From the NCBI GenBank assembly GCA_030737835.1, contig JAUJYN010000030.1, forward strand, positions 806,001 through 870,000: 64,000 nt of DNA. Reading direction: 5' to 3'. Of this stretch, positions 1 through 64,000 are shown piece after piece (positions within the stretch are counted from its first letter, which is position 1; every line of letters begins with the position of its first letter). Source of the DNA: Acorus gramineus (Eukaryota > Streptophyta > Magnoliopsida > Acorales > Acoraceae). Below the pieces are notes generated by a model, which worked only from the letters and a program-made list of their open reading frames with translations, ran no database searches and was not told the origin of the DNA. Both the position numbers and the translations under genes were made by a program.

Positions 1-1443
1 GGGTTATGTGCCTTGGGATTATTGCTGCGAGAGAGCAGAAGCAACTCCCCTTATGTCCAAGCGACGCAACCGTGTGGGAGTACAATAGTGTTCGCTATCA
101 TCGATATGTGATTATCGAGAGTAGTTGTTTTTTTCCATTGGGTTCGCTTTGCGAACATGGAGTGTTTCCTCCCAATGTCATCCGTGTTGAAGCGGCCCAG
201 GTTGTAGCTGTCCTGACAGAGGGCCCCCACCTGTAGGTATTATCGATGCATGCGGCAAGATGTACTGATCGTGGGGGTATACCAGGTAGAGGCTACCCGG
301 GAGAGGGCTAACGAATGACATTGCGTGCGTGGAATGGTTCTCCCATTCGTTGGATCCGATGTAGGAACTTCCCGGCGTTGGAAAAGCTGTCCTGACAGAG
401 GGCTCCCATCCGTAGGTACCACCGAGGCGTTCGGAAGCGTACTGATCGTGGGAGTATACCAGGTAGTGACTACCCGAGGAAGGGCTACCGGTGGACCGAG
501 GGTGTAGAGGAATCTAATCTCTCCAAAATTCCTATGTCACCTGTAAAGGGTGAGGGTGAGGATGAGGTGAAGACACGTCGCCGCATGACCCATTCGTGGT
601 TCGTCCGTTCCCATAGTTGTTGGGTCCGGTTGCGTATCGATGTTCAAAGACATCGTTGGGCAGTTATCTCGATGTAGATGATCCAGTAGTGTTGTGTAGA
701 CCAGTAATTCCAGGTCTCCTCGACCAACGGTATGGTCTCTCCCCAAGAGACCCAAGAGTCTCCCTCCGGGAGTGAGGGTGAGGGTGAGGTTGGTGATTCA
801 GTAGTGTTGTGTGGACCAGTAATTCCGCGTCTCTTCGACCAACGGTATGGTCTCTCCCCAAAAGTCCCAAGAGTCTTCCTCTGGGAGTGAGGGTGAGGGT
901 GAGGTTGGTCGCGCCGCCGCGTGACCTTGTTATCCATTGGGTTTCTACCCATGTTTTTCCTTGAAAGGAAATTGTGTTATCATTGAACTGTTGTATGGTG
1001 ATTGGTTTCCAGCCACTCACTGAGCTTGTAGCTCACCCCTCGCATACTGTTTCTTTTCAGAGGCAGTGTTGGGCGTGGAGCTGGAGCTTCCCTGTGGCGT
1101 TGTCTTATGGGCGTGGAGCGTTCTTCCAGCGGGTGGCGAGTGCGAGGCTGTCAGCAGTCCTAGAGTCATTTTATGTATTGTAAATCGTGCATGTGGCACA
1201 TGTTGTATTTTATTTGGACTAGACTTGGCTCTCACAGGACAGTGATTGTGTATTCGAGTCTGTAATAATGTTTTTGGTTTACAGACATTGTTTATATATT
1301 ATGCTTCCATTTTTCAGTCAGTTATCATTATCCTTGCTTTGCCACCTTGTGTGTTGTTGTTGGAGTCTTTATTGACCTCAGGTATTGATAGCTGATATTT
1401 CATTATTGCCACGTCTCGGGGACGGCCGCCATGGTGCGTGAAA
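1..1443 (+). mobile_element. 5' LTR (3' part) of a Ty3/gypsy element, class B
   Basis: This is the downstream part of a large LTR whose beginning lies outside the window. It shares the order of blocks seen in the complete LTRs: the bright GGATCC-containing block near 350, two (GGGTGA)n blocks near 768-785 and 886-904, a splice-acceptor-like TTCTTTTCAG ending at 1060, and the terminal palindromic block near 1413-1430. The last bases read GTGAAA where other copies have GTGACA, so the CA end is mutated. A primer binding site follows directly. It is more similar to the 12245-16000 copy than to the 3' LTR at 4069-7066, so the two LTRs of this element may not be an original pair. Confidence 0.75.
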
Positions 1444-1447
1444 AAAG

Positions 1448-1460
1448 TTGCTATCAGAGC
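1448..1460 (+). other. Primer binding site, initiator tRNA-Met type
   Basis: TTGCTATCAGAGC lies four bases after the LTR end. Bases 1449-1460 match the usual plant PBS TGGTATCAGAGC, complementary to the 3' end of initiator tRNA-Met, at 11 of 12 positions (one G to C change). Position and orientation fit a + strand retroelement. Confidence 0.8.
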
Positions 1461-2710
1461 CTGGTCCTGTTAGTGCCTAAGTCTAGTCGTATAGATGATG
1501 AGTCGTAGGATTGTCATCTGAGTACTCTTGTTTTAGAAGTTATCTTAGGTTGCTGACATGCCTCCTCGCATCCGTTGACGTGGACGTGACCCCCCTGGAC
1601 CCACCCTTAAGTTGTCGACTGGGTCGACTGAACAGGGTCAGTTGTTGGATCCCTTGTTGCGGGATTAAGGCTTGGGTAGGAGATTCCAGCCCAGTAGTCT
1701 GATAGTGATGAATTGATTGCAAATTTTATAGTATGGATTGCGTCTCGATAATGGAGCTTCTTTCCCGTGCATCGGTATTGCTGGTAACCATGGAGTTCGC
1801 GTGCAGCGCCAGTTTCAAGTTTTGAGGATGTGGCGTATTGCTCATTAAGGGGTGATGTCTTCTTCCAGCCTCTCTACTCAGGATTAAGGGGCCTTGCGGG
1901 GTCATCGTTGAGACCCGGGCTAGGGTACTCCGTGTTCCTTGTTTGGTTGTCGGGATATCCTATATCGGGACCTCATGGTGCCCTCCCAAGGTTCTTTTCC
2001 CAGTCAAGGAATACCTTTGAAGCATCTAATTGATGATTGATTTTTCCTCTCACTTGGAAGGTGCTGTAGCGAGTGGTGATGCGTACGATCGGGATTGGGT
2101 ACATCCTATTGCAGCTTGGTGGGCGATTGCTTGTGGACTGGGTTCCATAGTGGCATCTAGAGTCGCTTCGATATATCATTGTGCGTTGTAGCTGCCCGGT
2201 TGAGGCCAGAGCCTTGTGAGGTGCTCCCAGATACTATGCTTGTTGGTGCGCCCATATGGCAGAGATAGTGGGCTTGGGAGGCTACCGGGTAGAGGCCACA
2301 CCAGGAGAGTGCTACTGGATGATGTCGAGAGCGTGGACTCCCCGTGATGAATCTGCCCATTGAGTGCAGGATGCTGGAGTTCCAATGGTTATAGTTGAGC
2401 GACCTATCTCTGGCGGCATGTGAAGCACAGTTGTGGATACTGTCGCGTTTTGCCCCACATTGGTCGCAAATAAGGAGACGTGATGCTAACGTTCGTGATG
2501 GGACTCAACTGCCTTATCAGATAGATGACGTCGCATAGGCATTGTCGAGGTTCGACGACCCCCCCTTATTGCGTGTCTTGTGGATTAAGTGCGGTTGAGT
2601 GGCTTACCAAGCGTGTAAGTGTCATCATGAGCGCCAGCCATGCTTGAGGAGCAGAATCTGGACTTAATTGTTCGAGGGGTTGTTTTGATCTCCCCGTGGA
2701 GGTTGAAGAT

Positions 2711-2943
2711 CAATTACCCTTGCCGCAAATCGATGATCTGTTTGACCAGCTCTGGGAGCCAGTGTCTTCTCTTAGATCGATCTTCGCACAAGGGTACCAC
2801 AAGTTGGAGAACCGGGAGTTGGACATCCTGTAGATGGCCTTCCGTGACCGTTTCGAGCACTACGAGTTTTAAGTACTGCCGTCGGGGTTGACGAATGCGC
2901 CGGATGCCTTCGTGGATCTCAAAAAGTTTTATTGGTCCTCCGT
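2711..2943 (+). pseudogene. Reverse transcriptase fragment (Ty3/gypsy)
   Basis: Read in the frame starting at 2711, the translation shows the gypsy RT hallmarks in order: LPLPQIDDLFDQL, then a degraded S-x-x-F-x-x-GYH-x-L segment, then HYEF, then GLTNAPDAF. In-frame stops occur at 2831-2833 and 2870-2872. The catalytic YVDD region that should follow is not recognisable. The enzyme would copy element RNA into DNA in the cytoplasmic particle; this copy cannot. Confidence 0.85.
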
Positions 2944-3161
2944 GGACTACTTGAGATAGTCTTCGTTGAAATTGCTAGTAGCGAGATGTGAAAGCGATGG
3001 GTAACTTTGGTTCCTCGAGTTGGCATGCCCTCAGGCAAAGTTTGAGAATCATCATCGTGTTGGAAAGCGTCAGTCCATCGAGATTCCTTAGTGGACGTGT
3101 GGATTATCAGGGATTGTTGCGGACTTGCTAAAAGTCACGTTCGGGTCGTGACGCCGTCTAG

Positions 3162-3537
3162 GTGATCATTGACCGACTGACTAAGTCCGCGCTTCCCTCC
3201 CAAATCCGACTGATTAAGTCTCTGGATGCCTTGATGTGGGTTTTCACCTTCGCGATTGTTCGTCTTCCTGGCACTCTGGTCGGCGCTATTTTCAGGTTGA
3301 GACGCGAGGGTTACTTTGAGGTTTTGGCGTAGCCTTGGAAGGCTTTGGCGCGAGCCTCCATCTAAGTGTAGCGTTTCATCGCCAATGGACAGCCAGACAA
3401 AGAGGACGATTCAGACCTTGGAGGACATGCTAAGTGCCTGCGTGCTCGATGATAAGGGCAGTTGGGTGAGGCACCATCCATTTGTTGGGGTATGCTTGCA
3501 AGACGACTGCCATTCGAGCATCCTGATGGTACTGTGA
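3162..3537 (+). pseudogene. Integrase core fragments (Ty3/gypsy)
   Basis: The translation near 3162-3300 reads VIIDRLTKSA followed by a degraded segment ending in IVRLPGT, the conserved gypsy integrase stretch around the second catalytic Asp. At 3376-3537 a second piece reads PMDSQTKRTIQTLEDM and then ends in HSSI, matching the Q-T-x-x-RTIQTLEDM block around the catalytic Glu region. The two pieces are in different frames, so a frameshift or deletion separates them. Confidence 0.82.
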
Positions 3538-3723
3538 AAGGCACTCTACAAGCGCAGTTTTATACCTCCCTTGTGTTGGGACGGTTGAGGAGCGCCAGTT
3601 GGAGGGGCCATAAGTTAGTTATTTGACCTTGCAGTGTCTAGGTTGGTTCATGTGTGCATCTGCACCTCCCAGAACCAATAGAAGGGCTACGCAGGTCTTC
3701 ATCACCAGAAGCTTACCTTCGGG

Positions 3724-3960
3724 TTTGGCGACCATGTTGTCCTAAAGGTGTTCGGGTTTAAGGGCACCCTCCGTTTCGACGTTTGGGGCAAGCTGAGTCG
3801 GCCCTTCATCGGACCGGTTCTCGTCTTTGAGTGGATTGGGGAGGTGGCTTGTCATCTAGCCTTTCCCCCACAGCTGGCTCATGCCCACGACGTCGTCCTT
3901 GTTTCATGGCTGTGGCGTTATGTCCACGATCCTGCGCATGTCATTCTGTTAATCTGGTGC
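3724..3960 (+). pseudogene. Integrase C-terminal domain fragment
   Basis: The open stretch beginning near 3724 shows GDHVVLKV, KGTLRF, GKLSRPFIGP and then a G-E-V-A-x-x-L-A-x-PP segment, ending in YVHDPAHV. This is the GPY/F module at the C-terminus of Ty3/gypsy integrases. The chromodomain expected further downstream in chromoviruses is missing or unrecognisable here, but a matching remnant is present on the - strand at 31667-32016. Confidence 0.8.
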
Positions 3961-4055
3961 ATGGTCCACTTGGGAGCAAAAGGTCTATATGGGTGATACT
4001 TGCTATATTCAGTCTTCCCTTTGGGTTTCCTTAAATTTCGAGGACTAAATTTCCT

Positions 4056-4068
4056 AAGGGGGGGAGAA
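4056..4068 (+). other. Polypurine tract
   Basis: AAGGGGGGGAGAA lies immediately before the TGTT start of the 3' LTR. This is the expected position of the plus-strand primer. The mirror version in the - strand element borders position 31667. Confidence 0.85.
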
Positions 4069-7066
4069 TGTTATGCCTGTGTCATTTGGAACCATTTCGG
4101 TTAAGCCTTGGTCACATCTGGGTCATTCAGGGCCTTTTTCTTTTTCGATCGGAGTTGCTAAAATTTTGGCTTTTAGCCACCTGCAGGAGTTAGAGTACTC
4201 TGATTGAAAATCTAACTGCATATTATGGGTCCTGGTACCGTTTAGTACTACCCATAAAAATTTCATCGAATTCCGATAACGTTTTGAAAAATATGCAATT
4301 CCGAATCGCATTCAGGTTTGGCCGTTACTGGGTTTCGGTGGGTGAGATATTTTCGAGTGTGTGGTGCTTCTCCGCACGCTTCCCAATAAAGCAAAAATAA
4401 GTGGTTGAGTGAGGGTGAGCCTAACCCTAACCTCACCACCCCCTTATGGTCACCCCAAAACACTATTTGGGCATGGAAATGACCTTTTTGCCCTCTCTCT
4501 CTCTCCCCCTCTCTCCCAACTCGTGGATCTCTCTTTCTCTCCCTCTCTTGGTCTCTTTTTCCCCTCTTTGTGTGTGTGGAGAAGGAGAAGGAAGAAGCAA
4601 TGAAGGAGAAGGTGAAGAAGGAAGCACAAGAAGGTGTTTGTGCAAGTAGTTGTTGTTGTTGTTGATTCTCTTCTCTCAAGCTCCCTCTCATGCCTTCCCC
4701 CCCTGTTTTGCAGCCAAAGAAGGCTGAGGAGGGCTGTGGAGGTGGTGGTAGTGGTGGTGGTGGTTGAGGTGGTCGCGGGTGCATCGAGGGCCCCCGAATC
4801 TCCCCCTTTCATTCCCCCTCCCTAGGTGAGCTCATCCCCTTCTTTTCTTTGGTTTTTCATGGCTTAAGGGGTTGTTGGGAAGTCATGCATGCTAGGTAAT
4901 TGGTTTAGGGTGAGTGAGAAGTGTGGGGGAGGGGTTAAAGGGGTTAAAAGAGTGCTGGACGCGCGCGCGGGTCTTTCCGCGCGCGTGCGTGTGTAGGCGG
5001 GCGCGCGGGTGCTCGCGGAGCGGGTTCGCGCTGGCGCTGGCAGCGCACGCGGGTTGTGCGCGTGAGTGCGCGATGGGGCAGATTGTCTGGGCGGGTCTTG
5101 GCGCGCGGCTGGGTGCCAGTGCGCGCGCGTGCGTGCGTGTGCATGATGGGGCATGCGCGGGGTTGCCCAGGGTCTCGGGTAGGTGCTGGGGCACTTGGGC
5201 ATGCGTGCGTACGCGTGTGCTCACATGCGTGCGAGCTCGTATGCATGCATGTCTAAGTCTTAGGCATTTCTAATAATTTCTAAGTGTTATAATGTGTTGC
5301 GCGTGCAGGCACGCGCAGAGGGGTGCTGGCACGCTGGCGGGCGCAAGCGCGCGAGCGTACCCGTGCGTGCGGTAGAGCGTCTCGACGCGCGGTTGGGCGC
5401 GCGGCAGTGCGCCAGGGGGTGCGGGGGCGCGTGCGCGTGTGCTTATGCGTGCGTACGCGTGCGGGGGCCATGCGTGTGGCTGCCCGAGGGTTCGGATAGG
5501 TGTCGGGGCACTCGGACTTGCGTGCGTACATGCGTACTCGCATGCGTGCGAGCCCATATGCGTGCTTGTCCGAGTCTTTGGCATTTCTAGTAAATTCCAT
5601 GTATATTTATGTAGTTATACTCACCATATTGAATGCCCTTGTCTTGCAGATCTTGGCGAACGGTCACGCAACGACCCGGGTTGCGGTGAGTGGGTCGATC
5701 CAACCCAGTTGGGAGGCGTTCGATGCACGTAGACGTGCATTGCCCTCCCCTAGGGCATCATAACTGCATATTAACCATATTTGCATGTATATGTTATTAT
5801 TGGGCTTGCTAGGTTGCATCCATGTCATGTTAGACCTAACATGTTAGGGTTATACATCTTACTATCATGTGTAGGGACCAATGCTTGTTCATGCATCATG
5901 TCCCATGTTAGGATAACATTTGATTCCTACATGCACACCGACCTTGCCGAAGTATACCCTTAGCTATCTATGAAAAGCATAAGTGTAAGCATGCCTTAGA
6001 AAATATTATGACCTTGTTATTATATTATTTAAATGCTTCCATGATGAATTCCTTGTATATTAATTATCCATGTTATATGCTTAAGTTGAGCCTCAAATCT
6101 TGCCTAATGAGTTTAGGCAAGTGTATGACCACTTTTGGAGGTCATACTTGGCAATTGTCACTATGAATAATATGTTTTCCCCGCATCTGAATTATGCGCC
6201 CTGCAAGGAATTCTTGAGAATTCGTTACCGTATCGGTGTTTAGTAACCAGTGTCGACGGATCCAAGATGATCGTATCCGCAAGTGTAGATTGTTTTCTCC
6301 CCTTCATTGGATTCGATGTAGGAACTCCCTGGCATTGGAAAAGATGTCCTAACATCCATAGGTACTACCGATGCATTCGGGAACGTACTGGTCGTGGCAG
6401 TATACCAGGTAGAGGCTACCCGGGGAAAGGGCTACCGGTGGACCAATGGTGTAGAGCAGTCTAATCTCTCCCAAAAGTCCTATGTCACCTCTAAAGGGTG
6501 AGGGTGAGGGTGTGGTGGGTCGGCGTCGCTACGACCCACCAATTTGTGCAGTTACTCCCATCTTAGGGACTTTATTGATTTTTAAGGTTAATATGAGTTG
6601 TGTTGCATGGATTGTACCATTCACTGAGCGTGTGGCTCACCCCTCGCATACCTTTTTCCTCCAATTGTCGCTGAGTCAGATCTGAAGGAGGAGCTCCCCG
6701 AGGCATCGCACCAGTAGCGGAGCAGCGTTCGCATTTTGGGTCTTGCGAGTGAGAGGCCATCAGCATCCCCCTTTTTCCTTGTATGTATTGTTACTCGTGC
6801 TTGGGCACAGTACTTGTATGATGATATCTTGTTTTATATTGTCTCTCACAGGACAGTTGATTATGTATTCTGGTCTGTAATATGTTTTTGAATTACAGAC
6901 TTAGTAGTTTAAGCTTCCGCTATATGTATATATATTATGTCAGCTACCTTGTTAATTGCGCTATTACCTTCGATGTTGTGTAGAGTCTTTTATTGATCTC
7001 GTGTTTGAACTGCTGATATTATATATATTTGCCACGTATCAGGGACGGCCGCCCTGGGGCGTGACA
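4069..7066 (+). mobile_element. 3' LTR, class B (2998 bp)
   Basis: The LTR starts TGTTATGCC directly after the polypurine tract and ends GGGGCGTGACA. The 3' flank is TCTAC; the 5' duplicate would lie outside the window. Internal landmarks in order: CT/GA-rich leader (4490-4620), donor-like TAG|GTGAGC at 4825/4826, a GC-rich alternating CG/GTGC zone (4955-5560), the microexon at 5650-5685 bordered by TTGCAG and GTGAGT, a GGGTGA block (6496-6520), and the terminal palindrome. The exon 3 acceptor, AG elsewhere, has become AA here (CCAATTG near 6661-6667), so splicing of the last intron would fail in this copy. Confidence 0.88.
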
Positions 7067-7728
7067 TCTACCTCGTAGCGGATGGACTCGTTGTATCTCA
7101 TTATCCAGTAACACCATGTGTTATGGTTAACAGTTGTTTCTCCCCAAGAGTCCCAAGAGTCTCCCTCTGGGAGTAAGGGTGAGGGCGAGGTATGGTCACG
7201 CTGCCGTGTGACCTTTTTATCCTTTGGGTTTCTACCCATGTTTTTCCTAGAAAGGAAATTGCCTTGCATTAAATTGTTGTAATGGTGTTTGGTTTCCAGC
7301 CACTCACTGAGCTTGTAGCTCACCCCTCGCGTACTGTTTCATCCACAGGGGCGATGTTGGGCGTGGAGCTAGAGTTTCCTTGTGGCGTGGTCTTGCATGT
7401 GTGGAGCGTACCATCTGGCGGTTGGCGAGTGCGAGGCTGTCAGCAGTCCTAGTGTCATTGAGGTATTGTTAATCGTGCGTGTTGCACTGGTAGTATTTTA
7501 TTTGGATTAGACTTGGCTCTCACAAGACAGTGATTGTGTATTCGAGTCTATAATAATGTTTTTGGTTTACAGGCATTGTTGATATTTTATGCTTCCGTTT
7601 TTCAGTTAGCTATCATTTATCTTTGCCACCTTGTGTGTTGTTGTTGGAGTCCTTGTTGACCTCAGGTATTGATAGCTGATATTATATATATTGCCACGTC
7701 TCAGGGACGGCCGCCCTGGGGCGTGACA
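7067..7728 (+). mobile_element. Tail of an older LTR of the same group
   Basis: This block repeats the last 660 bp of the LTR a second time: the (GGGTGA)n block near 7176, the acceptor-like TTTCATCCACAG at about 7338-7349, and the GGGGCGTGACA end at 7728. It begins directly after the end of the 4069-7066 LTR. The simplest reading is that the element covering 1-7066 inserted into an older LTR whose upstream part is outside the window. Confidence 0.7.
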
Positions 7729-8030
7729 AGGCAACTCGCTTGCATCGCCTTGTTCGGCTACATCATACAAACGACTCAAGCCCAAGGCGACTCGCTCGCA
7801 TCCCCTCGTTCAGCTACGTCGTACAAACGACTCCATCCCTAGGTGACCCGATCTCTCATGTCGCCTCATTTGGCTACATCGTACAAATGATTTAGGCCCA
7901 AGGTGACCCGACTCGCTCACGTATTCTCGTTTGGCTACATCGTACAAACGACTCAAACCCAAGGCGACTCGCTCGCTTTGCCCCGTTCGGCCACGTCGTG
8001 CAAACGACTAAAGCTTAAGGCAACTAAAAA
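7728..8030 (+). repeat. Minisatellite, about 5 units of 56-61 bp
   Basis: Units start near 7728, 7784, 7840, 7900 and 7961. Each contains AAGGYGACTCGCTCGC and CGTACAAACGACTC with substitutions and small indels. The array has the look of the tandem repeats found 3' of the coding region in Tat/Ogre-type gypsy elements, and a polypurine tract plus LTR start of such an element lies downstream at 11998-12013. The assignment to that element is inference. Confidence 0.75.
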
Positions 8031-8365
8031 ACCAATCTCTGAGAGCCACGTCGTCTGACAGTTCACGCTAGCGAGATCTATATCGAACACATGGCGACAT
8101 CTGTTATATATGTGTCACTTTTAGCCTGCTGGTAACCGTTGGAGCGTTCTGGCAGTTTTTCATTTTTTTTCGGTTTTCGATTGGAACCGCTAATTTTTGG
8201 ACTGTTAGCTATCGTCCTGAGTTAGAGGACTCCGATTGGAAATCTAACTGCATATTTGGTGTCCTGGTGCCATTTTAGGCCTCTCACGAAAATTTCATCG
8301 AATTCCGGTAACGTTTCTGAAATTTCACAGTTTCGGGGCGTATCCGGGTATTTTAAGTGACTCGC

Positions 8366-8374
8366 TATATAAAT
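8366..8374 (+). promoter_or_regulatory. LTR TATA box
   Basis: TATATAAAT sits about 265 bp inside the class A LTR, upstream of a CT-rich leader. Equivalent TATA sequences occur in other class A copies at about 27779-27786 (+), 31401-31407 (-), 36084-36090 (-) and 62731-62737 (-). This would start the element transcript near 8395-8405. Confidence 0.65.
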
Positions 8375-8501
8375 GAAATCTAAAATCTTGTTGGCACTAT
8401 TCATCATCTTCCTCCTTGAGCTCTCTCTCTCTCTCCTTCTCCATTTTTCTTGATTTTGAGCCCCTTGGAGGGCTTGAAACTAAAAACCTAAAGCATAGGA
8501 A

Positions 8502-8526
8502 GTGTAGATCGGGTCCCGATCTACAC
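8502..8526. other. Conserved leader dyad (12-bp arms)
   Basis: GTGTAGATCGGG is followed after one base by its exact inverted complement. The same dyad is found in every class A copy: 27914-27938, 51601-51625, 47788-47812 and 62582-62606 in full, and shortened at 31255-31275 and 35938-35958. It lies in the predicted transcribed leader, where it would fold into a tight hairpin. Confidence 0.85.
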
Positions 8527-9603
8527 CCCGGTGCTTTCAAATTCGAATTCCGGTGAGTTTTAACCCTCCATCCGCCCTCTCTTCTTCCCTGATTTGGACC
8601 ATTTCGGAGGTGGGAGTAGATCCGGGCGTTGGAAGCCCTTTGGGAGAGGTTTCGGTGCGCGGAGAGCAACCGGATTTCCCTTCTTCCCCTCGGTAAGCCC
8701 TCTTTCTTCTCCTTTATGCTTAGATGTATGTTAGGAGGGTGGAAATGAGGTAGGGAGGCGGTCGGCGGCGGTGGGTGGCCGTTGGAGGGCTGTGGGGTGG
8801 CGGTCGGAGGCCATTGGTGGCCGGAGGAGTGGTGGTGGAGGTGCTCGGGCTTGGGGGTGTTGTCTCGGGCAGGGCAGCAGCACAGGCAGCACAGGCGCAG
8901 CAGCTGGCAGGGGCGCACGCGCGTGCGCGCTAGAGTGCGCGCGGGCGTGCGCGTGGGTGGAGCTGGGCGCGGGCGCTGGGCGCGGTGCTGGGCGCTGGGC
9001 GCTGGCGAGCGCAGTCGGGCGCGCAGTCGCGCGCGGGTGTGTGCGCGCGGGTGCGCGCGGAGTGGTCGCGCGGGTGCGCGCGGGTGCTGGCGCGAGCGGG
9101 GGTGTACGCGGGACTGCGCGCGAGCGTGCACGCGGTCGGGCAGGGAGCCTGGGCACTGTGCCTGGGTGCTGGGCAGAGCGCCTGGGCATGCGCCTGGGCG
9201 CGGTGCTGGGGACCAGTGCGCGCGGTGTTGGGGACCAGTGCGTGCGCGTGCTGGGGCGTGCGTGCAGTGCGCGCGGGGCGCGCTGGGCTGGACACGCGGT
9301 GCGCGCGGGTGCGAGCGTGCGGCAGTGCGTCGGGGCGCGCGGACAGGCGCGCGGCAGTGCGCCGGTGGTGTCCGGGTGTGCGGGCTGGGCTCGGCAGTGC
9401 GCCTTGGCGCGCGGGCCGGGACTCGGCTGTGCGCCCGAGGCGGGTGGCCGTGCGTGCGGCTGCCCGGTGGGTTCGGGAATGAGTCGGGATGCTCGGATAC
9501 GCGTGCGTACGGGTCGTATGTACGTTTGTCCGAGTGTTGAGTATTTTAGAATATTTTGATGTATTTATGTAGTTTACTCACCGTATAAATGCCTGTCTTG
9601 CAG

Positions 9604-9639
9604 ATCTTGACGGACGGTCGCGCGATGACCCGGATTTCG
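9604..9639 (+). other. Predicted 36-nt microexon inside the LTR
   Basis: This 36-nt segment lies between TTGCAG and GTGAGT, with a branch-like TACTCAC upstream of the acceptor. Equivalent segments with intact acceptor and donor occur at 5650-5685 (+), 29259-29294 (+), 52793-52828 (+), 26420-26455 (-), 34682-34717 (-), 40125-40160 (-), 46466-46501 (-) and 61263-61298 (-). Two class B copies have 37 nt: 36692-36728 (+) and 14697-14733 (-). In the 36-nt copies the second frame encodes a variable x-DGRSxxDP-like peptide that stays open into exon 3. Splicing is predicted from sequence only. Confidence 0.6.
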
Positions 9640-11299
9640 GTGAGTGGGACAATCCAACCCAGTAGAGAGGCGTTATACGCGTTTGGGCGTATACCGACCT
9701 CTCCTGGGGCTCCATGGATTGATATTAACCTATTGTAATGTATATTTCATGCGAGCATGATTTAAATGTAGAATGCATGTTACCCTAGACTTTGCATGTT
9801 AGGGACTTGCACCCTTAGGATATGTGTATGAGCCATGCACCATGTCCCCTGTTCTCATGCTAGGAAGCCTTGGCCTATGCATGTGTCCTACTAGTTTATT
9901 TATTAAATTAAATGCTAGTAAATGTTTAATTGCATGCCTTAGATAATATTATAGGGAGGGGCCTTGCGAGGTCAACATTGAGACCTGGGTTAGGGTACTC
10001 CGTGTTCCTTGTTTGGTTGTCGGGATGTCCTGTATCGGGACCTCATGCTGCCCTCCCAAGGTTCTCGTCCCAATAATATTACATCTCTAGTTGATAATTA
10101 AGGATTTACCCATGGTATGATTATTAGCGTATTAGTGAATATTATAGGGGAGGGGCCTTGCGAGGACAGCGGTGAGACCCGGGTTAGGGTACTCCGTGTT
10201 CCTTGTTTGGTTGTCGGGGTGTCCTATATCGGGAACTCACGCTGCCCTCCTGAATTTCTTTCCCCAATGATATTCCACCCTTGCTAATTATTGTACATGT
10301 TTCCCCGCATCGTGGTTATGCGCCCTGGAGGAATTCTGAGGAATTCATGACATTAGAATTGTAGAGATGTGTAGTCGGCGGATCCGAGTGGATCATATGC
10401 GTATGGATAGGCTGTTCTGTTTCCCTTCGTTGGATCCGATAGAGACTGCCCCAGCGTTAGAAAGGCCGTCCCTTCCAAGGGTTCCCATCAGTAGGCACCT
10501 CCTGATTTGGTTTCGGACTGGGCTGAAGTTGTGGGTGAAAGCCAAGCGCCTACGGAGTAGAGGAGAGACTATCGGTGGACCAAGGGTGACCAACAGCCTA
10601 GTCAGTCCTAAAATCCTATGTCACCCGTGGTAGGGTGAGGGTGAGGGTGTAGTGGGTTGGCGATGAGCGACCCACTGGATTGTGGTTGGATGATTATCAG
10701 TCCCAATAGCCTATGTCACCCATTGATGGGTGAGGGTGAGGGTGTGGTGGTTCGGCGATGTACGAACCACTGGATTATGTTGTTATGCCACTTAGAGGTT
10801 GGATAAATAATTGCATTGTGGTCAATATTGTCTGTGATGCATGGGTTGTGCTGTTCACTGAGCGTGTGGCTCACCCTCGCATATGTTTCCCCTAGTTGCC
10901 ACTGAGCCTGAGCTGGAGCCGGAGCAGCAGTTGGAGCTTTCCGAGGGATTCCTTCAGTAGCGGAGCAGCGCCACGTTCCGCGAGTGCCAGAGACTATCAG
11001 CATCCCTTCTTGACCATATGTATTGTATTACCGTGCTTGGCACGCATTTGTATGTATTTAGTTGTATTGGTGTATATTGGCTCTCACAGGACAGATGATT
11101 GAGTATCGAGTCTGTAGTATGATTATTTACAGATTCAGTCTTTTGCTTCCGCATTTGGTGTATATATCATGTCAGCCTCTTTGTTGTCTGAGTGTCATTC
11201 TGGTTGTTTGTGTATGATATATTATTGACCTCCTGTGTAGATTATGATATTATATATATACTTGCCGCGTCCCGGGGACGGCCGCCCTGGGGCGTGACA

Positions 11300-11997
11300 A
11301 CATCACCCTTGCGGCCTGAGCTAGGGGGCAACATCTTACCCTGTAGGAAAGGCCACCTTAAGGTTCATACCTTAAAGACAACATGTCACTCAGGGATACG
11401 CGACTCACTATTGACCGTATTCCATGAACCTAACCCATAGGGTGATGTCGAACAGTCAATTCAAGCCAGGAATGATTCAAAACTAGTCCTTAAGGGTAAC
11501 ATCGCACGGATGGTTCAAACCAATGAGACACACCCTGAACACCACATGACCACACCGTTTTGGCGGTTCAAGTCAGGGGAAAATATCAACCTCCACAAGG
11601 TGACTTCGTCTTTACAATTCAAGCCCGGGGCCAATGCGTCATCCGGTCATACAATGGTTAAAGCCAAAACAATGACGCGTCATCTAAGGATACGCCGCCC
11701 GCAACCAACCCATATCCCCACAATTAACCAGGCTACGTCTCACAAACAACTCAAGTCTGCCGTAAAACATACCTCTACGGGTTAATGACATCCTAATGAC
11801 TAAAACCCATGTCCAAACAATGCCAAGGAGACGTCTCGTCACATGGAAAATGCCAAATTTCCACCAACAGCCAAAGTTTCATTTACGGTGCGCAAGGAAC
11901 GACAATCAATCATGACAGGGCTTGCACCATCTGGCACATGTCACCACAAATATGTTTTTCCCACCCAACAAGAGGATCTCTGATCCCAGTCGGATGG
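11300..11997 (+). mobile_element. 3' internal remnant of a Tat/Ogre-like retrotransposon
   Basis: No reading frame of note is present. The sequence is compositionally like the array at 7728-8030, with recurring AAGGTGACTTCG and GGTTCAAGYC phrases. It leads directly into a polypurine tract and the start of a different LTR at 12013. It is interpreted as the non-coding 3' interior of the element that hosts the 8102-11299 solo LTR. The family name is inferred from layout, not from protein domains. Confidence 0.55.
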
Positions 11998-12012
11998 AAA
12001 AAAGGGGGCATC
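11998..12012 (+). other. Polypurine tract of the second retrotransposon
   Basis: AAAAAAGGGGGCATC directly precedes TGTGGGCGCTC, the start of an LTR unrelated to the class A-C LTRs. Confidence 0.7.
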
Positions 12013-12244
12013 TGTGGGCGCTCAATTTTTTGGGCCCCTAATTATGCTCCATGTGCCCGTTATCCAAGACCCGATTAACAAAGGTCCACGACCCGAATTA
12101 CCACGATTCGTGAATCCGGCCCGTCATATCCGACAATCAGAAAATATCAAGTCAAATCTAGAGGATCAAATCCCAACTGAAAATATGATTTTTGTGTTAT
12201 CATTATAGATATCTCAGAATCTCATGCAAATCTCTGATTATATA
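12013..12244 (+). mobile_element. Start of the second-family LTR (left part)
   Basis: This LTR begins TGTGGGCGCTCAATTTTTTGG after the polypurine tract. It is cut at 12244 by the solo LTR 12245-16000 and resumes at 16001. The ATATA target sequence is duplicated at the cut. Confidence 0.65.
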
Positions 12245-15200
12245 TGTCACGCCCCAGGGCGGCCGTCCCCGAGACGTGGCAATAACGAAATATCAGCTAT
12301 CAATACCTGAGGTCAATAGAGACTCCAACAACAACACACAAGGTGGCAAAGCAAGGATAATGATAACCGAGTGAAAAGTGAAAGCATAATATATAAACAA
12401 TGTCTGTAAATCAAAAACATTATTACAGACTCGAATACACAATCAATGTCCTGTGAGAGCCAAGTCTAGACCAAATAAAATACAACCTGTGCCACATGCA
12501 CGATTTACAATACATAAAATAACTCTAGGACTGCTGACAGCCTCGCACTCGCCACCCACCGGAAGAACGCTCCACGCCCATAAGACCACGCCATAGGGAA
12601 GCTCCAACTCCACGCCCAACACTGCCCCTGAAAAGAAACAGTATGCGAGGGGTGAGCTACAAGCTCAGTGAGTGGCTAGAAACCAATCACCATACAACAG
12701 TTCAATACTCAAACAATTTCCTCTCAAGGAAAACATGGGTAGAAACCCAATGGATAATAAGGCCACGCGACGGCGCGACCAACCTCACCCTCACCCTCAC
12801 TCCCGGAGGAAGACTCTTGGGACTTTTGGGGAGAGACCATACCGTTGGTCGAAGAGACGCGGAATTACTGGTCCACACAACACTACTGAATCACCAACCT
12901 CACCCTCACCCTCACTCCCGGAGGGAGACTCTTGGGACTCTTGGGGAGAGACCATACCGTTGGTCGAGGAGACCCGGAATTACTGGTCTACACAACACTA
13001 CTGGATCATCTACATCGAGATAACTGCCCAACGATGTCTTTGAGCATCGATACGCAACCGGACCCAACAACTATGGGAACGGACGAACCACGAATGGGTC
13101 ATGCGGCGACGTGTCTTCACCTCATCCTCACCCTCACCCTTTACAGGTGACATAGGAATTTTGGAGAGATTAGATTCCTCTACACCCTCGGTCCACCGGT
13201 AGCCCTTTTTCCGGGTAGTCACTACCTGGTATACTCCCACGATCAGTACGCTTCCGAACGCCTCGGTGGTACCTACGGATGGGAGCCCTCTGTCAGGACA
13301 GCTTTTCCAACACCGGGAAGTTCCTACATCGGATCCAACGAAGGGGAGAACGATTCCACGCTCGCAATATCATTCGTTAGCCCTCTCCCGGGTAGCCTCT
13401 ACCTGGTATACCCCCACGATCAGTACATCTTGCCACATGCATCGATAGTACCTACAGGTGGGGGCCCTCTGTCAGGACAGCTACAACCTGGGCTGCTTCA
13501 ACACGGACGACATTGGGAGGAAACACTCCATGTTCGCAAAGCGAACCCAATGGAAAAACAACTACTCTCGATAATCACATATCGATGATAGCGAACACTA
13601 TTGTACTCCCACACGGTTGCGTCGCTCGGACACAAGGGGGGTTGCCTCTGCTCTCACGCAGAAATAATCCCAAGGCACATAACCCAACAGGCGGTTCATA
13701 TACACGCCTAGCACGGGTAGGCCTAGCTTAATGCCCCAACTACCGGCTTAACAAAACCGATAAGATAATGAATTCTCCTGAATTCCAAACGAGTGCATCG
13801 CTCGGATGCACGGGGCGATTACATCGCTAGCGCTCTAACTAATAAGGTACAACCCGACAACGGGTCATACCCACGCCTATTCCAGATAGGCCTAATCAGT
13901 TTTAACATGCGCATAATTATTACAGGAGAATTCTATCACTGAAGGAACTTGATCCACATGCACAATAACCTATGCTTAACTATAGGGGTTCTCCCTAACA
14001 TGAGTATATGGCATAAACAACACATCATGCAACATACATACAAGGCAAGGCCTAACTACACATACATATGAGGGCACTAATCGTATAAACATACAAAATA
14101 TACTCTAACATGCGTTGGATATCACCAACTTAAAAGAAAGGGTCAAGCGCGATCTCGCGCACTAACAGGTGCATGCCAATATTCCAAACGAACCTGAGTC
14201 GAGTAGGAAATCGCATCTACTTACTCAGTTCGTTCAGAGGGAGAGGGCGAGAGAGATCATCATCTCATGAAGCTGGTCATAGCTTTGCCCCATTAGCATG
14301 GGCGCAACAACTACACAATGCCCTTGAGTCTTATTGCAAGGGAATATTAGGCAGGTGCCCGTTATTAACCCAGACTTAATCATACTGGATATTCCAATTA
14401 ATATGGTGGGAGTAGTATTACAGTACTACCTAAGGCAGGCCATATTCTATACATCCATACACATTACAAAAATACATGCCCATACTAGAGGGGCGCATGC
14501 AACACAATCATTCATACATGGATACAATACATGTATATAAGCCTAGCATGCAAGATATCTAACATATTATAGTTTAAGCATGGCCATACTACTTATCTAC
14601 ACAAGTAGTATAGCTATGGGGCCCCATCGATGCGCGACGCGCGACTACGCGCGTCGAGCGCATCCCGAGGGGGGGGGATTGGATCAAACCACTCACCGCA
14701 ACCCGGGACCTCGCGCATCCCTTTCGACGAGATCTGCATGGTAAGGGCATCAAATTTGGTGAGTAACATCATAATATAACGCTTAGAAATTACTAGAAAT
14801 ACCAAAGACTTAGACATTCACGCATACGGGCTCGCACGCATGCGAGCACGCGCGTACGCACGCATGCCCAAGTGCCCCAGCACCTACCCGAGCCCCTGGG
14901 CAGCCCCACGCATGCCCCAGCACGCGCACGCACGCGCACGCACGCGCGCGCGCGCACTGGCACCCAGCCGCGCGCCCAGACACACGCCCAGGCGCACTGC
15001 CCCGCGCGCACACGCATGCGCCCGCCTGCGCCTGCCAGCGCCCCTCTGCGTGCGCCTGCGCGCGCCCAGCCATTCTTAACCCCTTTTTAACCACTTATAA
15101 CCCCTTCCCCTCACTTCTCACTCACCCTAAACCAACTACCTAGCATGCATGACTCCCCAACAACCCCTAAGCCATGAAAAAACCAAAGAAAAGAAGGGGA

Positions 15201-16000
15201 AGAGCTCACCTAGGGAGGGGGAATGAAAGGGGGAGATTCGGGGGCCCTCGATGCACCCGCGACCACCTCAACCACCACCACCACTACCACCACCTCCACA
15301 GCCCTCCTCAGCCTCCTTTGGCTGCAAAACAGAGGGGAAGGATATGAAAAGAGAGCTGGAGAGAGGAGGATCAACAACAACAACAATTACACAAATCTCA
15401 CCTTCATGCACTTGCACCTCCTCTTCTTGCTCCATCTTCTTCTCCTTGGCATCAAATCAAACACTTGGGGAGTGTTTGAAAGAGAGAGAAAGCTTAAAGA
15501 GAGGGAGGGAAAGTGTTCCACGAGTTGGGAGAGAGGGGGAGAGAGAGAGAGGGAAAAAAGATCTTTTTCATGCCCAAATAGTGTTTTGGGGTGACCTTAA
15601 GGGGGGGGGTGAGGTTAGGGTTAGGCTCACCCACACACAAACCAAATAACCAATGGTTTCTTCCTCCCCAAGCAAGGTGGGGGTAAGGTTACCAAGGGTC
15701 ACCACATCCCCAAAATATCTCACACTATTCGACCCACCAGGAACTCTCAAAACCCGGATGCGATTCGGAACTGCATATTTTTTAAAATGTTACCGAAATT
15801 CGATGAAATTTTTATAGGTAGTACTAAACGGTACCAGGACCCATAATATGCAGTTAGATTTCCAATCAGAGTGCTCTAACTCCCGTAGGTTGCTAAAAGC
15901 TAAAATTTTAGCGACTCCGATCGAAAAAAGAAAAGACCCTGAATGACCCAGATGTGACCAAGGATTAACCGAAATGGCTCCAAATGACACAGGCATAACA
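12245..16000 (-). mobile_element. Solo LTR, class B (3756 bp), TSD ATATA
   Basis: On the given strand it runs from TGTCACGCC to GGCATAACA, flanked by ATATA at 12240-12244 and 16001-16005. It is the longest intact LTR of the window. Landmarks on the - strand: leader with GA-rich tract (15476-15556), donor at 15209/15210 (CTAG|GTGAGC), a GC-rich zone (14820-15070), a 37-nt microexon at 14697-14733, exon 3 acceptor TTTTCAG at 12628-12634, two (TCACCC)n blocks near 12786-12802 and 12897-12914, and the terminal palindrome near 12255-12275. No internal region is present. Confidence 0.92.
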
Positions 16001-16700
16001 ATATATTTGGATTTGGAATTATCCTTGACTAATTTTCAAACCCCAACAATACATATTTTTAATTATGGACCATCATTGAGGATTCCCAAAAATCTTAACA
16101 ACATATATATTAGACTTGGAGTTATCAATAATTGATTCCCAAATCCCAACAATATATATTAGATTTGGAAACATCATTAATTGATTCCATAAATCCAAGA
16201 CAAAATATGTATATTTATCAGGGGATAATCAATTACTGATTATGCAAATCCCTAAATATACATATTCATGATCATATAAATCAGGGATCCCTCCCCATCC
16301 GTCTGATGGGAGAGAGATGCACCATTGATTCTAGGGCACCCACCAAAATACTATAAATAGATAATTAATTCTCCAAAGAAGGAGGAAACATTTTTCCACT
16401 AGACCCCTTGCACATGACCATTTCCGGTGCGAAATCTCACCATCAAAAAGAGGAACTACAAATGACTTGATCCCTTCACAAGGGTACATAGGCATCATGA
16501 GAGGTCACATCAGGTTCAGTCCAAACCACACCAGAAATCCCATCGCTTGGTCCACCGCGGACCCTCATCGTTGGATCTACCCTTGAGTCTGGTCCATCTA
16601 GGGAAGAGGATCGCTGGCAACCAAGCGGTACCCGTCGGAGGAGACAGGAGCAGACGGATCCGACTACCCGAACCCGGTACGTCGATTTTTACCCTTACAT
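16001..16700 (+). mobile_element. Second-family LTR (right part)
   Basis: This continues the LTR begun at 12013. It is AT-rich with repeated ATTAGATTTGGA-type phrases, a TATA box CTATAAATAG (16351-16360) and a GC-richer block near 16610-16690 containing GACGGATCCGA. The end is not sharply defined; TTACATCA near 16693-16700 could be the LTR terminus. Confidence 0.55.
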
Positions 16701-17282
16701 CAGTATTTTCATAATTTAATTTTGAATTAAGGATCATCAACTGTTGATTCTTTAAATCTCTACAGATATATTAAATCTAGAGCTATCATTTAACTGATTA
16801 TCTAAGATCACAACAATATATCTTAGATTTAGAATAAATCATCAATTGATTCACAAGATCCCTACAAATTATGTGTATTTACGAAGGGATAATGACAACA
16901 GATTATGCAAATCTCTGATATAACTCATAACCAATTCCCTAAAAAGGGGATGTCCTTTCATCTGTCCGATGGAAGGAGAATCCACCATTGATTTTAGGGC
17001 ATCCATGACAGTACTATAAATAGAGAACCAGTTTTCTCTATTGAGATATGTGAAATCCTCTTTTTGTAACGACCATAAATTGTGCACTTGATTGACTTGA
17101 GCGTCGAAGGTGCTTCCACAAGTCACCCCAATCCTGTTTCCGACAATGCTCGAGGAGGAGGATCGCCAGCGACGCAGCGGAAGCCGTCAGGAGAAGCAGA
17201 GCGGACGGATCCTGACGACCTGAATCCGGACCATCATTTTCTACCCCTCCACATGCGAGATATATTCCGGGGTTGCATGTGA
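16701..17282 (+). mobile_element. Second, diverged copy of the same LTR region
   Basis: The block repeats the architecture of 16130-16690: AT-rich lead, 'gattatgcaaatc' phrase, TATA box TATAAATAG (17015-17023), then GGATCGCCAGCG and GCGGACGGATCCTGACGACC. Near 17075-17105 it carries a GTGCACTTGATTGACTTGAGCGTCG phrase (given here as a position only for the longer form), which I associate with Tat-type LTR R/U5 regions. It is either an internal duplication or the remains of a second LTR. Confidence 0.5.
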
Positions 17283-18160
17283 GATTGGGGCCGTTTATGA
17301 GATACCTCTTCTAATTGGGAAGATGCAAGCACATGATGCCCTTTTTTCTTTTCCTTTATTTTTATTTTTGCATTCTACTCTTTCTCTTTCAAAATGTGTA
17401 ATTTGAATTCAATAATGAAATCAAGTATACCTATCTTTTCTTTAAATAAAAAAAATGAATATGTTCTTGCCCTACCCTCACTCGAAATCGTAAAATCATA
17501 AAGGCCCAGTTTGGTATGGGGATAAGGGGTTGGGATAAAGAAAAAAATTAGGTTAAATTACTTATTATCCCATATGGCATTAAAAAAAATGGATAAAGTA
17601 TGGACAATTGTTCACATTTTGGAGATAAAAAATGAGAATAGTTTGTTTTAGGTAAAAAATGGAACAGACTTTATCCCAATTTTTTATCCCTATTTTGTAA
17701 AATTAGGATAGCATATTTATGAGTACCCTTTCCAACAAAAAAAAAAAATGTGTTCTACCAAACAATATTAATGCCCCATTAATAGTGTTTGATAGATCTG
17801 ATATTTTTAAAAAAAATTAAAGTTATCCCATATTTTATCAAAATACAAAATTAAGAATAAAAAAATAATAAAATGATAATAAAAAAACATTATCAAAACT
17901 AAATTTAAATAAAAATAGTAATTTTTTTATTTCTATAAATTAAACTATATTATTTTTAAAATTTATCACTTTATCGACCAAAAGAAAAGAAGTAAAAAGA
18001 GCCATGAACGAAACCCCAAAAAAACACACCTTCCATGAATTAATTGCTAAAAAGTCCTTGCCAGCTGCCAAGGCTGCCATCCATTAATCTCCCACCCTGC
18101 TCTCCCCACTCTTCTTCTTCCCAAACTCACCACCGAAACAACAGAGTTAAAAAAAATAAA
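17283..18160. other. AT-rich upstream region of the protease gene
   Basis: No gene is visible. A segment beginning GGCCCAGTTTGGTATGGGGA at 17503 with repeated GGATAA and TTATCCC phrases up to about 17700 looks like a small non-autonomous transposon, but I could not pair its ends. The last 150 bp become pyrimidine-rich (CTCCCCACTCTTCTTCTTCCC near 18101), as expected for a plant 5' untranslated region. Confidence 0.5.
17934..17940 (+). promoter_or_regulatory. Possible TATA box of the aspartic protease gene
   Basis: TATAAAT lies about 225 bp before the chosen start codon and upstream of the pyrimidine-rich leader. The surrounding sequence is so AT-rich that a chance match is likely. Confidence 0.3.
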
Positions 18161-19564
18161 ATGAGCATTCTCACCATCTTCATGTTCCTGCTCCCCATCC
18201 AAGTCGTCTTTTCAAAAACCACCCTCCAATACCAAACCCTTCAATTAACCCCCCTCCCATCCCCCACATCCCTCCAACTCCAAACCCACTCCCGCTCCTC
18301 TCTCCCCACCACCACCATCTCCTCCATCCACCTCCCCCTCCACCACCGCGACTCCCTCCCCACCACCCTCTCCCCCTCCCAACTCCTCCACCTCCGCCTC
18401 TCCCGCGACGCCTCCCGCGTCGAAACCCTAATCTCCCGCCACAAAAATCCCCCAAACAACTTCACAGGCTCCGTAATCTCCGGCCTCTCTCAGGGAAGCG
18501 GCGAGTACTTCACCCGCATCGGCGTCGGCACTCCCTCGATCCAGTCCTTCTTCGTCCTCGACACCGGCAGCGACCTCATCTGGCTCCAGTGCTCCCCCTG
18601 CAAGAAATGTTATTTCCAGACCGACCCCATCTTCAACCCTTCCCACTCCCGCTCTTTTTCCCACCTTCCCTGCTCTTCCCCTCTCTGCCGCCGCCTCGAC
18701 TCCCCCGGCTGCTCCACCGCCTCCGACTCCTGTCTCTACCAGGTCAGCTACGGCGACGGCTCCGTCACCGTCGGGGACTTCTCCACCGAAACCCTCACCT
18801 TCGACAACGCCTCCCGCCTCGGCCGCATCGCCCTCGGCTGCGGCCACTCCAACCAGGGCCTCTTCGTCGCCGCCGCGGGTCTCCTCGGCCTCGGCCGGGG
18901 CCGTCTCTCTTTCCCCTCCCAGACCACCCGCCACCTGCGCCGCCGCTTCTCCTACTGCCTCGTCGACCGCCTCTCCTCCCGCCGGCGCTCCTCCCCGCCC
19001 TCCTCGTCCATCGTGTTCGGCGACGCGGCCGTCCCGGCGACCGGGGATTTCACTCCGATGTTGGCGAACCCGAAGGCGGAGACGTTCTACTACGTGGAGA
19101 TGACGGGGATCAGCGTCGGCGGGTCGGCGGTGGAGGGGGTGAGGGGGTCTGATCTGAGGCTGGATCCGGCGACGGGGGAGGGAGGGGTCATCGTCGACTC
19201 GGGGACGTCGGTGACGCGACTGCCGGAGACGACGTACGCCGCGGTTAGGGACGCGTTCAGGTCTGGCGCGGGTGGGCTGAGGCTGGCGCGCGAGGGGTAC
19301 TCGCTGTTCGACACGTGTTACGACTTGGCGGGGAAGAGGGAGGTGAAGGTGCCGACGGTGGTGTTGCATTTTAAGGGAGGCGCGAATGTGTCGCTCCCCG
19401 CGGAGAATTATTTGATACCCGTCGCGTCGGATGGGCTGTTCTGCTTTGCTTTCGCGGCGACGAACGGGGGATTGTCGATTATCGGAAACATACAGCAGCA
19501 GGGGTTCCGGGTTGTGTTTGATGGTGCAGAGTCCAGGGTCGGGTTTGTCCCAAACGGGTGTTAG
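18161..19564 (+). CDS. Nepenthesin-like aspartic protease (family A1B), secreted
   Basis: Intact single-exon gene of 467 residues. Pepsin-like aspartic proteases cleave proteins with two Asp residues; this plant branch is normally secreted or apoplastic. The start at 18161 is chosen because MSILTIFMFLLPIQVVFS is a clear signal peptide; the in-frame ATG at 18044 would add 39 residues of non-signal sequence. Visible features: conserved GLSQGSGEYF entry to the mature enzyme (about residue 108), first catalytic motif DTGS (Asp134), Cys-rich nepenthesin insert after it, flap YGDGS (Tyr197), second motif DSGTS (Asp346), and C-terminal SIIGNIQQQGFRV (about 440). The body resembles Arabidopsis At1g01300/At3g61820, which are also intronless. 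Codons are very GC-rich in the first two thirds. It is the only fully intact host gene here and sits in an LTR-free island. Confidence 0.95.
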   Translation: MSILTIFMFLLPIQVVFSKTTLQYQTLQLTPLPSPTSLQLQTHSRSSLPTTTISSIHLPLHHRDSLPTTLSPSQLLHLRLSRDASRVETLISRHKNPPNNFTGSVISGLSQGSGEYFTRIGVGTPSIQSFFVLDTGSDLIWLQCSPCKKCYFQTDPIFNPSHSRSFSHLPCSSPLCRRLDSPGCSTASDSCLYQVSYGDGSVTVGDFSTETLTFDNASRLGRIALGCGHSNQGLFVAAAGLLGLGRGRLSFPSQTTRHLRRRFSYCLVDRLSSRRRSSPPSSSIVFGDAAVPATGDFTPMLANPKAETFYYVEMTGISVGGSAVEGVRGSDLRLDPATGEGGVIVDSGTSVTRLPETTYAAVRDAFRSGAGGLRLAREGYSLFDTCYDLAGKREVKVPTVVLHFKGGANVSLPAENYLIPVASDGLFCFAFAATNGGLSIIGNIQQQGFRVVFDGAESRVGFVPNGC

Positions 19565-20857
19565 AAGTGATGTGTGATTCTTTGGAACGGATGTGTCGCT
19601 CTCTTTCTTTTCTTTTTCTTGGTAGCTCCATCTCTGTCTTGTACTTGTCTTGTACTTTTTGTTTTATTTTTTTCTGTTGTTTATGTTCAGGTGGATTTAA
19701 ATTTACATTAGACTTATATCAAATCTAAATCTAATTGACGGTGAAAGTGATGGTGAATGATTAGGGGAGAGAGATTGTGTTTTTTATTATTTGAACGAGG
19801 AAAATGTTACACTCAATTCTTGAATTTCGATCCAAAACACAATTTGTTTACGTTTTTATTTATTTAAAATCACATGAGAAGTAAGTGTACATTTTTATCA
19901 AAAATAAAATATATATGTTTAAAAAAAATATAAAAAATATCATTTAAATATTAAAAATATTCAAATGAACAATTTTTAAAAATTCTATCTAAAAAGCTCT
20001 ATTTTTTTCATTTAAAAAAATAAAATGACTTGACTATCCATGTGTTATCTACTATTTAAATATCATAACACATATTTAATTGTTTAACACACCAATTAAA
20101 GAATATTAATAAATAATAAAATATTCTTTTATTTGTGTATGAAGTTTATTATTATTTTTGTATATCTAAATACGTCATTAAGAGTTAAATAGAAAAAAAT
20201 TAAAATCATGCAATCATGAAGTTTATTATTAGTTTATATATATTATATATATATAAACTTTATAAAATCTTTTGAAACACTTTTATGTTTAATATTATTC
20301 AAAAAATAATTTATTATTTATTAATATTAATTAATTGGGGAGTTAAATAATTAGATATGAGTGATGATTTTTAAATAGTGAACAACAAAATGGTAGTAAA
20401 ATCATTTTGCATCCTAAAAATGTGAAAGAAAATATTTTTAGATAGCATTTTTAAAAATAACAAATTTAAGTATTTTCAATACTTAGATGTTTTTTAGGAT
20501 ATTTTTTTATGTTTTAATGAATTAAATGGTATCATTAATCAAATATATGAATAATTTTCAATGAGTTATATGTTTTTTTACAAAAACTGAAAGGAACTAA
20601 CAAAAAAAAATGTTAGGTACAATCTTTTTTTCTAATCTCAATTATATTACACATATTCTATTTGTTTAAAAAATAATAAATCTCATCTAATTACGTACAT
20701 GTTTTTTATAAAACAAAATGAATTATATTCTCCAATAAACTATGTAAATTGCATTTATGTAAATTTTTTAAAAAAAATTAATAAGAATATTATGTTATTG
20801 AAATATATAAACATAAATTGTACTAGAAAAAAAAAATTGTACCGCATAGCTTAAACC
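19565..20857. other. AT-rich intergenic region 3' of the protease gene
   Basis: I see no gene. The first 180 bp are T-rich and would contain the 3' untranslated region, although no clean AATAAA is present. The rest is low-complexity A/T sequence without recognisable repeats. Confidence 0.6.
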
Positions 20858-21455
20858 TAAGTCTGTCAATCGGACGGATACGGATTGGACAGGCCCATAT
20901 CCGTATCCGTACCTATCCGATTCGTATCCGAACTAGATATCCGAAAAAATGTATGTATCCGATATCCAACAGATATTGCAAGTAAGTATCCGTATCCGAT
21001 CTGAAATCTGGATTCGGATATGGATAATTATCCGAAATGTCTGAAAATTCAAAATGAATATGAAATAATTAAAATATTCAAAGATCCAATATTAAAAAAT
21101 AAAAATCATATATCTAATATTTGAAATATCTAAAAAATATAATAATTACATAGTATAAAACATAAAATTATAAGTATATACATAAAACATTACATGTTTT
21201 AGAGTAAAAATAAAAAACTCACACTAATTCTAAAAATATAAATATATAATAAATAAATAATAATATAATCATAATTTCGGATACAGATATTTTTCGAATC
21301 GCATACAAGCATATCCATATCTGATACGAAAACTATTGAATACGGATATTTTTTTAGATACGGATATGGATTTTTCAGATATCAGATATTTTCTGAATTT
21401 TTCGATACAGATTCGAATTAGATAGGAATAATTTTTCAGATAATTGACAAACTTA
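20858..21455. mobile_element. Non-autonomous TIR element rich in ATCCG, TSD CTTAAACC
   Basis: The 598-bp element starts TAAGTCTGTCAAT and ends with the inverted complement of TAAGTTTGTCAAT (12 of 13 match). Both sides carry the same 8-bp target duplication CTTAAACC (20850-20857 and 21456-21463). The interior holds many ATCCGTATCC / GGATACGGAT motifs at both ends, giving long imperfect foldback arms around an A/T core. The 8-bp duplication suggests hAT mobilisation, but the ends are not typical hAT ends. It has no coding capacity. Confidence 0.85.
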
Positions 21456-22370
21456 CTTAAACCCTGAGTGCAAATAAGCTATAACGTTGGTTTGCATCTA
21501 GAAGAAGACAAATTTTGTAATATTTTATACGTGTCAACTGTCAAACATCGACATGGAACGCAGGGTCGGCATTGAGATAAGGCCACCAAGGCAATTGCCT
21601 AGGGCCCCCTCCCAAGAAGGGCCCCCAACCATCTGTTCAGTGGAATTTACAAAATCGAACGATGACTTGTCTTTCTTTTCCCAATTTTAAATTAGTTCAC
21701 TCAACACTCTTTAATATCCCAAAATTAAGCCTAAAATTTCTCCATTCCCCAAATATCTCCAACCATAATGACAATAAATACTAGAATTTCAAAGACTCAA
21801 TCTTCAAAACAATTGAATTTTTACAAATTCATCTTTCTCTCTTCCCTCTTTTAAATATATATTTTTTTATAATTTTCTCATTCCATTAAATTGAATTTCT
21901 TTTTTTTTTTTTCTTTTAATTAAATGTATAGAATAATGTCAAAGATTTTAATGAATAATTACATAATATTGTGTATCTATTTTATAATATTTGTAATTTA
22001 AAATAAAATAATATTAAATATTCAAATAATCTATATCTTTTTTATAAAAATATATATGACTCTATTTTCAAAATATGTCTGGGACTCAATCACAACATTC
22101 AATTCTCCTGATGAAACACATGGCGGCGTTATCCGGGGAATGGTGAAGGCTGTTTTTTTTGGTAACATAAACGTTCAACGACGACTCTCTTTTTGCCGCT
22201 TTAACAGTTTAGCTGGTCTTGTTGTACCTCTGTTTTTTTATTTAATGTGAACTCCTCGATGGGGCTGCAATTCGATTGGTAGGTCCTGTGCCAAATTAAA
22301 TTGCACCTAAAAAGAAAAATTTCTTGGTTGCGCTTTGAATACTGAATAAGATTTATTCTTGAGCATGCAG
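21456..22370. other. Intergenic region with a hAT-like terminus near 21561
   Basis: At 21561 CAGGGTCGGCATTGAG is followed by AAGGCAATTGCCTAGGGCCCC, resembling the 5' ends of plant hAT elements and derived repeats. No matching right end was found. The remainder is AT-rich with poly-T runs and no convincing reading frame. Confidence 0.45.
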
Positions 22371-22399
22371 TTAATGTTCGTTTGGAAATACTTGAAAGG

Positions 22400-22740
22400 G
22401 GTAATTCAATTTTTAATTAAACAGAAAGTTAAAATGTGTTGTCAAACGCATTTTAAAAAACTGACTTAATTAAAAAGTTATTCTCAGCTTTTAAGGTTCG
22501 TTGAAAAATAAAATTTTGAATAAAGTGACTTAAGTTCCGTTCGGAAACACGTATGGAAAATAAGATTTTGAATAAAAATAGCTTAAATAAAATTGATTCC
22601 TGAAAAGCGAATTTTTTTCGCTTTTTAAAAATCAATTTTTTTGCACTAAAAGTTTAAAGTAACTTTTTAATTAAGTCAACTTTTTAGAATGCATTTAACA
22701 ATATTTTTTTTAGCTTTCTGTTTAATTAAAAGCAGCGACG
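22400..22740. mobile_element. Foldback / MITE-like element
   Basis: About 75 bp near 22408-22482 (TTTTTAATTAAACAGAAAG onward) is the inverted complement of 22660-22737, with the same TTAATTAAAAAGTTA core. A direct, diverged copy of the right half (the AAAGCGNATTTTTTTCGCTTTTT segment and beyond) lies at 23238-23375. The exact outer ends and target duplication are unclear. Confidence 0.6.
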
Positions 22741-22914
22741 GAGATAGCTGCGTCGACGGAGGAGGAATGGGAGGCGGCAACGGTGACTGGGTCGGCGGAG
22801 GTGGAAGGGGCGGTGAGAGAGGTGGGGTCATGAGAGAGGAAGAGGTGGAGTTGTGAGAGGTGTCGATTGGGATTTAATTTGGACCACATTGGGTTTTTTT
22901 TTTTAATATGAAAA

Positions 22915-23215
22915 CGATCACATTTTTCACTTGAAACGCGATGTTATATCTAGGAAAATATCACACTTTTATTTTAAAGGTGATCTTTTATTTAGAAAAC
23001 AATCACGTTTTTTGTATTAACTGTGATCAAAACATTATTAAACGATAAAAACCGAGATGGTTGGATACAAAAGATCACAATTTATTAAAAACTGTGATCG
23101 TATATTTTAAAAAGATCATGGTTTTAAAAAACATGTGATCCTAATAATTACGATCACAGTTTTTTTGAAAACGTGATCAAAACAACTGTGATCATTGTTA
23201 AAAATTGTAGTAGTG
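22915..23215 (-). mobile_element. CACTA-like transposon terminus with subterminal repeats
   Basis: On the - strand the element begins CACTACTACAA (given strand TTGTAGTAGTG, 23205-23215). Inward it carries many short copies of ACTGTGATC / GATCACAGTT in both orientations between 22980 and 23200. A CACTA terminus with a cluster of short subterminal repeats is typical of En/Spm elements. No second terminus or transposase was found. Confidence 0.6.
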
Positions 23216-23237
23216 TAAACAGGACTTTAAATAGATT

Positions 23238-23395
23238 TGATTCCTGGAAAGCGCATTTTTTTCGCTTTTTACAATCTTTTTATACTAAAAGTTGAAAGTA
23301 ACTTTTTAATTAAGCCAGCTTTTTAGAATACGTTTGACAATACTTTTTAGCTTTCTGCTTAATTAAAAGCAGAATCATTTTAAATAAACGATGCA
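23238..23395. repeat. Diverged copy of the right half of the 22400-22740 foldback element
   Basis: The order of motifs is the same as at 22580-22740, including ACTTTTTAATTAAG, TTTTTAGAAT and AGCTTTCTGCTTAATTAAAAGCAG in the same direction. It ends near AAAACGGGCC, a common MITE-type terminus. Confidence 0.55.
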
Positions 23396-24064
23396 AAACG
23401 GGCCTTTATTCTAGCATAAGTGGATATAAATAAAAGATAAAGTGATTTTGTGTTTTGTTATGTTTTGAATTATTTTAGTTAGAAAACGCAATAATGAAAT
23501 TTTTGTTGTTTGAGTAAAATGTGAATAAATTGTGTATATGATTTATAAAAGATGAAAAAATGATGATAGTTGATTTGACATGTGATTTATAAGAGGTGGT
23601 GACAACTGATTTGACAATGGACCCACATATTCTTTGAGAAGAATAAACTGGAATAATTTTAATTCTAGGAGTTGATTGAAATTCATATACCACTTTATAC
23701 CAGTTTATTCTGATATAGTTTATCCCTAGGTATTCTCTATTACATCCAAATAACTAAAAACATTTATTCTATTTTATTCTTACTTATTTACTGGGCTATT
23801 CCATATCCAAACAAGAGCTTCGAGCTAGAGTGAACGTGTCATTTAGCGGGCCGGACCCACATAATAAAGAAGCCAAACCACTGTATATGTGTATAGATGT
23901 ATTAATTTGTTGTTGATTAGACAAAAAAAAAAATTGTTAGATGAATACAATTAAATTTAATGTTTAATGCAGTTTAATAAAATATTCTAATAATTGAAGA
24001 TTCATTAAAACATTTTGTAAACATGTTAGTGATTGATGATGGAAAATGTTAGATGCATGGGAAA
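23396..24064. other. AT-rich intergenic region
   Basis: No gene or recognisable repeat. It is the right edge of the LTR-free gene island. Confidence 0.5.
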
Positions 24065-24704
24065 TGTTATGCCTGTGTCATTTGGAGCCATTTCGGTTAA
24101 GCCTTGGTCACTTCTGGGTCATTCAGGGCCTTTTTAATTTTTCGATCGGAGCCGCTAAAATTTTGGCTTTTAGCCACCTGCGGGAGTTAGAGTACTCTGA
24201 TTGAAAATCTGACTGCATATTATGGGTCCTGGTACCGTTTAGTACTACCTATAAAAATTTCATCGAATTCCGGTAACATTTTGAAAAATATGCAGTTCCG
24301 AATCGCATCCGGGTTTTGAGAGTTCCTGGTGGGTCGAATAGTGTGAGATATTTTGGGGATGTGGTGACCCTTGGTAACCTTACCCCCACCTTGCTTGGGG
24401 AGGAAGAAACCATTGGTTATTTGGTTTGTGTGTGGGTGAGCCTAACCCTAACCTCACCCCCCCCCTTAAGGTCACCCCAAAACACTATTTGGGCATGAAA
24501 AAGACCTTTTTGCCCTCTCTCTCTCTCCCCCTCTCTCCCAACTCGTGGATCTCTCTTTCTCTCCCTCTCTTTGTCTCTTTTTCCTCTCTTTGTGTGTGGA
24601 GAAGGAGGAGGAAGAAGCAAAGGAAGGAGAAGGTGAAGGAGAAGATGAATAGTGTATGAAGGGATGATCTAGCTAGGGTGAGTTTGTGTGTGTGTATGTG
24701 TTGT
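24065..24704 (+). mobile_element. 5' part of a class B LTR, interrupted at 24705
   Basis: It begins TGTTATGCCTGTGTCATTTGG and runs through U3 and the CT-rich leader. It is cut by the - strand LTR starting at 24705. The likely continuation of this LTR is at 36546-38668 and 41535-41960, with about 360 bp of the middle missing. The last 47 bases (from GAAGGGATGATC at 24658) occur again at 32913-32959. Confidence 0.7.
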
Positions 24705-27515
24705 TGTCACGCCCCAGGGCGGCCGTCCCCGGGACTCGGCAAGTGTATATAAAATATCAGAAACTACACAGAAGGTCAATAATATATCATGCACAAGCAA
24801 CCAGAATGACGCAGACAACAAAGAGGCTGACATGATATATACACCAAATGCGGAAGCAAAAGACTGAATCTGTAAATAAACATACTACAGACTCGATACT
24901 CAATCATCTGTCCTGTGAGAGCCAATATACACAAATACAACTGAATATATACAAACGCGTGCCAAGCACGGAAATAAAATACATATAGCCAAGAAGGGAT
25001 GCTGATAGCCTCTGGCACTCGCGGAACGTAGCGCTGCTCCGCTACTGAAGGAATCCCTCGGACGGCTCCACCTGCTGCTCCGGCTCCAGCTCAGGCTCAG
25101 TGGCAACTGGGGAAAAACATATGTGAGGGGTGAGCCACACGCTCAGTGAACAATACAACACATGCATCACAGACAATATTGACCACAATTCATTTATTTA
25201 TCCAGCCTCTAAGTGGCATAACACATAACCCAGTGGGTCGCTCCATCGACGACCCACCACACCCTCACCCTCACCCTCAACAGGTGACGCAGGATATTGG
25301 GACTGATAATCATCCAATCACAAAACCAGTGGGTCGCTAATCGCCAACCCACTACACCCTCACCCTCACCCTACCACGGGTGACATAGGATTTTGGGACT
25401 GACTAGGCTGTTGGTCACCCTTGGTCCACCGATAGTCTCTCCTCCACTCCGTAGGCCGCTTGGTCTACTCCCACATTCAGCACAGTCCGAAACCAAATCA
25501 GGAGGTGCCTACTGATGGGAGCCCTCACCCACAACTTCAGCACAGTCCGAAACCAAAATCAGGAGGCGCCTACTGATGGGAACCCTTGGAAGGGACGGCC
25601 TTTCTAACGCTGGGGCAGCCTCTACCGGATCCAACGAAGGGGACAGAACAGCCTATCCATACGCACATGATCCACTCGGATCCGCCGACTACACACCTCA
25701 ACGACTCTAATGTCCTGAATTCCTCAGAATTCCTCCAGGGCGCATAACCAAGATGCGGGGAACATGTACAATAATAGCAAGGTTGGAATATTACTGGGAA
25801 AAGAAACTTGGGAGGGCAGCGTGAGTTCTCGATATAGGACACCCCGACAACCAAACAAGGAACACGGAGTACCCTAGCCCGGGTCTCACCGTTGTCCTCG
25901 CAAGGCCCCTCCCCTATAATATTCACTAATTATGCTAATAATCATATAATGGATAATTCATTAATTATCAACTAGAGATATAATATTATTGGGACAAGAA
26001 CCTTGGGAGGGCAGCATGAGGTCCCGATACAGGACATCCCGACAACCAAACAAGGAACACGGAGTACCCTAACCCGGGTCTCAATGTTGACCTCGCAAGG
26101 CCCCTCCCTATAATATTATCTAAAGCATGCAATTAACATATACTAGCATTTAATTTAATAAATAAACTAGTAGGACACATGCATAAGCCAAGGCTTCCTA
26201 GCATGAGAATAGGGGACAAGATACAGGGCTCTTACACATATCCTAAGGGTGCAAGTCCCTAACATGCAAGTCTAGGGTAGCATGCATTCTACACATAAAT
26301 CATGCAGCATGGATTAATATTTATAACAGGCTAATATACATCCATGGTGCCCCAGGGGAGGGCAATACACTCCCAAGTGAGTAGTATGCCTCCCTACTGG
26401 GTTGGATTGTCCCACTCACTAGAAACCGGGTTGTTGCGCGATCGTCCGTCAAGATCTGCAAGACAGGGTAGTAACTTGGTGAGTAAAACCCAAAAACACT
26501 ACAAAATATACCAAGCTACACAAATAAATACCCAACACTCGGGCAAAAGTACATACGACCCGTACGCACGCTAGCCCGAGCACCTCGACACACTCCCGCA
26601 CCCCCGGCAACCATCCGCACGGCCAACCGCCCCCGGATGCGCCGCCGCACCTCAGCCCGTGCACCCAGGCGCACCGCCGGGCCCCTGCCCGCCGCCTGGA
26701 CATGCAGCCGAGCCACCCGGGTGCACCGCGCGCCCACTGCGCCCCGCCGCAGCAGCCCGCGCGCACCCCGCACGCCCCCGCGCGCACCACGCGAGCACAT
26801 CGCATGCCCCGCGCGCCCAGCGCCTCGCCCCTCGTGCACCCCGCGCGCACCACCAGCTCCGTCCGCGCACTCCGCGCGCACCACCAGCCTCTACCCGCGC
26901 GCACGCCTGCGCCTCTGCCCTCCTCACCGCGCGCACGCCTGCGGCTCAGCCCAGCGCCCCGCGCGCATACTCCTCTGCAGTGCCCAGCGCCCCAGCGCCC
27001 AGCGCTCAGCACCCTCGCCCAGCACTCGGTATCCGCGACCCAGCGCCCGACGCTCAGCGCCCAGCACCCGGGACCCTCACCCAGCGCCCACGCGCACGCC
27101 CGCGCAACACGCGCCCAGCGCGCCTGGCAGCACGCGCCCAGCTCGCCTGCCAGCCGGCCCGCGCTGCTGCCCGCGCTGCCTGCCTGCGCGCATCACCGAG
27201 TGGCCCGAGCACCGCTCGCCTGCACGCCCGGCACTGCCCGCCTGATGCCCGAGCACCTCCTACCCAGCACGCCTGCGCGCCTAGCCTGCCTGCCCGGCCT
27301 GCCAGCACGCACAGCCCAGCCAGCCTACCCTGCACGCCTAGCCCTGCCGGCCCTACCCAGCGCGCCCAGCACGCCCGCAGCACCACCCGAGCGCACGCCG
27401 CGCGCACGCCTGCGCGCACACACTCACGCGCCTGGCCACCTGGTGCGCCTGCCTGCTGCGCCCGCTGCCAACTCACCCGGGACTGCTAGCCTCCTTGCCC
27501 GAGCTCCTCTACCAC
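24705..27515 (-). mobile_element. Class A LTR, 3' portion (left piece of split LTR)
   Basis: This starts TGTCACGCCCC and contains, on the - strand, exon 3 (acceptor TTTTTCCCCAG at 25107-25117), the duplicated 110-bp GGGGCCTTGCG block (25805-25920 and 25985-26105), the microexon at 26420-26455 and the GC-rich zone. It is split at 27515 by the nested LTR 27516-30942; the target ACCAC is duplicated at the split. The LTR resumes at 30943. Confidence 0.88.
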
Positions 27516-30500
27516 TGTTATATATGTGTCACTTTTAACCTGCTGGTAACCGTTGGAGCGTTCTGGCAGTTTTTCAATTTTTTTCGGTTTTCGATCGGAA
27601 CCGCTAAATTTTGGACTGTTAGCTATCATCCTGAGTTAGAGGAGTCCGATTGGAAATCTAACTGCATATTTGGTGTCCTGGTGCCATTTTAAGCCACTCA
27701 TGAAAATTTCATCGAATTCCGGCAACGTTTCTGAAATTTCACAGTTCCGGGGCGTATCTGGGTTTTTAAGTCGCACACTATATAAGGGTGGGATCTAATT
27801 TTCGAAATCACTATTCATCATCCCTACCAACCCTTCCCCTCTCTCCTCTTCTCCATTTTTCTTCCATTTGAGGCCCTTAGACCCCTCAAAACCAAAAACC
27901 TAAAACCTAGGAAGTGTAGATCGGGTCCCGATCTACACCCCGGTGGTTTCAAATCTCGATTCCGACGAGTTTTACCCCTCCGTCCGCCCTCTCTTCTCCT
28001 CTGTTTTGGCCCATTTCGGAGGTGGGAGTAGATCCGGGCGTTGGAAGCCCTTTGGGAAAGGTTTCGGTGCGCGGAGAGCAACCGGACTTCCCTTCTTCCC
28101 CTCGGTAAGCCTCTTTTCCCTCTTTTCATGCTTAGATGTATGTTAGGAGGGTAGATTTGAGGTTGGGAGGCGGTCGGCGGCGGTGGGTGGCCGTCGGAGG
28201 GCTGTGGTGGTGGTCGGAGGCCGTGGGGTGGTCGGAGGTGGGTGGGTGAGGAGCTCGGGCTGGCAGGCTGCTATCTCGGGCAGGGCAGCAGCGCAGGGCA
28301 GCAGGCGCAGCGGCTGGCGCGGGCGCGCGCGCGCGTGCGCGCGGGCATGCGCTCGGGTGGCGCTGGGGGCCAGCAGGGCTGGGCAAGCTGGGTAGGACTA
28401 GCCGGGTAGGCTAGGAGCAGGCGCACCAGTTTGCCGGGCGCGCGAGCGCGTGCGCGGGCGTGCGCTCGGGGGGTGCAGGGGGGAGGCATGCGGGTAGGCA
28501 GGCTGCGGGCTGTGCGAGCAGGCAGGCCAGCTGGGCAGGCCATGCTCGGGCAGCTGGCAGGGGGTGCTCGGGCATTAGGCGGGCAGTGGCTGGGCGTGCA
28601 AGGCGAACGGTGCTCGGGCCACTCGGCGACGCGCGCAGGCAAGCAGCGCGGGCAGCAGCGCGGGCATGCTGGCAGGCACGTTGGGCGCGTGCTGCCAGGC
28701 GCGCTGGGCGCGTGTTGCGCGTGCGTGCGCGTGGGCGCTGGGTGAGGGTCCCGGGTGCTGGGCGCTGAGCGTCGGGTGCTGGGCCGCGGATACCGGGCGC
28801 TGGGCTGCGGCGCGGGTGGTGCGCGCGGTGCAGTGGGTGCGAGCAGGTGGTGCGCGCGGGTAGGGGCTGGTAGTTGCGCGCGGAGTGCGCGCGGATAGGG
28901 GGCTGGAGGTGCGCGCGGGTGCGTGCGGGGCGAGGCGCTGCGCGCGGGGCGTGCGGGGTGCTCGCGGGCCAGCGCGAGGCGTGCGGGGTGTGCACGGGCG
29001 GCTGCGCTGGGGCGCAGGGGGCGCGCGGTGCACCCGGGAGGTTCGGCGGTGCGCGGGGTGCGTTGGCTGAGGCGCGGCGGTGCACCCGGGCGGTCGGGCG
29101 GCCGTGCGGGTGGTTGCCGAGGTGCTCGGGCTAGTGTGCGTGCGGGTCGTATGCACGTTTGCCCGAGTGTTGGATGTTTGTTTGTGGGTTTTGTGAATTT
29201 TGATGTCTTTGGTAGTAGTTGTGGATTTTAACTCACCATATAAATGTCTGTCTTGCAGATCCTGACGGGCGGTCGCGCGACGACCCGAACTTCGGTGAGT
29301 GGGACAATCCAATCCAGTAGAGAGGGGTCATACGCATTTGAGCGTATACCGACCTCTCCTGGGGCACCATGGATGAATATTAACCATAGTAATATGTAAT
29401 CCATGCTTGCATGATTTAAATGTAGAATGCATGCTACCCTAGTCTTTGTATGTTAGGGACTTGCACCCATAGGATAGGTGTAAGAGCCATGCACCATGCC
29501 CCTGTTTTCATGCTAGGAAACCTCGGCCTATGCATGCGTCCTACTAGTTTATTTATTAAATTAAATGCTAGTGTATGTTAAATCGCATGCCTTAGATAAT
29601 ATTATAGGGAGGAGCCTTGCGAGGTCAACATTGAGACCCGTGTTAGGGTACTCCGTGTTCCTTCTTTGGTTGTCGGGATGTCCTGTATCGGGACCTCATG
29701 CTGCCCTCCCAAGGTTTCTAGTCCCAGTAATATTATAAGTAATGTTATATAACTGGTATGATTATTAGCAATTCTAGTGAATATTATAGGGGAGGGGCCT
29801 TGCGAGGACAGCGGTGAGACCCGGGTTAGGGTACTCCGTGTTCCTTGTTTGGTTGTCGGGGTATCCTATATCGGGAACTCACGCCGCCCTCCCGAGTTCT
29901 TTCCCCCAATGATATTACAACCTTGCTTTTATTGTACATTTCCCCGCATCTCGGTTATGCGCCCTGGAGGAACTCTGAAGAGTTCATGACATTAGAGTTG
30001 TAGAGATGTGTTATCGGCGGATCCGAGTGGATCATATGCGTATGGATAGGCTGTTCTGCTTCCCTTCGTTGGATCCGTGTAGAGACTGCCCTAGCGTGAT
30101 AAGGTCGTCTCTTCCGAGGGCTCCCATCAGTAGGCGCCTCCCGATATTTGTGACGGACTGCGCTGAAGTTATGGGTGAAGGCCAGCGGCCTACGGAGTGG
30201 AGGAGAGACTATCGGTGGACCAAGGGTGACCAACAGCCTAGTCAGTCCCAAAATCCTATGTCACCCATGGTAGGGTGAGGGTGAGGGTGTAGTGGGTTGG
30301 CGATGAGCGACCTACTGGATTTGTGGTTGGATGATTATCAGTCCCAATAGCCTATGTCACCCATTGATGGGTGAGGGTGAGGGTGAGGTGGTTCGGCGAG
30401 GTACGAACCACTGGATTATGTTGTTATGTCACTTAGATGCTGGATAAATAATGGAATTGTGGTAAATATTGTTCGTGATGCATGGGTTGTGCTGTTCACT

Positions 30501-30942
30501 GAGCGTGTGGCTCACCCCTCGCATATGTTTTTCCCCAGTGGTCACTGAGCTGGAGCCGGAGCCGGAGCAGCAGTTGGAGCTTTCCGAGGGATTCCTTCAG
30601 TAGCGGAGCAGCGCTACGTTCCGCGAGTGCCAGAGGTTATCAGCATCCCTTCTTGACTGTATGTATTTGATTTCCGTGCTTGGCACGTGTTTGTATATGT
30701 TCAGTTGTATTTGTGTATATTGGCTCTCACAGGACAGATGATTGAGTATCGAGTCTGTAGAATGTTTATTTACAGATTCAGTCTTTTGCTTCCGCATTTG
30801 GTGTATATATCATGTCAGCCCTTTTGTTGCATGCGTGTCATTCTAGTTGTTTGTGTATGATATATTATTGACCTCCTGTGTAGATTCTGATATTATATAT
30901 ACACTTGCCGCGTCCCGGGGACGGCCGCCCTGGGGCGTGACA
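27516..30942 (+). mobile_element. Nested solo LTR, class A (3427 bp), TSD ACCAC
   Basis: It is flanked by ACCAC at 27511-27515 and 30943-30947, and sits in opposite orientation within the GC-rich intron zone of the LTR 24705-31666. It has a TATA (27779-27786), leader dyad (27914-27938), donor CTCG|GTAAGC (exon end 28104), microexon 29259-29294, acceptor TTTTTCCCCAG ending at 30538, and TGACA end. All predicted splice sites are intact. Because the duplicated relative at 32960-36545 lacks this insertion, it inserted after the tandem duplication. Confidence 0.93.
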
Positions 30943-31666
30943 ACCACCAACCACCGGCCACCCCAAGGCCTCTGACCACCACCCACAGCCCTCCGACGGC
31001 CACCCACCGCCGCCGACCACCACCCAACCTCAAATCCACCCTCCTAACATACATCTAAGCCAAAAAGAAGAGGAAAAAGAACTTACCAAGGGGAGGAAGA
31101 GATGTTCGGTTGCTCTCTGCGCACCGAAACCTTTCCCCAAAGGCCTCCAACGCCGGGATCTTCCTTGGCCCTCGAATTGGCCCAAATCAGAGGAGAAAAG
31201 AGGGGGGATGGAGGGGCCAATCTTCTCGGAATTCGAATCCGAGAACACCGGGGCGTAGATCGGGACCCGATCTACTCTTTCTATGTTATGGGTTTTGAGT
31301 TTCAAGCCCTCCAAGGGGCTTAAAAGCAAGAAAAATGGAGAAGGAGAGAGAGAGAGCTCAAGGAGGAAGATGATGAATAGTGCATGACTTTTCTCACCCC
31401 TCTTATATAAAGTCAACTCACTTAAAAACCCGGATACGCCCCGGAACTGTGAAATTCTGGAAACGTTACCGGAATTCGATGAAATTTTTGTGAGAGGCCT
31501 AAAATGGCACCAGGACACCAAATATGCAGTTAGATTTCCAATCAGAGTCCTCTAACTCAGGACGATAGCTAACAGTCCAAAAATTAGCGGTTCCGATCGA
31601 AAAACCAAAAAACTGCCAGAACGCTCCAACGGTTACCAGCAGGTTAAAAGTGACACATATATAACA
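30943..31666 (-). mobile_element. Class A LTR, 5' portion (right piece of split LTR)
   Basis: It completes the LTR begun at 24705: donor CTTG|GTAAGT at 31086/31087, shortened dyad (31255-31275), TATA on the - strand (31401-31407) and the TGTTATATATG start at 31666. Retroelement internal sequence with a polypurine tract adjoins at 31667, so this is the 3' LTR of a - strand element. Confidence 0.88.
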
Positions 31667-32016
31667 TTCTTCCCCCCTTAGGAAATTTTGTCCTCAAAAT
31701 ATGCAAAAACATCTAGGAGGGGAAAAGATGCGGATACGCGTCACACCTGGCATCCTTGAGCTCCTAAGTGTCCTCGACACCGGAACGGTGCTGCCATCGC
31801 ACCTCGACCAACTGGACGGTCTTGGTGCAGAGCCTCCTCACGCGGCGGTCCATGATCTCAATCGACTGCTCCACGAATGACTGTCCGGCTCAGAGACGAG
31901 CGGCTCGAACGGGATGACGTGAGCAGGATCGTGGACACACCCTTACCCAACTGCGAACCCACCCCTCCTAGACGGAAGGGTAAGAATTGGCGCTGAGGTG
32001 AGCCTTCGCTTAAACT
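31667..32016 (-). pseudogene. Chromodomain-like pol end and polypurine tract (Ty3/gypsy)
   Basis: On the - strand, reading toward the LTR, the sequence shows DRRVRRLCTKTVQLVEVRWQ and then VEDT-stop-ELKD, the layout of a degraded chromodomain at the integrase C-terminus. It is followed by GAGGACAAAATTTCC and the polypurine tract AAGGGGGGAAGAATG next to the LTR. Only about 350 bp of interior remain. The far end is fused directly to another LTR fragment at 32017, which has lost its first bases, showing deletion or unequal recombination. This is the best evidence that the large LTRs belong to a chromovirus (Del/Tekay-like). Confidence 0.8.
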
Positions 32017-32912
32017 CCAGGGCGGCCGTCCCCGGGACGCGGCAAGTGTATATATAATATCAGAATCTACACAGGAGGTCAATAATATATCATACACCAA
32101 CAACCAGAATGACACTCAGACAACAAAGAGGCTGACATGATATATACACCAAATGCGAAAGCAAAAGACTGAATCTGTAAATAAACATACTACAGACTCG
32201 ATACTCAATCATCTGTCCTGTGAGAGCCAATATACACAAATACAACTGAATATATACAAACGCGTGCCAAGCACGGAAATAAAATACATACAGCCAAGAA
32301 GGGATGCTGATAGCCTCTGGCACTCGCGGAACGTAGCGCTGCTCCGCTACTGAAGGAATCCCTCGGAAAGCTCCTCCCGCTGCTACGACTCCGGCTCAGT
32401 GGCAACTGGGGAAAAACATATGCGAGGGGTGAGCCACACGCTCAGTGAACAGCACAACCCATGCATCACAGACAATATTGACCACAATTCAGATCTTAAA
32501 AATCCACAATCTCTTATTAACAACCACAAAATGGTAACAAATACTCAAACCAGTGGGTCGCTCAATCGCCAACCCACTACACCCTCACCCTCACCCTTCA
32601 ATGGGTGACATGGGATTTTGGGACTGATATTCATCCAATCACAACACCAGTGGGTCGCCCATCGCCAACCCACTACACCCTCACCCTCACCCTACAATGG
32701 GTGACATAGGATTTTGGGACTGACTAGGCTGTTGGTCACCCTTGGTCCACCGATAGTCTCTCCTCCACTCCGTAGGCCGCTGGGCTATCACCCACAACTT
32801 CAGCACAGTCCGTCACAAATATCGGGAGGCGCCTACTGATGGGAGCCCTCACCCACAACTTCAGCACAGTCCGTCACAAATATCGAGAGGCGCCTACTGA
32901 TGGGAACCCTTA
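32017..32912 (-). mobile_element. Class A LTR 3' fragment
   Basis: It starts inside the terminal palindrome (CCAGGGCGGCCGTCCCC) without the TGTCACGC end and runs through exon 3 and the (TCACCC)n blocks. It stops at 32912 in the middle of the GGAACCCTT region. There it joins, at a shared GAAGGGA, the 47-bp flank that also precedes 24705. The exon 3 reading frame is broken here by an in-frame TAG. Confidence 0.8.
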
Positions 32913-32959
32913 GAAGGGATGATCTAGCTAGGGTGAGTTTGTGTGTGTGTATGTGTTGT
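32913..32959 (+). repeat. Second copy of the 24658-24704 flank
   Basis: The 47 bases from GAAGGGATGATCTAGCTAGG through the (GT)n stretch to GTTGT are the same as at 24658-24704. Each copy is followed by the same LTR start. It marks the boundary of a tandem duplication. Confidence 0.88.
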
Positions 32960-35900
32960 TGTCACGCCCGAGGGCGGCCGTCCCCGGGACGCGGCAAGTG
33001 TATATAAAATATCAGAATCTACACAGGAGGTCAATAATATATCATACACAAGCAACCAGAATGACACACAGACAACAAAGAGACTGACATGATATATACA
33101 CCAAATGCGGAAGCAAAAGACTGAATCTGTAAATAAACATACTACAGACTCGATACTCAATCATCTGTCCTGTGAGAGCCAATATACACAAATACAACTG
33201 AGTATATATACAAACGCGTGCTCAAGCACGGAAATAAAATACATACAGTCAAGAAGGGATGCTGATAGCCTCTGGCACTCGCGGAACGTAGCGCTGCTCC
33301 GCTACTGAAGGAATCCCTCAGACGGCTCCACCTGCTGCTCCGGCTCCAGCTCAGGCTCAGTGGCAACTGGGGAAAAAACATATGCGAGGGGTGAGCCACA
33401 CGCTTAGTGAACAGCACAACCCATGCATCACAGACAATATTGACCACAATTCATTTATTTATCCAGCCTCTAAGTGGCATAACAAATAACCCAGTGGGTC
33501 GCTCCATCGACGACCCACCACACCCTCACCCTCACCCTCAACAGGTGACGCAGGATATTGGGACTGATAATCATCCAATCACAAAACCAGTGGGTCGCTA
33601 ATCGCCAACCCACTACACCCTCACCCTCACCCTACCACGGGTGACATAGGATTTTGGGACTGACTAGGCTGTTGGTCACCCTTGGTCCACCGATAGTCTC
33701 TCCTCCACTCCGTAGGCCGCTTGGTCTACTCCCACATTCAGCACAGTCCGAAACCAAATCAGGAGGTGCCTACTGATGGGAGCCCTCACCCACAACTTCA
33801 GCACAGTCCGAAACCAAAATCAGGAGGCGCCTACTGATGGGAACCCTTGGAAGGGACGGCCTTTCTAACGCTGGGGCAGCCTCTACCGGATCCAACGAAG
33901 GGGACAGAACAGCCTATCCATACGCACATGATCCACTCGGATCCGCCGACTACACACCTCAACGACTCTAATGTCCTGAATTCCTCAGAATTCCTCCAGG
34001 GCGCATAACCAAGATGCGGGGAACATGTACAATAATTAGCAAGGGTGGAATATCATTGGGGAAAGAAACTTGGGAGGGCAGCGTGAGTTCCCGATATAGG
34101 ACACCCCGACAACCAAACAAGGAACACGGAGTACCCTAGCCCGGGTCTCACCGCTGTCCTCGCGAGGCCCCTCCCTATAATATTCACTAATTATGCTAAT
34201 AATCATACAATGGATAAATCATTTATTATCAAATAGAGATATAATATTATTGGGACAAGAACCTTGGGAGGGCAGCATGAGGTCCCGATACAGGACATCC
34301 CGACAACCAAACAAGGAACACGGAGTACCCTAACCCGGGTCTCAATGTTGACCTCGCAAGGCCCCTCCCTATAATATTATCTAAAGCATGCAATTAACAT
34401 ATACTAGCATTTAATTTAATAAATAAACTAGTAGGACACATGCATAGGCCAAGGCTTCCTAGCATGAGAACAGGGGGACAAGATACAGGGCTCTTACACC
34501 TATCCTAAGGGTGCAAGTCCCTAACATGCAAGTCTAGGGTAGCATGCATTCTACACATAAATCATGCTGCATGGATTAATATTTATAACAGGCTAATATA
34601 CATCCATGGTGCCCCAGGGGAGGGCAATACACTCCCAAGTGAGTAGTATGCCTCCCTACTGGGTTGGATTGTCCCACTCACCAGAAACCGGGTCGTCGCT
34701 CGACCGTCCGTCAAGATCTGCAAGACAGGGTAGTAACTCAATGAGTAAAACCCAAAAACACTACAAAATATACCAAGCTACACAAATAAATACCCAACAC
34801 TCAGGCAAACGTACATACGACCCGTACGCACGCTAGCCCGAGCTCCCCGACACACTCCCGCACCCCCGCCAACCATCCGCACGGCTACCCGCCCCCGGAT
34901 GCACCGCCGCGCCTCAGCCCGCGCACCCAGGCGCACCGCCGGGCCCCTGCCCGCCCGCCTGGACATGCAGCCGAGCCACCCGGGTGCACCGCGCGCCCAC
35001 TGCGCCCCGCCGCAGCAGCCCGCGCGCACCACATCGCACGCCCCGCGCGCACCACGCGAGCACATCGCACGCCCCCGCGCGCCCAGCGCCTGCGCCTCTG
35101 CCCTCCTCACCGCGCGCACGCCTGCGCCTCAACCCAGCGCCCCGCGCGCATACTCCTCTGCAGTGCCCAGCGCCCAGCGCCCCAGCGCCCAGCGCTCAGC
35201 ACCCTCGCCCAGCACCCGGTATCCGCGACCCAGCGCCCACGCACACGCCCGCGCAGCACGTGCCCAGCGCGCCTGCCAGCTGGCCCGCGCTGCCTGCCTG
35301 CGTGCATCGCCGAGTGGCCCGAGCACCGCTCGCCTGCACGCCCGACACTGCCCGCCTGATGCCCGAGCACCTCCTACCCAGCACGCCTGTGCGCCTAGCC
35401 TGCCTGCCCGGCCTGCCAGCACGCACAGCCCAGCCAGCCTACCCTGCACGCCTAGCCCTGCCGGCCCTACCCAGCGCGCCCAGCACGCCCGCAGCACCAC
35501 CTGAGCGCACGCCGCGCGCACGCCTGCGCGCACACAGACTCACGCGCCCGGCCACCTGGTGCACTTGCTTGCTGCGCCCGCTGCTAACTCACCCGGGACT
35601 GCTAGCCTCCCTGCCGAGCTCCTCTACCACCAACCACCGGCCACCCCAAGGCCTCCGACCACCACCCACAGCCCTCCGACGGCCACCCACCGCCGCCGAC
35701 CACCACCCAACCTCAAATCCACCCTCCTAACATACATCTAAGCATGAAAAGAGAGGAAAAAGGGCTTACCAAGGGGAGGAAGAGATGTTCGGTTGCTCTC
35801 CGCGCACCGAAACCTTTCCCCAAAGGCCTCCAACGCCGGGATCTTCCTTGGCCCTCGAATTGGCCCAAATCAGAGGAGAAAAGAGGGGGGATGGAGGGGC

Positions 35901-36545
35901 CAATCTTCTCGGAATTCGAATCCGAGAACACCGGGGCGTAGATCGGGGCCCGATCTATTCTTTCTATGTTATGGGTTTTGAGTTTCAAGCCCTCCAAGGG
36001 GCTCAAAACCAAGAAAAATGGAGAAGGAGAGAGAGAGAGCTCAAGGAGGAAGATGATGAATAGTGCATGACTTTTCTCACCCCTCTTATATAAAGTCAAC
36101 TCACTTAAAAACCCGGATACGCCCCGGAACTGTGAAATTCCGGAAACGTTACCGGAATTCGATGAAATTTTCGTGAGAGGCCTAAAATGGCACCAGGACA
36201 CCAAATATGCAGTTAGATTTCCAATCAGAGTCCTCTAACTCAGGACGATAGCTAACAGTCCAAAAATTAGCGGTTCCGATCGAAAACCGAATTTTTCATC
36301 CTCGGGGTATACTTGGAAGAATACCCATAACTTTTACTACATGAATCCAGTTGATCTAATTCCACTTTTGTACGAAAGCTAACTCAAAACTGAGCATCTC
36401 ATTATAAAATCATATTTAAACCTCTTCATCTTGGATTTTAACAAAATGAAATCCAAATACCAAATCGGAAATACATAACTTCTAGGAGAAAAAATTATGT
36501 AGCCTAATTTTCAATCAGAGCGCTCCAAATGACACAGGCATAACA
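32960..36545 (-). mobile_element. Chimeric LTR: class A body with class C U3 end
   Basis: From 32960 to about 36285 it follows the class A LTR at 24705 closely (microexon 34682-34717, donor at 35769/35770, shortened dyad 35938-35958). The last 260 bp instead match the U3 end of 38669-41534 (CCTCGGGGTATACTTGG, then CAAATGACACAGGCATAACA). The flanks are GTTGT and GGGGC, so there is no target duplication. It carries no nested insertion in its GC-rich part. Confidence 0.85.
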
Positions 36546-38668
36546 GGGGCACTCGAACATGCGTGCGTACGCTGGTGCTCGCATGCGTGAGAGCCCGTAT
36601 GCATGCATGTCTAAGTCTTTGGAATTTCTAGTTAAATTCTAAGTGTTATAATGTGATTTTACTCACCAAATTTGATGCCCTTATCTTGCAGATCTCGTCG
36701 GATGGGATGCGCGAGGTCTCGGGTTGTGGTGAGTGGTTCGATCCAACCCTTCAGGGTGCGCTCGATGCACGTAGTCATGCATCGCGCATCCTTGGGGCTT
36801 CTTTGCACCCTAAATATGTTAGATATTTGCATGCTAGGCTTGTGTAGCTCGTATATTGCGTAGAACCCCCTTTTCTACCATATACTTGCCTATGTATATT
36901 CATGTGTGAGTTATTATGTATGCATGCGCCCTTCATGTATGGGCATGTGTGATGTGGGTTTTCATGAATGTATAGAATAAGCATGCCTTAGGTAATCCCT
37001 ATGAGTAATACTACCATTTTAATTAGAATATCCAGCATGATTAAGTCTGGGTTAATAACGAGCACATGCCTAATATTCCCTTGCGATAAGACTCGAGGGT
37101 GTGGTGTAGTTGTTGCACCCATGCTAATGGGGCAAAGCTATGACCAACTTCAAGAGATGATGAGCACTCTCTCTCCCTCTCCCTCTGCACGAATTGAGTA
37201 AGTAGATGCGATTTCCTACTCAACTAAGGTTAGTTTGGAATATTGGCATGAACTTGTTAGTGTGTGAGATCGCGCTTGACCCTTCCCTTTTAAGTTGGTG
37301 ATATCCAACGCATGCTTAAGTTATACCTGGTATGTTTATATGATTAATGGCCTTGTATGCATGTTTAAGTGGGCCATACCTTATATGCATGTTGTATGAT
37401 TTGTTGTTTATGATGTAAACCAATGTTAGGGGATACTCTTATAGTCAATTATTAGATGATCGTGCATATGGTTCATGCACATAGCTATGATATGATTCTC
37501 CTGTTATATATATATGCACCTGTTAAAACTAATTAGGCCTATCTGAAATAGGCGTGGGTACGACCCGCTGTCGGGATGTACCTCATTAGTTAGTGCGCGA
37601 GCGATGTAATCGCCCCTGCATCCGTGTGATGCACTTGAATGGAATTCAGGAGAATTCATTTGTTGTATCGGTTTTGTTAAACCGGTGGCTATGGCATTAA
37701 GTTAGGCCTACCCGTGCTAGGTGCGTACATGAACCGCCTGTTTGGATATATGCCTTGGGCTTATTTCTGCGTGAGAGCAGAGGTAACCCCTCGCGTCTAA
37801 GCGATGCACTCGTGTGGGAGTCCAAGAGTATTCTTTATAGTCAATATGTAATTATCGAGCGTAGTTGACTTTCCCATAGGGTTCGCTTTGCGAACGTGGG
37901 GTGCTTCCTCCTGACATCGTCGTGTGTCGAAACACCCCAGCGTCGAAGCTGTCCTGTTTGGGTGCAACCACTTGTAGGTGCTACTGATGCGTATCGCGGT
38001 ACGCATCTGGCTGATGTACCGATCGTGGAAGGCCGACAGGTAGAGGCTACGCGGGAGAGGGCTACCGGATGATATTGCGAGCGTGGAATCGTTCTCCCCT
38101 TCTTCGGATCCGCGTTGAAGCTACCCGACGTTAAAGTTGTCCTGACAGAGGGCTCCCACTTGTAGGTACTACCGATGCGTTTAGCAGATGTACTGATCAT
38201 GGGAGTATACCAGGTAGAGGCTACCCGGGAGAGGGCTACCGGATGATGAAGGGTGTAGAGCATAAGGATGATCCCAAAAGTCCCTAGGGTCACCCCTCCG
38301 GGGGCTAGGGTGAGGATGAGTTGAAGTCACGTCACCGCGTGACCCATTCGTGGTTCGTCCGTTCCCATAGTTGTTGGGTCCGGTTATGTAGCAATGTTCA
38401 AAAACACCGTTGGGCAGTTATCTCGATGTAGATAATCCAGTAGTGTTGTGTAGACCAGTAATTCCACGTTTCTTCGACCAATGGTATGGTCTCTCCCCAA
38501 GAGTCCCAAGAGTCTCCCTTCGGGAGTGAGGGTGAGGGTGAGGGTGAGGTTGGTCGCGCCGCCGCGTGACCTTGTTATCCATTGGGTTTCCACCCATGTT
38601 TTCCTTGAAAGGAAATTGCTTTAGTATTTAACTGTTGTAATGGTGATTGGTTTCTAGCCACTCACTAA
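36546..38668 (+). mobile_element. Class B LTR, central part
   Basis: It continues the LTR started at 24065, beginning in the GGGGCACTCG part of the GC-rich zone. It contains the 37-nt microexon 36692-36728 (CTTGCAG before, GTGAGT after) and a (GGGTGA)n block near 38526-38548. The - strand LTR 38669-41534 interrupts it within the GCCACTCACTGAGC motif. Confidence 0.8.
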
Positions 38669-41534
38669 TGTCACGCCCCAGGCGTCCCCGGCACGCGGCA
38701 AGTGTATATATGATATCAGTATAAACAGGAGTTCAATAACATACTCACACAACAGCTAAAATGACAACACAGACAACCAAAGCAGGGCTGACATGATATA
38801 TACACCAAAAGCGGAAGCTAAAAGACTGAATCTGTAATCCAAAAACATATTACAGACTCGATACATAATCAACTGTCCTGTGAGAGCCAATATATACAAT
38901 GACATCCAAATACAATACAAACGCGTGCCCAAGCACAGAATATAATACATACAATCACAAGGGATGCTGATAGCCTCTGATACTCGCGGGACGTGGCGCT
39001 ACTCCGCTACTGATGAAGTCCCTCGGGGAGCTCTTCCTTCAATTCCGACTCAAATGACTCTAGAGAAAAATATTATGCGAGGGGTGAGCCACACGCTCAG
39101 TGAACAGCACAACCCATGCATCACAATATATATTAACCACCAGATCTTAATAATCCACAATCTCATTATTAAAAGCCACAAAATGGCAACAGCTATACAA
39201 TCCAGTAGGTCGCTATCGCCAACCCACTACACCCTCACCCTCACCCCTCAATAGGTGACATAGGATATTGGGACTTACAAGGCTGATAATCATCCTTACA
39301 CAATCTTGTGGGTCGCCACATCGCCGGCCCACCACACCCTCACCCTCACCCCTCAATAGGTGACATAGGCTCTTGGGACTGACTAGGCTGTTGGTCACCC
39401 TTGGTCCACCGATAGTCTCTCCCCACTCCGTAGGTCGTTTGGCCACTCCCACATTCAGCACAGTCCGTCTACCAAATCAGGAGGTGCCTACTGATGGGAG
39501 CCCCTGCACGGGACGACCTTTTTAACGCTGAGGTAGTCTCTACACGGATCCAACGAAGGGAACAGAACAGCTTATCCATCGCATATGATCCACTCGGATC
39601 CGCTGACAACACATCTCTACAACTCTAATGTCTTGAATTCTTCAGAATTCCTCCAGCGCGCATAACCAAGATGCGGGGAACACATAAGATAATAATGAGG
39701 AAAAGAAACCTTGGGAGGGCAACCTGAGGTCCCGATATAGGACATCCCGCCAACCAAACAAGGAACACGGAGTACCCTAGCCCGGGTCTCAATGTTGACC
39801 TCGCAAGGCCCCCTTTATATTCCCCAAGGCATACTAAGATTCCATAAGTTTGCATTTAATTAATAAATCAAACTAGTAGGACACATGCATAGGTCGAGGC
39901 TTCCTATCATATGAACAGGGTGACAGGATGCACGGCTCTTACACATATCCTATGGGTGCAAGTCCCTAACATACAAGTCTAGGGTGGCATGCATTCTACA
40001 CACTAATCATGCTTGCACAAATTACATATTAATCAGTTAATATTAACTATGGTGCCCCAGCGGAGGACGGTATACGCCCAAGTGCATATAACGCCTCCCA
40101 ACTGGGTTGGGTTGTCCCACTCACCGATAATCGGGTCGTCGCGCGACCGTCCGTCAAGATCTGTAAGACAGGGTAATCAACTCGGTGAGTAAAATACACA
40201 AATACCCCAAAAATACACTAAAATACACAACACTCGGGCAAACGTACATACGGCCCGTACGCACGCGAGCCCGAGCACCCCAACTCATTCCCGAACCCCC
40301 GGGCAGCCGCACGCACGGCCACCCGCACGCGCACGCACGAATGCGCACACACGCACGCACTGGTTCCCAGCTCCGCGCCCAGGCGCCCTGCCCCGCACCC
40401 AGGCACAGTGCCCAGGCGCCCTGCCTGCGCACGCGCACGCTCGCGCGCACGCGCGCACCCCCGCTCGCGCCTGCACCCGCGCACACCCGCGCGCACCCGC
40501 GGACCCGCGCGCACGCACCCGCGCGCGACTGCGCCCGCCAGCACCCGCCTGCGCAGCGCGCGCAGACCGCGCGCAGACCGCGCCCAGCGCGCGCCCAAGC
40601 CCTTTTTAACCCCTTTTTCACCCATCCTAACCCCTCACACACACCCAAACCCAACTACCTAGCAAGCATGACTTTCCCCCAACCCCTTAAGCCAAAGAAA
40701 CCAAGAAAAAGGAGGGGAGGAGCTCACCTTGGAGGGGGAACAAAAGGGGAGGGTTCGGGGCCCTTCGCACACCGAAACGCCGCCACCGGAACCACCACCA
40801 CCACCACTCAGCCTCCTCTTCAGCCCTCTATGGCAGCAAAAACAGCGGGGGGGAGATCATGCAAAGAGAGCTTGAGAGAGGGGAGAACAAACAATCACAC
40901 CACACAAAGATCCACCACCACTTCCTCCTCCACCTTCACCTTCTCATTGAGAACTTAAACCAAACACATGGGGGGCTTAAAATGAGAGGAAGAGAGAGCC
41001 CAGCAGAGGTTGTCGTGGAAGTGAGAGGGGAGGAGAGAGAGAGAGAAGATATTTATCAAATATCTTAAGGAGAATTTACTAAGTCGCCCTCCGACTAGAA
41101 ATTCTGCGCAAGCTTCACTGGAACAGCCATAACTTCCCCGATACAGCTCCGAATTGCTTGATTCCAAGACCGATGGAAATCTAAGAAGATTATCTACAAC
41201 TTTCATGTTTATGCCATGATCAGATAATCCCTCTAGCTAATCCGAAATTAGAGCTAAACATCGAGCAGGGCTGCTGCCAGAATTTCCATCCCCGGGGTAT
41301 ACTTGGAAAAATACCCATAACTTTTACTACAAGAATCCAGTTGATCTAATTCCACTTCTGTGCGAAAGCTAACTCAAAACTGGACATCTCATAGTAAACT
41401 TATAATTAAACTTCTTCATCTTGGATTTTAACAAAATCAAATCCAAACACCAAATCAGGAATACATAACTTAAGAAAAAAAAATTATGTACCCAAATCTT
41501 CAAACAGAGCGCTCCAAATGACACAGACACAACA
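38669..41534 (-). mobile_element. Class C LTR (2866 bp)
   Basis: It runs TGTCACGCCCC to CACAACA. The flanks ACTAA and (A)CTGA are an imperfect duplication of the host sequence ACTGA. Landmarks on the - strand: acceptor TTTTTCTCTAG at 39060-39070, microexon 40125-40160 (acceptor CTTACAG), donor CAAG|GTGAGC at 40727/40728, and a U3 that differs from class A and B over 41100-41534. Exon 3 reads open to a stop (ELKEELPE motif). Confidence 0.85.
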
Positions 41535-41960
41535 CTGAGCTCATAGCTCACCCCTCGCATACTGTTTCTTTTCTGGGGCAGTGTTGGGTGTGGAGCTGGA
41601 TTTCCCTGTGGTGTGGTTTTATGTGCGTGGAACGTTCTGTTCAGCTGGTGGCGAGTGCGAGGCTGTCAGCAGTTCTAGAGTCATTTTATGTATTGTAAAT
41701 CGTGCATGTGGCACATGTTGTATTTTATTTGGACTAGACTTGGCTCTCACATGACATCGATTGTGTATTCAAGTCTATAATGATATTTTTGGTTTACAGA
41801 CATTGTTGATATCTTTTGCTTCCGCTTTTCAGCTAGTTATCATTTATCTTTGCCTTGCCACCTTGTGTGTTGTTGTTGGAGTCTTTGTTGACCTCAAGTA
41901 TTGATAGCTGATACACTATATATTGCCACGTCTCGAAGACAGCCGCCCTGGGGCATGACA
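41535..41960 (+). mobile_element. Class B LTR, 3' end
   Basis: This resumes at CTGAGCTCATAGCTCACCCC and ends GGGGCATGACA. The acceptor expected near 41571 reads TTTTCTG instead of TTTTCAG, so this copy has lost it. The 3' flank GTTAT does not match the 5' flank GGAAA of 24065. Confidence 0.8.
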
Positions 41961-42015
41961 GTTATCAAACAAAAAAAAACACTGATAAATCATTCAACTA
42001 GGGGGAACAATCACC

Positions 42016-42036
42016 AAAATAATAATAATAATAATA
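42016..42036. repeat. (AAT)n microsatellite
   Basis: About seven AAT units in an otherwise unassigned 110-bp stretch between two LTR fragments. Confidence 0.85.
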
Positions 42037-42071
42037 ACACCCATATTATAAATTCCAAAATGACACAAACT

Positions 42072-42307
42072 TAACCACCACCACTACCACCACCTCATCA
42101 GCATCTCCTCAAGCCTTTCTTGGCTGAAAACATGGGGGTAAAGGGGGCATGAGAGGGAGCTAGAGAGAAGAGAATCAACAACAACAATAACAACACAAAT
42201 ACACACCTTTTTGCACTCTCTTGCTTCTTCTCCTTCTTGTTCTTCTCAATAAAAAAAGGAAAAGCAACCAAACAAAGGAGCCAAAGAGGGCCTCAGATGG
42301 ATTTTCT

Positions 42308-42343
<36 letters not shown>

Positions 42344-42719
42344 CTCACAAAGGAAAACATGGGGGGTTAACTTAACCTAAACTCAACCACTGACACTCAA
42401 AATAACCAAAGGGTTGCTTAACCATTAAGCAAGGGGGGTGAGGTTACCAAAGGTTACCATATTCACCAAAATATCTAACACTATTCGACCAACCAAACCA
42501 GGAACGCTCAAAACCCGGATACGGTTCAGAACATAATTATTTTCAAAACATTATCAGAAATTTGATGAAATTTTTATGGTAGTACAAAACAGTACCAGCG
42601 CCCATAATATGTAGTCAAATTTTCAATCAGAGTACTCCAACTCCCACAGGTAGCTAAAAACCAAAATTTTAACACCTCCGATTGAAAAAAAATAAGGTCC
42701 AAATGACACAGACATAACA
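42072..42719 (-). mobile_element. Class B LTR 5' fragment (U3 and leader)
   Basis: On the given strand it starts in the CCACCACCACTACCACC leader part and ends GACATAACA at 42719. Only the U3/leader survives, with a (GA)n tract at 42311-42340. The other end and target duplication are not visible. Confidence 0.75.
42311..42340. repeat. (GA)15 microsatellite
   Basis: Uninterrupted GA run in the LTR leader, an expansion of the GA/CT-rich stretch present in all class B leaders. Confidence 0.9.
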
Positions 42720-44795
42720 TAATGTGTATAACACATGGTTATGTATTAGACTATATATACTTCTATAGACGTTTGAGAGTTAAATTTTCTCATATCATTG
42801 AGAGACATCACTAGGATTTAAGATGGAGAGTTAGATTCGTGACACCATCACACACCATCACACAGAAACTATATAGAGAAAAATAAAATATAAATTCTCT
42901 CTAACTCTACATGGATGTAGGTAATCTTTGTCAAACCACAAAAAATTTTCAACATCATGAACTTTTTACATGCGTAATATCTCAAAATCACTATCTACAG
43001 ATCATGTCGCTTATTTCTTTTCAGTTATGAAACTAATCTACAATATGACTTGGCAAAACTGTCATTTATTTCTTTTCATGATGCATCAAATGATTTTTCA
43101 AGGCTAACAACGGTTCATGCTCAACAACTTTTGGAAGTGGGTGCCAGACACATCTATTCTTCCATTTCCTTGAAAGTGATCTCAAATTATATTTGTATCA
43201 ATTTGTTTCTCTTGTTTCTTTTTATCTAGGTTCACTCTTTGGTTCTTCCAAATCAGCCATTGAAATTTGACAAAGTTCTTATAAATGCTCTCTCTATTCA
43301 AGTGTACCATGTTTCATTGAAAGGTTTTTGTTCTCTCTAGAGTATATCTGTTTCATAGCCTCAGAAATTTGTTTATTCGTGTTTGGTGTCAAATTCAGAA
43401 TGGATTACTCATACTAAGCATCAACCAAGTAAATATTGAAATCAATTGATAGATTCCAACGTCATATGAATAGACATGATGCATAGAAACAACTATCTTG
43501 GTAGAGAAAGGAAATGTAAGTATGTGACATAGGAACTGTAATAGATAGTGCAGATAGAGTCCCTACAGAAACTGTAAAAGGAAATGCAGATGCTCTCTTT
43601 TGGTAAGTGATAAAATTGTATTGCTATACCAAAAGAGAGGTACAAGAATGAATCTACAAAAAGAAATAGAACATTTACAAAATGTTCAACTGGTAAACAA
43701 AATAAAATGGGTGTACTCAAAAGCCATTTGCTAAAGGAGGGAAAACCAGTCCAAGCTGGAGTGCATCCCCTTAGTAAATTGACCTTGAGAACAACCAATT
43801 TATCTCTTTATCCCCGCTAAGTTTTCCTGATAATGGTACCATATATATCTGGCTCTCATGATGGACAATGATCAGTCTCAATTAACTTTGAACCATTCCA
43901 AACCATGGGTTGTCCACCTTTCCACGGAGATTTCTTCTCGCCTTGGGGAGAACTTGCAGCCAAGTTCTTAGCAATCCTTTTTGAAAACCACATATCTAAA
44001 AGTCATTTCCATGTATAGAAGACTTAACGATGAACCAGGAGGTTGTTGAGTACAACACCTGAAAAATCTTCTTGATTGATAATTCCTGCAGCAAGAGTCA
44101 AGCCATATTATAAATTCATCTATAGTTATGCTCCTCTTTCTGCTTATGCTCCTCTTTTTACTTATTCCCATTTGATGTAAGAGGGTGGTCCAAATGAAAT
44201 AGTATGGTCAAGAAAGAGGAATTGGAGATTAACTTCTTCTATATAGTTATTGTTTATTAGTTCACAACATATGAATGTGAGCCACTAAAGTCTACATAAT
44301 GAAGGTTATGTGGGGAGTATATATTGAAGTACCAACTAAAGCTTTTGTATGGAAGATATGACTTGCTAACTTCTCTGAAAAGCAGAATGTGGACTACCCC
44401 TTCTTTCTTACTTCAATCATGTGAGGATGACAACACACAAACATAGGAAGTTTTAACACATTTTAGGAATGATTTGATTTGAATGATTCATTGATAGACT
44501 AATGTGAATTGTAAACTCAATTTACCTCATGTGATGTGCCTGCTTGATTTCCATTTGAACCATTCCAAAACACCACCTTTCCTCGGACATTTCTTCTCAC
44601 CTTGGGGAGAACCTGCAGCAAAAGTTCTTAGCAATCCTTTTGTGATGTTATTCAAGTTATCTTTGAAAACCACATATTTGAAAGTCATTTCCATGTATAT
44701 TAGACTTAATGAGCCGAACCAGGAGGTTGTTGAGTACCGCACCTGAAAAATCATTTTAATTGATGTTTCCTGCAGCGGAGGAGACAAGCAATATT
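42720..44795 (-). other. Resistance-gene 3' flank fragments, duplicated (about 670 bp apart)
   Basis: There is no intact gene. A 180-bp block (CACATATCTAAAAGTCATTTCC, then GAACCAGGAGGTTGTTGAG) at about 43920-44100 is repeated at about 44575-44780. The intervening 44160-44570 carries the GAGGATGACAACACACAAAC to GATGTGCCTGCTTGATTTCC block found also at 48240-48620, 49380-49760, 63110-63319 and, diverged, 3' of the intact CNL gene. The left part (42720-43900) shows nothing recognisable. Confidence 0.6.
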
Positions 44796-47700
44796 TGTCA
44801 CGCCCCAGGGCGGCCGTCCCCGGGACGCGGCAAGTGTATATATAATATCAGAATCTACACAGGAGGTCAATAATATATCATACACAAACAACCAGAATGA
44901 CACACATGCAACAAAGGGGCTGACATGATATATACACCAAATGCGGAAGCAAAAGACTGAATCTGTAAATAAACATACTACAGACTCGATACTCAATCAT
45001 CTGTCCTGTGAGAGCCAATATATACAAATACAACTGAATATATACAGACACGTGCCAAGCACGGAAATAAAATACATACAGCCAAGAAAAGGGATGCTGA
45101 TAGCCTCTGGCACTCGCGGACGTAGCGCTGCTCCGCTACTGAAGGAATCCCTCGGAAAGCTCCAACTGCTGCTCCGGCTCCAGCTCAGGCTCAGTGGCAA
45201 CTGGGGAAAACATATGCGAGGGGTGAGCCACACGCTCAGTGAACGGCACAACCCATGCATCACAGACAATATTGACCACAACATAATAATCCAGCTATTC
45301 GTCTCGCCTCCACGGGGCAGGAACAACATAAACATTTGTCCATCTTAAACCACAATTTCCATAACCCAGATCATACCCTCACCTTTACCCCTCAACAGGG
45401 GACTCAGGATGTTGGGACTAACAATCAACCATAAACAAAACCAGCGGGTCGCTCATCGCCAACCCACTACACCCTCACCCTCACCTTTCCAAAGGTGACA
45501 TAGGATTTTGGGACTGACTAGGCTGTTGGTCACCCTTAGTCCACCGATAGTCTCTCCTCCACTCTGTAGGCCGCTTGGTCTCCACCCACAACTTCAGCAC
45601 AGTCCGAAACCAAATCAGGAGGTGCCTACTGATGTGGGTCCTCCGAAGGACGGCCTTTCTAACGCTGGGGGTAGCCTCTACCGGATCCAACGCAGGGAAC
45701 AGAACAGCCTATCCATACGCATATGATCCACTCGGATCCGCCGACAACACATCTCTACCACTCAAATGTCATGAACTCTTCAGAGTTCCTCCAGGGCGCA
45801 TATCCAAGATGCGGGGAATAAGTACAATCAAAAGCAATGTTGGAATATCATTGGGGGAAAGAAACTCGGGAGGGCGGCGTGAGTTCCCGATACAGGATAC
45901 CCCGACAACCAAACAAGGAACACGGAGTACCCTAACACGGGTCTCACCGCTGTCCTCGCAAGGCCCCTCCCCTATAATATTCACTAATCATGCTAATAAT
46001 CATACCAATCATACAACATTACTTATAATATTATTGGGACTAGAAACCTTGGGAGGGCAGCGTGAGTTCCCGATACAGGACACCCCGACAACCAATCAAG
46101 GAACACGGAGTACCCTAACACGGGTCTCAATGTTGACCTCGCAAGGCTCCTCCCGATAATATTACCTAAGGCATGCGATTTAACATACACTAGCATTTAA
46201 TTTAATAAATAAACTAGTAGGACGCATACATAGGCCGAGGTTTCCTAACATGAAACAGGGGACATGGTGCATGGCTCATACACATATCCTAAGGGTGCAA
46301 GTCCCTAACATACAAGTCTAGGGTAGCATGCATTCTACATTTAAATCATGCAAGCATGGATTACATATTACTACTGGTTAATATAATCCATGACGCCCCA
46401 GGAGAGGTCGGTATACGCCCAAGTGCGTATAACGCCTTTCTACTGGGTTGGATTGTCCCACTCACCAGTATCTGGGTCTTCGCGCGACCGTCCGTCTAGA
46501 TCTGCAAGACAGACATTCAATATGGTGAGAACAATACATAAATACTCTAAAAATACCCAAACATACAAAACCCACAACTAAACACCTAACACTCGGGCAA
46601 ACGTGCATACGACCCGCACGCACGCTAGCCCGAGCACCCCCGGCAACCACCCGCACGGCCGGCAACCACCCGCACGGCCACCCGACCGCCCGGGCGCACC
46701 GCCGCGCACCGCCGGACCTCCCGGGTGCACCGCGCGCCTTCTGCGCCCCAGCGCAGCCGCCCGCGCACACCCCGCACGCCTCGCGCTGGCCCGCGAGCAC
46801 CCCGCACGCCCCGCGCGTAGCTCCTCGCCCCCGCGCGCACCCCGAGCACACCACCCCGCTCCGCGCACACCCCGCGCGCACCACCTGCCTCTACCCGCAC
46901 GCACCACCCGCGCCTCAGCCCAGCGCCCGGTATCCGCGGCCCAGCACCCGACGCTCAGCGCCCAGCACCCGGGACCCTCACCCAGCGCCCACGCGCACGC
47001 ACGCGCAGCACGCGCCCAGCGCGCCTGCCAGCATGCCCACGCTGTTGCCCGCGTTGCCTGCCTGCACGCGTCGCCGAGTGGCCCGAGCACCGTTCGCCTG
47101 CACGCCCGGCACTGTTCGCCTGATGCCCGAGCACCTCCTGCCCTGCTCGCCTGCACGCCCAGCCTGCCAGCCCGGCCTGCCCGCGCGCACAGCCCACAGC
47201 CTGCCTACCCACATGCCTCCCCCTGCACCCCCCGAGCGTACGCCCGCGTGCGCACCCGCGCGCACGCGCTCGCGCGCCCAGCAAGCTGGTGCACCCGCTC
47301 CCAGCCTACCCGGCCAGCTCCTCCCGGGTGCACCCGCGCACAGCACGCCCAGCGCCCGCACGCCCAGCACCCGCACACCCAGCACGCGCCCAGCCTGCTG
47401 CGCTGCTGTGCTGCTGCCGGCGCTGCCTGCGCCCGAGACCAAACCCTCTGCTGCCCGAGACCACCCCCCCACCATTCCCGAGCACCCAAAGCACCACCCA
47501 CCGACCTCCGACCACCTCCACAGCCCTCCGACGGCCACCCACGGCCGCCGACCTCCACCCAACCCCAAAACCCCCTCCTAGCATACATCTACACAAGAAA
47601 AGAGAGGCAAAAGAGGCTTACCAAGGGGAGGAAGGGAAGTCCGGTTGCCCTCCGTGCACCGAAACCTCTCCCAAAGGGCTTCCAACGCCTGGATCTACTC

Positions 47701-48210
47701 CCACCTCCGAAATGAGCCAAAACAGAGGAGAAGAGAGGGCGGACGGAGGGGCAAAACTCGCCGGAATTCGGATTTGAAAGCACCGGAGTGTAGATCGGGA
47801 CCCGATCTACACTTCCTATGCTTTAGGTTTTAAGCTTTGAGGGCTCTAGGGGGCTCAAAAGTGAGAAAAGGAGAGAGGGGAGAGAGAAAATGAAATTGGT
47901 AGGGATGATGAATAGTGACATAAGATATTTCTCACCCACTATTTATATCAAGTGACTTAAAAACCCGGATACGCCCCGGAACTGTGAAATTTCGGAAACG
48001 TTACCGGAATTCGATGAAATTTTCGTGAGAGGCCTAAAATGGCACCAGGACACCAAATATGCAGTTAGATTTCCAATCGGAGTCCTCTAGCTCAGGACGA
48101 TAGCTAACAGTCCAAAAATTAGCGGTTCCGATCGAAAACCGGTAAAAACCAAAAAACTGCCAGAATGCTCCAACGGTTACCAGCAGGCTAAAAGTGACAC
48201 ATATATAACA
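44796..48210 (-). mobile_element. Solo LTR, class A (3415 bp), TSD ATATT
   Basis: It is flanked by ATATT at 44791-44795 and 48211-48215. On the - strand: TATA-like start, full dyad 47788-47812, donor CTTG|GTAAGC at 47621/47622, GC-rich zone 46610-47420, microexon 46466-46501 and exon 3 reading EPELEPEQQ. It inserted into a resistance-gene flank fragment: the host sequence on both sides continues the same ATATTATAAATTCAT phrase seen uninterrupted at 44108-44120. Confidence 0.93.
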
Positions 48211-49330
48211 ATATTATAAATTCATTTATGGTTCTACTCCACTTTTTGCTTATTCTCATTTCATGTAAGAGGGTGGTCCAAATGAAATAGTAGTATGGTC
48301 AAGTTGTGGTTTGTTAATTCACAACATATGAATGCGAGACACTAAAGTCTGCATAATGAAAGATATGTGGAGAGTATATAGTTAAGTACTAACTAAAGCT
48401 TTTGTATTATAGATATGACTTGCTTACTTCTCTAAAAACTAGAATTTGGACTACCCTTTCTTTTTCTTCAATCATGTGTGAGGATGACAACAAACAAACA
48501 TAGGAAGTTTTAACACATTGGAGGAATGATTTGATTTGAATAATTCATTGGTAGACTAATATTTATTGTGAACCCAATTTACCTCATGTGATGTGCCTGC
48601 TTGATTTCCATTTAAACATAACTGAAGCACCAATATACCAAGTAACATCTTGAAAAGTGAACTCTCAAATTGCATTGCTTGACGATCCTACAAAATATTT
48701 GGTTAAAAAAAAATTCTTCTTATCTATAATGTTAGCATAACATGCAATCTATCAAAAATATTATACCAAAGTGAATATCTAATGTACCTCAGTAGTAGCA
48801 GATGGAGGCACCACCTTAAGAGATCGAGATAGCTATACATTTTTTACTTCTGAAGGTTTGTCATGATGCCTTTTTACCTATCGGTCAATGCCTTTGTCGA
48901 CTAGTTGAAGATCTTCGTGAAAGAAAAGTATGATCTATAATTAACTATTAGGTCCAAACATTACCATCTACTAGTGTGATTAAATGAATATGTTGCTCTT
49001 GACTTATTTGTACATAAAAGTACCAAAAACTTTTTTTTAAACTCGATAGATGGGACATTTTTCCAGAATACATTTTTGAATAATTGTTTCCAAAAGGTTG
49101 TGTGTAGGGATTTGATTTTTCACGGATCGGTGCACCACAAAAGAGGAGAGGATCTGATCAACGTTGCGAGGAGGGTATTGCGTTGGCATGGGCTATCCCC
49201 ATCTGTTCCGCATAGGAAGGGATGATGGACATTGTGACCGGACGTTGATCCGATCATTTGGTCCAGGATCTCTTCCTTTCTTTATTCTTGAGATCGTCCA
49301 AATGAGATAGAAAAGAGATCAACTAGATAT
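48211..49330 (-). pseudogene. CNL 3'-end fragment, copy 1
   Basis: On the - strand, exon-like pieces can be seen: a piece ending CTACTACTGAG|GTACAT near 48785-48890 (coding-like LQLVDKGIDR before a stop), then TTTTGTAG|GATCGTCAAG starting at 48687, ending CACATGAG|GTAAATTGG near 48590. The last two match the 3' untranslated exon junction of the CNL gene at 56405. The acceptor of the upstream piece has lost its A (TTTCACG in place of TTTCACAG). No NB-ARC or LRR sequence is left. Confidence 0.55.
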
Positions 49331-50560
49331 ATTATGAGGTTAGCAATAAATATTATATATAAGAGGGTGGTCCAATGAAATAGTAGTATGGTCAAGTGAG
49401 GAATTGGTGATCAACTTCTTCTATACAATTGCGGTTTATTAGTTCACAACATATGAATGCAAGGCACTAAAGTCTTCATAATGAAGGTTGTGTAGGGAGT
49501 ATATATTTAGGTACTAACTAAAGCTTTCGTATGGAAGATATGACTTTCATACTTCTCTGAGAACCATAATGTGGACTACCCATTCCTTTTCTTCAATCAT
49601 GTGAGGCTGACAACGAACAAACAAATGAAGTTTAACACATTGGAGGAATGATTTGATTTGAATGATTCATTGATAGACTAATGTGAATTGTGAACTCAAT
49701 TTACCTCATGTGATGTGCCTGCTTGATTTCCATTTAAACATAGTTGAAGCACCAAAATACCAAGTAACATCTTGAGAATTGAACTCTCAAATTGCATTGC
49801 TTGATTATTGTAAAAAATATTTGGTTAACAAAAAATTTCTTCTCGTGTATAATGTTAGCTTAATAGCAATCGGTATATACAAAAGTAAATATCAAATTTA
49901 CCTCACCAATACCAGATGGAGGCCCCACCTTAAGAGATCATGGCAAGTTCACAATTTTAACTTCTAAAGATTTGTCAAGTTGCCTTTTGACCTGTCGGTC
50001 ATTGCCTTTGTCAACTAGTTGAAGATTTTCTGTGAAACAAAAATGATATGTAATTTAACTACTAATTCCAAACATTATCTACTACTGTGATTATATGAAG
50101 ATGTTGCTCTTGACTTATATGTACATAAAAGTACCCAAAACTTTTAAAAAAAACTTGACAAATAGGAGATTTTTCAAGAATACATTTTTGAACAGTTATT
50201 TCCAAAAAATTATGTAGGGGTTGGATTTTTCACGGATCGGTACATCACAAAAGAGGAGAGGATCTGATCAGCGTTGCGAGGAGGAACCTGCAACAGCATG
50301 GGCTATCTCCATTAGTTTTGCTCAGGAAGGGCTGATGGACAGCGTGGTCGGGCGTTGATCTTATCGTTTGGTCCAGGAACCCTTCCTTTCAAGATGCTGC
50401 CAAATTTCGTCCAATCTCTTCGTTCATGAGATTGTCCAAATGAGCGACAAAGGAGGTCAATCTGATATATTATGAGGTTAGCAATAGATAATATATCGAG
50501 ATAAAAAAATAGATAATATTCATGGGTCAGTGCACCACAAATGAAGAGTGAATCTGCTCG
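49331..50560 (-). pseudogene. CNL 3'-end fragment, copy 2
   Basis: This is a tandem relative of 48211-49330, about 1.1 kb to the right, in the same order and orientation. Here the first exon-like piece has an intact acceptor (TTTGTTTCACAG) and reads NLQLVDKGNDRQVKRQLDKS before a stop, while the second acceptor is lost (TTTACAATAATC in place of TTTTGTAGGATCG). A 160-bp block TTTTTCACGGATCGGT is shared at 49117-49270 and 50222-50390, with a third, short copy at 50518-50580. Confidence 0.55.
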
Positions 50561-51201
50561 GCGTTGAGAGGAGGGACTTGCAAAAAGAGTAATTGTAGAA
50601 GAACAGAAAATTGTGTTTGTGCACATTTTTTTTGTATCTATGTCTCTCTATTGGTTTGGAGGATTGGATTTGAATCCATGCAATCCCCCAAATCTCGAGA
50701 TTCATGGACTCAGTCAATCTACATCAACAAAGACTGGAATATGAATTTAAATATATGTCTTCTCACCCCAATTTAATTCTGATCATCGCTACATATGACA
50801 AATTAAAAGGGAGGTGCAATTTTTGGCCCTACAGTGAGCAAGCATGTTTTTGAAAAGCAACAAGAATACAAAACCATTCACCCAATCACGTAAATAGTTA
50901 AGACACAACACCCATCAAATATATATAAATATGTCTCAATAAGCATTAGATACTTAAGATAAGGAGAAGCAGAGAGCATGCCATTTCCCAAGCCTAAATT
51001 TGCTTATCCTCTGCAATCGTTGTATGACTCCATATCGAATTCATAATAGATCTCCAAATCTTCCTCTACAAAATCAACATCAAAGACAACCAATCAAATA
51101 TCAAAAGAGAGATCACCTGGATAATCAATCTAGTTTTTATTTACCTGCGTCTGACTCTCTTCAAATGGAGCCTACATGACATCTAATGTGTTGTAGCAAT
51201 G
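50561..51201. other. Unassigned region between CNL fragment and solo LTR
   Basis: No gene is identified. On the - strand a piece at about 50995-51075 has an acceptor-like TTTTGTAG followed by a coding-like stretch (EEDLEIYYEFDMESYNDCRG, then stop) and a donor-like CAG|GTAAAT further upstream (near 51147). It could be a small exon, but no family is recognised. Confidence 0.35.
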
Positions 51202-54200
51202 TGTTATATATGTGTCACTTTTTGGCCTGTTGGTAACCATTGGAGCATTTTAGCAGTTTTTAAAATTTTTGCATTTTTCGATCGGAACCGCAAAATTTTT
51301 TACTGTTAGCTATCGTCCTGAGCTAGAGGACTCCAATTGAAAATCTAACTGCATATTATGTGTCCTGGTACCATTCTAAGCCACTCATGAAAATTTAATC
51401 GAATTCCGGTAATGTTTCTGAAATTTCGCAGTTCCGGGGCGTATCTGGGTTTTTAAGTCACTCACTATATATATGTGTGATCTAATTTTCGAAATCACTA
51501 TTCATCATCCCTACCAACTCATTTCCTCTCTCCTCTCTCTCATTTTTCTCCCTTTTGAAGGCCTTAAACCCCTCAAACCCAAAAACCCAAAACCTAAGAA
51601 GTGTAGATCGGGTCCCGATCTACACCCCGGTGCCTTCAAATCCCGATTCCGGCGATCCTAGCCTCCCCATCCTCCCTCCTTTCTCCTCTGTTTTGGGCTG
51701 TTTCGAGGGCCGAGATAGATCGGGGCGTAGGAGGGCCTTTGAGAAAGGTTTCGGTGCGCGGAGAGCACCCGGTCACCTCTTCCTCCCCCTTGGTAAGCTT
51801 TCTTTCCCTCTTTTTCATGCTTAGATGCTTGATAGGAGGGGGTATTTGTGTTTGGGAGGTGGTCGGCGGCTGTGGGAGGCCGTCGGGGGTGGTTGGGGGC
51901 GGTCGGAGGCCGTCGGAGGCTTTTGGGTGGTGGTGGGGGGTGCTCGGGCAGTGGAGGGACCTGTTCCGGGCAGCAGGCAGCAGCGGCAACAGCTCAGGCA
52001 GCGCGTAGGCTGAACGCGCGCGTGCGTGCGCGCGGGCGTGCGTGCTGGTCGTGCTGGGTGTGCTCGGTGCTGTGCGCGAGGTGCTGGTCGAGCAGCTGTG
52101 CGCGAGGAGCTGACGGCGAGCTGAGCGCGAGGGGCTGGTCGAGCGGCTGGTGCGGGGAGGGGTGCGGGCGGCGATGCGCGCGGAGTGCGTGCTAGGCGCG
52201 CTGGACGGGTTGGCGGTGCTGGGCGTGCGGGTGCTGGGGGTGATGGTCGAGGGCGGTGTGTGCAGGGAGGTCGTGCAGGGTGCGCGCGGGGTGCGCGCGG
52301 GGCGTGGCGAGGCGGCTGTGGTGCGCGCGGGGAGCGGCGAGGCGGCCGTGGTGCGCGCGGGGCGTAGCAAGGCGGCTGTGATGCGCACGGGGCGCGGCGA
52401 GGTGGCGGAGGTGCGCGCGGGGTGCGCGCAGGGCGAGGCGCTGCGCGCGGGGGCGTGCGGGGCGCGCGCGGGCTGCTGCGGCTGAGCGCAGTGGACGCGC
52501 GGTGCCCCGGGTGGTGCGGCGGCGTGTCCAGGCGACGGGCAAGGGCCCGGCGGGGCGCGTGGTGCGTGGGCCGAGGCGCGGCGGTGCCCCTGGGCAGTCG
52601 GGTGGCCGTGCGGGTGGTTGCCGGCCGTGCGGGTGGTTGCCGGAGTGCTCGGGCTAGCGTGCGTGCGAGTCGTGTGCACGTTTGCCCGAGTGTTGGGTGT
52701 TTGATTTGGGATTTTGGGTATTTATTTGTGTATGTTGTGTATTTTGGGGTATCTGTGGATTTATACTCACCAGTTAATACCTTGTCTTGCAGATCTCGAC
52801 GGACGGTCGCGCGTCGACCCGATTTCCGGTGAGTGGGACAACCCAACCCAGTTTGGGAGGCGCTACATGCCTTGGAGCGTGTACCGTCCTCCCCTGGGGC
52901 ACATAGTTAGTATTAACTGTTGTTTTGAAATCCATGTAAGCATGATGTGTGTGTGTAGAATGCATGCCACCCCTAGACTTGTATGTTAGGGACTTGCACC
53001 CTTAGGATTTGTGCATGAGCCGTGTATCATGTCACCCCGTTATCATGCTAGGAAAGCCCGACCTGTGCATGCGTCCTATTAGTTTGATTTATTTAATTAA
53101 ATGCAAGCTTTAATATTGATAGCATGTTTAGGGAATATAAGGGGGCCTTGCGAGGTTAACATTGAGACCCGGGTTAGGGTACTCCGTGTTCCTCGTTTGG
53201 TTGTCGGATGTCCTACATCGGGACCTCAGGTTACCCTCCCAAGGTCTCTTTTCCCCTTTGTTGTCTCATTTATTTCCCCGCATCCTGGTTATGCACGCTG
53301 GTGGAATTCAGAGGAATTCAAGACATTAGAGTAGTAGAGTTGTGCTGTCAGCGGATCCGAGTGGATCATATGCGATGGATAGGCTGTTCTGTTCCCTCCG
53401 TTGGATCTGTGTAGAGACTACCTCAACGTTAGAAAGGTTGTCCCGTGCAGGGGCTCCCATCAGTAGGCGCCTCCTGATTTGGTAGAAGGACTGCACCGAA
53501 CGTGGGAGTGGCCAAACGACCTACGGAGTGGGGAGAGACTATCGGTGGACCGAGGGTGACCAACAGCCTAGTCAGTCCCAAGAGCCTAGGTCACCTGTTG
53601 AGAGGTGAGGGTGAGGGTATGGTGGGCCGGCGATGCGACGACCCACAGGATTGTGTATGGATGATTATCCACCCATTAAGTCCCAACATCCTAGGTCACC
53701 TATTGAGGGTGAGGGTGAGGGTGAGGGTATGGCGGTTCGGCGATGGACGAACCCCCGGATTTGTGTTGTTTATGCCGCTTTGGGGCTATTGGCTTGATTT
53801 AAATGTGGTTAATATGAATTGTATGCATGGGTTGTGCTATTCACTGAGCGTGTGGCTCACCCCTCGCATATTGTCTTTTTCAGTGATCTCTGAGGGAGGA
53901 GCTTCCCGAGCGACTACACCAGTAGAGGAGTAGCGCCACGTCCCGCGAGTCTTGAGGCCATCAGCACCCTTCTCTCAGTTGTATGTATATATCTCTGTGC
54001 TTGGGCACCTAGTTGGATGTTGTATGGATTTTTATTTGTGTATATATGGACATGTTGGCTCTCACAGGACTTATGATTATGTATCGAGTCTGTAGTATAT
54101 TTTGATTACAGATTCAGTCTTTTTAGCTTCCGCACTTGGTGTATATATTATGTCAGTCCTGCTTTTATCTGTGTTGTCATTTTAGTTGTTGTGTGAGTAT

Positions 54201-54276
54201 GTTATTGATTCCTGTTTACTGATATCATATATATACACTTGCCGCGTCACGGGGACGGCCGTCCTGGGGCGTGACA
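51202..54276 (+). mobile_element. Solo LTR, class A (3075 bp), TSD CAATG
   Basis: It is flanked by CAATG at 51197-51201 and 54277-54281. Full dyad at 51601-51625, donor CTTG|GTAAGC (exon end 51792), GC-rich zone 52010-52640, microexon 52793-52828, acceptor TCTTTTTCAG ending at 53883. The 110-bp GGGGGCCTTGCGAGG block is present once (53142-53240), not twice. Exon 3 has a deletion that shifts the otherwise conserved frame. Confidence 0.93.
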
Positions 54277-55454
54277 CAATGTATAATTTAATTAAAATGG
54301 AGAAGATCTAAAACCCAAAATCCAAAAAAAAAAAAAAAAAATTATTGTACCTGTGCGGATGCAGTGAACTTGGCCACCACCCCCTCTCACCCTTTGCTGC
54401 TCCGCCACCGCCGCCGATATTTCTCTCTCCGGTGTCCCTGCGCCGCCACCGCTGCGCCTTCTACTTCTTGTTAGCCCATTGCACTCACCATAACAAAATA
54501 TATACCGCGTTACAAAATTTTTATATTTTCTATTAATTCATTCAATTAATTGAAATATATATTTAACCTTTAACAAAATTCACATCTCAGTAGATGTGAT
54601 ATATAATTATTTAAAAAATAAAAGCACAGACGAGTTACTTTTTAAACTGTAAAATGTATAGAGTGTAGAGTGCTGTTGCATACAATTTTTTTCCATCCCC
54701 AATTCAGTCCCACATGAGTCGACGGAAAACCAATTAAGCATATACTCACATTAACGATGCATATGCTTCGATAGAAATTTTTTATATTTTCTATAAATAC
54801 ATTAATATAATTCATTGAAGCATATGATTCATTTTTTATAAAAATATGTACCCCATTAGAAGAGATATACTATTTTTTAAAAAAATTCAAAACATTTGTA
54901 GACTGAAATTAGGACTAAAAAAAAAGATTGTAGCGTAACACATTTTACTTTTCTAATTTCCACTCTGACCCAAACCCAAATGCCGGCCCATTAGACCCAA
55001 CGTAACAAAAGTACAAACCCATTAACCCAACCACCTAGGACATTACTATCTGTTTAGGTGAAGCATAAACCTAGAATGTGAAGTACAGCCTTTTTTGCAA
55101 TCCTCATTCTAGTCCACACGTGTTTTGAATTTTTACACTCTATACATTTATAAAGTATGAAAAATTTCTATCAAAACATAGATGTCGTTAAAACGAGTAT
55201 ATTTTTCACGAATAATCTCTCGGACTCATATAAGACAAAAATCGAGACAAACAACAAAAAAACTATATGACAAATTAACAAAACGCTTAAAAAAACACAG
55301 AAAGATACCTCTTCACTCTCCATTCCCCTCCATTGAACCTGGCCGCCACCCTCTGCTACTCTGCCAGCGCAGATGGACACATTCCTTAAGTCCTTATTTC
55401 AGAAACCGTAAAAGAAAGTGCACATGAAGACCCTCCTAACGAATAACGAAATCT
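54277..55454. other. Intergenic region
   Basis: AT-rich, with two related GC-rich blocks: 54351-54450 (GCAGTGAACTTGGCCACCACC, CCGCCACCGCCGCC) and 55322-55375 (CATTGAACCTGGCCGCCACC). They look like diverged copies of one element or exon. No reading frame is convincing. Confidence 0.45.
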
Positions 55455-55553
55455 TTATTGCAAATGTGCATTCTTAACGTGAGCATATAGAGAAATGGCC
55501 TTTGGGTTGAGCCGAAGAAGCATATCATCATCGCTGTAGTGCCTCCCATCAAT
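55455..55553 (-). CDS. Possible terminal exon, 32 codons
   Basis: On the - strand, TATATAG (acceptor) is followed by 99 nt that read as 32 codons and a stop, with hydrophilic coding-like content: IDGRHYSDDDMLLRLNP and then KAISLYAHVKNAHLQ. An AATAAA polyadenylation-type hexamer overlaps the stop. It lies about 970 bp 3' of the CNL stop on the same strand. It could be a far 3' exon of that transcript, or the end of another decayed gene. I do not recognise the family. Confidence 0.35.
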   Translation of the reverse strand: MDGRHYSDDDMLLRLNPKAISLYAHVKNAHLQ

Positions 55554-56404
55554 CTATATACAGCATGTTCAATGTATTAGATCACAATATACAACATACA
55601 ACATGTTGAGAAACTATCATTCATGCAACTCAGCTATAGCAGGATTTGGTAGTGGCTATTCAGGAGGATTGGCAACCAGAAGGATTCAAGAGAGTGAGGT
55701 GATTGAATGAATTGAAGCATTTGATATGTTCTTATGGTTCTGCTATTATGGAAACAGGGGACTTTTTTAAACACAAGGGACTTCAATATTGTGATTGAAG
55801 CTCTCTTTGTGCTCCATTCCCTTCTTTTTTGTTTTGTTCCTTTGTAATGTTTTGTGAAATTTGTACAAATTCTCTCACTTTACAGCTATACTACTTTTGA
55901 TTACCAATAAAAAAAAATATACAACATGTTGAGGTGGAGACAATTAAGATTTACTAAGTGATCATGGGAACTAAAGCACACATTGAAGACTAAATAATGT
56001 GTAATTGTAATGAAGGCAGCGTGGGGAGCATATATTAGTACGGAAACATTAATATTAGGTACCTAAGTTTTTGTTATGGGAAACAAAATTTGTTAATTCT
56101 CTGAGCAAAAAATCTCTTATACTAAATCTTGTGAGGATGACGTCATACAAACAAATAAAGTTTAGATACATTCGAGGAGGTGATTTCAATTGAATTATTG
56201 ATGGACATAGTAATGTGAATTATGAGCTCATTTTACGTCACTGATGTGGGAGGGATTGTTCTTTGGAAGGATTATTGTGGGGAGGGGTGTGGGGGGTGTT
56301 GGTGCTGGTACCTGCTTGACTTCTATTTAAGCATAATCTACAGCACTAGTTTACCAATTAGGATCTTGAAAATTAAATTATCTCAAATGACAATTCTTGA
56401 TGAT
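55554..56404 (-). other. 3' flank of the CNL gene
   Basis: This is the diverged parental version of the flank block that recurs at 44160-44570, 48240-48620, 49380-49760 and 63110-63319: GTGAGGATGACGTCATACAAAC, TTCGAGGAGGTGATTT, then TGACTTCTATTTAAGC. There is no separate gene. A short simple stretch GGGGAGGGGTGTGGGGGG lies at 56279-56297. Confidence 0.55.
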
Positions 56405-56405
56405 C

Positions 56406-56518
56406 CTATGAAAGAATTCAATAAAAAAGAACATGTTGTATATAATTTTGGTTAACATGTAATCAATACCAAAATAAAAAAAATTAAAACTATTTGCAGA
56501 AGTGAACAAAAGATTTAC
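56406..56518 (-). other. Predicted 3' untranslated intron of the CNL gene
   Basis: Just after the stop codon, TTGAG|GTAAATC opens and TTTCATAG|GATCATC closes a 113-nt A/T-rich intron. The same acceptor side (TTTTGTAG|GATCGTC) is kept in the fragment at 48687, which supports a real splice site. Confidence 0.5.
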
Positions 56519-56523
56519 CTCAA

Positions 56524-59500
56524 CTATGCATCTGTGAGGTTACTGTGGAAGTAGTTGGAGCTCTTGATGTAGGAAAATTCCTCGAATGATCCATGAGCGA
56601 AGCCTTCAACATGGGATATGTGTTTGATGATCTTGGTCCACTCCGGACCATCACGGTGGACACACCGCCTCAAGAGTTCAGGGCTGATCCTCAGTTCCAG
56701 CCTTTGCAGTTGTGTTGTAATGCCTTGCAACCAATCTGGCAAATCTTCCATCTTTTCATCTAACAATGATAGATGTTTGAGGGAGCTCAGATTGTCCATC
56801 TTTTTCAATTTGGGACATTTTTTAAGGTTGAGGTCTGCTAATTTATGAAGATTTGAGATGGCTTCTAGACGAGGGCAATCCCATATTTGTGCCTTCTTAA
56901 TGGATGCAGAGAAGTCCGTCAGTGTGCTGAGGCAATTGGCTTGATAAATATATAGTTCTTCCAAAGATGTTGCATGCTGGAATAGACACCCTGGAATAGA
57001 TTCCAGCTTTGGACAACCATCAAGTGTTAGTTCCTTGAAACAAGGCAATAATGGTGTCTCTTCATTAGCCAACCATTCTGTGAGCTGCCAGCTTTCCCAG
57101 TTTGGCATATTTCTAATATGCATCTTTTCCAACTTCGGAAACCCTCCCTTAGTACTACCACCAAAAAACTCAGGACCAGCATTCACGATAGAAGTGGCAC
57201 CTTTGATTCCAAGGTAATTCAATTGGGGAAGCTGTCCAAGAGATGGGAGATGTTGGAATGATTTGCAACGGATCAAATCCAACCTTCTCAGGTTAGGAAG
57301 GTACGTCAACCAACTCGGTGATTCTTGGCCAAAGAAACCATTGATTTCAAGTTTCTCAATGCAGGATGGGGGACAAAGCTCCTCAAAGACTTGCTCGATT
57401 CTCTCTTTGTCTTCCTCTTCTGGATCCACGACTCCATCATCACAATGTAGTTCTGCATGAGTAAGGTGGGGCATATCCCGAAGAGCTGCCTCTTTTGCTT
57501 CATTTCCACTTCGCACTCTCTCTAGGTGATACAAGATGATTCTTGTGAGCTCAGAGAGAGATTTCAACTCTTCCATATTGCTTTTATTGTCTTCATTTGC
57601 CGCAACAAATCCTTTCAGCACGCGAAGATCTTTCAAAACTTCTTATGCCTAAGGGCATGTTTCTTAGCATAGTATTGAGGAGATCAAGGGATCTAAGTTT
57701 GTGCAACATTACAATACCATTGTGAAGGTTGTGCAAGTGTTCACACTCTTGGATGAGCATGAATTGTAGGTTAACGAGGAGAGCCACAGATTCTGGTAAC
57801 TCTTTAATTCTTGTTCTAGAAATATCTAGATATCTCAAGAATGTAAGATTTCCAATGCTGTTTGGGAGGGCCTTAATTTGTGTATCCGAAAGACACAAGG
57901 CCCGCAGTCGCTTAAGTTTGTAGAAAAGATCTTCTGGAATGTTTTCTAATTGTGGAATTTGACATATGATTGTCCTCAAGATACCATGCACGTTTATTGC
58001 TTTTGGGATCATCTTGATTGCATCATCCACAAGAGAGATGCGTCGGGGCTTGGTGGAGGTGTTTACAAGTCCTTCAAGGTTTCCACAATAGCACTCGCCA
58101 TTTGCCAATGATATGGCCATTTCTCGTACGAGATCGTGCATTGTACATCCATACTCATCATAATAGTAGGGATCTATTTTGAAAAGACATCTTTTCACTA
58201 GTTCCCTGAAATAGTCTTCTGCTATTTCCTCGAGAGAACTATGTCCTCTACCTGATACAAATCCCTCTGATATCCAAAATTGTGCTACAAAACGACGTAA
58301 CAATACCCAATCCTTTGGGAACAAAGAGCAATAAGTGAAGCATTGTTTGAGATGAGATGGGAGGTCTTGATAGCTCAAGTACAAGGCAGGAAGTATCCTG
58401 TTTGGAATGTCCTTAAAATACCAAACTTCATTATCAAGAACCTTTTCCCACTCCTTAGCAGTCACATCTTTTGTCCTAAGAATCCCCGCTATGGTTTTGA
58501 TTGCTATAGGAAGACCATGGCATTTCTCAACAATTTTCTTCCCGGTATCCTTCACACTCTCTTCAATACTTTCTTTCCCAAACACAGTTTTGGAAAGTAT
58601 TATCCAACCATCATCATCGCTAAGTAAATTCACACTATGAATGTGGATCGCACTCATCTGTCTTGCTATGAGTTCATTTCTAGTTGTTATTAAGATTCTG
58701 CTACCAATGGTGCCCTTTGAAGAGCTGGTTGTAGGGTATTTACCCAGAACCATGCATCCCACACATCATCCAAGACAAGTAAGAAATTCTTGTCTTTGAC
58801 ACTTTCTAAAACTAATGGGGCAAGTTCAGCACACTCTTGTGCTTCCCCAGAGCTACGCCGAGCTGATCTGATGAATTGTTTCATGAGATCAACATCAGAA
58901 AAGTTTTGGGATAAGCACAACCATATTTTCTCATCGAATTCACTCTGAATTCTCTCATTGTTATAGATTGGTTGAGCAAGAGTAGTCTTTCCAATCCCGC
59001 CCATACCAGTAATCGCAAACGTAGCATTTTTTGGTTGGTTCTTATCTAATAACATATCTACTAGAATATTCACATTTTTTTCAATGCCGACGACATCAAA
59101 CTCTGAATATACAGGAGATGTCTTTGGGATTACTCTGTTTACCCTTGAAACTATACTGTCCTCATGGCTAATCAATGGAGTTAGTGATAGATCAGATTTC
59201 TCCTTAAAGATGTATTCCAGCCTAGCATTGACACCCTTAATCTTGTTCCCGATTTCATGGTGGAATGCAATTCTTTGGAGACAAGAGAGATGTGAAGGAT
59301 AACAACAACGTACCATAGAATACGCTGAACCAATTTTTTGCTGAAGCTCCATGTGCTTGGCGGCTCTGGTCTCACACTCGTCGATGATGTCGTCGGCATC
59401 ATACATGATGTCTCTCAGCTTGTTGAGCCAGATAGCAACAGCATTATCGTTGGCCCCCTTCTTTTGTGCATCGTTGAGGAACACTTTGATCATATTCAGC

Positions 59501-59615
59501 TTTTGCTCCAGCCTTTTGAGTTCTTTGTTGATGCCGCGTACCATCGTCACCTCATCTTTTGCCATATTGATGACAATATCGATGATTCGAGACATGAGAG
59601 GGTCCAAAATCATCA

Positions 59616-59619
<4 letters not shown>
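56524..59619 (-). pseudogene. CC-NB-LRR resistance gene (RGA-like), two frameshifts
   Basis: This encodes an intracellular immune receptor of about 1,030 codons, if read through. The start is the ATG at 59619, just inside a (TC)n leader repeat. Visible in order: Rx-type coiled coil with YDADDIIDECE (residues 73-83), P-loop GMGGIGKTTL (205-214), kinase-2 LVLDDVW (281-287, the final Trp marks the CC class), then after a shift GSRILITTRNE, GLPIAIK, MHD motif in CTMHDLVREMA, and leucine-rich repeats to the end. Frameshift 1 lies at 58716-58720, where one A is missing from an A-run on the coding strand. Frameshift 2 lies at 57635-57638, where there is one extra T. Both are in homopolymers, so sequencing error is as likely as real decay. 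No other stop breaks the frame, which argues for a recently active gene. Confidence 0.9.

Positions 59620-59646
<27 letters not shown>
59619..59646. repeat. (TC)14 microsatellite in the CNL leader
   Basis: An uninterrupted TC run, followed by (AC)5 to 59656, directly upstream of the start codon on the - strand. Length changes here would alter the 5' leader but not the protein. Confidence 0.9.
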
Positions 59647-59656
<10 letters not shown>

Positions 59657-59710
59657 TTATTAGAAAGGGTTGAGAAATGCATTGTGGTTTGGAGCTCCTC
59701 CATTCTATGC

Positions 59711-59716
59711 TTTATA
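59711..59716 (-). promoter_or_regulatory. Probable TATA box of the CNL gene
   Basis: On the - strand CTCTTTATAAAGC lies about 95 bp before the start codon, leaving room for a short leader that includes the (GA)n repeat. It is a good match in a good position. Confidence 0.5.
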
Positions 59717-59719
59717 AAG

Positions 59720-60116
59720 AGCAAATTCACCTTTAATTGTGGGTGAATTAAACTATACCAATAGCTTTGGTGAAGCAAAGAATGGAGTAGGATTGGGGGC
59801 CACTTCATTCCATATTTTTTTTTAAGAAAAAAGGGGCACACTCTTTGAAATAACTTTAAAGATGCCCAGTATTCCAATGTATCAATTCCACACAAAGCAT
59901 ATTAGATGTGGTGGAAGAAAAAGGAATATCTAATTAAGAAGCAAAGGATATAGCTTTCAGAGGAATAAATTTTTAACTGGTTATTCCCGTAGATTTGATT
60001 TGTGCTACAATCCTTACATTCTGAAACGGTTTCTTTCACTTCCGAGATAAGATATAGGTATAGCTTACACAACAAGATATTGTTAGTTTAGCCCCTGAGT
60101 GGACTCACGACTTTAA
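59720..60116. other. Upstream region of the CNL gene
   Basis: It has no gene. It contains poly-A/T stretches and ends at the target site (TTTAA) of the solo LTR that begins 60117, so an LTR stands about 500 bp upstream of the CNL start. Confidence 0.6.
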
Positions 60117-63004
60117 TGTCACGCCCCAGGGCCGGCTGACCCCGGGACGCGGCAAGTGTATATATGATATCAGTAAACAGGAGTTCAATAATATACTCAC
60201 ACAACAACTCAAATGACAACACAGATAAAAGCAGGGCTGACATGATATATACATCAAATGCGGAAGCTAAAGACTGAGTCTGTAAATCAAAAACATATTA
60301 CAGACTCGATACATAATCAACTGTCCTGTGAGAGCCAATATATACAATGACATCCAAATACAACACAAACGCGTGCCCACGCACGGAATATAATACATAC
60401 AAGCAAAAGGAATGCTGATAGCCTCTGATACTCGCGGGACGTGGCGCTACTCCGCTACTGATGAAATCCCTCGGGGAGCTCCTCCTCTAGATCCGACTCA
60501 GATAGCACTGGAGAAAAATATTATGCGAGGGGTGAGCCACACGCTCAGTGAACAGCACAACCCATGCATCACAATTCATATTAACCACAACCAGATAATC
60601 TTAATCCACAATTTATATTAAGCACAACCCTTTCCAACGCCGGGGTAGTCTCTACACGGATCCAACGAAGGGAACAGAACAGCCTATCCATCGCATATGA
60701 TCCACTCGGATCCACAGACAACACACCCTAACAAATCTAACGTCCTGAATTCCTAAGAATTCCACCAGGGCGCATAACCAAGATGCGTGGAACATGCATT
60801 ATAACAATAAAGAGGTTCGAATATTAACGGGGAAAGAAATCCTTGGGAGGGCAGCGTGAGGTCCCGATATAGGACATCCCGACAACCAAACAAGGAACAC
60901 GGAGTACCCTAGCCCGGGTCTCACCACTGTCCTCGCGAGGCCCCTCCCCTATAATATTCACTACGACAGGCTAATAATCACATGCTCGCATTTTATTTAA
61001 ATAAATTAAACTAAATAGGAACATACATCGGTCGGGGCTTTCCAACATGGAAACATGATAACAGGGTGCATGTTTCTCATACGGGTCTTAAGGGTATAAG
61101 TTCCTAGCATAAAAATCTAGGGTGGCATGCATACTACAGATTATCATGCTTACACAGTTTTCATATGAAACAGGTTAATATTTATTATGGTGCCCCACGG
61201 GAGGACGGTACACGCCCAAGTGCATGTAGCGCCTCCCTACTGGGTTGGATTGTCCCACTCACCGGAGATCGGGTCGTCGCACGACCGTCCGTCAAGATCT
61301 GCAAGACAGGGTATCAACTTGGTGAGTAAAATCCACAAATACCCCAAAATACATTAAAAATACTCTAAAAATACCCAACACTCGGGCAAACGTACATACG
61401 GCCCGTACGCACGCTAGCCCGAGCACCCCGACTCACTCCCGCACCACCAGGCAACCACCCGCACGGCCACCCACCCTCGGATGCGCCGCCGCGCCTCAGC
61501 CCGCGCACCCAGGCGCACCACCGGGCCCCTGCCCGCACGCCTGTACCCGCAGTTGAGCCACCCGGGTGCACCGCGCGCCCACTGCGCCCCGCCGCAGCAA
61601 CCCGCGCGCACCCCGCACACCCCCGCGCGCACCACGCGAGCACATCGCACGCCCCGCGCGCCCAGCGCCTCGCCCCTCGCGCACCCCGCGCGCACCACCA
61701 GCTCCGTCCCGCGCACACTCGCGCACACCACCAGCCTCTACCCGCGCGCACGCCTGCGCCTCAGCCCAGCGCCCCGCGCGCATACTCCTCTGCAGTGCCC
61801 AGCGCCCAGCGCTCAGCACCCTCTCCCAGCACCCGGTATCCGTGACCCAGCGCCCGACGCTCAGCGCCCAGCACCCGGGACCCTCACCCAGCGCCCACGC
61901 GCACGCCCGCGCAGCACGCGCCCAGCGCGCCTGCCAGCCGGCCCGCGCTGCCTGCCTGTGCGCATCGCCGAGTGGCCCGAGCACCGCTCGCCTGCACGCC
62001 CGGCACTGCCCGCCTGATGCCCGAGCACCTCCTACCCAGCATGCCTGCGCGCCTAGCCTGCCTGCCCGGCCTGCCAGCACGCACAGCCCAGCCGGCCTAC
62101 CCCGCACACCTAGCCCTGCCGGCCCTGCCCAGCACGCCCGCAGCACCACCCTAGCGCACCGCGCGCACGCCTGCGCGCACACACTCGCTCGCCCGGCCAC
62201 CTGGTGCGTCTGCCTGCTGCGCCCGCTGCCAACTCACCCGGGACTGCTAGCCTCCCTGCCCGAGCTCCTCTACCACCAACCACCGGCCACCCCAAGGCCT
62301 CCGACCACCACCCACAGCCCTCCGACGGCCACCCACCGCCGCCGACCACCACCCAACCTCAAATCCACCCTCCTAACATACATCTAAGCATGAAAAGAGA
62401 GGAAAAAGGGCTTACCAAGGGGAGGAAGAGATGTTCGGTTGCTCTCCGCGCACCGAAACCTTTTCCCAAAGGCCTCCACCGCCGGGATCTCCCTTGGCCC
62501 TCGAAATGGCCCAAAACAGGGGAGAAAAGAGAGGGGGAGAAGGGGCAAAACTCGCCGGAATCCGGATTTGAAAGCACCGGGGTGTAGATCGGGACCCGAT
62601 CTACACTTTCTATGCTTTAGGTTTTTGGGTTTGAGGACTCTAAAGGGCTCAAATCAAAGAAAAGGAGAGATGGGAGAGAGAAAATACATTTGGAAGGGAT
62701 GATAAATAGTGCTAGACATTTCTCACCCCTCTTATATAAAGTCAACTCACTTAAAAACCCGGATACGCCCCGGAACTGTGAAATTTTGGAAACGTTACCG
62801 GAATTCGATGAAATTTTCGTGAGAGGCCTAAAATGGCACCAGGACACCAAATATGCAGTTAGATTTTCAATCGGAGTCCTCTAACTCAGGACGATAGCTA
62901 ACAGTCCAAAAATTACCGGTTCCAATCAAAAATCGAAAAAAATGAAAAACTGCCAGAACGCTCCAACGGTTACCAGCAGGCTAAAAAGTGACACATATAT
63001 AACA
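60117..63004 (-). mobile_element. Solo LTR, class A (2888 bp), TSD TTTAA
   Basis: It is flanked by TTTAA at 60112-60116 and 63005-63009. On the - strand: TATA 62731-62737, full dyad 62582-62606, donor CTTG|GTAAGC at 62415/62416, GC-rich zone 61400-62230, microexon 61263-61298, acceptor TTTTTCTCCAG before 60510. A deletion near 60628 removed the (TCACCC)n block that other copies have here. In this copy one frame stays open across all three predicted exons (more than 100 codons), although without an ATG. Confidence 0.92.
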
Positions 63005-63319
63005 TTTAAAGCGCATCTTGGTGTGTAAGAGATGTGTTTACATAAAAGCACGAAGAATCTTCTCCCATCAGGAGATCTGAGACTAAACCCATGGTTATAA
63101 TGAGCGGAGTATCTTGGTCTGCATAATGAAGGTTATGAGGGAAGTATATATTGAAGTACCAACTAAAGCTTTTGTATCAAGGATGTGACTTGCTTACTTC
63201 TCTGAAAAGCAGAATGTGGACTACCCCTTCTTTTTTACTTCAATCATGTGAGGATGACAACCCACAAACACAGGAGGTTTTACCACATTTCAAGAATGAT
63301 TTGATTTGCATGATTCGTT
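63005..63319 (-). other. CNL flank fragment, copy 3
   Basis: 63110-63319 repeats the CATAATGAAGGTTATG, ACCAACTAAAGCTTTTGTAT and TCAATCATGTGAGGATGACAA phrases of the other flank copies, and is closest to 44290-44480. It is cut by the next LTR at 63320 within the GAATGATTTGATTTGCATGA phrase. Confidence 0.65.
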
Positions 63320-64000
63320 TGTCACGCCCCAGGGCGGCCGTCCCCGATACGTGGCAAATATATATAATATAAGCAGTCTATACAGGAGATCAATAAAATA
63401 CTCTAAACAACATCGAAAATGACAACACCTACAATAAAGCAGCTGACATAATATATACTAATAGCGGAAGCTCAAACGACTGAGTCTGTAATTCAAAGGC
63501 ATATTACAGATCTGAATACATAATCAATTGTCCTGTGAGAGCCATTATACATAATGACATCCAAATACAAGTATGTGCCCAAGCACGGAATACAATACAT
63601 ACAATCAAGTAGTGGATGCTGATGATCCACTACTGCTTATGTGCCTCGGGGAGCTCCTCCTTCAGATCCGACTCAGATATAACTGGAGGAAAAGAATATG
63701 CGAGGGGTGAGCCACACGCTCAGTGAATAGCACAACCCATGCATCACAATTCATATTAACCTCAAATAATTATAGTCCCTAAAACGGGAGCAACAACACA
63801 TTCTAGTGGGTCGTTTCATCGCCAACCCACCTCCCCCCTCACCCTCACCCTTTCCGGGGGGTGACATGGGCCTCTTGGGGCATACTAGACTGCTCTCCAC
63901 CCCTGGTCCACCCGGTAGCCTCTCCCACACTCCGTAGCCTCCACCTGGTATACTCCCACTATCAGTATAGTTCGACGCATTGGAGGTACCTACGGACGGG
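63320..64000 (-). mobile_element. LTR, 3' part, running out of the window
   Basis: It starts TGTCACGCCCC after the flank TCGTT. It shows the terminal palindrome, exon 3 (acceptor TTTTCCTCCAG before 63684, reading SESDLKEELPE then a stop after a few codons) and a (TCACCC)n block near 63837. Whether it is solo or part of a full element cannot be seen. Confidence 0.85.

Follow-up and report, generated by a model that had tools for sequence, protein, structure and literature searches.

An intron located in the R-U5 part of an LTR should vanish whenever the spliced RNA is copied, and an LTR with introns is therefore a paradox. The window, i.e., the whole stretch of 64,000 nucleotides of Acorus gramineus DNA analyzed here (contig JAUJYN010000030.1, positions 806,001 to 870,000, forward strand), contains LTRs in which such introns were predicted. 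The original prediction was that element transcripts are spliced within the LTR, with two introns separating three exons. It was silent on how LTR introns outlast reverse transcription.

The Element and Its LTRs

The LTR on which the prediction was based is a solo LTR. Its features are as follows (all on the plus strand):

8097..8101, target-site duplication ACATC, left of the solo LTR
8102..11299, solo LTR of family A, 3198 bp, with TG..CA ends and the ACATC duplication on both sides
8366..8373, TATA-like sequence TATATAAA
8396..8692, exon 1, 5' leader, joined to exon 2 in processed copies
8693..9603, intron 1, GT..AG, 911 nt, GC-rich, exactly missing from processed copies elsewhere in the genome
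9604..9639, exon 2, 36 nt, from the splice site modules and the processed copies
9640..10895, putative intron 2, from conserved sites (donor GTGAGT at 9640, acceptor CCCTAG ending at 10895)
10896..10979, putative exon 3, in this copy without ATG up to GCGAGT
10980..10985, GCGAGT, possibly used as a third donor of the GC type; G[CT][GA]AGT is found in 46 of 50 copies
11300..11304, target-site duplication ACATC, right of the solo LTR

Transcription of the family A LTR probably starts near 8396, close to the TATA-like box. Three further plus- or minus-strand copies of the window are referred to below:

4135..7066, plus strand, old LTR copy with the donor at 4826; the exon 3 acceptor is lost (AA)
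27516..30942, plus strand, solo LTR with the duplication ACCAC and the donor at 28105
44796..48210, minus strand, solo LTR with the duplication AATAT and the donor at 47621

Seventeen LTRs have both ends. Nine of these are flanked by a perfect 5-bp repeat and are solo LTRs, and some of the other eight adjoin a PBS or a polypurine tract. In related elements the layout was found to be LTR, AAAGT, the PBS TGGTATCAGAGC, about 100 nt and the gag ATG, and the polypurine tract preceding the 3' LTR is AGGGGGGAAGAA. The open frames of three elements (L020, L011, and L018) contain Retrotrans_gag, Ty3_capsid, RVP_2, and RVT_1 domains. The LTR ends, duplications, PBS, polypurine tract, and gag, protease and RT domains identify the element as a Ty3-type LTR retrotransposon. 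The element is abundant. We take its PBS to fit the initiator tRNA-Met, and from the LTR size and the gag start our guess is that it is a Chromovirus of the Tekay clade. A sister family, termed B, is 61-76% alike family A when only the alignable blocks are considered.

Conservation of the Splice Sites

The predicted exon 2 module, CAG followed by 36 nt (nine copies) or 37 nt (two copies) and GTGAGT, was recovered in all 11 copies of the window. When the window copies were combined with 20 fetched loci, the exon 2 acceptor was kept in 46 of 47 copies and GTGAG in 45 of 47; 45 of these 47 modules were parsed, and the other two rows were read separately. The exon 1 donor is, as had been stated, intact in the ten window copies named for it, but it is missing from an eleventh copy, on the minus strand near 42 kb. 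In the combined set GTRAG is intact in 40 of 43 copies, where it occurs as GTAAGC, GTAAGT, GTAAGG, GTGAGC, or GTGAGT with differing exon ends. The exon 3 acceptor was correctly described as lost in two places, as AA near 6664 and as TG near 41570, and as mostly kept elsewhere. It is intact in 47 of the 50 copies of the combined set, a count that omits one further place, matched twice and unanchored. The letters of this acceptor vary between copies while the pyrimidine tract and YAG mostly persist. Such degenerate conservation of the exon 1 donor and the exon 3 acceptor is the more telling pattern.

The GC-rich intron 1 had been said to diverge freely. This agrees with 74% of its positions being identical to the window copy in 20 copies, against 94% for exon 2 (gaps, 13%, were scored as differences). 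The claim that the sites are kept by something beyond low divergence was borne out in part. In an alignment of seven diverged clusters, the conservation of the exon 2 site pair was matched by five of 179 circular shifts and that of the exon 1 donor by three of 238 (the true position being counted in both). Against this, 30 of 179 shifts matched for the exon 2 AG alone and 91 of 174 for the exon 3 AG, which the shift test does not favor. The young copies keep the four splice dinucleotides in 90-100% of cases, but about 40% of all GT and AG in the LTR are kept in at least 95% of these copies, and the splice sites are not distinguished among them. Scored against a plant consensus, the donors took ranks 3 and 7 among 256 and the acceptors ranks 8 and 37 among 175.

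LTRs Lacking Intron 1

Since retrotransposon RNA is written back to DNA, LTRs without introns may exist if LTR introns are spliced. In the genome (399 Mb in 137 contigs) the exact junction between exon 1 and exon 2 was found at 38 places when up to three mismatches were allowed, 21 in forward and 17 in reverse orientation, compared to three forward and no reverse matches for the pattern read backward. Twenty-six of the 38 places were fetched and read. In 25 of these intron 1 was exactly missing and exon 1 was joined to exon 2; the exception, L043, was a chance match and was rejected as a processed copy. The start of intron 2 comes after exon 2 in all 25 processed LTRs, with a mutated donor in L031 and L054. 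An expectation that intronless LTRs should not exist was therefore wrong for intron 1, and is uncontradicted for intron 2 in the two junction forms searched (see below).

Compared over exon 1 and the sequence starting at exon 2, the processed LTRs and their closest intron-bearing relatives are 80-98% alike. The processed LTRs belong to several subfamilies. A tree of 27 intron-bearing and 25 processed LTRs requires 16 changes, at least ten of them forced by well-supported (starred) branches, although the number of losses is inexact and could be changed by LTR pairs of one element, recombination, and small intronless clades. Shuffled labels require 17.5 changes on average, and the processed LTRs are no more clustered than shuffled ones. 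Small clades of processed LTRs were found for L045, L046, L050, and L051 and for L048, L049, and L054, and elements without the intron may thus also transpose.

Two processed elements, read at their edges and junctions only, contain both a PBS and a polypurine tract. The element at C78:712807-720062 has LTRs of 2162 and 2168 bp and a TTATG duplication, and that at C2:7692637-7700072 has LTRs of 2312 and 2298 bp and an ACCAT duplication. Their LTR lengths are close to the 2287 bp (3198 minus 911) expected for loss of intron 1 alone. As intron 1 is missing from both LTRs of each element, these are insertions made from spliced RNA. Judged from its GT..AG ends and its exact removal as read from processed DNA copies, intron 1 is a spliceosomal intron.

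Introns in the Sister Family

The family B copy used for comparison has the following features (all on the minus strand):

12245..16000, LTR of family B, 3756 bp, with the duplication TATAT
15322..15401, intron 0, 80 nt, GTGAGA..TTTTGCAG, assigned from its sequence; a similar stretch is missing in processed copies
14734..15209, intron 1 of family B, 476 nt, missing in the family B copies picked
14697..14733, exon 2 of family B, 37 nt, from the site module

The junction pattern for family B was loose and gave 3265 matches, many of them ordinary intron-bearing exon 2 sites; among 100 matches listed, 14 copies were picked by eye. In all 14 of these, intron 1 is missing and the end of exon 1 is joined exactly to exon 2. 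Ten of the 14 picked among the matches listed also lack the intron of about 80 nt, termed intron 0. For three of the ten the joint could be aligned with unspliced window copies (L073 and L076 with the copy having its donor at 4826, L074 with that at 15209), and L064 and L067 seem to use a different donor. Among the remaining picked copies L070 and L077 retain intron 0, L072 is truncated, and L075 could not be read clearly. In an intermediate subfamily L041 lacks exactly intron 0 relative to the unspliced L011 and L025, whereas L033 has kept it and L042 has an interior deletion that left both splice sites. The three-exon layout of the original prediction did not include this small upstream intron.

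Altogether, the processed DNA copies demonstrate, with a high degree of confidence, that intron 1, and in family B also intron 0, is spliced out within the LTR and that the spliced RNA is then reverse transcribed.

The Exon 2 Donor

The junction between exon 2 and exon 3 was searched for in the genome in two forms, that of young family A copies and that of family B. The former gave two weak matches at three mismatches, compared to three for the control, and the latter gave none. The sequence just after exon 2 is retained in all 39 processed LTRs (those of family B being picked among the matches listed). The donor is mutated in some of these, and L067 is readable for only about 11 nt past exon 2, where other sequence starts. 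If intron 2 were removed from templates already spliced at intron 1, some copies should lack it, and since all 39 keep it the exon 2 donor was not joined to exon 3 on those RNAs. Hence the prediction of two LTR introns holds for intron 1, by exactly processed copies in two families, but for intron 2 neither the young A form nor family B yielded such a copy. Removal of intron 2 by joining exon 2 to exon 3 remains putative; in its favor are the conserved splice sites.

An acceptor beyond the PBS may be a better partner for the donor. In the window this region was found downstream of a family B LTR (plus strand):

1449..1460, PBS-like TGCTATCAGAGC after a family B LTR ending near 1441
1541..1548, acceptor-like TATCTTAG, 9 nt upstream of a gag-like ATG at 1558

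Eleven PBS-like sites were found, of which two lie away from such LTRs and one is followed by other sequence. All of the eight readable elements that remain have TTAG/G 9 nt upstream of the gag ATG, preceded in seven by a branch-like CTGAT or CTAAT. In L020, read by eye, an ATG located 44 nt ahead of gag starts an out-of-frame ORF that overlaps gag, and a splice at the TTAG/G acceptor would remove this ATG.

The distribution of ATG triplets was counted in 21 copies. Exon 1 has 0.33 per copy compared to 2.04 expected and is free of ATG in 17 copies, and exon 2 has 0.05 per copy. None is found in the first approximately 62 nt of exon 3. The two LTR introns have 11.2 and 35.3 per copy and the remainder of the LTR 5.6. 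The depletion in the exons is moderate, as the copies are related and as U3 and the LTR end likewise fall below the expectation.

We tentatively propose that the exon 2 donor mainly joins the acceptor before gag, so that an mRNA without PBS would serve translation and RNA with PBS would serve replication; we consider this plausible, at somewhat less than even chances. In genomic DNA the junction of exon 2 to gag had one match, which was unrelated, and that of exon 3 to gag had none. The RNA spliced from exon 2 to gag could not be copied by the element, and its absence from DNA is therefore expected; it is also expected if no splicing takes place.

It is also possible, but rather doubtful, that exon 2 is spliced to exon 3 within the same LTR, and that exon 3 either continues across U5 and the PBS or terminates at a poly(A) site within the LTR. 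All but three of 50 copies keep the exon 3 acceptor although its pyrimidine tract varies, which points to some use of exon 3, and the ATG-free start of exon 3 also speaks for this reading. However, RNA of this kind retains the PBS, and still its junction was found neither in the young A form nor in family B; the processed LTRs without exception retain the sequence after exon 2, and 5.6 ATGs per copy lie in the rest of the LTR.

A role for the exon 2 donor as a U1 snRNP binding site that blocks early polyadenylation in the 5' LTR, with intron 2 staying in the RNA, appears unlikely. Such a role is described for the donors of HIV-1 and foamy virus. It would account for a conserved donor without processed copies, and U1 suppression at the major splice donor is described in one paper (PMC12789967), but both the conserved exon 3 acceptor and the acceptor at gag would be left unexplained.

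Two readings dispense with splicing. According to one, the processed LTRs are ancestral, or they lost intron 1 as a DNA deletion. The small intronless clades on the tree agree with this, and L042 illustrates that DNA deletion inside intron 0 happens, yet there both splice sites remain. Intron 1 is at the same place in both families, every joint read sits at GT..AG, losses are scattered over the tree, which is the opposite of a single processed clade, and a second intron was lost at its own GT..AG in ten of the 14 family B copies picked among the matches listed. We regard this origin as highly improbable. According to the other, which is scarcely credible and is refuted for intron 1 by the existence of processed copies, what is conserved are motifs for protein binding or coding, exon 3 resembling codons that end in TAG; the indels of 3n length and the GAG-rich exon 3 in family A, and the conservation of non-splice motifs near the sites, are countered by the exon 2 length of 36 or 37 nt and the lack of the TAG in family B. 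A coding exon 3 was rejected, since there is almost no ATG upstream of it, exon 1 contains stops in most copies, and the stop codon is not shared with family B.

A Model for LTR Splicing

Returning to splicing from exon 2 to gag, we propose the following model. RNA would start near the TATA box of the LTR. Intron 1 is situated entirely ahead of the PBS, as is intron 0 of family B, and its splicing leaves an RNA that still can undergo reverse transcription. Since the 5' end of the template RNA provides the R-U5 of a new copy, both LTRs of that copy then lack the intron. Intron-bearing LTRs would persist, presumably since templates retaining the intron transpose too. The main partner of the conserved exon 2 donor would be the acceptor 9 nt upstream of the gag ATG. 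Joining of exon 1 and exon 2 to this acceptor would remove the PBS and the upstream ATGs and leave a short, nearly ATG-free leader for translation of gag. The element itself could not convert such a gag mRNA to DNA, and this would account for the failure to find an LTR without intron 2 in the forms searched. RNA with the PBS, with intron 1 in or out, would serve replication, and the spliced mRNA without the PBS translation. The last LTR intron would in this way be kept across transposition by a built-in filter, and those ahead of the PBS may be lost or retained.

Relation to Known Spliced Elements

Retroviruses such as HTLV, BLV, and the foamy viruses have a splice donor in R and an acceptor downstream in the genome. 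The donor is located inside the LTR as in the Acorus element, but their LTR is not known to contain a complete intron. Plant genes with introns in the 5'-UTR resemble the layout described here in that a short exon is followed by an intron of about 1 kb in the leader; the intron of the Acorus element differs by sitting in a repeat that propagates through RNA.

Plant LTR elements are generally intronless according to a 2025 review, with exceptions such as Ogre and EVADE (PMC12786077). Passages on Ogre, EVADE, and BARE1 place their introns in the internal region (PMC12786077; PMC6317226; PMC3735527), and Bagy2 and CRR are also named there as spliced (PMC3735527). These elements share with the Acorus element the splicing of LTR-retrotransposon RNA, which may serve to balance proteins or RNA pools. 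Whereas their introns are internal and used to change the protein that is made, those read from the processed copies in Acorus belong to the LTR and precede the PBS. DNA copies of spliced BARE RNA could, in the passage concerned, not be amplified from barley DNA (PMC3735527); in contrast, the A. gramineus genome contains at least 39 such copies. BARE1 is further described as having one RNA pool that is translatable but cannot be copied and another for replication (PMC3735527). That passage ascribes the pools to two TATA boxes and a lack of R, where for the Acorus element removal of the PBS by splicing is proposed. For the sunflower elements Tyran and Varan, passages report spliced isoforms in nanopore RNA, one with two introns removed (PMC7730604). 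The likeness lies in the spliced isoforms, which are described for gag-pol, and these passages do not place introns in the LTR. Up to 10% of the packaged RNA of HIV-1 and RSV may be spliced, according to a passage in PMC5086612. Our literature search of open-licence papers found no description of introns inside an LTR, and where papers matched such wording, the matching passages used the words in another sense.

Implications

Gene predictors may call solo LTRs of this kind spliced non-coding genes, and repeat annotation may class the processed form of the LTR as a separate family. Relative to the known spliced plant elements, what sets the Acorus element apart is that the introns read from processed copies sit within the LTR. 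The paradox of an intron in a sequence that passes through RNA can be tested in this Acorus family, where both forms are found side by side in one genome and are separated by at least ten changes on the tree. Processed and intron-bearing LTRs thereby form a natural record of which RNAs served as templates, and LTR introns are relevant to the balance between translation and replication in plant retrotransposons.

The internal region is only 2.8-2.9 kb long in three elements, two of them at other places in the same genome (C78 and C2) and lacking intron 1 in both LTRs, the third at the genomic locus L018:

C78:714969-717894, short internal region
C2:7694949-7697774, short internal region
L018:752-3546, short internal region

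Judged by this length, these elements may be non-autonomous. Locus L011 is of a form that carries protease and RT.

The following features were located in the window:

9939-10083 / 10132-10277, direct repeat pair, 86% alike, within putative intron 2
10602-10684 / 10697-10779, direct repeat pair, 83% alike, within putative intron 2
15322-15401 (-), intron 0 of family B, a further small intron
24705-31666, nested LTR insertions, solo LTR (+) inside LTR (-)

Intron 0 occurs in family B, the sister family of family A, and in an intermediate subfamily, and it is absent from most processed family B copies. The copies cited for it are L066, L069, L073, L074, L076, and L041, the last belonging to the intermediate subfamily. 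Neither of its splice sites was found in the family A copies inspected by eye.

Upstream of the exon-3 acceptor, the stretch TTCACTGAGCGTGTGGCTCACCCC (10841-10885 and copies) was more conserved than the acceptor itself, and carries the inverted repeat TGAGC/GCTCA. The nested solo LTR (27516-30942, +) is bordered by the duplication ACCAC, with parts of the minus-strand host LTR on both flanks.

Elsewhere, judged by their translations, open frames at 18044-19564 (+) resemble an aspartyl protease, and those at 56524-59901 (-), which lie in three frames, resemble an NBS-LRR resistance gene. The GC-rich intron 1 has long open frames on both strands (8731-9564), which probably arose by chance and are likely to mislead gene prediction.
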